From positions 69,294-113,342 of the forward strand of contig JAAYQZ010000040.1 of NCBI GenBank assembly GCA_012519025.1: DNA of 44,049 nt, read 5' to 3'. The notes under the pieces are model-generated. The model saw nothing but the letters and a program-made list of their open reading frames with translations, was not told where the DNA came from and made no database searches. Positions 1 to 44,049 of this stretch are shown here, piece by piece; the first letter of the stretch is position 1; the number at the start of each line of letters is the position of its first letter. This DNA comes from Bacillota bacterium. Lineage in GTDB: Bacteria > Bacillota > Limnochordia > DTU087. A program made the translations under genes and the position numbers.

Positions 1-148
1 TGGTACATACACCCCGTTTTTGCGGTGAGCCGGGAATCCTTACTCGTTCATTTCTCAACGAATTGTGCACATAGCGCAATGCCCGCGCACCCGTCTTTTT
101 TTGGACCCGTTGCCGTCCTCTGCGGACCAACTGATTAATTGTTGGCAC
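1..148 (-). CDS. rpsL: 30S ribosomal protein S12, N-terminal part (cut by window edge)
   Basis: Reading the minus strand from a GTG at 148 gives an S12 N-terminus: it starts (M)[12 protein letters not shown] and contains SPQKRGVCT-type sequence ([11 protein letters not shown]) just before the window ends. About 49 residues are visible. S12 sits in the 30S decoding centre. Between the start and the PQKRGVCT motif there are extra residues, as in Bacillus-type S12, which also carries an insertion there. A GGGGGAG ribosome binding site lies about 6 nt upstream of the GTG. The gene begins 20 nt after the L7Ae-like gene, the usual str-operon order in Bacillota. It is incomplete only because the window ends. 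Confidence 0.93.
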
Positions 149-168
149 TTCGCTCCCCCCTTCATTAT

Positions 169-414
169 CTATTTCAGGACAGCAGCAGCTGCCGCCCCTA
201 CATCAATACTGCAATATCTGCCCAGCTGTTTCATAGAATCAATGTAAACTGTTTCTACTGCTTGCTTTTTGCAAAGTGATTCTAAGGGTTCAAGTATTCT
301 TGGCTCAGCGTCTTGGGCAAGATAACAGACCAAAACATCGTCTTCTTTTAAAGCCCTTAATGTGCGCTTGGTGCCAACTAATTTCCGCTTTGACACTCTT
401 AATCTATCGGGCAC
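169..414 (-). CDS. rplGB: L7Ae/YbxF-family K-turn-binding ribosomal protein
   Basis: Small L7Ae-family protein, about 81 residues from the chosen start, with the family core GTKRTLRAL, an AQDAEP segment and a C-terminal [20 protein letters not shown]. Family members bind kink-turn RNA; Bacillus YbxF binds K-turns and associates with ribosomes. I chose the GTG at 414 because GGAGG lies 9 nt upstream and the N-terminus then aligns in length with YbxF. An ATG at 441 in the same frame has no ribosome binding site. The gene lies between rpoC and rpsL, the conserved Bacillota position, and has its own promoter at 479-507. Confidence 0.88.
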
Positions 415-478
415 CAAAACATACCTCCACTTATGGTTCATCGTGGTTTGCCTTCATAATATGCACACACACCAACAC

Positions 479-507
479 ATTTTAGCACCGCTGCATGCGG
501 CTGTCAA
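479..507 (-). promoter_or_regulatory. SigA-type promoter for L7Ae-like gene and rpsL
   Basis: On the minus strand TTGACA (502-507) is separated by exactly 17 nt from TAAAAT (479-484). It lies in the gap after rpoC and points at the L7Ae-like gene. It would let the str operon be transcribed independently of rpoBC. Confidence 0.75.
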
Positions 508-550
508 GGGGTCAGACCGGAAGAATCCCGATCTTTCCCCTTGCTAGTAT

Positions 551-3500
551 TTAACTGGTGGCTATTTCAACTTCATCTGTCTCTTTGGCGCCGTTTAGAG
601 GCTCGGCATTTTCACCTGGGGCCACCTGGATGGAGTGGTACAGCGACATACCTGTGCCTGCAGGCACCAACTTCCCAATAATCACGTTTTCTTTGAGACC
701 CAGTAAGGGATCGTATTTACCCTTAATGGCGGCATCTGTCAAGACCCGAGTCGTCTCTTGGAAAGAGGCCGCAGACAGGAAGCTTTCGGTAGCTAATGCC
801 GCTTTGGTGATACCTAGAAGAATTGGTGTAGCTGTTGCAGGTTCGCCTCCATCTTCAACAACACGGGCGTTTTCGGTTTCAAACTCGAAATAGTCTACTA
901 AGCCGCCTGGCAAAAGATCCGTGTCTCCGGATTTCTCGATCTTAACTTTCCGCAGCATCTGCCGGATAATCACTTCGATGTGCTTGTCGTTGATATCTAC
1001 ACCCTGAGAGCGGTAAACATCTTGGACTTCTCGGACCAGGTAAGCCTGGACTGCCCGCACCCCTTTGACTTTCAAAATGTCGTGGGGATTAACAGATCCC
1101 TCTGTCAATTGATCTCCTGCTTCCACATGCCCACCGTCTTTGATCTTGAGACGGGAACCATATGGAACAGTGTAGTTCTTTTCTTCACCTTCATCGGTGA
1201 CAACGACAACCTTCCGCACACCCTTATTTTCCACGATGGATGTTCGCCCTGAAACCTCACTGATAATGGCCTGGCCTTTTGGTTTGCGAGCTTCAAACAG
1301 CTCTTCGACTCTGGGCAAACCGGCAGTAATGTCATCACCGGCAACACCCCCGGTGTGGAACGTTCTCATCGTAAGCTGTGTTCCGGGTTCACCGATGGAC
1401 TGGGCTGCAATTGTACCAACTGCTTCGCCCACCTCAACGAGCTTGCCTGTAGCAAGGTTGCGTCCGTAGCAGTAAGCACAGACACCATGGGGGGTACTGC
1501 ATGTTAGGACAGAACGGATTTCCGCCTTTTCAATACCCAATTGCTCAATGGTTTCTGCTAATTCTTCATCTATGATCTGGTTGGGTTCAATTAACACTTC
1601 GCCGGTTTCCGGATGCAAAATAGTCTCTGCCGCCATTCGACCAGTAAGCCGTTCGCTCAAAGGCTCAATGACTTCTTCCGTATCACGGCCTACATCTTTA
1701 ATAGCTTCCATGATTACGCCATGATCGGTACCACAGTCAACTTCTCTGACGATTACATCCTGTGACACGTCTACCAAGCGTCTTGTCAAATAGCCTGAGT
1801 CAGCTGTTCTTAGTGCAGTGTCAGCCAAACCTTTGCGTGTACCGTGGGTGGAGTTAAAGTACTCCAAAACTGTGAGCCCTTCACGGAAGTTTGCCTTAAT
1901 GGGAATCTCGATGGTCTTACCGGTAGGATCAGCTACCAATCCCCGCATACCGGCCAACTGGCTCAGCTGTGATTCGTTGCCCCGTGCACCGGAACGTGCC
2001 ATCATCCATATGGGGTTAAAGTCATCACTGTGCTCACGCATGGCTTTGGTCACTTCGTCTTTAGCTCTAGTCCAAATATCACAGATGCGCTGGTAGCGCT
2101 CTTCTGCAGTTAAAAGACCCCGCCGATGCTGCTGTTCTACAATGTCTACTTGTTCTTCCGCAGCTTTAATTAATTCATCTTTTTCGGGCGGGCTGGTGAC
2201 ATCTTCAAGGGCTACGGTCGTTCCGGAAATAGTGGCATAGTGAAAACCTAAGAACTTAACTTGGTCTAAAACCTCAGCAGTGCGCGTATTGCCGAATGCC
2301 CGGTAAAGCCGCCCCACCAGTCTTGCCAGTTCCTTGCTATCGACGATCTCATTATAAAATTCCATTTCACTGGGCAAGATCTCATTGAAGAACACTCTGC
2401 CCACTGTGGTTTCCACCGACTTACCGTTCCAGCGCACTTTAATTTTTGCGTGGATATCAACTTGACCATCGGCATAAGCCATGTGTACTTCCTCAGGTGA
2501 TGCAAATCTGCGACCTTCCCCGCGGGCACCTTCCCGCTGTTGAGTAAGATAATAGCACCCAATGACCATATCTTGAGTTGGGGTCGTTACAGGACGTCCA
2601 CTTGCCGGCAGCAAAATATTGTTGGTTGACAGCATCAACAGCCTGGCTTCTGCCTGCGCTTCTGCAGAAAGAGGCACATGAACAGCCATCTGGTCCCCAT
2701 CAAAGTCCGCGTTGTACGCCGTACAGACCAGCGGGTGAATTTGAATTGCCCGTCCTTCCACCAACACCGGTTCAAAGGCCTGAATACCCAAACGGTGCAA
2801 AGTTGGTGCCCGATTGAGTAAGACCGGATGTTCTTTGATTACTTCCTCTAAAACATCCCAAACTTCGGGCCGGACCCGCTCCACCATACGTTTGGCACTT
2901 TTAATGTTGTGTGCATGTTCCTGGTCCACCAAACGCTTCATGACAAAAGGTTTGAACAATTCCAAAGCCATTTCCTTAGGCAATCCGCATTGATGCATCT
3001 TAAGTTCCGGTCCCACTACAATAACCGAGCGACCGGAGTAATCCACACGTTTGCCCAGTAAATTTTGACGGAATCTTCCCTGCTTGCCTTTGAGCATATC
3101 GGAAAGGGATTTAAGCGGCCGATTACCGGGCCCGGTTACCGGTCTGCCTCTGCGGCCGTTATCAATTAAAGCATCAACGGCCTCCTGCAGCATGCGTTTT
3201 TCGTTGCGCACAATGATATCCGGAGCACCAAGCTCCAAAAGGCGCTTGAGTCGGTTGTTTCTATTGATTACCCGACGGTACAAGTCATTTAGATCTGAAG
3301 TGGCGAATCGACCTCCATCAAGCTGCACCATGGGTCGAAGCTCAGGTGGAATAACAGGAATAACGTCCATAATCATCCACTCAGGCCGGTTTCCGGATTT
3401 GCGGAAAGCCTCCACGACCTCCAAACGGCGGATGGCTCGGTTGCGCCGCTGCCCGGTTGTATCCTTAATCTCCTGGCGCAGTTCTTTGGACAAAGCGGGA

Positions 3501-4054
3501 AGATCGATATCTTCCAGTAAGCGCTTCACAGCTTCAGCGCCCATTCCCGCCTGGAAATCGGAGCCCTCTTTGCTGCGCATGTCTCGATACTCTTGTTCTG
3601 TTAAAAGTTGTTTTGCAGTGAGATTTTTAGAATCACCGGGATCAGTTACAACATAGGAAGCAAAATAAAGTACTCTTTCAAGCGTTCTGGGGGACATGTC
3701 CAAAATCAGGCCCATGCGGCTGGGGATACCTTTGAAATACCAGATATGGGATACAGATGCCGCAAGCTCTATATGGCCCATCCGTTCTCTGCGCACTTTT
3801 GCCCGCGTAACTTCCACACCACAGCGATCGCAAACAATGCCCTTGTAGCGCACTCGCTTGTATTTGCCGCAGTGGCACTCCCAGTCCTTAGTCGGACCGA
3901 AAATCTTCTCACAAAACAGGCCCTCGCGTTCTGGCTTGAGTGTGCGATAGTTGATGGTCTCCGGCTTTTTGACCTCCCCACTGGACCAGCCCCTGATTTG
4001 TTCAGGGGAGGCTAGACCAATGCGAATTGCATCAAAATTATTGACATCTATCAT
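551..4054 (-). CDS. rpoC: DNA-directed RNA polymerase subunit beta'
   Basis: Catalytic beta' subunit of RNA polymerase, 1167 residues from the chosen start, close to other Bacillota RpoC. The N-terminal zinc site has Cys 60, 62, 75 and 78 ([11 protein letters not shown]...CDRCG). The active-site NADFDGDQ motif, which holds the catalytic Mg ion through its three Asp, lies near residue 450. The second zinc cluster is seen in the [13 protein letters not shown] segment. I chose the ATG at 4054 ([13 protein letters not shown]) because AGGAG lies 10 nt upstream and homologues start there; an earlier in-frame start at 4114 adds 20 unconserved residues. It follows rpoB by 78 nt in the same operon. 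Nothing in it looks broken. Confidence 0.98.
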
Positions 4055-4132
4055 GAAGCAACCACTCCTCTTGTCTAAACCCTCGGGAACAAAAGGTGAC
4101 GAAGCCCGGTACACTCCCGTAAAACATTCATT

Positions 4133-7100
4133 CTACACATCGTCATCATCGTCATCTGTGCCGCTGTACTTCCTTGTCCGGCTAAAAAGACTGTCATCAT
4201 CTTCCCGGCCGTCCTCGGGTTCTCCATTATACCCGATTTGGTCATATTCATCAAAGTCATCTGCTAGATCATCTTCTTCAGGATCGGTTTCCTCTGCATC
4301 GTCAGCATCATCGACATCATCAAACTCATCTTCAAATTCCTCATTTGAGCCGAGAGCTGTGTCACTAACTTGACCATTGTTTTCCCATGCCCCCGGTGCT
4401 ATTTTGCCATTACTCTCTTCCCGGACTGCCTGGGCTTTTTGACGCACGCGGCCGGCTTCAGGAGTTTCTATATCGATACCCAACTCTTTGGCCATCTCGC
4501 TTATGTCTTCATCGTCTTCTTTAATTTGCACCTCTTCGGCTGCACTAAATACCCGCACATCTAAACTCAGGCTCTGCAGTTCTTTGATAAGCACCTTAAA
4601 GGACTCCGGTACGCCCGGCTCGGGGATGTTTTCGCCTTTGACAATAGATTCATAGGTTTTGACCCGTCCTACTACATCATCAGATTTGACTGTAAGCAAT
4701 TCCTGTAAAGTATAGGCTGCACCATAGGCTTCCAGTGCCCAGACTTCCATTTCACCAAACCGCTGTCCGCCAAATTGAGCCTTGCCCCCTAGAGGTTGCT
4801 GTGTCACTAAAGAATACGGACCTGTTGAGCGGGCATGGATTTTATCGTCTACTAGATGGGCTAGTTTCAACATATAAATATAGCCGACTGTGATATCATT
4901 TTCAAACGGCTCACCAGTGCGCCCATCATATAGGTGCAGTTTGCCGCTTTCCGGCAGATTCATTTCTCTAAGCATAGCCACAATATCATCTTCATGGGCA
5001 CCGTCAAATACAGGTGTATATGCTTGCATTCCCAGATGTGCCGCAGCCCAACCCAAATGGGTTTCCAGTACTTGACCGATATTCATACGGGAAGGTACTC
5101 CCAATGGGTTTAACACGATATCGACTGCCCGGCCATCCGGCAAAAACGGCATATCTTCTTCAGCCATGATGCGGGCTATTACACCCTTATTTCCATGGCG
5201 GCCGGCCATTTTGTCACCTTCAGAAAGTTTGCGTTTTTGTGCAACATAAACCCTGACCAAGCGGTTAACTCCCGGGGAGAGCTCATCATCATTTTCCCGA
5301 GAGAACACTTTTACATCGACGACAGTGCCCCCTTCGCCGTGGGGAACACGCAAAGAAGTATCCCGTACCTCTCTGGCTTTTTCGCCGAAAATGGCCCTTA
5401 AAAGGCGTTCTTCTGCTGTAAGTTCTGTTTCACCTTTGGGTGTGACTTTCCCAACCAAGATGTCACCCGGGCGCACTTCAGCCCCGATACGGATAATACC
5501 TCTGGCATCGAGGTCTTTAAGCACATCTTCCCCTACGTTAGGGATATCTCTGGTTATATCTTCAGCACCGAGTTTGGTGTCTCTGGCCTGGGCCTCGTAT
5601 TCTTCAATATGAATCGATGTGAAGATATCGTTTTTCACCAGGCTTTCGTTTACCAAAATAGCATCTTCATAGTTGTAGCCTTCCCAAGGCATGAACGCAA
5701 CCAAAACATTGCGCCCCAACGCCAATTCACCTCTATCAGTAGAGGGGCCGTCAGCGATAACCTCACCGGCAGCAACCCGCTGCCCTATCCTAACGAGTGG
5801 TTTTTGATTTATACAAGTGCCTTGATTGGAGCGTTCAAACTTTTTCAAAGCGTAACCATCGCGGGAACCGCCATCGGTGCGGACAACAATCTCATTGGCT
5901 GTGACTTTATCAACAACCCCATCACGCTCTGCTATGACCAACACTCCGGAATCTAAGGCAGTTCTGAATTCTATTCCGGTTCCAACCAACGCTGCTTCTG
6001 TACGCAGTAGTGGTACAGCCTGACGCTGCATGTTGGCACCCATTAACGCCCGTGAGGCGTCGTCATTTTCCAAAAATGGAATTAAGGCGGTTGCCACACT
6101 GACCAACTGTTTCGGTGAGACATCCATAAAATCCACTTGATCAGCCGGAACCAATAGAATGCGATCCATATACCGCACTGTCACCCGTTCTTGGAGAAAC
6201 CGACCCTCATCGTCAAGGGGCTCATTGGCCTGGGCCACCGCGTAGTTATCTTCTTCATCAGCAGTCAGATAGGAGACCTCACTGCTGACTCGCCCATCCT
6301 CGACCCGGCGATAGGGTGTCTCTAAAAAACCATACTCATTGACCCTTGCGTAAGTGCAAAGAGAGCCGATCAAACCGATGTTGGGCCCTTCCGGGGTCTC
6401 AATCGGGCACATCCTGCCGTAGTGAGAGTGGTGTACATCCCTAACTTCAAACCCCGCTCTTTCTCGGCTGAGACCGCCGGGGCCTAAAGCAGACAAGCGA
6501 CGTTTGTGGGTCAGCTCTGCTAAAGGATTGGTCTGATCCATAAACTGCGACAGCTGGCTGCTGCCAAAAAACTCTTTAATAGCTGCTACTACCGGCCTGA
6601 TGTTAATTAAAAGCTGTGGGGTAATAATATCCATGTCTTGGATGGTCATGCGTTCCCGCACAACGCGCTCCATCCGAGATAAACCAATCCTAAATTGGTT
6701 TTGCAACAGCTCGCCAACAGCCTTGAGCCGACGGTTGCCGAGATGGTCAATATCATCGACGGTTCCAACACCATCCATGAGATTGAGCAAATATCCCACT
6801 ACAGCCACAAGATCATCGGAGGTAATGGCACGGGCCTCGCCATGAGGCTGACCGTTTCCGATTACTTTCAGCTCTTCATCATCCCTGCCTTTGATAAAGA
6901 CAGTATTCACACCGGCCTCTGCAAGCATCTCAGCAGTGCGGCGGGTAATGCGTGAGTTGGCCTCTATTAGTATTTCGCCTGTTTTGGGGTCAACTGCGGG
7001 CCGAGTCGTGGTTTTGCCTGTGATTCGATCTGTTATATTCAGCTTTTTATTGACTTTATAGCGACCCACCGCGGCCAAATCATATCGCCTGCGCTCATAG

Positions 7101-7984
7101 AATAGAGTTTCGAAAAGAGTGCGGGCTGATTCTTCCACAGGAGGTTCCCCTGGTCTTAAGCGTTTATAAATTTCGATTAATCCTTCACTCTCGCTTGTGA
7201 GAGTATCTTTGTCTAGTGTAGGGGCAAGCTTGGATGAATTGTTGTACAGCTCCATTATTTGAGCATTGGTGCCGTAACCGATGGCACGCAGAAGTACGGA
7301 AGCTGGCAATTTGCGGGTTCGATCCACCCGCATCCAAATGATCTCATTGGAGTCCGTTTCAAATTCCAGCCACGCGCCTCGATTGGGAATTACACTTATA
7401 TTGTAGATATCTTGACCGTTTGTGTCCAATTCATGCCCGTAGTAAACCCCCGGGGATCTAACCAACTGGCTGACGACTACCCGTTCTGCACCGTTAATGA
7501 TGAAGGTGCCCTGTTCCGTCATCAAAGGAAAATCTCCCATGAAAACTTCCTGCTCTTTTACTTCACCCGTTTCCCTGTTTATTAGACGGGCTCGCACTTT
7601 CATGGGAGCTGCATATGTTACATCTCTGTCTTTGCATTCTTCTACACTGTATTTCGGCTCTCCAAAGGAATGAGCCAAAAGCTCCAAAACCAGATTGCCG
7701 GTGAAATCCTCGATGGGGGAAATGTCTATAAACATCTCTTGCAGACCTTCATTAAGAAACCATTGATATGACTGACGCTGGATGTCAATCAGATTCGGCA
7801 TATCCATTACTTCTTTAATTTTGCCGAAATTCCGCCAACGCCTTTCATCAACCACTTGGGTCACCGCAGCCAAAGCGCCCACCTCTCCTTCAAGTTCACT
7901 TTTCCCATAGCGTGAATCGAAGCTTACCGGGAGTTCAACAACCCCTACAGCAAGAAATGGGAGACTGTATCTACACCGAAGCAT
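4133..7984 (-). CDS. rpoB: DNA-directed RNA polymerase subunit beta with long acidic tail
   Basis: Beta subunit of RNA polymerase, up to 1283 residues. Visible landmarks are the N-terminal [16 protein letters not shown], the rifampicin region ([20 protein letters not shown]), the [17 protein letters not shown] segment and the C-terminal [19 protein letters not shown]. The ATG at 7984 has GGAG 6 nt upstream, but it adds about 37 residues that most homologues lack. A TTG at 7873 (residue 38) fits the family start better, so the true start is open. After KELGID, where many RpoB proteins nearly end, there are roughly 110 more residues, mostly Asp/Glu, ending in a run of Asp. It has its own promoter at 8165-8193. 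Confidence 0.97.
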
Positions 7985-8164
7985 AGACCTCTCCCTTTGT
8001 TTTCCAGTCGGCCTTGCCTATTAATATAATAGACTGCAAAGCACATCTTTTAGCATTCGTCTCTTTCCCTGGAAATATGCATTGAATTAGTAAAATGCGC
8101 CAGCTGCTTTTTGAATCCTAGTAGAATGACACAATACGCCGATTATAATTCATTATGCTCCGCC

Positions 8165-8193
8165 ATCTTATCATGGTCAATGGGCTCTGTCAA
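8165..8193 (-). promoter_or_regulatory. SigA-type promoter for rpoBC
   Basis: Minus-strand TTGACA (8188-8193), 17 nt spacer, TAAGAT (8165-8170). The expected transcript would have a leader of about 170 nt before rpoB. The 307 nt gap between rplL and rpoB (7985-8291) holds this promoter, the hairpin at 8251-8280 and no gene that I can support. Confidence 0.75.
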
Positions 8194-8250
8194 GTAAGTT
8201 AAAGGTGGATAACCTGAAAGTGTCTCTAAAAAGACCCGGCTGTTTGGCAG

Positions 8251-8280
8251 ATTAAATGGGGCGGTACAACCCGCCCCATT
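8251..8280 (-). terminator. Terminator/attenuator hairpin after rplL
   Basis: A perfect 10 bp GC-rich stem (AATGGGGCGG / CCGCCCCATT, arms 8255-8264 and 8271-8280) with a 6 nt loop follows the rplL stop by about 11 nt. On the minus strand the stem ends in TTT then AATCT, a short U tract. Partial termination here, with a fresh rpoB promoter just downstream, would let ribosomal protein and polymerase levels differ. Confidence 0.65.
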
Positions 8281-8291
8281 GAAGGTTCTTG

Positions 8292-8663
8292 CTATTTAAG
8301 CTCAACAATACCGCCAACTTCTTCAAGTTTGGCTTTAACTTCTTCGGCCTCTTCTTTAGATACACCCTCTTTAATGGGCTGGGGCGCATCGTCAACAACG
8401 GCTTTAGCTTCTTTAAGACCCAAACCGGTGATCTCGCGGACGGCTTTGATGACCTGGATCTTTTTGTCGCCAGGGCCGGTCAAAATTACATCAAATTCGG
8501 TTTGCTCGGCTTCTTCTGCATCAGCCTGAGCACCGGGCATAGCTGCCATTGCAACCGGAGCAGCAGCAGAAACACCAAACCGTTCCTCAATAGCTTTAAC
8601 AAGTTCCGATAACTCCAACACAGTCATATTTTCAATAGCGGTTAATAGATCTTCCTTCGTCAC
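8292..8663 (-). CDS. rplL: 50S ribosomal protein L7/L12
   Basis: Stalk protein L7/L12, 123 residues, which recruits translation GTPases. It has the N-terminal dimerisation domain ([23 protein letters not shown]), an Ala-rich hinge around residues 33-50, and the C-terminal domain with [17 protein letters not shown] and [12 protein letters not shown]. The start is GTG, with GGAGG 8 nt upstream. It follows rplJ by 47 nt under the L10 leader. Length and sequence are normal. Confidence 0.98.
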
Positions 8664-8710
8664 TATAATTGCCTCCTTAACTTATAAACCCAATCTAAAA
8701 CTTTATTTAA

Positions 8711-9238
8711 CTATGCTCCAGCTGCCTCTTTTTGTTCTCGGACAGCCTCTAAAGCGTATGCCAATTTGCTGATCGTTCCCTGCAGTGCAACAGCCAACCC
8801 ACTGATTGGGCCCTGCGCTGCTCTCAGCACCATAGCCAAAAGTGCCTCCCGGGACGGCAAATCTGCTAATGCTTGAATCTGGGCAGCCCCGATAACATCA
8901 CCCTGCAGGACTCCACCTTTAATCTCCAAGTCCCTATGCTTGCGGGCAAACTCACTGATAATCTTGGCAGCGGCAACGGGTTCATCATACCCGAAGGCCA
9001 GGGCAGTCGGCCCGACTAGATATTCTGCAAGTTCAGCTAGATCGGTTTCCCGAGCTGCAATGGTAGTGAGGGTGTTTTTGGTCACTTTATACTCTATACC
9101 GGCTTCATGCAGCTGCCTGCGAAGTTCAGTAATCTCAGCCACATCAAGACCGCGATAATCTGTGAGAACAACACTTTCCGCCTTGCCAAATTTCTCTTTT
9201 AATTCTTCTACAACAGCGACTTTCTCTGGTCTAGCCAC
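8711..9238 (-). CDS. rplJ: 50S ribosomal protein L10
   Basis: L10, the base of the ribosomal stalk to which L7/L12 dimers bind, 175 residues from the chosen start. It begins (V)ARPEKVAVVEELKEKF, has the LTDYRGLDVAEITELR segment, and ends in the helix that binds L7/L12. I chose the GTG at 9238 because AGGAGGTG lies about 6 nt upstream and the N-terminus matches L10. The same frame stays open to an upstream start at 9382, but that stretch translates the RNA leader and is not protein-like. Confidence 0.97.
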   Translation of the reverse strand: MARPEKVAVVEELKEKFGKAESVVLTDYRGLDVAEITELRRQLHEAGIEYKVTKNTLTTIAARETDLAELAEYLVGPTALAFGYDEPVAAAKIISEFARKHRDLEIKGGVLQGDVIGAAQIQALADLPSREALLAMVLRAAQGPISGLAVALQGTISKLAYALEAVREQKEAAGA

Positions 9239-9261
9239 CGTTTTCACCTCCTCACAAAACC

Positions 9262-9410
9262 TCAAGCAACAAAAAAGACCCCACAGACATTGTCTAGAGG
9301 GCCTTAGAGCACCGTGCATAATAATGCAGGGTCTGCCTCTAGCCTCGGTTGGCGAGTAATCCATTAAGTCCGACAAGGACACCGACTGTCTTTGGCTTGG
9401 CTAAGGGTAT
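9262..9410 (-). promoter_or_regulatory. L10 leader (autoregulatory RNA upstream of rplJ)
   Basis: The 188 nt gap between rplA and rplJ holds a structured leader. On the minus strand AAGACAGTCGG and CCAACCGAGG resemble the conserved kinked core bound by L10-L12. Downstream are four segments in the order a-b-a'-b': CTAGAGG (9336-9342), AGACCC (9329-9334), CCTCTAG (9294-9300) and GGGTCT (9276-9281). Pairing a:a' and pairing b:b' exclude each other, and b:b' ends in a run of six U, a terminator. This suggests that L10-L12 binding decides termination before rplJL. Placement and sequence fit the known Bacillota L10 leader; the pairing model is mine. Confidence 0.75.
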
Positions 9411-9426
9411 TTAGTTTTACTCGCTC

Positions 9427-10149
9427 TTACTCGTCATCTTCGTCATCAGTCAAAGCATTGATTATATCCTGGGGATTAATCCTAATCCCGGGGCCCATAG
9501 TAGAGGCAATGGCAACTTTCCGCAAATACTGACCTCTAGCTGCTGGTGGGCGAGCCCGCAGAATCGCATCCATCAGGGTGCGCAGATTTTCTGTCAGTGC
9601 TTTCCTGCTGAAAGATGCTTTACCGATGGGCACATGCATCCCGGATGCTCGATCGACTCTGTATTCAATCTTACCGGCTTTTAGTTCTTCCACTGCCGTT
9701 CCGACCTCAAAAGTAACAGTACCAGCTCTGGGATTTGGCATTAGTCCTCGAGGACCAAGAATACGTCCCAAACGACCGACAACACCCATCATATCCGGAG
9801 TGGCTACTGCTATGTCAAAATCCAAAAATCCGCCTTCTACTCTTTCAGCAAGCTCCTCAGCACCTACTATATCGGCGCCTGCGGCTTCTGCGGCCTGGGC
9901 ATGCTCACCTTTGGCAAACACGGCCACCCGCACATCTTTCCCTGTTCCGTGGGGCAAAACGACAGTACCCCTTACCTGCTGATCAGCACGAGTAGGATCA
10001 ACGCCCAACTTCAGCGCTACCTCCACAGTCTCGTCAAATTTAGCTGTAGCGGTTTGACGCACAAGCTCGACGGCTTCTCGGGGGGAATACAGTGTTTCCG
10101 AATCAACGAGTTTGGCAATTTCTCGGAACCTTTTACCTCGTTTAGCCAT
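9427..10149 (-). CDS. rplA: 50S ribosomal protein L1
   Basis: L1, 240 residues from the chosen start, forms the mobile L1 stalk at the ribosomal E site and in many bacteria represses its own mRNA. It begins [15 protein letters not shown] and carries the family segment [19 protein letters not shown] near the middle and [11 protein letters not shown] near the C-terminus. I chose the ATG at 10149 because AAAGGAGG lies 9 nt upstream; an in-frame extension to 10194 has no support. It follows rplK by 71 nt and precedes the L10 leader. Confidence 0.98.
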
Positions 10150-10220
10150 GACAATTTTCCTCCTTTGTGGTGCTAGCGGAATATCCTCCCACAATTTAAC
10201 ACAATGGATCTGGGCAAAAT

Positions 10221-10649
10221 TTAATTTGCTTCTACTAAGATACCCATGCTGCGGGCAGTTCCTTCAACCATACGCATGGCTGCTTCCACATCATTGGCAT
10301 TCAGATCCGGCATTTTCAGCTCTGCAATTTCTTTTACCTGCTCTTTAGTCACTGTACCTACTTTTTCAAGGTTGGGCGTACCTGAAGCCCTATCCAAGCC
10401 GGCAGCCTGCTTCAACAACACCGCAGCCGGTGGGGTTTTAGTGATAAAGGTAAAAGACCGATCCTCATAAACAGTTATCTCAACAGGAATAATCATTCCG
10501 GCTTGGTTGGCAGTCCGCTCATTGAAAGTTTTACAAAACTCCATGATGTTGACACCATGTTGACCCAGTGCCGGACCTACCGGTGGTGCCGGATTGGCTT
10601 TGCCTGCCGGAACCTGTAATTTAATAAGGGCAGCTACTTTTCTGGCCAC
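10221..10649 (-). CDS. rplK: 50S ribosomal protein L11
   Basis: L11, 142 residues, part of the GTPase-associated centre and needed for the stringent response. The N-terminal domain has the Pro-rich [21 protein letters not shown] motif. The C-terminal RNA-binding domain contains [21 protein letters not shown] and ends in [10 protein letters not shown]. The start is GTG. It lies 32 nt downstream of nusG, the standard nusG-rplK order. Length and motifs are typical. Confidence 0.98.
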
Positions 10650-10681
10650 AATTACCCACCTCCTTCACACTTTTGGCGAAA

Positions 10682-11239
10682 TTACACTTTTTCCACCTGA
10701 CCGAAATTGAGCTCTACCGGCGTGTCTCGTCCAAACACCGATACAATCACCCTAAGTTTACCCCGTTCTAGATTTACCTCTTCAATAGTGCCGGTAAAAT
10801 TTAAAAAGGGACCATCGATGACTTGAACGTTATCGCCCGCCGAATAAGCAACCTTGGGCTGGTCGTGTTCAAGGCCCATCTGATCTTGGATGGCCTGCAT
10901 CTCATGCAGCATCAAAGGAATGGGCTTATTGCCAGAGCCCACAAAACCGGTGACACCGGGGGTGTTCCGTACAACATACCAGGAGTCATCGCTCATCTCC
11001 ATTTGCACCAGAACATAGCCGGGGAAGATTTTTTTCTTCACAATGCGTTTTTTCCCATCCTTGAAGTCGATTTCTTCCTCGGTAGGGACAAGCACATTGA
11101 ATATTTTATCTTCCATGGCCATGGACTCGACACGGCGTTCTAGATTAGTTTTGACTTTATTCTCATAGCCCGAATAGGTATGGATAACATACCATTGGGC
11201 GTCCTGAGCCTGGATATCATCCATGATTGAAGGGAGCAC
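10682..11239 (-). CDS. nusG: Transcription termination/antitermination protein NusG
   Basis: NusG, about 180-185 residues, binds RNA polymerase and affects pausing, termination and coupling. The NGN domain contains WYVIHTYSGYENKVK and the FPGYVLVQM segment. The KOW domain is at the C-terminus (GDNVQVIDGPFLNFTGTIEEVN). The start is uncertain: a GTG at 11239 has AGGGGG about 13 nt upstream, and an ATG at 11224 (MDDIQAQDAQWYV) fits homologue length. It lies directly after secE. Confidence 0.97.
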   Translation of the reverse strand: MLPSIMDDIQAQDAQWYVIHTYSGYENKVKTNLERRVESMAMEDKIFNVLVPTEEEIDFKDGKKRIVKKKIFPGYVLVQMEMSDDSWYVVRNTPGVTGFVGSGNKPIPLMLHEMQAIQDQMGLEHDQPKVAYSAGDNVQVIDGPFLNFTGTIEEVNLERGKLRVIVSVFGRDTPVELNFGQVEKV

Positions 11240-11257
11240 AGGCTAGCGCCGGCCCCC

Positions 11258-11488
11258 TCACCCCCTTAGTCTGCGCAATAGGATGAGAAGTTGACCAAAA
11301 GTAATGTCCGCCAAACTTATAAACACTGAAACAACTGCCACAGTGGCAATTACTACGATAGTATATGTGGTCAGCTCTTTGCGATTGGGCCAAGCGACTT
11401 TTCTAAGCTCCGCCCGCACCTCTTTAAGAAAGCGGATAATCCGCTCTTTTAGTGGTTTACTCGCAGTCTTACTGGTTGGTGCTGCCAT
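11258..11488 (-). CDS. secE: Preprotein translocase subunit SecE
   Basis: SecE of the SecYEG channel, 76 residues from the chosen start. It has the cytoplasmic KEVRAELRKVAWPNRKE motif followed by one membrane helix (about residues 40-65). I chose the ATG at 11488 because AAGGA lies 10 nt upstream; the GTG at 11497 overlaps that site and is unlikely. It sits between rpmG and nusG, as in most Bacillota. Confidence 0.96.
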   Translation of the reverse strand: MAAPTSKTASKPLKERIIRFLKEVRAELRKVAWPNRKELTTYTIVVIATVAVVSVFISLADITFGQLLILLRRLRG

Positions 11489-11509
11489 CTGATTCACTTC
11501 CTTACACGG

Positions 11510-11553
11510 GGCGAGTCACAGCCCAACCGCCTTCAAACATACTGTTACCCGCC
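11510..11553 (-). other. Hairpin between rpmG and secE
   Basis: Arms GGCGAGTCACAG (11510-11521) and CTGTTACCCGCC (11542-11553) can form a 12 bp stem with one G-U pair and one mismatch around a 20 nt loop. It fills the gap where a tRNA-Trp gene often sits in relatives. No T-loop consensus, CCA anticodon or U tract was found, so I call it only a hairpin. Confidence 0.4.
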
Positions 11554-11571
11554 GAGTTGGAAAGTATGGGG

Positions 11572-11721
11572 TTAACGCGTTTCTCTGTGAGTGGTGTGCT
11601 CTTTGCAGAACTTGCAGTATTTTTTGAGCTCAAGGCGCTCTGGATCATTGCGTCGGTTCTTGTTGCTCCGATAATTTCGGTTCTTGCACTCAACACACTC
11701 CAATGTTATGCCTACCCGCAT
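11572..11721 (-). CDS. rpmG: 50S ribosomal protein L33
   Basis: A 49-residue L33 read from an ATG at 11721: it begins [17 protein letters not shown] and ends [14 protein letters not shown]. The four Cys (CxxC...CxxC) mark the zinc-binding form of L33. GGAGG lies about 8 nt upstream. It is the first gene of the rpmG-secE-nusG-rplKA unit, with a promoter at 11758-11786. Order and size are as expected for Bacillota. Confidence 0.95.
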
Positions 11722-11757
11722 CCCGTACACCTCCAGGCCTTTTGCGATTACTCCCTG

Positions 11758-11786
11758 AATCTATCACATAAGATATAGCCTGTCAA
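11758..11786 (-). promoter_or_regulatory. SigA-type promoter for rpmG-secE-nusG-rplKA
   Basis: Minus-strand TTGACA (11781-11786), 17 nt spacer, TAGATT (11758-11763), located about 37 nt upstream of the rpmG start. It separates the ribosomal protein unit from sigH. Confidence 0.7.
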
Positions 11787-11879
11787 TATAGGGAATTACC
11801 CTTAGACTAAGCCTAAGATGTGATTAGTCAGTTCTAGACATCCCCTACCGACTGACAATATATGCAAATATCGTCAAAA

Positions 11880-12536
11880 TCAACCGGTAGCTTTTTCATC
11901 GCGCTTTTGCAGATAACGCTCCAGTTTGCGCTTTACCCTCTGCAGCGCATTGTCAATGGACTTCACATGTCTGCCGAGATTATCGGCAATTTCCTGGTAA
12001 GATTTCCCTTCCAGATAAAACATGAGCACACGCCATTCTAAATCACTGAGCAGCTCATTCATTTTTCGTTCAATATGAATAAACTCTTCCTGACTGATTA
12101 CAAGCTCCTCTGGGTCAGTTACCTTACTGCCCGAAAGGACATCAAGCAGGGTGCGATCCGACTCTTCATCGTAAATTGGCTTATTAAGAGATACATAGGA
12201 ATTTAGAGGAATATGTTTTTGGCGGGTGGCTGTCTTGATGGCAGTGATCATTTGTCTGGTAACACACAACTCTGCAAAGGCTCGAAAGGAAGCTAGTTTG
12301 TCCGAGCGAAAATCCCGAATAGCTTTATAAAGTCCAATCATACCCTCTTGGATGATGTCTTCTCTATCAGCACCAATCAGGAAATAAGAGCGGGCTTTGG
12401 CTCTGACGAAATTCTTGTACTTATCAATCATATATTCTAGTGCTATCTCATCACCCTCGCGCACAAGCGCTACCAGCTGCTCGTCATCGAGGTTGATGTA
12501 ACTTTGATAAAAATTCCGCTGCGCCTGACTACTCAA
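11880..12536 (-). CDS. sigH: RNA polymerase sigma factor SigH
   Basis: Sigma-70 family factor that in Bacillus drives early sporulation genes. Region 2 has VRAKARSYFLIGADREDIIQEGMIGLYKAIRDF, shown here only as the hallmark segments FLIGADREDI and EGMIGLYKAI. Then comes RQKHIPLNSYVSLNKP, and region 4 has the helix-turn-helix YQEIADNLGRHVKSIDNAL. I chose the TTG at 12536 because GGAGG lies 8 nt upstream and it yields 218 residues, the length of B. subtilis SigH. The frame is open to an upstream ATG at 12638 without support. It lies 158 nt downstream of rlmB. Confidence 0.96.
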   Translation of the reverse strand: MSSQAQRNFYQSYINLDDEQLVALVREGDEIALEYMIDKYKNFVRAKARSYFLIGADREDIIQEGMIGLYKAIRDFRSDKLASFRAFAELCVTRQMITAIKTATRQKHIPLNSYVSLNKPIYDEESDRTLLDVLSGSKVTDPEELVISQEEFIHIERKMNELLSDLEWRVLMFYLEGKSYQEIADNLGRHVKSIDNALQRVKRKLERYLQKRDEKATG

Positions 12537-12694
12537 CCATATCGCCTCCACAAGGCTGCTTGTGTCTGACAGAGAGCCTTTTACCTGGGCATCACCCAAG
12601 GTCAGCTTGTCCATTGCCAGCACATCGCCATTATACAACAGCCCACCAAGAGCGTCAAGAAAACCGTTTCCCGCAAAAGTTCACATATTTGCAA

Positions 12695-13441
12695 CTAGCG
12701 AGAGCCGGTGCTCACCCTTTGTCTTACTGCTTCATACATCAAGATAGCCCCGGCAACTGCCGCATTCAAAGAGTTAATTTGGCCGAGCATAGGCAGCTGC
12801 ACTAAAAAATCACATCGTGCTTTTGTGAGCCGTGCCAATCCTTTACCTTCACCGCCTATAACTAGAGCAATTGGCCCTGTTAAATCAACCTCAAAATACA
12901 GATTCTCACCGCCCATGTCCGCCCCCGCCACCCAAAATCCTGCATCTTTCAACTCAGCAATGGATCGGGCAAGATTTGTAACTTGGGCCACCGGCACATA
13001 CTCCAAAGCACCGGCAGAAACCTTAGCTACCGCGGGGGTGATACCGCAGGCTCTATGTTTGGGGATAATCACACCTGCCGCGCCGGCAGCTTCTGCAGTG
13101 CGCAATACTGAACCAAAATTGTGTGGATCCTGGATTCCATCCAAAACTACTACTAAAGGATCCGGGGATTTTGCCAAAGCCGCAGCAATTAATTCTGAAA
13201 GCGCAACATACTCAACAGGTGGACGCCAAGCCATCACACCTTGGTGGGCGTTAGTTCGGCTTCGGGCATCCAACCAGTTCCGCTCCTGCCGCTCCACAAG
13301 TATATCGGCAGCATTGGCCATGGAAATTATGTCCTTCAAACCCCGTTCAGAACCTCGGGCAATGACTATCTTGTTGAGTTTGCCCCCGGCCCTTAAGGCT
13401 TCTCTAACAGGGTTGCGTCCTTCGATCTGTTCCACAGTCAT
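12695..13441 (-). CDS. rlmB: 23S rRNA (guanosine-2'-O-)-methyltransferase RlmB/TrmH family
   Basis: SPOUT-fold RNA ribose methyltransferase, 248 residues. The N-terminal substrate-binding domain starts IEGRNPVREAL. The SPOUT domain shows its three motifs in order: LDGIQDPHNFGSVLRTAEA, ALVIGGEGKGL and QLPMLGQINSLNAAVA, which form the S-adenosylmethionine knot. Bacterial family members methylate G2251 in 23S rRNA, although the exact site cannot be read from sequence. Its start lies 6 nt after mrnC, the usual Bacillota order cysS-mrnC-rlmB. Confidence 0.93.
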   Translation of the reverse strand: MTVEQIEGRNPVREALRAGGKLNKIVIARGSERGLKDIISMANAADILVERQERNWLDARSRTNAHQGVMAWRPPVEYVALSELIAAALAKSPDPLVVVLDGIQDPHNFGSVLRTAEAAGAAGVIIPKHRACGITPAVAKVSAGALEYVPVAQVTNLARSIAELKDAGFWVAGADMGGENLYFEVDLTGPIALVIGGEGKGLARLTKARCDFLVQLPMLGQINSLNAAVAGAILMYEAVRQRVSTGSR

Positions 13442-13447
13442 GCCCAG

Positions 13448-13879
13448 TCACTGCTCCTTTTCAACAAGGTTGTCCATATCCTGCCGTGCCTTGAAAGCTA
13501 AAGAAAACAGTTGTGCCAACCGTCCTTTTTCCCCGGCTAAATACAGATAGCCCACAAGTGCCTCCAGGCCGGTACTTAAACGATAATCAGACACTTTGGC
13601 ACCGCGGGGCACTCCGCTTTTAGTATTGCGACCCCTTTTAACGATATTCATCTCTGCTTCATTTAGATGGGGTGCCCATGTTTTCAAAATGTCAGCCTGG
13701 CTGCCGGCATTAACTAAACCTACAGCCTGCTGATGCAGACTGCACATCCTGCGGCCCCCGCTTTGCACTAAATGACCCCGCACCCACAGCTCAAAAACGG
13801 CATCACCTATATAGGCTAAAACCAACGGGGACAGGCTCTGCGGATCGCCTTCAAACAGCCCCTCACAATCTGTTGTCAT
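13448..13879 (-). CDS. mrnC: Mini-ribonuclease III
   Basis: Mini-RNase III, 143 residues, a nuclease domain without the double-stranded RNA-binding domain. In Bacillus it trims 23S rRNA ends. The catalytic YIGDAVFELWVR segment lies at about residues 22-33, and the second acidic/Lys region is in EALVGYLYLAGEKGRL near the C-terminus. It starts 10 nt downstream of cysS and runs into rlmB, so the three are probably one transcript. Confidence 0.93.
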   Translation of the reverse strand: MTTDCEGLFEGDPQSLSPLVLAYIGDAVFELWVRGHLVQSGGRRMCSLHQQAVGLVNAGSQADILKTWAPHLNEAEMNIVKRGRNTKSGVPRGAKVSDYRLSTGLEALVGYLYLAGEKGRLAQLFSLAFKARQDMDNLVEKEQ

Positions 13880-13889
13880 GCATTACACC

Positions 13890-15380
13890 TCACAACTTCC
13901 AGCGAGTCCCTAAAGGGGAATCCTCAAGTTTGATCCCAAGATCTTCCAGCTGATCTCGAATGAAATCAGCCATTGCCCAGTCCCTAGCTTCCCTGGCTTG
14001 GCCCCGGACATCGATTAAAAGCTCCACTAAATCATCTACTAATCCTTCTCCCGGCACTGTGGTGTCTTTGCTCCCAATGATCCCCAGGATGCCGCCTCCC
14101 AATTCAATAAAAACCTCATAGGTCTTTTTCAAGGCCGGAAGGCTCTCAAACCTTTGATTCTCGGTCATATCCGACATCTTGTTTGTAAAGCCATGAACAT
14201 CCCGGGCCAGTTCAAACAAAGCACCAACAGCTGCCGCTGTGTTAAAATCATCCCGCATGGCAGATAGGAATTTACTATGGGCTTGTTTTGCGTCTTGTAT
14301 CAATTTTTGAGTGTCTGATGATATGGCTTTGGCCTCTCCTGCCGCATCTCCATCATCACTGTTGGAAATGGCTTTCTCGATTGAGCTTATCAGGCTTTTC
14401 AAGTTGCTCACGGCCGCCGCTAGACGCCGCCAACCTCGATCAGCTTCAGCCATTTTTGCTTCGCTAAACTGCAGTGGGCTGCGATAGTGACTTGACAGAA
14501 GATAAAACCTGATTGCTTCTGCAGTGTACTGTTTCAATAAAACCTGAAGCGGTGTGAAATTGCCCAAAGACTTTGACATCTTTTCATTTTGAGTTTGAAG
14601 CAGCCCATTGTGCACCCAGTATCTGACAAACGGCGGTTCCCCGGTGTAGGCATCAGACTGGGCGATCTCGTTTTCATGATGGGGGAAAATTAAGTCAGCA
14701 CCTCCCCCGTGCAGATCTAATTGGTTGCCTAAATATTTCAAGGCCATTGCCGAGCACTCTATGTGCCAGCCGGGTCGACCTCTGCCCCAGGGACTTTCCC
14801 AGGATGGCTCCCCCGGTTTTGCACTTTTCCATAAAGCAAAATCCATGGCACTGCGCTTGCGCTCATCAGGCTGCAGCCGAGCCCCTGCCTCCAGCTCCTC
14901 GATCACTTGGCCGGAAAGCTGCCCATATTGGGGAAATGAACTTACGTCAAAATAGACGTCACCATCAACCACATACGCGTGACCTTTGTTTACTAACCCT
15001 TCCACTAATTCAATAATGGCAGGGATCTCCTGGCTGACCCTGGGATATACTTCAGCCCGTTTGACACCCAAAGCATCCATTTCCCGCAGGTATTCCTCTG
15101 CATAGCGATTTGATATATCTAAGGCCTCTTCACCGGTGGCTTGAGCCCGCTGGATAACTTTATCATCAATATCCGTAAAATTTTGTACCAGTCGCACTGT
15201 GTAGCCCTCGTATTCGAGGAAGCGGCGAATGGCATCCCAAATAACGGAAGGAACAGCATGACCCAGATGGCTTTGATCATACGGTGTTATGCCGCAGACA
15301 TAAACAGACACATGATCTGGCTTTCGAGGCACAAAAGGTTCTTTTTCTCTGGTAAGAGTGTTGTAAATCTGAATTGCCAC
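13890..15380 (-). CDS. cysS: Cysteine--tRNA ligase
   Basis: Class I cysteinyl-tRNA synthetase, 496 residues from the chosen start. The HIGH-type motif is HLGH in CGITPYDQSHLGHA. Zinc ligands are the Cys of VYVCGITPYD, the Cys of WHIECSAM, and the His/Glu of FPHHENEIAQ. The KMSKS loop is present. A loop rich in Ser, Asp and Ala (around SNSDDGDAAGEAKAIS) makes it slightly long. I chose the GTG at 15380 because GGGAG lies a few nt upstream; the frame remains open to 15422. The promoter is at 15467-15496 and no T-box fits in the short leader. No cysE or gltX neighbours it here. Confidence 0.97.
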   Translation of the reverse strand: MAIQIYNTLTREKEPFVPRKPDHVSVYVCGITPYDQSHLGHAVPSVIWDAIRRFLEYEGYTVRLVQNFTDIDDKVIQRAQATGEEALDISNRYAEEYLREMDALGVKRAEVYPRVSQEIPAIIELVEGLVNKGHAYVVDGDVYFDVSSFPQYGQLSGQVIEELEAGARLQPDERKRSAMDFALWKSAKPGEPSWESPWGRGRPGWHIECSAMALKYLGNQLDLHGGGADLIFPHHENEIAQSDAYTGEPPFVRYWVHNGLLQTQNEKMSKSLGNFTPLQVLLKQYTAEAIRFYLLSSHYRSPLQFSEAKMAEADRGWRRLAAAVSNLKSLISSIEKAISNSDDGDAAGEAKAISSDTQKLIQDAKQAHSKFLSAMRDDFNTAAAVGALFELARDVHGFTNKMSDMTENQRFESLPALKKTYEVFIELGGGILGIIGSKDTTVPGEGLVDDLVELLIDVRGQAREARDWAMADFIRDQLEDLGIKLEDSPLGTRWKL

Positions 15381-15466
15381 TGCTCTCCCTCTTTCTAGCG
15401 GCACAGCCGCTGACATTTTCAATTACTTGGCTCTAAATTGTTTTAGACAAATATGGACCTGTACTG

Positions 15467-15496
15467 ATCATATAGTTCCTGCATGACGTATGTCAA
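15467..15496 (-). promoter_or_regulatory. SigA-type promoter for cysS-mrnC-rlmB
   Basis: Minus-strand TTGACA (15491-15496), 18 nt spacer, TATGAT (15467-15472), about 87 nt before the cysS GTG. It shares the gap with the divergent comA promoter region. Confidence 0.65.
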
Positions 15497-15520
15497 CGCG
15501 TTCTTCATATTATCACGGTG

Positions 15521-15548
15521 ACCAATAGGACCCCCGCATCATATGTTA
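15521..15548 (+). promoter_or_regulatory. Possible SigK-type mother-cell promoter for comA
   Basis: AC (15521-15522), 17 nt, then CATATGTTA (15540-15548) fits the SigK pattern AC-N16/17-CATAnnnTA. No good SigA promoter was seen on this strand in the gap. Short consensus, so this may be chance. Confidence 0.35.
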
Positions 15549-15580
15549 AAGCAGCGCTATAAGTCTGGAGGGATGTAATA

Positions 15581-16399
15581 GTGGAATATCATCTGCAAAG
15601 CCCTTGGAATCAGTACTTGAAACCGCCGTGGCCGGGGCGTCAACCAAAGCCGCGGCAAGGTGGGCTGACAATGATCATTGACAAGGGACTGGACTTAGAT
15701 ACTACCTTGCAGTGGCTTTCGTTAAATGCCGATCATGTGGATTTCGTCAAGTTGGGGTTCGGCACCGCCCCCTTATATCCAACAGAACAGCTTTTGAAAA
15801 AGATTTCACTGGTCAAATCTTTCGGTGTAGATATCTACCCCGGCGGTACTTTGCTGGAGATTGCTTTTCATCAAAAGCAAACAGAACCTTTTTTAGATCT
15901 CGTGCAGGAAATGGGGTTCACTTATGTCGAGGTCTCATCAGGTACCATTGAAATCGAGTCTAAAGCCAGGGAACAAATTATTACACAGGCCCAAACCTTG
16001 GGTCTTGGTGTCCTGACAGAAGTGGGCAAAAAAGACAACCACGCACCTTTTGACCCCAAAACCATTGCCCGCCAAATCGAAGCAGATCTCGCCTCCGGTG
16101 CCTATCAGGTCATAGTGGAGGCGCGGGAATCCGGACGCAGCATAGGTATCTATGACGCCACAGGCAGTGTGCGGGAAGGAGTGCTTCAGTCTATTTTGGA
16201 CCATACAACCCACCCCGAACACATCATGTGGGAGGCCCCCCAAGTGTTTCAGCAGCAAAAACTGCTGGCCAGATTGGGTCCCAACGCCAATCTCGGCAAC
16301 ATTCAACCCGGTGATGTGCTGGCTTTAGAGGCAACCCGTATCGGCATGCGCTCAGATACTTTTAGGTTAAGCATTCAGGAGGTGAGCAGTGATGGGTAG
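15581..16399 (+). CDS. comA: Phosphosulfolactate synthase (ComA family)
   Basis: TIM-barrel enzyme of 272 residues that adds sulfite to phosphoenolpyruvate, giving (R)-2-phospho-3-sulfolactate. Diagnostic stretches are MIIDKGLDLDTTLQWL, DFVKLGFGTAPLYP, DIYPGGTLLEIAFHQ, YVEVSSGTIEI and IMWEAPQVFQQQ. The route was found in methanogen coenzyme M synthesis. In Bacillus the homologue serves sulfolactate, an abundant spore compound. The start is GTG, with GGAGG 9 nt upstream. The next gene overlaps its stop by 8 nt. ComB phosphatase and the dehydrogenase are not in this window. Confidence 0.9.
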   Translation: MEYHLQSPWNQYLKPPWPGRQPKPRQGGLTMIIDKGLDLDTTLQWLSLNADHVDFVKLGFGTAPLYPTEQLLKKISLVKSFGVDIYPGGTLLEIAFHQKQTEPFLDLVQEMGFTYVEVSSGTIEIESKAREQIITQAQTLGLGVLTEVGKKDNHAPFDPKTIARQIEADLASGAYQVIVEARESGRSIGIYDATGSVREGVLQSILDHTTHPEHIMWEAPQVFQQQKLLARLGPNANLGNIQPGDVLALEATRIGMRSDTFRLSIQEVSSDG

Positions 16400-16493
16400 A
16401 AAACCCCTATCTTTAGAATGGGTGGCAGTGCTGGCAGCCTTAATGCTGGCGGCTTTGGTGAAATTTCAAGTAATCAGCCATGTCCCTTGGTAG
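16392..16493 (+). CDS. Unrecognised 33-residue single-span membrane peptide
   Basis: A short frame with an ATG at 16392 and a stop at 16493. It overlaps the comA stop by 8 nt and has a full AGGAGG 9 nt upstream, which suggests translational coupling. The protein begins MGRKPLSLEW, has one hydrophobic helix (about residues 8-25, rich in Ala, Leu and Val) and ends in HVPW. Positive residues at the N-terminus suggest that this end stays inside the cell. The YeiH-family transporter starts 34 nt later, so it may be a small partner of that transporter. I do not recognise a family. Confidence 0.6.
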   Translation: MGRKPLSLEWVAVLAALMLAALVKFQVISHVPW

Positions 16494-16527
16494 GGACCAC
16501 CTTTTTCGGTGCTGGAGGTAATGTGGT

Positions 16528-17577
16528 ATGAATCAATCGCTTCGCGACTCAAGTCACAAACAGTCAAATACCCTCACTGCCGCATTAGGCAAAGGTTTGA
16601 GGCTTGTGCCGGGGATTGGACTGTTGCTGTTCATCGGTATTTTGGGTAAGATCGCCACTGTTTACGTCCCCCATATGGAATATGTTATTTTCGCTATAGC
16701 ATTTGGTGCTTTGGCTGCCAACGTGCTCCCCGTCCATCGAGTGTTTGCTCCGGGCATACGTACCTATGATTTCTGGCTTAAAATAGGCATTGTGTTGATG
16801 GGTGCCAAATTTGCCATGACCAATGTGATCAGTATCGGCACTTCGGGAATCATTTTGGTTGTGGCCGAAATTGCGTTGGCGATCATCTCTGCCCGCTTCT
16901 TGGGTCGGCTGGCCGGCCTATCAGAAGAATTGAGCAGCCTATTGGGTGTCGGTATCGGTATTTGCGGTGTTTCAGCCATCATCGGCGCCACCGGTGCCAT
17001 CAACGCCCGTGAGGAGGATGCCAGCTATGCCATTGCTACCATTCTCATCTTTGGTGCGATTATGCTGGCAGTTTATCCTTTTATCGGCCATTGGGCCGGA
17101 ATGTCCCACGAAATGTACGGGTTTTGGACGGGATTGTCAATTGACAATACGGCAGAAGCCGTAGCCACCGGGATGGCTTTTTCTCCGGAAGCCGCGGAAG
17201 TAGCCACTGTCGTAAAACTTTCCCGCAATGCTTTGATGGGCTTTGTTATCCTGTTGTTTGCGTTAATCCACGCCAATCGCGGGTTGACTAAACATATTGA
17301 ACACAAATGGGCCTTCATCTGGTCCAGGTTTCCCAAATTCGTTTTGGGATTTCTGCTGCTTTCGGGCCTAAATACTGTAGGATTTTTTAATCCCGCCCAA
17401 ACCAAAGCTTTAGTTAACATATCTAATTGGGCGTTTTTGCTGACCTTCGCCGGGGTGGGCCTTTCACTGCAAAGATCCCGCCTTAAAGCAGGCTTTAAAC
17501 CGTTTATAGTAGGGTTTGGCGTGGAAACCATTGTGTCTGTAGTTACTTTTGCCATGGTTTATGTTTTGTTGAAATAA
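16528..17577 (+). CDS. YeiH/UPF0324-family membrane protein (putative sulfate/sulfonate exporter)
   Basis: Integral membrane protein of 349 residues with roughly ten helices, matching the family often annotated as putative sulfate exporter. Family stretches include DFWLKIGIVLMGAKF, LLGVGIGICGVSAIIGATGAI and SIDNTAEAVATGMAF. The repeated Gly-rich half-helices resemble a sodium/bile-acid-type two-repeat fold. The ATG at 16528 has GGAGG 9 nt upstream. It sits in an operon with phosphosulfolactate synthase and a small membrane peptide, so its cargo may be a sulfonate or excess sulfite/sulfate. The substrate is inferred from context only. Confidence 0.82.
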   Translation: MNQSLRDSSHKQSNTLTAALGKGLRLVPGIGLLLFIGILGKIATVYVPHMEYVIFAIAFGALAANVLPVHRVFAPGIRTYDFWLKIGIVLMGAKFAMTNVISIGTSGIILVVAEIALAIISARFLGRLAGLSEELSSLLGVGIGICGVSAIIGATGAINAREEDASYAIATILIFGAIMLAVYPFIGHWAGMSHEMYGFWTGLSIDNTAEAVATGMAFSPEAAEVATVVKLSRNALMGFVILLFALIHANRGLTKHIEHKWAFIWSRFPKFVLGFLLLSGLNTVGFFNPAQTKALVNISNWAFLLTFAGVGLSLQRSRLKAGFKPFIVGFGVETIVSVVTFAMVYVLLK

Positions 17578-17595
17578 CATAAAACACTAACTTAA

Positions 17596-17638
17596 CAGCG
17601 GCTCCCGGGTGTGTTGATCCGGAGCCGCTGCCGTTTTA
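17596..17638 (+). terminator. Intrinsic terminator after the YeiH-family gene
   Basis: A 10 bp stem CAGCGGCTCC (17596-17605) / GGAGCCGCTG (17621-17630) with a 15 nt loop, followed by CCGTTTTAT. It ends the comA-yeiH unit. Confidence 0.8.
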
Positions 17639-17707
17639 TAAAACAGCCCTACAATCCGCGGGCAAAACTGATGAATGGAAGCGGTATGACAAAGAGAGGA
17701 GGCGAAT

Positions 17708-17740
17708 ATGCTGTGTAGGGGTGGTAATGGTGTTTCATGA
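17708..17740 (+). CDS. Possible 10-codon leader peptide before the UPF0756 gene
   Basis: A strong AGGAGG is followed 5 nt later by ATG and ten codons (MLCRGGNGVS) ending in TGA at 17738-17740. It overlaps the start of the UPF0756 gene in another frame. It could be a leader that couples or tunes translation, or the AGGAGG could simply serve the longer gene poorly. There is no evidence that the peptide itself has a function. Confidence 0.3.
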   Translation: MLCRGGNGVS

Positions 17741-18179
17741 TCTTTGCTTGTTGGCGATGCTTTTTTTGGGAGTAGTCGGGAATAACTACCTTGTCTCTAT
17801 CTCGGCAGCCCTACTTTTGCTTCTTAGGCTGCTTGGCTTGAACGCCTTACTGCCCTATCTGGAAGGCCCGGGACTTAGAGTAGGCTTAACGCTTTTGATT
17901 CTTTCCATTCTAACTCCCTTTGCCCAAGGACACATCTCCTTGGATGACATTTGGGGAGCCGTGGCAAAACCCCGTGGTGCCACAGCCATCCTGGGCGGTA
18001 TAGCCGGAGCATATCTGGGAGCACGGGGTCTGGCTCTTCTAGATGCATACCCTGAAAGTATTACCGGTCTTGTCTTGGGCACTTTAATTGGCTCCACCTT
18101 TTTTAAAGGTATTCCCGTAGGCCCTTTAGTCGCGGCGGGTATGGCAGCCTTACTTGCAGATTTAATCCTGCGGTTTTAA
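17721..18179 (+). CDS. UPF0756 (DUF441) membrane protein
   Basis: Membrane protein of about 150 residues resembling the UPF0756/YtwI family, whose role is unknown. It has four or so hydrophobic helices, a conserved early Gly-Asn-Asn (GVVGNNYLVSISAALLLLLRL in part), LILSILTPFAQGHI, and AILGGIAGAYLGARG. The GTG at 17721 opens the frame, but the ATG at 17727 with AGGGG 5 nt upstream is equally possible. A terminator upstream makes it a separate unit from the YeiH gene. It converges on the RlpA-like gene with a 35 nt gap, in which no terminator was seen. Confidence 0.82.
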   Translation: MVMVFHDLCLLAMLFLGVVGNNYLVSISAALLLLLRLLGLNALLPYLEGPGLRVGLTLLILSILTPFAQGHISLDDIWGAVAKPRGATAILGGIAGAYLGARGLALLDAYPESITGLVLGTLIGSTFFKGIPVGPLVAAGMAALLADLILRF

Positions 18180-18214
18180 TCTGCAATCCCCGTGCACCTG
18201 AGACTCCAGGGAAA

Positions 18215-19015
18215 TTAGATAACTCTGCCCGGTCCACAGACTTCGAGTTTAACACTGCCTATACCCTGTTGTTTAAGTTCTAAAGCCGCAGCCGCGGCAG
18301 AAGATAAATCTATTGTTCTTCCGGCAACATATGGTCCCCGATCATTAATAGTCACCATTATGCTCTTACCGTTGTGCAGATTTGTCACCTTTACTTTGGT
18401 ACCAAAAGGCAAATAGCGGTGGGCGGCTGTCAGCGCCCTTTCATCAAAGGTCTCACCATTGGCTGTGGAACGTCCGTGGAATTGATTGCCATACCACGAT
18501 GCTACACAAAAAGCTGTTGCCACCTCGGTGTCGCTGTCTGCGGTTGTTAACACATATTCCAATGGTACCGCAGGACCGCCGGCGGCGCGGCGAATATTGT
18601 TGGCCCATACTTTGGCTAAACCGTGGGGATTTGTATTGTTGAGTGAAGCATGGGCGGCATCAACAGTCACCACCAGCTCCCCATGCCAACTGACAACAAT
18701 GGAGCCATTTTGGGCATCGGGAAAAATAGTAGCGGGATCAGCGCCGCTTTGCAGACGGTCCGCTAACCGATGGGCCACCACAACCGCCCGCTCAAAGGGG
18801 TCAATACCACCGGCACTTGTGCGGATTCTGAGCACAACCTGACGATGGAGCAAAACTTCGCCCACTTCTCTGCCCATGATTCGAGCTTGACGGGCCCCCA
18901 CCCCCTCTCCAGCCATTACCGTCTGCTGTATGGAGTACCATGGGTTAGCTGTCCACTGGCCAAAGGAGAAGGCCAACCCCAAGATTACCACAGCTGCAAT
19001 AAACGTCCTTTTCAT
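18215..19015 (-). CDS. Exported RlpA-like double-psi beta-barrel protein
   Basis: 266 residues from the chosen start, with a signal peptide (MKRTFIAAVVILGLAFSFG). The middle region (residues about 30-160) is unrecognised. The last 90 or so residues are an RlpA/DPBB domain: ASWYGNQFHGRSTANGE, LPFGTKVKVTNL, and INDRGPYVAGRTIDLS with the conserved Asp. RlpA-type domains act on or bind cell-wall glycan, and spore-formers also use related 3D domains. I chose the ATG at 19015 because AGGAGGG lies 6 nt upstream. It follows ispDF in the same direction after 74 nt. Confidence 0.85.
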   Translation of the reverse strand: MKRTFIAAVVILGLAFSFGQWTANPWYSIQQTVMAGEGVGARQARIMGREVGEVLLHRQVVLRIRTSAGGIDPFERAVVVAHRLADRLQSGADPATIFPDAQNGSIVVSWHGELVVTVDAAHASLNNTNPHGLAKVWANNIRRAAGGPAVPLEYVLTTADSDTEVATAFCVASWYGNQFHGRSTANGETFDERALTAAHRYLPFGTKVKVTNLHNGKSIMVTINDRGPYVAGRTIDLSSAAAAALELKQQGIGSVKLEVCGPGRVI

Positions 19016-19089
19016 GGAAAACCCTCCTAATAACCCATCTATTACCATGCAGCTTTAGTATGGGCTATAAAGAGGATATACATACGTTC

Positions 19090-20295
19090 TTAGGCTAAAA
19101 CTGTCGCAGTCACTTGTGCAGCGATCCCCTCTTGCCTGCCCACCGGGCCCAGTCCTTCCGAAGTTGTAGCTTTAATGCTGACTCGACTACCGGGGATCTT
19201 TAGGGTTTTGGCGATATTGTTCCGCATCTGATCGATATAGGGGGCTAATTTGGGCCGTTCAGCGATAATCAAAGAGTCTATGTGGGTTATGCTGGGGTCG
19301 CCCGAAGTGCCGGGGAAAAACTGTTCCTGCACCAGGCCGAGCAGCCCCAAGCTGTCTGCACCCTTCCACTTGGCATCAGTATCAGGAAAATGGGTACCGA
19401 TATCTCCTCTAGCCAAAGCACCTAAAAGGGCATCTATCACAGCATGCACCAACACATCGGCATCAGAATGGCCCAACAAACCCTTACCATAGGGAATTGT
19501 TACGCCTCCCAGGATCAGCTGCCTGCCTTCCACCAGCTGGTGTATATCATAACCGATGCCCACCCGTGTCAAGACGACTTTATTTTCCGACTGCTTCCCG
19601 CTTTTTTTCTCACTGAGTAAGCCTTCTGCCAAGATGAGGTCTTCTTGGGTGGTCAGCTTAATATTTTCATATGACCCCTCCAAAAGCTGTACTGGCTTCC
19701 CCACTTCTTCCACTAGCATGCAGTCATCGGTCCCCATAATGTCTTTTTTGAGTGCTTCTGTATGCGCTTTCCACAAGATCTCAAATTGGAAAACTTGCGG
19801 GGTCTGGATAGCCCACAGACTTTCCCTGGGTGGTGTGGAAATGACAAAACCGGCTGCATCTGTGACCTTTATAGTATCCTTGACAGGGACTGCAACCCCC
19901 ACTGCTCCATATTTTCGCGCTGCTCTTACTGCTTTATCTACTAATGCAGACTGTATTAAAGGCCTTGCAGCATCGTGAACAACGACGATCTCAAACTCAC
20001 CCATGGACGCGGCTTTATTCAGCCCCGCCCAAACGGAGGCTTGGCGGGAATCCCCTCCGGCGGTTACTGACTTTACTTTCCCGATTTCATAATCCCGCAC
20101 TACCTGCCAACCTTTATGTATTTGATCCTTTCCGGTGACAAGTACGATCACGTCAATTTCATCGGCAGCAGCAAGGGCTTTAAGAGTGTGGACTAATACA
20201 GGCAGGCCCAACAAATCCATAAACTGCTTGCCACCCGCCGCACCCATACGTTCACCTTTGCCGGCCGCCGGAACAACAGCCACAACTTGTCCCAT
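19090..20295 (-). CDS. ispDF: Bifunctional IspD-IspF (MEP isoprenoid pathway)
   Basis: Fusion of 401 residues. Residues about 1-230 are IspD, the CDP-methylerythritol cytidylyltransferase: [12 protein letters not shown] nucleotide motif, [11 protein letters not shown], and IQTPQVFQ. Residues about 243-401 are IspF, the 2,4-cyclodiphosphate synthase: [12 protein letters not shown] and [19 protein letters not shown] zinc ligands, and [13 protein letters not shown]. The linker is Lys/Ser-rich. The two enzymes act two steps apart, with IspE between them elsewhere. The ATG has GGGAGGG 8 nt upstream. Both halves look intact. A hairpin terminator separates it from the PIN/TRAM gene. Confidence 0.95.
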
Positions 20296-20310
20296 ATGTC
20301 AAACCCTCCC

Positions 20311-20351
20311 GTGCAAATTAAAAGAGCCTCGCCTTAAATGGCCAGGCTCTT
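20311..20351 (-). terminator. Terminator/attenuator between PIN/TRAM gene and ispDF
   Basis: Minus-strand stem AAGAGCCT / AGGCTCTT (arms 20344-20351 and 20322-20329) with a further short GCC/GGC pairing inside, followed by TTAATTT. It lies only 16 nt before ispDF, so it may attenuate rather than fully stop transcription. Confidence 0.65.
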
Positions 20352-20374
20352 GGATAGTTTAAAATCGCTAAAAA

Positions 20375-21472
20375 CTACAATGCCCGTTCCATGGCTTTTG
20401 GTTTGGCGAAAATCATACGGCCTGCAGCCGTCTGCAAAACACTTGTAACCATAACCCCTATGTCTTCCCCAATATATTTGCGGCCGCCGTCTACAACGAT
20501 CATGGTGCCATCATCTAAGTAAGCGACCCCTTGACCCTGTTCTTTACCGTCTTTGATTACGTGCACTACCATTTCTTCTCCAGGCAAGACAATCGGCTTG
20601 ACAGCGTTGGCCAACTCGTTAATATTCAGCACTGCCACACCCTGCAGTTCAGCTACTTTATTCAAATTGTAATCATTAGTGACAATCTTGGCGTTTAGTG
20701 TTTTTGCCAAGCGCACCAGTTTAGTGTCTACTTCTGAGACATCATCAAAATTGTGATCGTGAATTTTAACCTGCACATGGGGTTCTTTCTGCATTTTATT
20801 TAGTATATCCAGGCCGCGCCTGCCTCGATTGCGTTTAAGTACATCAGAGGAATCTGCGATATGCTGCAGTTCTTCTAAAACAAAAGCCGGTACAACAAGT
20901 ACACCTTCTATAAATTGGGTTCTACAAATATCGGCGATGCGTCCATCAATAATTACACTGGTGTCTAAAATCTTACAAGGCACCTTTTGACTGAATGTGC
21001 GGCGATCCCGCCCGGGCGATTTATCAACTGAGCGGGGGAATATGCTGAACAAATACAATAATTCCTCTTTCTTTTTTAAAGATACGGCCATTGCAATATA
21101 GCCCATCGACAAAGTGGCAATCAATGGAACATAATCTCCAACAACTGGGATATGTCTTGGTATGGGGACGGTAGCTAAAATACCGATGAGAAGCCCAATC
21201 ACCAAACCGACGGCACCGATAACCAAATCATAGGGGGATGTGCGGTTTAGACTGGCAATCAGGCGGGAAATAAAGCGCTCTACTTTGCTGATAATCCAAG
21301 GACCGACCATGAGTCCCAAAAGTGCTCCTACCACGGCGGCTCCAGGCAAAATCCGGCCATCAAAAGATGCGGCTTCTGATAAAAGTCCCACTTTAAAAGC
21401 ATAAACTGCCCCTTGATACACGATTCCTGCGCCCATGAAAACAAAGACCAGCTTCAAGATTAAACTATACAT
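20375..21472 (-). CDS. YacL-type PIN/TRAM membrane protein
   Basis: 365 residues. Four membrane helices occupy about residues 1-145. A PIN nuclease domain follows with acidic residues in ILDTSVIIDGRIADI, VLEELQHIAD and IVTNDYNLNKVAEL, so the metal site looks intact. A TRAM RNA-binding domain ends the protein (VHVIKDGKEQGQGVAYLDDGT in part). It is the usual neighbour of carD, disA and ispD in Bacillota. A function as a membrane-bound RNase is inferred from the domains. AAAGGAGG lies 9 nt before the ATG. Confidence 0.9.
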   Translation of the reverse strand: MYSLILKLVFVFMGAGIVYQGAVYAFKVGLLSEAASFDGRILPGAAVVGALLGLMVGPWIISKVERFISRLIASLNRTSPYDLVIGAVGLVIGLLIGILATVPIPRHIPVVGDYVPLIATLSMGYIAMAVSLKKKEELLYLFSIFPRSVDKSPGRDRRTFSQKVPCKILDTSVIIDGRIADICRTQFIEGVLVVPAFVLEELQHIADSSDVLKRNRGRRGLDILNKMQKEPHVQVKIHDHNFDDVSEVDTKLVRLAKTLNAKIVTNDYNLNKVAELQGVAVLNINELANAVKPIVLPGEEMVVHVIKDGKEQGQGVAYLDDGTMIVVDGGRKYIGEDIGVMVTSVLQTAAGRMIFAKPKAMERAL

Positions 21473-21531
21473 AATTTGTCACCTCCTTTAGACAGTCTGC
21501 CCCAAATGATTAGAAACATTACTAACTCGGA

Positions 21532-21559
21532 GCAAAACGCGTCAGGTTAGACCTGACGC
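21532..21559 (-). terminator. Intrinsic terminator after carD
   Basis: A perfect 9 bp stem GCGTCAGGT / ACCTGACGC (arms 21539-21547 and 21551-21559) with a 3 nt loop, followed on the minus strand by GTTTTGC. It lies immediately after the carD stop. Confidence 0.75.
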
Positions 21560-21564
21560 TTATC

Positions 21565-22041
21565 TTATCCGAGGCACTCACTTAAAAGCTCTTCAATTTT
21601 CTCTTCAGTGCTGTCCTGGGCCAGCACAAGCTCGCTAATTAGAATCTGGCGAGCGTTGTCAAGCATTTTCCTTTCACCGGTAGACAAGCCTTTTTCCGCG
21701 TCCCGAATTGCCAGATTACGAACAACTTCAGCTACTTCAAAAATGTCACCGCTGCGGATCTTCTCCATGTTGGCCCTGAAACGTCGATTCCAGTTGGTTG
21801 ACATCTTAGATTTATCTTCTTTGAGCACTTCTATTACTTTGTTTACCCCATCATCGTCAATGATACTCCGCAATCCCACTTCATCCGCGTTGTCCATGGG
21901 AACCATCACTTTCATCTCACCGATAGGCAATTTCATGATATAATATTTTTGTCTTTCACCTAGAACTTCCTTCTCTTCAATGGCCTCTATAACACCGGCT
22001 CCATGCATAGGATAAACAACCTTATCACCAATACTGAACAT
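21565..22041 (-). CDS. carD: CarD-family transcriptional regulator
   Basis: 158 residues from the chosen start. The N-terminal Tudor-like RNA polymerase-interacting domain has MFSIGDKVVYPMHGAGVIEAIEE in part and YYIMKLPIGEMKVMVP. The C-terminal helical DNA-contacting part has NWNRRFRANMEKIRSGD. Relatives bind the polymerase beta subunit and stabilise open promoter complexes. I chose the ATG at 22041 because GGAGG lies 8 nt upstream. It has its own promoter (22090-22119) and terminator, so it looks monocistronic inside the disA-yacL-ispDF string. Confidence 0.93.
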   Translation of the reverse strand: MFSIGDKVVYPMHGAGVIEAIEEKEVLGERQKYYIMKLPIGEMKVMVPMDNADEVGLRSIIDDDGVNKVIEVLKEDKSKMSTNWNRRFRANMEKIRSGDIFEVAEVVRNLAIRDAEKGLSTGERKMLDNARQILISELVLAQDSTEEKIEELLSECLG

Positions 22042-22089
22042 GCTAGGGACCTCCATTCCATAGCCTTTTGGCTACACGTACCCTAGTTT

Positions 22090-22119
22090 ATATTATCATA
22101 TAAGCCCTTTAACTGTCAA
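22090..22119 (-). promoter_or_regulatory. SigA-type promoter for carD
   Basis: Minus-strand TTGACA (22114-22119), 18 nt spacer, TAATAT (22090-22095), about 49 nt before the carD ATG. Confidence 0.7.
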
Positions 22120-22188
22120 TCTCGCCGCAGAGCGAGGTTTTTCGAGCAAATACGCTCTAAGACACGCAATAGCGCTTGTTTTTGCAAT

Positions 22189-23271
22189 CTAAATGTGCCG
22201 ATCCAAAAGCACTTGTTCTCGCAGCCGTCTCAAGCCATCCTGGATTGCCTTGGCTCGAACCTCACCGATCCCTTCCACATCATCGAGTTCGTTGGTATTA
22301 GCTGACAGCACTGCAGGGAATTTCTCAAATGTTTGGATTAAATTTTCAATGACCGGCATAGGCAGGCGGGGAATCTTCGTCAAAATGCGATAACCCCTTG
22401 GGGTCACAGGATTATCCAAACTGGCTGTACCACCGCTGTAGCCCAAGGCCCGTGCGATTAAGGATAAATCCAATAAATCCTCTGCACTCCACTGAGATAG
22501 TGTCTCCCAAACTTCCTCTGCTGTTTCCTCTTTGCTGAGAGACATGTAGTCATTTACAACCAAAAGGCCTTGATCGGAAATCCCCACCATGAGCTCTTCC
22601 AGCTGCATATTCATGAGGCGCCCCTCTGCACCGAGTTCAGAAACATACCTCTCAATTTCACTGGCAATTCTTTCCACCATTTGCGCCCTTTGCAGCACCT
22701 GAGTGACGTCAGTCAGTGTCACAAGATCCTCAAACTCCAAGGCACTTATATTGGTCAGCACCTGTTCCATTACACTTTTGTACTTCTCCAGCGTCTGCAG
22801 AGCCTGGTTGGCCTTGGCCAAAATCACACTCACATCACGGAGTACATACTTAAAATTGCTTTTATAAAGGGTGATCACATTGCGGCGCTGGGAAATGGAA
22901 ATAACCAATTCACCGGTTTGTCTGGCCACACGCTCCGCCGTACGATGCCTTGTGCCGGTTTCAAATGTGGGAATTAAAGGATCCGGATTTAGTTGGGCAT
23001 TGGCAAATAAAATACGCTTAGCTTCCGAACTAAGCACAATGGCGCCGTCCATCTTTGCAAGCTCATACAAAGATGTAGGGCGCATCTCGCAATCGATGTG
23101 AAAACCGCCATCCACTAGATCCAGGACCTGCTGACTGTCACCGACGACAATCAAAGCACCGGTGCGGGCTCGCAAAATATTCTCCAAACCCTCATACAGC
23201 ATTGTACCCGGTGCCAGCATCGCAACTGTTTTCATCATTTGTTCATCCAATTTAGGGCTGGTGTCTTTCAT
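22189..23271 (-). CDS. disA: DNA integrity scanning protein DisA (diadenylate cyclase)
   Basis: 360 residues from the chosen start. It makes cyclic di-AMP from two ATP while scanning DNA. The DAC domain has DGA at residues 75-77 and RHR at 108-110, the same positions as in B. subtilis DisA, so it should be active. A helical spine follows. The C-terminus has a helix-hairpin-helix DNA-binding domain (LDDVEGIGEVRAKAIQDGL). I chose the ATG at 23271 because GGGGG lies 6-7 nt upstream. Its start overlaps the radA end by 20 nt, a pairing common in Bacillota. Confidence 0.97.
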   Translation of the reverse strand: MKDTSPKLDEQMMKTVAMLAPGTMLYEGLENILRARTGALIVVGDSQQVLDLVDGGFHIDCEMRPTSLYELAKMDGAIVLSSEAKRILFANAQLNPDPLIPTFETGTRHRTAERVARQTGELVISISQRRNVITLYKSNFKYVLRDVSVILAKANQALQTLEKYKSVMEQVLTNISALEFEDLVTLTDVTQVLQRAQMVERIASEIERYVSELGAEGRLMNMQLEELMVGISDQGLLVVNDYMSLSKEETAEEVWETLSQWSAEDLLDLSLIARALGYSGGTASLDNPVTPRGYRILTKIPRLPMPVIENLIQTFEKFPAVLSANTNELDDVEGIGEVRAKAIQDGLRRLREQVLLDRHI

Positions 23272-24661
23272 TTGGTACCCCCTCTCCAAGTGAGCAATTC
23301 AGCGCTTGTCGCAGGGAACGGACAGGTACAACTTCCATATCAAGCCCCTCCACATCCAAGTCCTTATGGGCACTTTGGGGTACTATGCACTTACGAAACC
23401 CCAGTTTGGCTGCTTCCATAAGTCTGCGCTGGGCTTGAGGAACACCTCTGACTTCCCCGGCCAAGCCGATTTCCCCCATAATTAGTATATCACCAACTGC
23501 GGCACGGTTAGACAAACTACTGGCCACAGCAACTGCTGTCGCTAAATCCACGCTTGGCTCTTCAACTCTGACACCACCTGCGGCATTCACATATACATCC
23601 TGGGTCTGCAGGTGCAGGCCACACCGCTTTTCTAAAACTGCCAAAATCATGGCAAGCCGACCGGAGTCGATGCCGTTGGATTGGCGCCTGGGAGTGCCGC
23701 CGAAAGGGCTGGGACTGACTAAAGCTTGAATCTCTACTAAAAGGGGCCGGGTCCCTTCCAGGCAAGCCGTTACCACAGAACCTGAAACTCCTGCAGGCCT
23801 TTGTGCCAAAAAGAACGATGAAGGGTTTTGCACTTCGGCAAGCCCCCGTTCCCCCATCTCAAACACACCTATCTCATTGGTAGAACCAAACCGGTTTTTG
23901 GCAGCTCGCAAAATACGAAAGTTTGCGTGGTTGTCACCTTCAAAATACAGCACGGTGTCTACAGCATGTTCCAATACCTTTGGACCGGCAATGGAACCGG
24001 ATTTATTCACATGTCCCACCAAAAACACCGGTATCTCTAACTCTTTGGCCGTTTGTGTAATTTGAGCGGCACACTCCCGCACTTGTGTGATACTGCCCGG
24101 TGTTTGAGAAAGGTCAGGGGCGTTCATGGTTTGAATAGAATCAATGATACATAAAGCAGGCGACAGTTCCGCCATGCAGGCAATAATATCAGCCACATTT
24201 GTTTCCGTTAATATAAGCAGCGACTCTTCACTCACACCCAGCCGCTGGGCCCTAAGTCGCAGTTGTCCTTTGGACTCCTCTCCGGAAACGTAGAGAACCG
24301 TTTGTCTTTGTCCGGCCAAAAAGCCGGCCACCTGCAGCAGCAGTGTGGATTTACCCGCACCCGGTTCACCTGCAACTAAAATTAGGGCCCCGGGCACTAT
24401 GCCTCCACCCAGAACCCTATCCAACTCATAAAATCCGGTGGATTGGCGACCACCAGAAACAGTATTAATGTCCAGAAGAGAGACTGGTTTGGCTGAGCTT
24501 TTGCGGGTTCCACCAAGCCCACCGGCAGTCGATGGACCAGCAGGTGTGCTCTTCTGTTCCACAAGGGTATTCCATTCGCTACAGCCGGGACATCTGCCAA
24601 ACCACTGCAGAGTCTCATGGCCGCAAGATCGACAAACGAATTTCCGCTTTACTCGAGCCAT
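23252..24661 (-). CDS. radA: DNA repair protein RadA
   Basis: 469 residues from the chosen start; a branch-migration ATPase in recombination. The N-terminal zinc finger is CRSCGHE...CPGC. The RecA-like core has the Walker A GEPGAGKST at about residues 98-106 and the RadA signature KNRFGSTNE. The C-terminal Lon-like domain has VRVEEPSVDLATAVA. I chose the ATG at 24661 because GGGGG lies 6 nt upstream; the frame is open to 24685. It has a promoter (24698-24726) and overlaps disA. Confidence 0.96.
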   Translation of the reverse strand: MARVKRKFVCRSCGHETLQWFGRCPGCSEWNTLVEQKSTPAGPSTAGGLGGTRKSSAKPVSLLDINTVSGGRQSTGFYELDRVLGGGIVPGALILVAGEPGAGKSTLLLQVAGFLAGQRQTVLYVSGEESKGQLRLRAQRLGVSEESLLILTETNVADIIACMAELSPALCIIDSIQTMNAPDLSQTPGSITQVRECAAQITQTAKELEIPVFLVGHVNKSGSIAGPKVLEHAVDTVLYFEGDNHANFRILRAAKNRFGSTNEIGVFEMGERGLAEVQNPSSFFLAQRPAGVSGSVVTACLEGTRPLLVEIQALVSPSPFGGTPRRQSNGIDSGRLAMILAVLEKRCGLHLQTQDVYVNAAGGVRVEEPSVDLATAVAVASSLSNRAAVGDILIMGEIGLAGEVRGVPQAQRRLMEAAKLGFRKCIVPQSAHKDLDVEGLDMEVVPVRSLRQALNCSLGEGVPNERHQP

Positions 24662-24697
24662 ATGTGTCCCCCAAAATCTTTGCAATGATACAATATA

Positions 24698-24726
24698 AGT
24701 ATAGCATTCTTGTGAACATATATCAA
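24698..24726 (-). promoter_or_regulatory. SigA-type promoter for radA-disA
   Basis: Minus-strand TTGATA (24721-24726), 17 nt spacer, TATACT (24698-24703), about 37 nt before the radA ATG. It lies between the hairpin that follows clpC and the radA start. Confidence 0.75.
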
Positions 24727-24749
24727 TTTGATGTTTTTTTCCCAGTATA

Positions 24750-24785
24750 GGGAAGAGGGGCGTTTTGCTCCCGGCCCCTCTTCCC
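24750..24785 (-). terminator. Strong hairpin after clpC
   Basis: A perfect 12 bp stem GGGAAGAGGGGC / GCCCCTCTTCCC (24750-24761 and 24774-24785) with a 12 nt loop, 26 nt after the clpC stop. No U tract follows on the minus strand, so it may end transcription weakly or protect the 3' end of the ctsR-clpC mRNA. Confidence 0.5.
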
Positions 24786-24810
24786 GAAACTTACCCCGAT
24801 TAGGTGTTTA

Positions 24811-27252
24811 TCAAACCGTGGCAACTTCCTCCTGTTTCAAAAATACCAGCTCACCGTCTTTAGCTCCGACCGTGATCCGATCGCCTTCAGTAAAAGTGCC
24901 TTTTAGGATCTCTTCAGACAACGGATTTTCCACAAGCCTTTGAATAGCTCGGCGCAGCGGTCTGGCGCCAAAGTCGGGATCAAACCCTTTGTCCACCAAT
25001 ATTTCCTTGGCCTCGTCCTGTACCATGATGGACAAATCCCGCTCGGCAAGCAGGCCTTCGAGATCCTCCAGCATGATATCCACGATTTCGGTAATATGCT
25101 TCTTACTTAGAGCATGGAAAACCATGGTTTCGTCGATCCGATTTAGAAATTCCGGGCGAAATGTTTTTCGAAGTTCATCTGTCACCATTCTTTTCATGTC
25201 TTGGTAGTCAGCCTCGGAATCATCAGTAAGCCTGAAACCAATTCCACCGGTAGACCGCTGAATCTGATGTGCCCCCACGTTGGATGTCATAATGAGCACT
25301 GTGTTGCGGAAATCTACGGTGCGGCCTTTGGCATCTGTCAAACGCCCATCCTCCAAGACTTGCAGCAGCACGTTAAATACTTCAGGATGCGCTTTCTCAA
25401 CTTCATCAAACAGTACAACCGAATACGGTCGGCGGCGAACCTTTTCCGTCAGCTGCCCTGCTTCTTCATATCCTACATATCCCGGAGGTGCACCCACCAG
25501 GCGAGAAACTGTATGCCGTTCCATATACTCAGACATATCCAGCCGAATCATAGCATCTTCATCACCGAACAATGCTTCGGCCAACGCCCGACCAAGTTCG
25601 GTCTTGCCGACCCCGGTAGGGCCCAGGAAAATAAATGAACCCACAGGTCTTTTTGGATCTTTAAGCCCTGCATATGCCCGTCTGATTGCCTTTGCAATAG
25701 CAGTTACAGCCTCTTCCTGCCCGATGACCCGTTCATGGATAACATCTTCCAAGTTGAGCAGGCGATCCATTTCCTCTTGTGCCAGTTTGTTTACGGGAAT
25801 ACCTGTCCAACTTGATACGACGTCGGCAATATCGTGTTCATCAACAGTCCCCTGCCGACGGACCCGATCAGTTTGCCATTCTTCCCGCTTTTCCTCCAGT
25901 TCCTCCCTGTACTGCTGTTCTTTATCTCTTAGGGAGGCAGCTTTCTCGAATTCTTCATTTTTGATAGCTGATTCCTTCTCTATTCTCAGCTCTTCTATCT
26001 TTGCTTCCAATTCCTTCAGCTCAGGAGGGGCTGTTAGCCCTGAAAGCCTGACTTTGGATGCTGCCTCATCGATGAGGTCGATAGCCTTATCCGGCAGGAA
26101 GCGATCAGTTACATATCTGTCGGCAAGCTTTGCTGCTGCTTCCAAAGCCTCATCAGTAATCTCGACTCTGTGGTGCGCTTCATAGCGGTCCCTCAACCCG
26201 GCCAATATGGCGATACTTTCTTCAACACTGGGCTCATCAACTTGCACCGGCTGGAATCTTCGTTCCAGCGCAGCATCTCTTTCTACATACCGTCTATATT
26301 CATCAAGGGTTGTAGCACCGATGGCCTGCAGTTCTCCCCGGGACAAAGCCGGTTTTAGGATGTTGCTGGCATCGATTGCTCCCTCTGCGGCACCGGCGCC
26401 AATAATAGTGTGCATCTCGTCGATGAACAAGATCACATCGCCGGATTCATAGATTTCCTCCATGACTTTTTTAAGCCGCTCTTCGAATTCTCCTCTGAAT
26501 TTTGAGCCGGCCACCAAGGCACCTAAATCCAAGGTGACTACCCGTTTGCCGAGCAGGGTTTCAGGTATATCGCCGGATACTATTTTTTGAGCGAGGCCCT
26601 CTGCAATGGCGGTTTTACCAACACCGGGCTCGCCGATTAAACAAGGATTATTTTTAGTGCGCCTGCTCAATACTTGAATAACCCGCTGGATCTCCATTTC
26701 CCTGCCGATCACCGGATCCAGCTTGCTTTCCTTGGCCATTTCCGTGAGATCCCGGCCAAACTGATCAAGTGTAGGGGTTTTGCGAGCCCGGCCCTGTTTG
26801 CCGCTGCCGGTGGGCCCGGCACCTTCACCTAAAAGCTCCAGCACTTTTTTCCTAACTCGTTCCAAATCAGCGCCTACATTGCTTAGAACTTTAGCGGCTA
26901 CTCCTTCTCCCTCACGAATAAGACCAAGCAAGATATGCTCAGTGCCGATATATGTGTGACTGAGCTGCCTGGCCTCGTCAAAAGCCAGTTCCAACACGCG
27001 CTTGGCTCTGGGGGTAAATCCAATTTGGCCTGTTGTGATACCCTCACCTTTGCCAATTACTTTTTCTACTTCTGAACGAATCTTATCTAAGCTGCCCCAT
27101 TCTTCAAGGACTTTGGCTGCTACCCCATGGGCTTCAGCAACCAACCCCAAAAGAATGTGCTCTGTCCCCACTACATTGTGACCTAAGCGTCGAGCTTCTT
27201 CTTGAGAAAGTACGATCACACGCTGTGCTCGCTCAGTAAATCTACCAAACAT
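24811..27252 (-). CDS. clpC: ATP-dependent Clp protease ATPase subunit ClpC
   Basis: AAA+ unfoldase, 813 residues, that feeds proteins to ClpP, including McsB-phosphorylated ones. Two Clp-N repeats each contain [12 protein letters not shown] domain 1 has GEPGVGKT and the Walker B FIDEMHT. The middle coiled coil has a UVR-like segment ([20 protein letters not shown] in part). AAA domain 2 has [28 protein letters not shown] in part, and the DFGARPL C-terminus. AAGGAAGG precedes the ATG. It is the last gene of the ctsR-mcsA-mcsB-clpC operon, and length and motifs are normal. Confidence 0.98.
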
Positions 27253-27272
27253 TTGTTCTCACCTTCCTTTTA

Positions 27273-28340
27273 CTAAGCATCAATATCCATTAGGGCGCTG
27301 CGAATATATTCCCGCACAAGTTCAGCTCTATATACATCCCGTTCCTCAGTGTCCATTGTTTTGCCACCGACTTTTTGTAGATGGGCTGCTCTGGTAAGGA
27401 CGACCAGTGATTTTAGGATTTGTGCATCCAGCTCTTTAATCAGGCCCAGATCAACTCCCAGCCAGACTTCACTCAAAAGCTGCATTGCTTCTTGGCTGGA
27501 TAGAACCCTAGCTTGACTCAGCACTCCCAAAGCACGATATGTCCTATCCTCCAACCTTGCTTTACCCATAGTTAAAATCTGCTGTCTTGCTTCCTTTTCC
27601 TGTTCTATAATTCGTCTGGCAACCGTCTCCAGGTGAGCAATGATCTCCTGCTCGGAGTGGCCTAAAGTCAGCTGATTGCTGACTTGGTAAATGCTTCCGA
27701 CAGCCTCTGTGCCTTCGCCATACAAGCCCCTTACTGCCAACCCCAGTTTGTTAACTGCCGGTATGACCCTTTGCATCTGTTTGGTAATGCTCAACACCGG
27801 CAAATGCATCATTACAGATGCCCTAAGTCCGGTGCCGACGTTTGTTGGACATGCAGTCAAATAACCAAGTCCTTGTGAAAAGGCATATTCCAGACGTTCA
27901 CTAATGACATCGTCTACCTGATCACATTGTTCCCAAGCTGAATCTAGTTGAAACCCCGGATAGATAGATTGAATACGCAGATGGTCCTCTTCATTGACCA
28001 TGATGCTGACAAGTTCGTCTTTGCGTAAGATTACAGCTTTATGATGGACATTTTGTATTTGCTGGGGACTGACAAGATGCTTTTCCACCAACAGTTCCCT
28101 TTCCAGCTGGGGGATATGTGCCATAGCAAAATAATCCAAATTGAACTTATTATCAGCAGTCGCTGATTTTGCAATCTCACAAACATGACCGAGCTGTTCC
28201 TCGGTTGCCGCGGCGGGAAACGGAACTTTTGTCACATTTCTGGCCAAACGAATACGGCTTCCCAGTACAATTTCGTCATCAGGCCCGCGGCCTTTCATCC
28301 ACTTAGCCACGACATTATTGACCGCTTCCGGTACAGACAT
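27273..28340 (-). CDS. mcsB: Protein-arginine kinase McsB
   Basis: 355 residues, from the phosphagen-kinase fold family. It phosphorylates arginine in proteins, marking them for ClpCP. Visible are the ATP/substrate segments VLGSRIRLARNV and CPTNVGTGLRASVM with the catalytic-loop Cys, and the regulatory RDxxRA motif near the C-terminus (RDVYRAELVREY). I chose the ATG at 28340 because GGGGG lies about 8-9 nt upstream; the ATG two codons earlier is too close. Between mcsA and clpC, as in Bacillus and Clostridia. Confidence 0.95.
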   Translation of the reverse strand: MSVPEAVNNVVAKWMKGRGPDDEIVLGSRIRLARNVTKVPFPAAATEEQLGHVCEIAKSATADNKFNLDYFAMAHIPQLERELLVEKHLVSPQQIQNVHHKAVILRKDELVSIMVNEEDHLRIQSIYPGFQLDSAWEQCDQVDDVISERLEYAFSQGLGYLTACPTNVGTGLRASVMMHLPVLSITKQMQRVIPAVNKLGLAVRGLYGEGTEAVGSIYQVSNQLTLGHSEQEIIAHLETVARRIIEQEKEARQQILTMGKARLEDRTYRALGVLSQARVLSSQEAMQLLSEVWLGVDLGLIKELDAQILKSLVVLTRAAHLQKVGGKTMDTEERDVYRAELVREYIRSALMDIDA

Positions 28341-28363
28341 CTTCATCGACCCCCTTCACCGAC

Positions 28364-28900
28364 TCACCCTTGATTTTGTCTCTTCGATTCTTTGAGCCGC
28401 TTTTCCAAACCCCGAATTTCGTCCCGGAGCTTTGCGGCTTCTTCATATTTTTCTTGACTGATGGCCGCCCGCTGTTTGTCCCTGAGTGCATCGATTTGGC
28501 GGCGCTGCTCCAAAGCAGCCCCTTCAACCCCGGGCAGTTTGCCGGCATGGGACGTAGTCCCTTGGATGCGCCTCAATAATGGCTGAATTTGGTCTTTAAA
28601 ATGATCGTAACATACGCTGCAGCCGAGCTGCCCTTTTTCTCTGATCTGATTAAAAGTTCGACCGCAATTAGGGCAATCCGCCGGCAGCGCTGTTTGGCCC
28701 ACACTTGGCGACGGTGCTGCCACTTGCTGAAGCATACCTGTCAAAAATTCTTGGAAAGTAAATGCTCCCGGAGAAATCACTCCAAGCTCACCTTTCGCCT
28801 GGGCACAGTGTTGACACAGATGCATCTCAGTTTTTGCATTGTTGACGATCTTGGTAATATGCACTGTAGCCGGACGTTTACGACACTCTTCACACAGCAT
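28364..28900 (-). CDS. mcsA: McsA, activator of McsB
   Basis: 178 residues. Four CxxC pairs form two zinc sites: CEEC (residues 3-6), CQHC (about 29-32), CPNC (about 76-79) and CSVC (about 94-97). The C-terminus has a UVR domain (EKYEEAAKLRDEIRGLEKRL). In Bacillus, McsA activates McsB and modulates CtsR during heat and oxidative stress. GGAGG lies 9 nt before the ATG. It is the second gene of the operon. Nothing is missing. Confidence 0.94.
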   Translation of the reverse strand: MLCEECRKRPATVHITKIVNNAKTEMHLCQHCAQAKGELGVISPGAFTFQEFLTGMLQQVAAPSPSVGQTALPADCPNCGRTFNQIREKGQLGCSVCYDHFKDQIQPLLRRIQGTTSHAGKLPGVEGAALEQRRQIDALRDKQRAAISQEKYEEAAKLRDEIRGLEKRLKESKRQNQG

Positions 28901-28935
28901 CTCCCGCTACCTCCTACCGAAGACTCTTTTGAAGA

Positions 28936-29406
28936 TTAATCACCATGAAGCAGCAACAAAAGCATAGAACGCAGTAAAACTGCTACAGCCCGTTCTATAT
29001 AAGCCTTATCTATTTTTTGGGCTTCCTGCCGCAGCAAAGCCCACACAAGCATTGCTTCGTCACGACCCAAATAGTCTTGATCGACGAGCCTAACCAATAA
29101 AGCTTCCGCTTCCTCTAACTCCAGTCGTTCACCGACCGTTTCGTATATCCAAGCATAAAGATCCTGCCTATGCCCGGGTTCCAAGCGAAATATGCGAATA
29201 TACCCACCACCACCGCGCCGGCTTTCCACAATATACCCCCGCTGACTGTTAAAACGGGTCTTTAGAACATAGTTGATCTGGGATGGCACACATTCAAATA
29301 GCTTTGCCAACTCAACGCGGCGTATTTCTAAACTGGGTTGTTCTGATTGGTCAAGTAGGGCTTTGATATAGCGCTCAATATGGTCAGCTAAGCTGCTGAT
29401 GGGCAT
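28936..29406 (-). CDS. ctsR: Class III heat-shock repressor CtsR
   Basis: 156 residues. The winged helix-turn-helix DNA-binding domain covers about residues 1-70: ISSLADHIERYIKALL, ELAKLFECVPSQINYVL, and the wing RRGGGGYIRI with the Gly-rich tip that senses heat in Bacillus. The C-terminal dimerisation/McsB-interaction domain follows. It represses its own operon through the operator at 29429-29445. A GTG at 29409 is directly before the chosen ATG, so the start may shift by one codon. Confidence 0.95.
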   Translation of the reverse strand: MPISSLADHIERYIKALLDQSEQPSLEIRRVELAKLFECVPSQINYVLKTRFNSQRGYIVESRRGGGGYIRIFRLEPGHRQDLYAWIYETVGERLELEEAEALLVRLVDQDYLGRDEAMLVWALLRQEAQKIDKAYIERAVAVLLRSMLLLLLHGD

Positions 29407-29428
29407 CACCCCCCCTTAACCTGAGGCG

Positions 29429-29445
29429 TCTGACCTTCTTTGACC
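29429..29445 (-). promoter_or_regulatory. CtsR operator of the ctsR operon
   Basis: Minus strand GGTCAAAGAAGGTCAGA, two heptads separated by three bases, differs from the consensus heptad repeat (A/G)GTCAAA-NAN-(A/G)GTCAAA at one base. It starts about 11 nt downstream of the -10 box at 29456-29461, covering the start-site region, where binding would block transcription. Confidence 0.88.
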
Positions 29446-29455
29446 TTCCGTGATC

Positions 29456-29484
29456 ATAATACCCTTTCCCGCAGGCAAATTCAA
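29456..29484 (-). promoter_or_regulatory. SigA-type promoter of ctsR-mcsA-mcsB-clpC
   Basis: Minus-strand TTGAAT (29479-29484), 17 nt spacer, TATTAT (29456-29461), with the CtsR operator just downstream. Confidence 0.78.
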
Positions 29485-29586
29485 CCTTCAGTAAATGCTT
29501 ATATAGGCTAAATCAGCCCCCAAATTAGCATTTCCCTATATTCTATGGATTACTGCACACGTTCTCTGCATATTCCTTGACTTCTT

Positions 29587-29603
29587 GGTCAGGGAAGGTC
29601 AAA
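29587..29603 (+). promoter_or_regulatory. Second CtsR-like operator, upstream of spmA
   Basis: Plus strand GGTCAGGGAAGGTCAAA has the same heptad-3 nt-heptad layout as the ctsR operator, with one perfect half site and one with two changes. It is 79 nt before spmA and about 100 nt upstream of the ctsR -35 box. It may be an auxiliary site for ctsR or a separate control of spmAB. Confidence 0.5.
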
Positions 29604-29681
29604 ACAGCTGCAGGTTAAGATGCTTCATGTTTTGGCGGCATCAGCATAGATATTTAACAGCGGTGTTTTGGGGGTGGTGTT

Positions 29682-30278
29682 TTGATCAATTGGATCTGGT
29701 TTTTCTTTTTAGGAGGCGGCATTTTGCTTGCCGCAACAGCAAACAAAGGTGCAGAGGTAACTGCTGCGGTGTTGGCAGCTTCCCAAGACGGGATAACGCT
29801 TGTGATCGGTCTTGCGGGGCTTATGGCCTTTTGGGCGGGTTTGATGGAAATTGCCGAGGCATCCGGTTTGACTAAAGTGTTGGCCGGACTCTTGCGGCCA
29901 ATAACAAGCCGCCTGTTTCCCGACATTCCTCCAGATCATGAAGCCATGGGGGCGATTATTTTAAGTATGGCCGCCAATATTTTGGGTATCGGCAATGCTG
30001 CAACACCGTTGGGCATAAGAGCCATGGAGAAACTTGAAGAACTGAACAACAATCCCGGTACAGCCACAGATTCAATGTGTACTTTTGTGGCCATCACAAC
30101 CTCTTCTCTTACTATTATACCAGTAACAGTCATCGGCATGAGATTGGCAGCGGGTTCAGCAGCTCCTGCCGATATTATACCACCGACACTTATTGCCACG
30201 GGAGCATCTACACTGGCTGCTGTCATAATTGATCTGATGTGGCGCAAATTGGGTCAGCACAGCGGAGGACAAGAGTGA
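29682..30278 (+). CDS. spmA: Spore maturation protein A
   Basis: 198 residues, integral membrane protein of the nucleoside recognition (Gate) family. In Bacillus SpmA and SpmB are needed for full spore core dehydration. Landmarks are WFFFLGGGILLAATANKG, GLAGLMAFWAGLMEIAEASG, MAANILGIGNAATPLG and MCTFVAITTSSLTIIP. The start is TTG with GGGGGT about 6 nt upstream. The stop overlaps the spmB start by one nt. The 272 nt gap upstream carries both CtsR-like sites and the ctsR promoter; no clear SigA promoter for spmA was found. Confidence 0.93.
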   Translation: MINWIWFFFLGGGILLAATANKGAEVTAAVLAASQDGITLVIGLAGLMAFWAGLMEIAEASGLTKVLAGLLRPITSRLFPDIPPDHEAMGAIILSMAANILGIGNAATPLGIRAMEKLEELNNNPGTATDSMCTFVAITTSSLTIIPVTVIGMRLAAGSAAPADIIPPTLIATGASTLAAVIIDLMWRKLGQHSGGQE

Positions 30279-30823
30279 TGACCGTATTTTTGCAGGCAAT
30301 GGAGTCAATCGGCAGCTGGGCAATCCCCGCTGTGGTTCTATTCATCCCACTTTGGGGTTTGATCAAAGGTATAAAAGTCTATGAGGTATTCATTGAAGGA
30401 GCCAAGAAGGGGCTTGCCGCCACTTTGAGGATCACCCCTTACTTAATAGCTATGCTGGTTTCTATCCGAGTGTTTAACGCGGCTGGAGGTCTCGACATCT
30501 TGACCGAGGCTCTTGCGCCTATCAGCAAACGCCTAGCTATCCCCCAGGCGGTCATACCTATGTTCTTGATCCGCCCTCTTTCCGGTTCCGGAGCTTTGGC
30601 GATGCTGGGGGATATTCTGAAAACCCAAGGCCCCGATACGTTAGCAGGGTTCATGGCTTCGGTTGTGCAGGGAAGTACTGAAACAACCCTGTATGTGCTT
30701 ACAGTCTATTTTGGTGCTGTGAACGTTTTTCGAGTGCGCCGCTCTTTGACGATCGGCCTGTGGGCGGACCTTGTGGGATTTGTCGCGGCGGTTTGTGCGT
30801 GCAGTTGGTTCTTTAAGGGTTGA
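30278..30823 (+). CDS. spmB: Spore maturation protein B
   Basis: 181 residues from the ATG that overlaps the spmA stop (GGAGG 9 nt upstream). It is a Gate-family membrane protein like SpmA, with about four to five helices. Conserved stretches are IPLWGLIKGIKVYEVFIEGAK in part, LIRPLSGSGALAMLGD and VVQGSTETTLYVLTVYFGAV, the last with the family STETT motif. It acts with SpmA during spore maturation in the known family. Length is normal. Confidence 0.93.
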   Translation: MTVFLQAMESIGSWAIPAVVLFIPLWGLIKGIKVYEVFIEGAKKGLAATLRITPYLIAMLVSIRVFNAAGGLDILTEALAPISKRLAIPQAVIPMFLIRPLSGSGALAMLGDILKTQGPDTLAGFMASVVQGSTETTLYVLTVYFGAVNVFRVRRSLTIGLWADLVGFVAAVCACSWFFKG

Positions 30824-30831
30824 GGCTTTAC

Positions 30832-30860
30832 ATATTTTACCAGACTTTGACACATACTGT
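30832..30860 (+). promoter_or_regulatory. Possible SigE-like promoter for the 60-residue gene
   Basis: ATATT-like -35 (from 30832), then CATACTGT (30853-30860), close to the SigE -10 consensus CATACANT, but the spacing is about 2 nt longer than usual. A TTGACA at 30848-30853 has no matching -10 box. Weak evidence. Confidence 0.25.
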
Positions 30861-30886
30861 AAGTAAAAGGTATGGGAGGGTGTGTA

Positions 30887-31069
30887 ATGTACAACCGCAG
30901 ATGCAATACTGTCGGGCAAGATGAGCGGATCAAGGTGCTCAAGGAGGCGATTAAGGCCATTGCTGAGCACCCAACCCTGGAGGTGAAGGCCAAACGGCGG
31001 GGCATTGAACCGCTGCAGTTTGCCTTAGATAAACTGCTGCACCAAACTGATTTGAAAACTGCGCAATAA
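30887..31069 (+). CDS. Unrecognised 60-residue protein
   Basis: Small, charged, probably soluble and helical protein. It starts MYNRRCNTVGQDERIKVLKEA, shown only to its first 20 residues, and continues with an IAEHPTLEVKAKRRGIEPLQ segment, ending in LKTAQ. GGGAGG lies 7 nt before the ATG, which I prefer over an ATG five codons earlier. It follows spmB by 63 nt and ends 6 nt from the convergent iolE stop. Context suggests a sporulation-time gene, but there is no family I can name. Confidence 0.65.
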   Translation: MYNRRCNTVGQDERIKVLKEAIKAIAEHPTLEVKAKRRGIEPLQFALDKLLHQTDLKTAQ

Positions 31070-31075
31070 GTGTTT

Positions 31076-31972
31076 CTAAAACCCCATCTGTTTTCTTAAG
31101 TAGCTGCGGGCTTTAACAGCATATTCCAACGGTGGGGCAACAGCCGGATCTTGCTCTGCTTCAACCATGATCCAACCTTTGTAGGCTGCTTCATCTAAGG
31201 CCCGAATAACAGGGCCAAAATCAATCATGCCATCGCCGGGTACTGTAAATACCCCTTGCTTGACAGATTCCAGAAAACTCCAGCCCTCTTGAGACGACTG
31301 CTCCATGATGGATTTTCTTAGATCTTTAAAGTGAACATGCCTGATGCGTTTGCCAAAATCCTTCACCATCTGCACAGGGTCGCCACCGGCAAACACGATG
31401 TGACCGGTATCTAAAAGAAGATGAACCAACTTGGGATCTGACCGCTCCATCAATGTTTCCACTTCAGAATACGTTTGAACCCCTGTGCCCATATGATGGT
31501 GATATACAATCTGCATGTTCTTTGCCTGAGCCAAGCGCCCCAACTCTTCCAGCCCGTCAATGAGTTGATCCCACTCTACTGCGGTGAAACTCGGCTTGTT
31601 CCCGTGCAAAGCCACATCCATTCGGCCTTGAATTGATTTCCCCTGTTCTGAAACAACGATGACCTTTGCCCCGCAGGCATGCAGGAAATCTCGATGCTTG
31701 ACAAACGCATCAAAAGTTTCTTTGGGGGTTTTCGTGGTGAAAAAACTGCTGAACCAAGCACTGGCAATAGACAGCTTTAAAGGTTCTAAAGCTGCAAGCA
31801 GAGTTTTTGGGTCTTTGGGGTATTTGTTGCCTACTTCACAACCCTCGAATCCTGCCTTTGCCATTTCATAAATGCATTGTTCGAAAGGAATATCCCCACC
31901 AAGTTCCGGCATATCGTCATTTGTCCACGCAATAGGAGCGATCCCTAACCTCACTTCGCCTTTTTTAAACAT
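31076..31972 (-). CDS. iolE: Myo-inosose-2 dehydratase
   Basis: 298 residues from the chosen start, a xylose-isomerase-like TIM barrel. Known IolE dehydrates scyllo-inosose to the trihydroxycyclohexane-dione acted on by IolD. Landmarks are LGIAPIAWTNDDMPELGGD, GFEGCEVGNKYPKD, IVYHHHMGTGVQT, LLLDTGHIVFAGGDP, and RHVHFKD with metal-binding His/Asp. I chose the ATG at 31972 because AAGGAGG lies 7 nt upstream; the GTG at 31978 overlaps that site. It is the last gene of the seven-gene operon. Confidence 0.93.
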   Translation of the reverse strand: MFKKGEVRLGIAPIAWTNDDMPELGGDIPFEQCIYEMAKAGFEGCEVGNKYPKDPKTLLAALEPLKLSIASAWFSSFFTTKTPKETFDAFVKHRDFLHACGAKVIVVSEQGKSIQGRMDVALHGNKPSFTAVEWDQLIDGLEELGRLAQAKNMQIVYHHHMGTGVQTYSEVETLMERSDPKLVHLLLDTGHIVFAGGDPVQMVKDFGKRIRHVHFKDLRKSIMEQSSQEGWSFLESVKQGVFTVPGDGMIDFGPVIRALDEAAYKGWIMVEAEQDPAVAPPLEYAVKARSYLRKQMGF

Positions 31973-31990
31973 TTCCACACCTCCTTGATG

Positions 31991-33859
31991 CTACCAATCC
32001 CTTGCCTTTTGAGCCGCTTCCTCATGCTGGTTTCTAGCAGCCAGTGTTTCCGGGTTTTCGGAAACTTCTGCTGCTCCCACCCGCCAATAAGACTCATATC
32101 CGCCGGAATGAGTGCCTGGAACAACCTTGATATCGATCAAGGTTGCTGTTTTTTCTGCTTGGGCCTTTTCAATTACCCCCGACAAATCCTTTAAGTCTGT
32201 GACTGTATAGGCTTTGGCTCCCAAGCTTCTCGCAATTCCCGCAAAATCAATTGTCATATAATCTCCATCAAGCCTATCTGTTTGTGTGCGGTAGCGCAGT
32301 TCATTTCCAAATCCTTCCCGGCTGCCGTGCTCTTTTTGCAGAGACTGGATGCATTGAAAGCCTCCGTTATCAAACATGACTATAGTTATCTTTATATTTT
32401 CTTGAACAGCTGTCAAAAGCTCTGAATGGAGCATCAGAAAGCTACCGTCGCTGACCAATGCGTAGGCATCCATATCCGGTTCCGCCATTTTGGCTCCCAA
32501 AGCACCGGCAATCTCATATCCCATACAGGAAAACCCATATTCCATATGATAGGTATTTGGCCCCCTGCACCGCCAAAGTCTTTGTAAGTCCCCGGGTAAA
32601 CTGCCGGATGCAGCGACAATGATATCGTTTTCTGTCAGATGCTCGTTAACTGTACCCAATGCCGCTGTTTGCGTGATGCCGGCCTGGGATTCCAAGGTAT
32701 AGAGGCGATCGATTTCTCGATTCCATTTGTCTTTTAATCCTGCCAAATAACCGGACATATAGTCGCTTCTGTAACCTGTTGATTTGAGAGCTTCAGTCAG
32801 GGAAGCCAAAGCCAGTTTTGCATCTGCCGGTAAAAATGTGGAAGACATTTTATGTCCATCTAAAGCCGCTACATTAATATTTAAGATGTCAACAGCGGGA
32901 TTTTGAAAGGCAGTTTTGGAGGCTGTGGTGAAATCGGTTAAACGGGTACCAACAGCTATGATCAGATCGGCATCTCGAGCTAAACGATTGGCTGCAATTG
33001 TACCGGTTGCACCAATGCCCCCCATATTGAGAGGGTGCTCCCATGTTAACACGCTTTTCCCGGCCTGGGTCACAGTGATGGGAATATTGAAGGTTTCCGC
33101 AAATTCACTGAGCTCATCATGGGCCAGGGAATAACGGACACCGCCACCGGCAATTATCAGTGGGCGTTTTTTCCCTTGAAAAAGCTTGACGGCTCTTTCA
33201 AGGCTGGTTTTTGCCGCCGGCCTGCGATCAATGTGAAAAACGCGTTTGGCAAAGAACTCTTCCGGGTACGGGTATGCCTCCCCCTGCACATCTTGGGGCA
33301 AAGCCAGTGTTACTGCACCGGTTTCGGCAGGATCAGTCAAAACCCGCATGGCATTCAAAGCTGCACTCATCAACTGTTCGGGCCTTTGGATGCGATCCCA
33401 ATATTTACTTACAGCTTGGAATGAATCGTTAACTGTCACACCGTAACTGTGCGGCATTTCCAACTGCTGAAGCACTGGATCCGGCTGCCGATCGCTGAAG
33501 GTATCACCGGGCAAAAGCAGTACAGGTAGTCGATTGATTGTAGCAGTAGCCGCACCGGTGATCATATTGAGAGCCCCGGGGCCAATTGAGCTTGTGCAGG
33601 CCATGATACCTAGACGATGTTTTTGTTTTGCAAAAGCAGTCGCGGCGTGGACGGCACCTTGCTCATTGTGGGCTTGATAATATTTTAATGAAAGGTCTCC
33701 TACATTCTCCAATGCTTCCCCGATACCCAGCAGGTTGCCGTGGCCGAAAATGCCGTAGACTCCGTGTACAAATTTGTATTCTACACCATCCATCTCCACA
33801 TACTGTGCATCTAAAAACTTAAGCAGTGCCTGGGCAGTTGTCAATTTTATTCTACCCAC
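31991..33859 (-). CDS. iolD: THcHDO hydrolase IolD (thiamine diphosphate enzyme)
   Basis: 622 residues. It opens the cyclohexane-dione ring to 5-deoxy-D-glucuronate. The N-terminal ThDP domain has the catalytic Glu in YYQAHNEQGAVHAA. The central domain has IIAGGGVRYS and GIGATGTIAAN. The C-terminal ThDP-binding domain has ALVSDGSFLMLHSE and the downstream DNGGFQCIQSLQ. The start is GTG, overlapping the iolB end by 8 nt, with AGGGGG 7 nt upstream. Length and motifs match IolD, and the gene is intact. Confidence 0.95.
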   Translation of the reverse strand: MGRIKLTTAQALLKFLDAQYVEMDGVEYKFVHGVYGIFGHGNLLGIGEALENVGDLSLKYYQAHNEQGAVHAATAFAKQKHRLGIMACTSSIGPGALNMITGAATATINRLPVLLLPGDTFSDRQPDPVLQQLEMPHSYGVTVNDSFQAVSKYWDRIQRPEQLMSAALNAMRVLTDPAETGAVTLALPQDVQGEAYPYPEEFFAKRVFHIDRRPAAKTSLERAVKLFQGKKRPLIIAGGGVRYSLAHDELSEFAETFNIPITVTQAGKSVLTWEHPLNMGGIGATGTIAANRLARDADLIIAVGTRLTDFTTASKTAFQNPAVDILNINVAALDGHKMSSTFLPADAKLALASLTEALKSTGYRSDYMSGYLAGLKDKWNREIDRLYTLESQAGITQTAALGTVNEHLTENDIIVAASGSLPGDLQRLWRCRGPNTYHMEYGFSCMGYEIAGALGAKMAEPDMDAYALVSDGSFLMLHSELLTAVQENIKITIVMFDNGGFQCIQSLQKEHGSREGFGNELRYRTQTDRLDGDYMTIDFAGIARSLGAKAYTVTDLKDLSGVIEKAQAEKTATLIDIKVVPGTHSGGYESYWRVGAAEVSENPETLAARNQHEEAAQKARDW

Positions 33860-34658
33860 GCTTGTGCCCCCTTTCAGGAAAAATCACCGCATCCCGAGCC
33901 ATTACCCACTCATGTTCCGGAACAAATGTGGGTATTCCGTACGGTGCATCCTCCAGGTGTCTGATCACCCAAATATAGTACATTGCATAACCAGGAGCTG
34001 TTACTTGTGGGTGTATCCGACCATCTAATATTTTAACAGAATCGCGGTGGTTCACTACAAAAGCTTCATCCCCCACGATACTGACGCCGAACCCACCGCT
34101 TGGTAAGAATCGGTAGTGATAGATCTCCGGCTGAGGATGGTGATGAGGCGAGTAACTCGACCATTTGCCGGGGAAGTTGACGACCTCACCGACGACTAAG
34201 TTGGCATCTGGTGCATTGGTTTTATCAAAAACAGTCCTGACGATTCTTGTTGAAGTTTCCTGCATTGTGCCTTTGCCCCGTTCTTCACTTCTGACATCAG
34301 AAGTGCCGTAAAATTTGGGTGGGAAACTGCCTTTTTGGCTGGTGCGGGTGATATTCAGCTCTACATCGGTGTGTGCCGTAAGAGTAAGCTGTGTGTCGGG
34401 CGGCAAATGAAGACAGCTGGCATTTTCGTGGAATAAAGATTCGCGCTTTGCCCGAACTTTCTCTGATGCAAATTCGAAAGTGATGTCACCGCTCATAAGC
34501 AGATACGCACTCTCTTTGGGGCTTTTCTCTTGATAAGTTTCGCCGGCTTCTAGAATCAAAAATCCAAAATCCATCATGGTATTGGCATGTGCTTCATCTT
34601 CTGTCGCAACTGTTGTATAACCCCGTTTAAAGGGACCATCAGCTCTTAAGTGATACAC
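33852..34658 (-). CDS. iolB: 5-deoxy-glucuronate isomerase
   Basis: 268 residues, a bicupin that converts 5-deoxy-D-glucuronate into 2-deoxy-5-keto-D-gluconate. The second cupin carries the metal-binding YSPHHHPQPEIYHYRF segment, and LDGRIHPQVTAPGYAMYYIW (in part) follows, typical of IolB. The start is GTG with GGAGGG 6 nt upstream. It lies 47 nt after the LarA-family gene and is coupled to iolD. Its product normally goes to the kinase IolC, which is not in this window. Confidence 0.95.
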   Translation of the reverse strand: MYHLRADGPFKRGYTTVATEDEAHANTMMDFGFLILEAGETYQEKSPKESAYLLMSGDITFEFASEKVRAKRESLFHENASCLHLPPDTQLTLTAHTDVELNITRTSQKGSFPPKFYGTSDVRSEERGKGTMQETSTRIVRTVFDKTNAPDANLVVGEVVNFPGKWSSYSPHHHPQPEIYHYRFLPSGGFGVSIVGDEAFVVNHRDSVKILDGRIHPQVTAPGYAMYYIWVIRHLEDAPYGIPTFVPEHEWVMARDAVIFPERGHKRG

Positions 34659-34705
34659 GTTTGACCCTCCTGTTTCAAAAGATATTCAGCAGGACGATTA
34701 AATTG

Positions 34706-35971
34706 TCATTCTAACCGGCCGGTGTTTGAGGTTTTCACTTTAGGCAAAGTGGATGCGCCGTAAGGAAATATGCCGTAAAGAGGTTCACCGCCTAAAAGTG
34801 CAAATCCGGCCTTGACTGCCGATTCCACGTTTGGGTAAGACTTGATTCCAACCAGCCCGTCATCGGTGAGTGCGGATGCAAGTAAGATTTTGTGCCTGAG
34901 GGCGATTTTACCAATTGCTGCCGCCTTATGGCCTCCTAAGATGAATTTTTGTCTAAGATCGCTCAGCAAATCGTTTGGACTCTTACCCGATGTCATCCAC
35001 TGTTTAAAGGTTTCGTTGCCATATCCTTCGGAACACTCGGCAGCCAGGACTATTACACCCCCACTTCGCACGGCCCGGGCGCAGTTGTCCAACGCCTTTT
35101 GTGCTTGATACAGATTAATATCTTTGGGAGCCCCGCCGGGACTGACTATGGCCAAATCTAAGACTTGGGGCACATCCACGATACCGGTGTTTTCAAGATG
35201 CTCGCAAAGGAGGCGGTGGGCCTGTTTGCTGTTTCCTGCCGCAGCTTTTATAACTTTGTGATCTTCATCAACAATCACATTTAAAATAAAGTCCACTCCC
35301 ACCATTGCTGCCGCTTCTTCAAGATCTTGACGCACAGGGTTGTTTTGTAAGCTGCCTGCTGATGCCGCATGTTCCACCATGTGACTGTGATTTCTATTGA
35401 TTGTAAGGGGTGAGGCAACCCCGGGTATTAATGCTTTAACCCCACCGGAAAACCCGGCAAAATAGTGAAACTCTACATTGCCAACACAAATGCGAAAATC
35501 GGCCTTTTCCACGGGCTGAAACACTTCAACAGGTGTACCAAGCCGGGTGGAACCAACTCTTACCACTTTGTTGATGTCATGATTAACTACATTTACACGA
35601 TTGAATATTTCCTGACCTACAGAGTCCTTAAGCTCAGAGTCACTCATGGCCCGATGCAAACCCAAAGCTATCACCACGGTGATGTTTTCATCCGGCACAC
35701 CTCCAGCATTCAACCGATTCAGCACAGGCGGCAGCAGTACCGAGTTGGGGCAGGGCCTGGTGTTGTCGCTGGTGATGATCACAACCCCCATGGCGGGCGT
35801 TACTTTCTGCTCCAAGGGGAAAGACGCAATCGGGGCATCCAAGGCCCTTTCAATAAGTTCAGTTTCACTTGCATGGGGAGGAAGCGTTGTTGGCTGAAAT
35901 GTCCCCACATAGCCTTTTTCGGGAAGTTTGAGCCCAATATGTTTTTTACCATAAGGTAAAAATATCTCCAA
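34706..35971 (-). CDS. LarA-family nickel-pincer racemase/epimerase
   Basis: 421 residues, related to lactate racemase LarA, which uses a nickel-pincer nucleotide cofactor. Residues that matter in LarA are all present: Asp69 and Arg72 (SDNTRPCP), His106 (GLHR), His169 (EFHYFAGFSGG), the cofactor-attachment Lys179 (GGVKALIPG) and His195 (NRNHS). The substrate is unknown; the wider family racemises or epimerises several 2-hydroxy acids. LarB, LarC and LarE are not in this window. The start is TTG with GGAAGG 9 nt upstream. It begins 4 nt after the phosphoglycerate-kinase-like gene. Confidence 0.88.
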   Translation of the reverse strand: MEIFLPYGKKHIGLKLPEKGYVGTFQPTTLPPHASETELIERALDAPIASFPLEQKVTPAMGVVIITSDNTRPCPNSVLLPPVLNRLNAGGVPDENITVVIALGLHRAMSDSELKDSVGQEIFNRVNVVNHDINKVVRVGSTRLGTPVEVFQPVEKADFRICVGNVEFHYFAGFSGGVKALIPGVASPLTINRNHSHMVEHAASAGSLQNNPVRQDLEEAAAMVGVDFILNVIVDEDHKVIKAAAGNSKQAHRLLCEHLENTGIVDVPQVLDLAIVSPGGAPKDINLYQAQKALDNCARAVRSGGVIVLAAECSEGYGNETFKQWMTSGKSPNDLLSDLRQKFILGGHKAAAIGKIALRHKILLASALTDDGLVGIKSYPNVESAVKAGFALLGGEPLYGIFPYGASTLPKVKTSNTGRLE

Positions 35972-35975
35972 GTTG

Positions 35976-37235
35976 CTACACCTTCCTGTAGGCTTCTTTT
36001 AAAGCCTTAATCAGCGGCAGTTCCATCCCTGACAAATACCGCACCAATGCTCCGCCGGCAGTGCAAATGTAGCTGAAGCGGTTTTCGGCATCATCGACTA
36101 AAGAAACCGCCGCGTTAACACTGTCGCCTCCACCAACCACACTATATCCCGATGAATCAGCAGCGGCCTTCCATACTTCTTTAGTGCCCTGGGAAAATAA
36201 GGGGTCTTCATACACCCCCATAGGACCGTTGATAAAAATACTGCCCGCCTCATTTAGCATCCGGCGGTAAACCTGAATAGTCTTTTCCCCTATATCCATC
36301 AGCAGCCCGCAAGCTTTTAGCAAATCTTTGCTGTCAACCTCTCGACGCATTGGGCCGTCCCTAAAGGCAAAGTCTTTGGGATTGACAAAGCGGTCGCCGT
36401 AATCCCTTAAATACCTTTCGGCAGGCTTTAGAAAAGTACCCAAACCCCGTTCATACACAAAGCGTGTCTGTTCCCGGGAGAACTCCGTACCCCCGGCCAT
36501 GAGCATAACAATACCAAGCACACCTCCGGTCAATATTGAATCAGCGCTGCCGTTCTTTAATACCCCTTCAATCATGCCAAAAGCATCGGCTATTTTAAGT
36601 CCGCCCAGTACAAAAACCGCGGGGGAGGCAGGGGTTTTCATAATTTTCTCCAGGGCGCTAACTTCCTTGACAAGCTGCCGGCCTGCAGCAGTGGGCAGCA
36701 CTGCAGTAAACCCCACCATGGAGGGTGCGTTGCGATGAGCGGCTGAGAAAGCATCATTTACATAGTAATCGGCTAGGGGCGCCAGCCTGCGGATGAGATA
36801 GCATTCAGCCATCTCGGAAACCGATAAACTGACTGAGTCCTCAAAAGTTGATACTTCCTCGGTCAAATACCGTACATTACCCAATAGGACCGCTTCCCCC
36901 GGTTTTAGGGCTTGAACAGCGGCCTCAGCCGCGGGCCCAGCCGCATCGTCAATATAATCTATGTGCTGTCCCACCTTCTTGGACAGCTTTTGGGCATGTT
37001 CTGTTAGAGGAATCAAGTTGTGGTAATCTAAAGTATCGCCTTGGTGAGCCAAAAGGACAATTTTAGCCCCCTGCTCCAACAGCTCTTTGAGGGTAGGAAT
37101 GCTTTTATCCAAACGATTGTCGTTAACGATTGTTTTAGTTACCGGATCTAGGGGCGAATTTATATCCACCCGCAAGATCACGGTTTTATCACGATAACAG
37201 AAATCATCAAGGGTGTTGAACAAAGACTTTCGCAC
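35976..37235 (-). CDS. Archaeal-type phosphoglycerate kinase homologue with altered substrate site
   Basis: 419 residues, nearest by eye to archaeal PGK: LRVDINSPLDP, KIVLLAHQG, RRLAPLADYYVNDAFSAAHR and GPMGVYEDP. PGK moves phosphate between 1,3-bisphosphoglycerate and ADP. Arg22, Arg41, His64, Arg122, Arg168 and Lys214 are kept, but the HxGR motif is HQGD: the Arg that helps hold the 3-phosphoglycerate is Asp67. GGAK is also GGLK. The start is GTG with a poly-G site 10 nt upstream. It follows the type II GAPDH gene by 7 nt, so the two surely work together. Confidence 0.85.
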   Translation of the reverse strand: MRKSLFNTLDDFCYRDKTVILRVDINSPLDPVTKTIVNDNRLDKSIPTLKELLEQGAKIVLLAHQGDTLDYHNLIPLTEHAQKLSKKVGQHIDYIDDAAGPAAEAAVQALKPGEAVLLGNVRYLTEEVSTFEDSVSLSVSEMAECYLIRRLAPLADYYVNDAFSAAHRNAPSMVGFTAVLPTAAGRQLVKEVSALEKIMKTPASPAVFVLGGLKIADAFGMIEGVLKNGSADSILTGGVLGIVMLMAGGTEFSREQTRFVYERGLGTFLKPAERYLRDYGDRFVNPKDFAFRDGPMRREVDSKDLLKACGLLMDIGEKTIQVYRRMLNEAGSIFINGPMGVYEDPLFSQGTKEVWKAAADSSGYSVVGGGDSVNAAVSLVDDAENRFSYICTAGGALVRYLSGMELPLIKALKEAYRKV

Positions 37236-37242
37236 AGGGCGA

Positions 37243-38259
37243 CTACCCCCCCAGTTTCAGATAGCGGTTTGTCAGACAAACTGCTTCATCGCCATCGGAT
37301 TGCATCGACATACTGGCCCGGATCCCATCAATAGTCTCGGGGATTACGACTGCTTCCTGCGGAATATTTACTACGAATATGATCTGGCCTTCAAAAACTG
37401 TGACAGTCTCATCCCACACAGCGATTTCATACATGTCCCCCCTGGGGTTGCCCAAATCTCTGGCATAGCGAAACAAGGAAGCATTGCCCAAAAACCCATC
37501 TTCGATGCGCACTACTTTAATTCTCGGATGGGCTCTAAATAAATCCACAATTTCTTGTTTTGTAGTCTCACGCTTCGGTTTTGCTATCACTGTAATCACA
37601 TGCCCATGGGTAACGGGGGTATGCACAAGTGTACCGGTGGCTTTTATGTCCGGCATGATAAGCATTAGATCCTCGGCTTGATGATTTGGTACTGGTTCAA
37701 CCTCTAAAGCATTGGTCAAACCGCGGTGGTAATCTCCCGGATCTGCCACCCGTCTGACTATGGTAATAATCACATTTTCGATGCCCATTGCTCGATGCAG
37801 GCAGTCCACAGCCCGGATTAGGCCCGTTGTGTTGCATGATGTGAGCTTTAAAAACTGTCGGTCAAGGCCGGCGTCATAGTTGGCATATCCGTGAAAAAAC
37901 ACATCGGCTACGCTCGTCTTTTCGCCTCCTTGGAAGATGGCTCGTTTACCATACTCAGCATAAAGCTTTTTGTTTTGCTCGCCCACTCCAGCGCTGGTAG
38001 CGTCTAAAATGATGTCGCATTTTTGCACAAGGTCCGGCAGACTTCCCGATACAGGAACATCGTATCGAGCCAGCTCATTTTCACCTTCTGGGAGTGCTAA
38101 ATAAAAATCATAAGGCATGCCTTTTTCTTTAAGAGCCTGTACAGCTAGGGTTGGGCCTACATCGCTCACACCGATGAGTTCCATGTCTTTTTGTAAAGCC
38201 ACCCCATCTGCCAATCTTTGACCAATTACACCGTAGCCCACAACACCAACTCTAACCAC
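37243..38259 (-). CDS. Archaeal-type (type II) glyceraldehyde-3-phosphate dehydrogenase homologue
   Basis: 338 residues. The N-terminal Rossmann motif is GVVGYGVIGQRLADGV. The archaeal catalytic motif SCNTTGL carries Cys142, and IFQGGEK, IVRRVADPGD and the His218-x-His220 pair match the archaeal enzyme class. Bacterial GAPDH has SCTTN instead. The enzyme class oxidises an aldehyde phosphate to an acyl phosphate with NAD(P). The start is GTG with AGGGGG just upstream. It sits between the FGGY kinase and the PGK homologue. A substrate other than glyceraldehyde 3-phosphate is possible. Confidence 0.87.
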   Translation of the reverse strand: MVRVGVVGYGVIGQRLADGVALQKDMELIGVSDVGPTLAVQALKEKGMPYDFYLALPEGENELARYDVPVSGSLPDLVQKCDIILDATSAGVGEQNKKLYAEYGKRAIFQGGEKTSVADVFFHGYANYDAGLDRQFLKLTSCNTTGLIRAVDCLHRAMGIENVIITIVRRVADPGDYHRGLTNALEVEPVPNHQAEDLMLIMPDIKATGTLVHTPVTHGHVITVIAKPKRETTKQEIVDLFRAHPRIKVVRIEDGFLGNASLFRYARDLGNPRGDMYEIAVWDETVTVFEGQIIFVVNIPQEAVVIPETIDGIRASMSMQSDGDEAVCLTNRYLKLGG

Positions 38260-38289
38260 TGCTCCCCCTCCTTTAATTCACCTGGGTAT

Positions 38290-40032
38290 TTAGATAAACT
38301 GCCCCTGTGTTCTTTTTTGTTCCCGTACACTGTCTCTAAGATCCAAAAGATCCTTCATGATGTTGTAAAGGCTTTGGGCATATGTTGTTGTACCAAAAGC
38401 ATCGTGAAGCTGCTTATATATGATATACAGCTTCCTGTAAGCCTCAACATTGGCCGGAATCGGCGCAAATTCTATGTCTTTAAGTCCTCCCATAGCCACC
38501 TGGGCTTCTTGAACACGGTTATAGCCCCCCATATCTGGACCTGCGGCTGTCGCGGCGAACATAGCGGCACCTAATGCCGGTGTCTGAGCGGATCTGGAGA
38601 TTTTCATCGTGCGGTTGGTAACATCAGCGTAGATCTGCATCAACATGGCATTCTTTTCGGCGATACCACCGCAGTTCACTACTTCCTCAATGTGGACACC
38701 GTATTCCTCCAACCGATCTATAATCACTTTTGCCCCAAAGGCTGTGCCCTCAATCAAAGCCCGATATACTTCCCAAGGTGTAGTTTGCAGAGTCTGACCA
38801 ACTAAAAGGCCGCTTAAACGCACATCCACAAGTACAGTGCGGTTGCCGTTGTTCCAATCTAAAGCCATAAGTCCGCTTTCTCCCGGCAGCAGCTTTTTGG
38901 CTTTGCTCGTTAGAAACTCATGTATATCCTGCCCTTTTGCCTTTGCTTCTTCGTAACAGCTGCCCGGAACTGAGTGTTTTACGAACCAATTGAATATATC
39001 TCCAACAGCTGATTGACCTGCTTCCAGACCGATGTAACCCGGCAAAACGGAGCCATCGACTATTCCACATACGCCGGGTACATCGGGTAAACCTGTGGCC
39101 TTTGGAGCAACAGCTATATCACATGTCGATGTCCCGATAATCTTCACTAGGGTACCTTCCTTTACACCGGCACCCACCGCGCCCATGTGGGCATCAAATG
39201 CCCCGATACTAACGGCGATACCCGGTTTTAAACCCAACCGCTCTGCCCATTTTGGGGTGAGGCCCCCGGCCTTTTGACCGGCAGTATAGCTCACATTGGG
39301 TAAAGCTCTGCGTATGAGCCCCAGTCGGGGTTCTAAGGCAGTTAAATATTCCCCATCAGGGTATCCCGACCAATCGGCACTAAACATACCTTTATGGCCC
39401 GCGGCACATATGCTCCGTTTAAGTACATGTGGTGCCAATGTACCTGTCAAAAGTCCAGGAATAAAGTCTGCTAATTCCACCCATGTGTAGGCGGCGTTAA
39501 ATACCTCAGGATCCACCCGCAGGCAGTGCCAAATTTTGGACCAAAACCACTCAGATGAATAAGCACCACCACACTTAGCTAGGAAGTGGGGCCTCATGTC
39601 ACGGGCTTTGTCGGTGATCGCCTCCGCTTCCTCAAATGATGTATGATCTTTCCATAGCCAGGCCATGGCATTGGGGTTGTTGGTAAATTTCTGGCTGAGT
39701 CCAAGGGGTACTCCTTCCTCATCTACAGGTATAGGGGTACTGCCGGTGGTATCCACACCGATCCCAATGATGCTGTCCTTGTTGAAACCTTTTACATTTT
39801 CTGTTGCAGCTGCGATTGCTTTTTTTCCCGCCTTCTGCAGTCCCTCTATGTAATCTTTTGGGTCCTGGCGGGCCAAAGTAGGATCAAGTGAATCGGTAAT
39901 TACCCCATCAACACCGGCTTCATAGCTGTAGACACCGGTCCCAACCTCCTCCCCAGTGGCAATATCTACAACCAATGCTCTCACTGAGTTGGTGCCGTAA
40001 TCAAACCCAAGGGTAAAACGGCGGACAGCCAT
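38290..40032 (-). CDS. FGGY-family carbohydrate kinase, ribulokinase (AraB) type
   Basis: 580 residues from the chosen start, the long AraB-type FGGY kinase. The N-terminal phosphate-1 loop is FDYGTNSVRALVVD. Then come GIGVDTTGSTPIPVD, LWKDHTSFEEA, GGAYSSEWFWSKIWH and, near the C-terminus, VNCGGIAEKNAMLMQIYADV (in part). AraB phosphorylates ribulose, but there is no araA or araD here, so another ketose or polyol is possible. I chose the ATG at 40032 because GGAAGG lies 8 nt upstream. It is the first gene of the operon. Confidence 0.88.
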   Translation of the reverse strand: MAVRRFTLGFDYGTNSVRALVVDIATGEEVGTGVYSYEAGVDGVITDSLDPTLARQDPKDYIEGLQKAGKKAIAAATENVKGFNKDSIIGIGVDTTGSTPIPVDEEGVPLGLSQKFTNNPNAMAWLWKDHTSFEEAEAITDKARDMRPHFLAKCGGAYSSEWFWSKIWHCLRVDPEVFNAAYTWVELADFIPGLLTGTLAPHVLKRSICAAGHKGMFSADWSGYPDGEYLTALEPRLGLIRRALPNVSYTAGQKAGGLTPKWAERLGLKPGIAVSIGAFDAHMGAVGAGVKEGTLVKIIGTSTCDIAVAPKATGLPDVPGVCGIVDGSVLPGYIGLEAGQSAVGDIFNWFVKHSVPGSCYEEAKAKGQDIHEFLTSKAKKLLPGESGLMALDWNNGNRTVLVDVRLSGLLVGQTLQTTPWEVYRALIEGTAFGAKVIIDRLEEYGVHIEEVVNCGGIAEKNAMLMQIYADVTNRTMKISRSAQTPALGAAMFAATAAGPDMGGYNRVQEAQVAMGGLKDIEFAPIPANVEAYRKLYIIYKQLHDAFGTTTYAQSLYNIMKDLLDLRDSVREQKRTQGQFI

Positions 40033-40132
40033 GACAATCACCTTCCTAGTAATTAAATTGTGTAGTTGCTCTTCGGCATCAATTTCATAATCGTTTCCCT
40101 AACAATGTTATTCGGAAAGTAATGCAGATCAC

Positions 40133-40171
40133 CTTCCCGGGCCTATCGATGGCTATGTTAGGCCGGGGAAG
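40133..40171. other. Inverted repeat between the kinase operon and parA
   Basis: Arms 40133-40145 and 40159-40171 form a 13 bp stem with a single G-G mismatch and a 13 nt loop. It sits about 100 nt upstream of the kinase start and 160 nt upstream of parA. Neither side has a U tract. It could be a repressor site or a bidirectional barrier. Apart from this the 40033-40334 gap has only parA's ribosome binding region; no convincing promoter was found. Confidence 0.45.
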
Positions 40172-40334
40172 CCAACAGGCATTTATGATTTACGGCCGGA
40201 GATGAGAATTTAGCTGGAACCCGCGACAACTTGAACTTGAGTGCAATTAGGAGGGATAGATGCATCGATGACGAACAATTTATAAAACTATGCAGAAAAG
40301 GGATCAACCGAAATAACGGGAGAGATTCATTGAA

Positions 40335-41114
40335 ATGGGAGTTATATATACGATCGGCAATCAAAAAGGCGGTGTTGGGAAAACAACGACAACACTCAAC
40401 CTCGGCGCGGCATTAGTAGAGCTTGGGTGCCGAGTGCTGCTTGTGGATCTTGATCCACAGGGGGGACTTACGATATCGTGCGGACAGGAACCGGACGCAT
40501 TGGATAAAACTGTTTATACAGCTTTGCGCCGCTCTGTGAGTGGAAGACCTTTTGTTATTTCCACACCATTTGGTGCCGATTTGCTGCCGGCTAACGTGGA
40601 TTTGGCATTGGCGGAAATGGAACTGGTTGGTGCTATGGCCCGGGAGCGCAGATTGGCCGCGGTGCTGGCTCCCATCCGCGATGATTATGACATTGTTCTC
40701 ATCGACTCACAGCCGTCCCTAGGGCTGCTGACTATAAATGCACTAGCCGTAAGCGATTATTTGTTGGTTCCTGTTGCCTGTGAATATTTGGCACATAAAG
40801 CGGTCAGAGGGCTGCTGCGATTGGTTAAAAAAGTCCAGGTGAATTACAATGGCCAGCTGAAAGTTGCAGGACTGCTTCCCACTATGTGCGACCGCAGAAC
40901 TTTGCACGCCGCCAGTGTCATTGAAGAACTGCACAGCACTTTTGAACCAGAAATTCGGGTGTATGAATATATTGTCTACCGCAGCATTCGCTTTGCTGAA
41001 TCTGCAGAGGCGGCGGAACCTATTATATATTTTGCCCGCAACATTCCCGGTGCAGATGCCTATCGGGAACTGGCAAAAGAGATATTTTGGAGCCTTGATC
41101 AGGCTACTGGCTAA
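40335..41114 (+). CDS. ParA/Soj-family ATPase (orphan)
   Basis: 259 residues. The deviant Walker A motif is QKGGVGKTTTTLNLGAAL, followed by LLVDLDPQGG and the Walker B-like IVLIDSQPSLGLLTINAL. The family dimerises on DNA with ATP and moves chromosomes, plasmids or large protein complexes. A partner ParB is not adjacent: the next gene converges on it. A GGGAG lies 11 nt before the ATG. It may be the chromosomal Soj of another locus or position a surface or polar machine. Its stop overlaps the opposing gene's stop by 4 nt. Confidence 0.9.
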   Translation: MGVIYTIGNQKGGVGKTTTTLNLGAALVELGCRVLLVDLDPQGGLTISCGQEPDALDKTVYTALRRSVSGRPFVISTPFGADLLPANVDLALAEMELVGAMARERRLAAVLAPIRDDYDIVLIDSQPSLGLLTINALAVSDYLLVPVACEYLAHKAVRGLLRLVKKVQVNYNGQLKVAGLLPTMCDRRTLHAASVIEELHSTFEPEIRVYEYIVYRSIRFAESAEAAEPIIYFARNIPGADAYRELAKEIFWSLDQATG

Positions 41115-43360
41115 CACTTAGGCTGTGCTTCCCGCCGCTCTTCCAAAATTAAATTGAGAATCAGACCGGCAGCATAAACACTGGTGGTACCTCCGGCTAC
41201 AACCCCTGAGTCATTGAAAATTAAAGCCATAATGCTGGCTGCTATGGTGCAGAAGACAAGATTGCGTGCCGCCGGATATTTCTTAAGGACACTTTGCACT
41301 ACCGCCGTCGGTCTATAGACAGACAGTGCCATTACCCCCAAAGCAACTAACAGTCCCTTGCTCCACATACTGTAGCGCATCAAACGAAAGTTCATGGCTG
41401 CTTTTCTCTCCACTAAAGCAAGTATTGAAGGCCAATCACCCGTAAGTACTGCCTTAAGAGCCCGGCCCACATGGGAGCCGATTCCGCCTATGGGCAAAAC
41501 ATTCAGGCCCAGCACTGCTGCAAGCAGCAGTCCACCGGTGATTGCGATTTTGCCTGGGGAAATGTTGTAAGTCAAGGCCCAAACTATGATTGTAGTTATC
41601 AATGCAGTAAGCATGCCGCCGGCGTTGGCCCCAAAATTTGGCATTGCTAAAACAAAAGTGATAACAGGCAGCCACATGAGCACCAAGAAATTGTGGGTCA
41701 AGTGATGGGTGGCGACAAGAACAGCCACAAGGGAAGCACCGATTAAAATCCCCATATATTCATTGCCGATCCCGTAGAAGCGGGCTCCCAGCATAACATC
41801 GTAACCTAAAGGTGACAACTTGATGAGCGAGCCACCGAACAGGGCATCAATAACTACAGCTAGAGCGGTCAGGCCGCAGATAAACGCATAACGAATTTCC
41901 GTATCCTCGATAAAATGCTGCACAAATCCCGTGATCAAGGAGGCGGCAGCCAATGTATATACAAATGATTGGCTGATAGTGGCAGGTTTCAGCGCAGGGA
42001 TAAATAGCAAAGCCAGCGGTATCGATGCGATCAACAAAAGAGCAAAAGAAAAGAAACTCACCCACAACTTGGGCAGGGTGACAAAAAAGATTACTAAACC
42101 AAACACAGTCAGGTATACAGCTATTTCTAAGCTGACAAACGCCCTAAGCAGGGGAGGTCTTTGCTGATATGTCCAGCCGCTTCGCTGCAGCAAATCCCCG
42201 AGATATGATTGTCTATCCCCGACATTCTCTACGCCGATGATGGAGGCACCGGGCAGGTGGGTTGGCGGTTTTACATTCAACCATTCCAGTATTGTGTAGG
42301 CAATATCATAGTTGGCAATTACGCCCCGACGCCGCGTGGTGGAACTGACCAAAAGGCCGGGAGAGATGTTGGGACCCCACACGGCTACTGGAGCCAAAAG
42401 TCTCCCTTCGACAACCTCTGTGTACGCCGGCAGCGGGCTTACTACTAACAGCCATTCTGTAGTTAGATCTATTTCTTCCATGATGTGCCGGAAGAGCTCA
42501 TCTGCATCAGCAAGTGCCTGATGCCTGTAGCTGTGGTACAATTTGGGGGCAAGTTGGCGGCGCTCTTCCTCTATCCTATCCAGATCACCAAAATCCACCA
42601 CGATAAAATCGGACATAGCTCGAACAGCAGCATAAGCGTTGGCCAGAGCCTGGACATCAGTGCGTTCACCTGTGGGGAATCGGGGATCTCTTGTTGTAAG
42701 ATCCTGCATACAACTGACAGGCACAATACCTTCGGCATCCATGGCCACAAGCGCCCCCCACCGCTGGTATTGGCTGCCGTTATCTGCATGCCCAACCACC
42801 GCAGCGTTCTTCCCCGCTTTTTTAAGGGTCTCCCCCAGTGTTCCTACCTGCAACGTTCCTATTGATGCAAGATTATTGGCTTTAATGTTTTCAATATCAA
42901 GGACAACTAGGGCATCGGCGGAAGCATCTAAACCGGTGTATCTTCGGTACACATCCCCTACAACTTCACCTTTGTATTCAGAACCGGCAGGTAAGGCGAC
43001 TTGGCAAGCGGCACTGCCGACCATTCTCAATCCGGCTCCTAAGGTCACAAAAGCATTTTCCGCAGTTAATCCACCACCTGTGCGGGTGTTTTGAAGCCCT
43101 ATGCTGCCCTGCCGGATCATCTGCCCCAAGTAGGAGTTTTCCCTTCCCAAAAGATCATCCAATGACAATCGGTTAATAAGCACCAGCGTCACCTTGGGAT
43201 GCCCGCTTTCCTTTGATGAAAGACCCACTGAATAGGCAAATATCTCGGTATCCATGAAAAACATGCACAATAAAAGCAAGCCACAAATCACATAGGATTT
43301 GGCGATCCCAGAAGTCGGCAGCGACTCCCTGTTTGTGTTTCCCTTTGGCAACACCACCAA
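41111..43360 (-). CDS. Large membrane protein with alkaline-phosphatase-like extracellular domain
   Basis: 749 residues. One N-terminal helix (about residues 20-42), then about 350 outer residues that resemble the alkaline phosphatase/sulfatase/phosphoglyceromutase superfamily: VTLVLINRLSLDDLL, GHADNGSQYQRW, TEWLLVVSPLP and ANYDIAYTILEWLNV, but few metal ligands can be named with confidence. The rest is about 11 membrane helices, with FYGIGNEYMGILIG in the middle. The start is probably GTG at 43360, with weak ribosome binding. It lies 17 nt after a glycosyltransferase gene, so a surface-polymer role is likely. The function is not known. Confidence 0.7.
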   Translation of the reverse strand: MVVLPKGNTNRESLPTSGIAKSYVICGLLLLCMFFMDTEIFAYSVGLSSKESGHPKVTLVLINRLSLDDLLGRENSYLGQMIRQGSIGLQNTRTGGGLTAENAFVTLGAGLRMVGSAACQVALPAGSEYKGEVVGDVYRRYTGLDASADALVVLDIENIKANNLASIGTLQVGTLGETLKKAGKNAAVVGHADNGSQYQRWGALVAMDAEGIVPVSCMQDLTTRDPRFPTGERTDVQALANAYAAVRAMSDFIVVDFGDLDRIEEERRQLAPKLYHSYRHQALADADELFRHIMEEIDLTTEWLLVVSPLPAYTEVVEGRLLAPVAVWGPNISPGLLVSSTTRRRGVIANYDIAYTILEWLNVKPPTHLPGASIIGVENVGDRQSYLGDLLQRSGWTYQQRPPLLRAFVSLEIAVYLTVFGLVIFFVTLPKLWVSFFSFALLLIASIPLALLFIPALKPATISQSFVYTLAAASLITGFVQHFIEDTEIRYAFICGLTALAVVIDALFGGSLIKLSPLGYDVMLGARFYGIGNEYMGILIGASLVAVLVATHHLTHNFLVLMWLPVITFVLAMPNFGANAGGMLTALITTIIVWALTYNISPGKIAITGGLLLAAVLGLNVLPIGGIGSHVGRALKAVLTGDWPSILALVERKAAMNFRLMRYSMWSKGLLVALGVMALSVYRPTAVVQSVLKKYPAARNLVFCTIAASIMALIFNDSGVVAGGTTSVYAAGLILNLILEERREAQPKC

Positions 43361-43377
43361 AGCACCATGCCTTTCGT

Positions 43378-44049
43378 TTACCGAGTGTTAATACCATTGA
43401 CACCAATAGCAGTGGCGTATAATTCCTGTACATGATCAACCATTTTTCCGGTATCGAAATTTGCGCGGGCATATGCGGCCGCCTTTTGCCCAGCGGCTCG
43501 AGCATTTTTAGGATTTCTGGCCAAAGCCATGCACGCCTCTCCAAGTCCTCGTGCATCACCCGGCTCGACCAAAATCCCGTATTCTCCATCTGCCAAAAGC
43601 GTTGGTATTCCACCCACCCGAGAGGCAATCACCGGTATGCCCGCACTCATAGCCTCCATGATCGTAAGCGGCCAACCCTCTGTTCGGGAAGGCAGCACAA
43701 AAGCATCAAATAACGAAAACAGGCGGCGGGCATTTTCTATATACCCCAACAAACGAATTTTCTCTTGCAGCCCGCGGGCATCGATCTGTTCCTTTATCCA
43801 GTCTTCCTGGGGTCCATCGCCGATCAGCACAAGTCTGAGTTGAGGCTCCACTTTCACGGCATGGGTAAAACCATCCAAGAGAACGTCTATGCCTTTCTCC
43901 CAAGTAAATCGCAAAGCAGTCCCAATCTCAAATAATTCCTGGGCTTTATCCCACAATAGTAAATTGTTTAAATCGGGGACCTGTCCGTCGTTATTTGGAT
44001 CTAGTTGAATACCATTGGGGATGAAACTCACTTTGTGAGGAGGGCAAAG
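43378..44049 (-). CDS. GT4-family glycosyltransferase, C-terminal part (cut by window edge)
   Basis: Reading continues without stop to the right edge, so the 5' end is outside the window. The visible 223 residues are the C-terminal half of a GT-B fold enzyme: SFIPNGIQLDP, LRLVLIGDGPQEDW, KIRLLGYIENARRLFSLFDAF (in part) and the donor-binding EGWPLTIMEAMSAGIPVIAS with the E-x7-E pattern. Such enzymes use nucleotide sugars for glycolipids or capsule. A GTG at 44031 could start a shorter protein, but residues before it fit the family (CPPHKVSFIPNG). Confidence 0.88.
   Translation of the reverse strand, partial: LCPPHKVSFIPNGIQLDPNNDGQVPDLNNLLLWDKAQELFEIGTALRFTWEKGIDVLLDGFTHAVKVEPQLRLVLIGDGPQEDWIKEQIDARGLQEKIRLLGYIENARRLFSLFDAFVLPSRTEGWPLTIMEAMSAGIPVIASRVGGIPTLLADGEYGILVEPGDARGLGEACMALARNPKNARAAGQKAAAYARANFDTGKMVDHVQELYATAIGVNGINTR

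Follow-up and report, generated by a model that had tools for sequence, protein, structure and literature searches.

A conserved inositol gene cluster with GAPDH- and PGK-like enzymes in Bacillota and other phyla, best read as a route from 2-deoxy-5-keto-D-gluconate to D-malate

The locus and its gene families

The window, a stretch of 44,049 nucleotides from a draft Bacillota genome (2.4 Mb, 165 contigs, 98.6% complete), contains seven open reading frames on the minus strand between positions 31076 and 40041. The first gene in the direction of transcription encodes an AraB/L-ribulokinase-type FGGY kinase of 583 amino acids (38290–40041), which passes both curated L-ribulokinase cut-offs (NF003154, 681 bits, cut-off 428; TIGR01234, 602.7 bits, cut-off 583) and matches ribulokinase 3qdk best in the PDB (E 6e-150). 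It is followed by gapII (37243–38259), encoding a homologue of archaeal-type (type II) GAPDH (NF003251, 388 bits, cut-off 185; TIGR01546, 283 bits, cut-off 233), and by the gene for a PGK-like kinase (35976–37235; Pfam PGK PF00162, 337 bits, cut-off 27). Further downstream are genes for a LarA homologue of the malate-racemase type (34706–35971; Lar_N, 219.5 bits, cut-off 23.3), a divergent IolB-like isomerase (33852–34658; Pfam KduI/IolB, 189 bits, cut-off 23.9), the trihydroxycyclohexane-1,2-dione hydrolase IolD (31991–33859; TIGR04377, 907 bits, cut-off 715) and the inosose dehydratase IolE (31076–31978; TIGR04379, 412.7 bits, cut-off 290; PDB 3cny, an IolE, E 5e-76).

The intergenic gaps from the kinase gene to iolE are 30, 7, 4, 47, -8 and 12 nt. 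A preliminary description of this DNA had listed the same seven same-strand genes and the same first five gaps, but gave 18 nt for the last one, a value that varies with the IolE start chosen. The gene families that it named were also recovered, except that the IolB-like protein misses the equivalog cut-off of TIGR04378 (99.8 versus 205 bits, as does the Carboxydocella copy with 98.1 bits) and that LarA is closest to malate and not to lactate racemases. In scans for promoters and terminators, sites were no more numerous than in shuffled sequence, and the limits of the operon therefore rest on spacing and conservation.

To one side of the window lie rpoBC-type housekeeping genes together with clpC/mcsB; a ParA gene lies to the other. 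Two neighbouring Gate-domain proteins (PF07670) encoded at 29682–30823 (plus strand) resemble the spore maturation proteins SpmA/SpmB, suggesting a spore former. The plus strand at 15581–18179 encodes a ComA phosphosulfolactate synthase (PF02679, 275 bits) and, after it, a membrane protein of family PF03601 and a DUF441 protein, a possible sulfolactate-related module. A 749-aa protein without a Pfam match is encoded at 41111–43360 (minus strand); it has a counterpart in a sister genome (L014, 1463–3808), and ParA adjoins both copies.

All steps of the upper branch of inositol degradation seem to be represented in the window genome, where an IolG orthologue is encoded on a separate contig (C121; 67% identity to a protein that scores 485 bits with TIGR04380, cut-off 355). 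The IolB-like isomerase is proposed to convert 5-deoxy-D-glucuronate to 2-deoxy-5-keto-D-gluconate (DKG). For the lower branch, the best IolC candidate of the window genome reaches 126.7 bits versus a cut-off of 300, and a search for the dehydrogenase MMSDH/IolA gave no match at E<=1e-60 in this genome. Among 23 cluster-bearing genomes, IolC exceeds its curated cut-off in one (Clostridium ganghwense) and MMSDH/IolA likewise in one.

Conservation of the gene set

Of 397 other genomes sampled from the phylum, 8 contained gapII at E <= 1e-20. When GTDB genomes were scanned, 477 stretches encoding a GapII relative were retrieved, the best 80 of which were analysed; because these loci were picked by similarity to the GapII clade of the window, the counts describe that clade. 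In 79 of these best 80 loci, pgk is the next gene after gapII on the same strand, with a median gap of 33 nt as measured between match ends. The order is kept across several phyla, the hosts being named as Bacillota, Thermotogae, Spirochaetes, Chloroflexi/Anaerolineaceae and Atribacteria (metagenome-assembled genomes or isolates); a lone match in an archaeal metagenome-assembled genome may be a binning error. This order and the recurrence of the wider gene set argue against a chance cluster.

Half of the best 80 runs (40/80) contain iolB, iolD or iolE. Where an iol-linked run has 9 kb or more of sequence on each side (22 runs), a split transketolase (tktN) is found in 21, larA in 18 (and thus not in 4) and a malic enzyme gene in 7. 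Carboxydocella thermautotrophica (L058) carries a run of ABC importer-gapII-pgk-tktN-tktC-iolB-iolD-iolE-iolG-larA. Within the order of the window species, gapII and iolD occur together in 6 of 12 genomes and are both missing from the other 6; in 2 of the 6 gapII-bearing genomes (L011, L013), larA and iolB are separated by two transketolase halves. The preliminary description had treated all seven genes as one unit. Six of them form a conserved module, while the kinase gene is a local addition.

The kinase gene adjoins gapII in only 4 of the best 80 loci, all from the family of the window species, which speaks against its proposed membership of the pathway. In sister genomes it still adjoins ParA, but other genes separate it from gapII (an opposite-strand ABC importer in L011; different genes in L010, L012 and L014), so that the adjacency in the window looks local. 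L-arabinose isomerase (PF02610) was absent from the window genome and from every other genome of its family, and L-arabinose use by the kinase was rejected for this reason. A role as a substitute for IolC was likewise rejected, as the kinase is not conserved outside one family. It is therefore regarded as a peripheral, lineage-specific neighbour with an uncertain role in the route.

The remaining 40 of the best 80 loci contain gapII-pgk runs without iol genes, although some of these contigs are truncated. The preliminary description would have given up its reading if the kinase, GAPDH, PGK and LarA genes occurred in relatives without iol genes and were expressed separately; the gapII-pgk runs without iol genes correspond to this in part. 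Canonical GAPDH and PGK were found in addition in all 31 GapII-bearing genomes tested, including those without iol genes beside gapII-pgk. Since every tested genome without an iol run has the canonical enzymes, gapII-pgk looks there like a module re-used elsewhere and not like the glycolytic enzymes of the cell. The window genome has another, canonical pair as well, in agreement with the earlier suggestion that the module is separate from central glycolysis, and the opposite possibility, that GapII and the PGK-like kinase are the only such enzymes of the cell, is contradicted by all 31 genomes.

In gut-type Bacillota that also possess canonical GAPDH and PGK (L080, L083, L091, L104, L111), the stretch around the GapII-PGK pair contains no iol genes. 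In Clostridium magnum and two further Bacillota (L064, L028, L029), genes for an acetoin-dehydrogenase-type E1-E2(-E3) complex adjoin gapII-pgk-larA-malic enzyme, again without iol genes. One locus (L027) encodes the 3-dehydro-scyllo-inosose hydrolase IolN at 13393–14388 (553 bits, cut-off 245) together with transketolase, GapII, PGK and LarA, and another (L031, 5046–6011) shows a similar arrangement with IolN or a relative, perhaps representing a second inositol variant. The existence of the E1-E2(-E3) and IolN variants suggests a re-usable module.

Residues of GapII, the PGK-like kinase, LarA and the transketolase

GapII keeps the catalytic Cys142 and His220, the equivalent of archaeal His219, but many of its fixed positions carry residues that none of the four solved archaeal enzymes has. 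All 81 relatives contain Asp33, which is Lys in the four solved archaeal enzymes, Gln194 in place of His and His218 in place of Leu; His213 is found in 80 of the 81. GapII thereby lacks Lys33 and the second His of the SHH motif, both common to the solved archaeal GAPDHs. Asp33 suggests that NAD is used in place of NADP, and GapII is proposed to be a phosphorylating, NAD-dependent D-malate-semialdehyde dehydrogenase.

The PGK-like kinase retains the equivalents of Asp23, Asn25, Arg38, His62, Arg122 and Arg170 in all 76 sequences compared. The equivalent of Arg65, which in PGK structures contacts the 3-phosphate of 3-phosphoglycerate, is lost in all 76, its place being taken by Asp (69 sequences), Ser (6) or Gly (1). 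All three canonical PGKs compared have Arg at this position, and the solved archaeal PGK of P. horikoshii (2cun) has Lys. The enzyme is proposed to act as an ATP-forming D-malyl-phosphate:ADP phosphotransferase.

The best NCBIfam match of the window LarA is the malate racemase LarAH6 (NF052593), with 470 bits and thus 30 below the cut-off of 500; when six operon LarA proteins were scored, four of them, all from relatives, passed it (537, 583, 592 and 599 bits). The best PDB match is the racemase Mar2 (6d6z, E 2e-96). The catalytic Asp, His, His and Lys and the equivalents of Mar2 Tyr172, Gln293 and Lys351 are present in 43 of 43 sequences; the Tyr, Gln and Lys line the malate pocket of Mar2, for which the roles of the catalytic residues have also been described (PMC7583248). 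LarC, required for the nickel cofactor of LarA, was found in 20 of 23 genomes, including the window genome, and not in the other three. LarA is proposed, from these residues and its family, to convert D-malate to L-malate. What malate racemases do in vivo was listed by their discoverers as an open question (PMC7583248).

The TktC half of the operon transketolase carries the motif DPG..(Y/F)NGGTH, versus HAG..EDGGSH in housekeeping copies of the same genomes, which amounts to the changes His to Asp and Asp to Asn. The affected positions are those of the phosphate-contacting His and a hydroxyl-contacting Asp in transketolase structures. Asp in place of the phosphate-binding His is not an obvious ligand for a carboxylate, which counts against the route proposed below. 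The operon-type transketolase was not found in the 165-contig window assembly or in three sister genomes. The window genome contains only other split transketolases of 42–44% identity on contigs C88 and C139, one of which is cut off by a contig end; in this species the step must fall to an ordinary transketolase or to a different enzyme. Three elements outside the view of the preliminary description, namely the split transketolase and malic enzyme of the relatives and the malate-racemase type of LarA, together suggest the chemistry of the route.

A proposed route via D-malate semialdehyde

The best explanation for the gene content and order, their conservation, the enzyme families, the residue changes, the second canonical GAPDH and PGK and the rarity of IolC and IolA is a variant myo-inositol route, most of it encoded in the window, that leads via DKG, transketolase, GapII, PGK and LarA to L-malate. 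We consider this reading probable, including the replacement of IolC, IolJ and IolA, the kinase, aldolase and dehydrogenase of the classical lower branch. The sub-threshold IolB and LarA scores in the window, the long-flank iol runs without larA, the genomes without LarC and the lack of the operon-type transketolase in the window genome and three sisters weigh against it. The earlier suggestion that inositol is degraded by a variant route, with a module of its own for oxidation and substrate-level phosphorylation, is supported: the genome has a further, canonical pair, and gapII and iolD share one pattern of presence and absence across 12 genomes of the order.

In this route, myo-inositol would be converted to DKG by IolG, IolE, IolD and the IolB-like isomerase. 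In its ketose form, CH2OH-CO-CHOH(left)-CHOH(right)-CH2-COO(-), DKG displays the D-threo 3',4' pattern of D-xylulose-5-phosphate, with CH2-COO(-) replacing CH2-O-PO3(2-). A transketolase could then shift the C2 unit of DKG to an acceptor and release D-malate semialdehyde, CHO-CHOH(right)-CH2-COO(-), the carboxylate isostere of D-glyceraldehyde-3-phosphate. With phosphate, GapII would oxidize it to D-malyl-phosphate, the isostere of 1,3-bisphosphoglycerate, from which the PGK-like kinase would form D-malate and ATP. LarA would racemise D-malate to L-malate, and malic enzyme would yield pyruvate. The D configuration of the malate was derived by hand from the known configuration of DKG, without adjustment to the racemase; a racemase is needed because the stereochemistry predicts D-malate. 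The substrates from the transketolase onward, the C2 acceptor and the transketolase acting in the window species are all deduced from gene anatomy.

A conventional role of GapII and PGK as extra glycolytic enzymes, processing triose phosphate from a normal iol pathway with IolC and IolJ, would agree with the curated type II GAPDH cut-offs passed by GapII, with its catalytic Cys and His and with the gapII-pgk pairs that lack iol genes. It is nevertheless improbable, and was rejected, as canonical GAPDH and PGK coexist in every genome tested and the phosphate-binding Arg of PGK is lost in all 76 sequences; IolC and IolA each exceed their cut-offs in a single genome of 23, and the transketolase, malate racemase and malic enzyme would be left unexplained. 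A scheme without transketolase, in which the kinase replaces IolC, an aldolase forms DHAP and malonate semialdehyde, and GapII-PGK yields malonate and ATP, is very improbable. The 30-nt distance between the kinase gene and gapII in the window and the absence of an arabinose isomerase that could supply ribulose are in line with it, but the kinase is absent from iol runs beyond the family of the window species and a transketolase accompanies 21 of the 22 long-flank runs. Moreover, malonate semialdehyde has no chiral centre, and LarA would therefore be idle.

For the genus of the window species, a further reading keeps D-malate semialdehyde as the intermediate and assigns the C2 cut to a housekeeping transketolase or a phosphoketolase, while the kinase would trap a ketose product or act on some unrelated sugar. 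It is a serious possibility, although one that falls somewhat short of even chances: the window genome retains GapII, PGK, LarA and all iol genes and lacks the operon-type transketolase while having other split copies on C88 and C139, but in an assembly of 165 contigs the gene may have been missed. This reading modifies the route via DKG and D-malate for one lineage and is not opposed to it. The substrate of GapII-PGK may also not be D-malate semialdehyde alone, because the pairs occur without iol genes as well. More tentatively, GapII and the PGK-like kinase might serve generally as a second pay-off module of the glycolytic kind, acting on carboxylate isosteres of triose phosphate and combined with varied front ends in which a keto-sugar acid is cut next to its ketone. 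These would be transketolase acting on DKG, leading to D-malate; transketolase following an IolN-type inositol hydrolase, possibly leading to tartrate; and the acetoin-dehydrogenase-like E1-E2-E3 complex of Clostridium magnum and its relatives.

In the open-access literature searched, no paper was found that describes the route, be it under this gene combination, transketolase with DKG or malate semialdehyde with transketolase. The cluster is real and conserved and is best read as an apparently undescribed inositol route from DKG to D-malate through transketolase, GapII, PGK and LarA, with the kinase as a peripheral gene. If the route is correct, anaerobes of several phyla possess a further pathway for inositol, a carbon source very common in plants and soil, and obtain ATP at a stage at which the classical route consumes it. 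GAPDH and PGK, which form the central energy-yielding step of glycolysis, would have a natural counterpart acting on non-phosphorylated sugar acids, malate racemases would gain a concrete in vivo role, and the annotation of such genes as GAPDH and PGK would be misleading.

The classical pathway (IolG-E-D-B-C-J-A) shares with the proposed route the steps to DKG, catalysed by IolG, IolE and IolD (the latter two above their cut-offs) and an IolB-like protein, but the window genome has neither IolC nor IolA above cut-off. DKG would be cut by a transketolase to a C4 aldehyde and not by an aldolase to C3 units, with ATP as a product and not as a cost. The inositol route of Thermotoga maritima (IolG-IolN-IolO) is likewise an alternative, and IolN also occurs beside the gapII-pgk-larA-tkt set in L027; however, the window lacks IolN and uses IolE, IolD and IolB, and the products differ. 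Transketolase pathways for other sugars likewise place the enzyme in a catabolic operon, but use phosphorylated sugars. The window LarA has the catalytic residues and the malate-pocket Gln and Lys of LarAH6/Mar2, whereas its score lies 30 bits under the curated cut-off and its pathway context predicts D-malate as input. GapII and the PGK-like kinase resemble archaeal type II GAPDH and PGK of glycolysis in fold family and catalytic residues and in the sequence of steps, with an acyl phosphate formed first and ATP second, but GapII has exchanged many otherwise fixed residues, the kinase is devoid of the 3-phosphate Arg, and the canonical enzymes coexist with both. Synthetic chemistry with malyl-phosphate and malate semialdehyde has been established for 2,4-dihydroxybutyrate engineering with an altered aspartate kinase and aspartate-semialdehyde dehydrogenase. 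The same carboxylate analogues would be used here, but in a natural route with enzymes of the GAPDH and PGK type.
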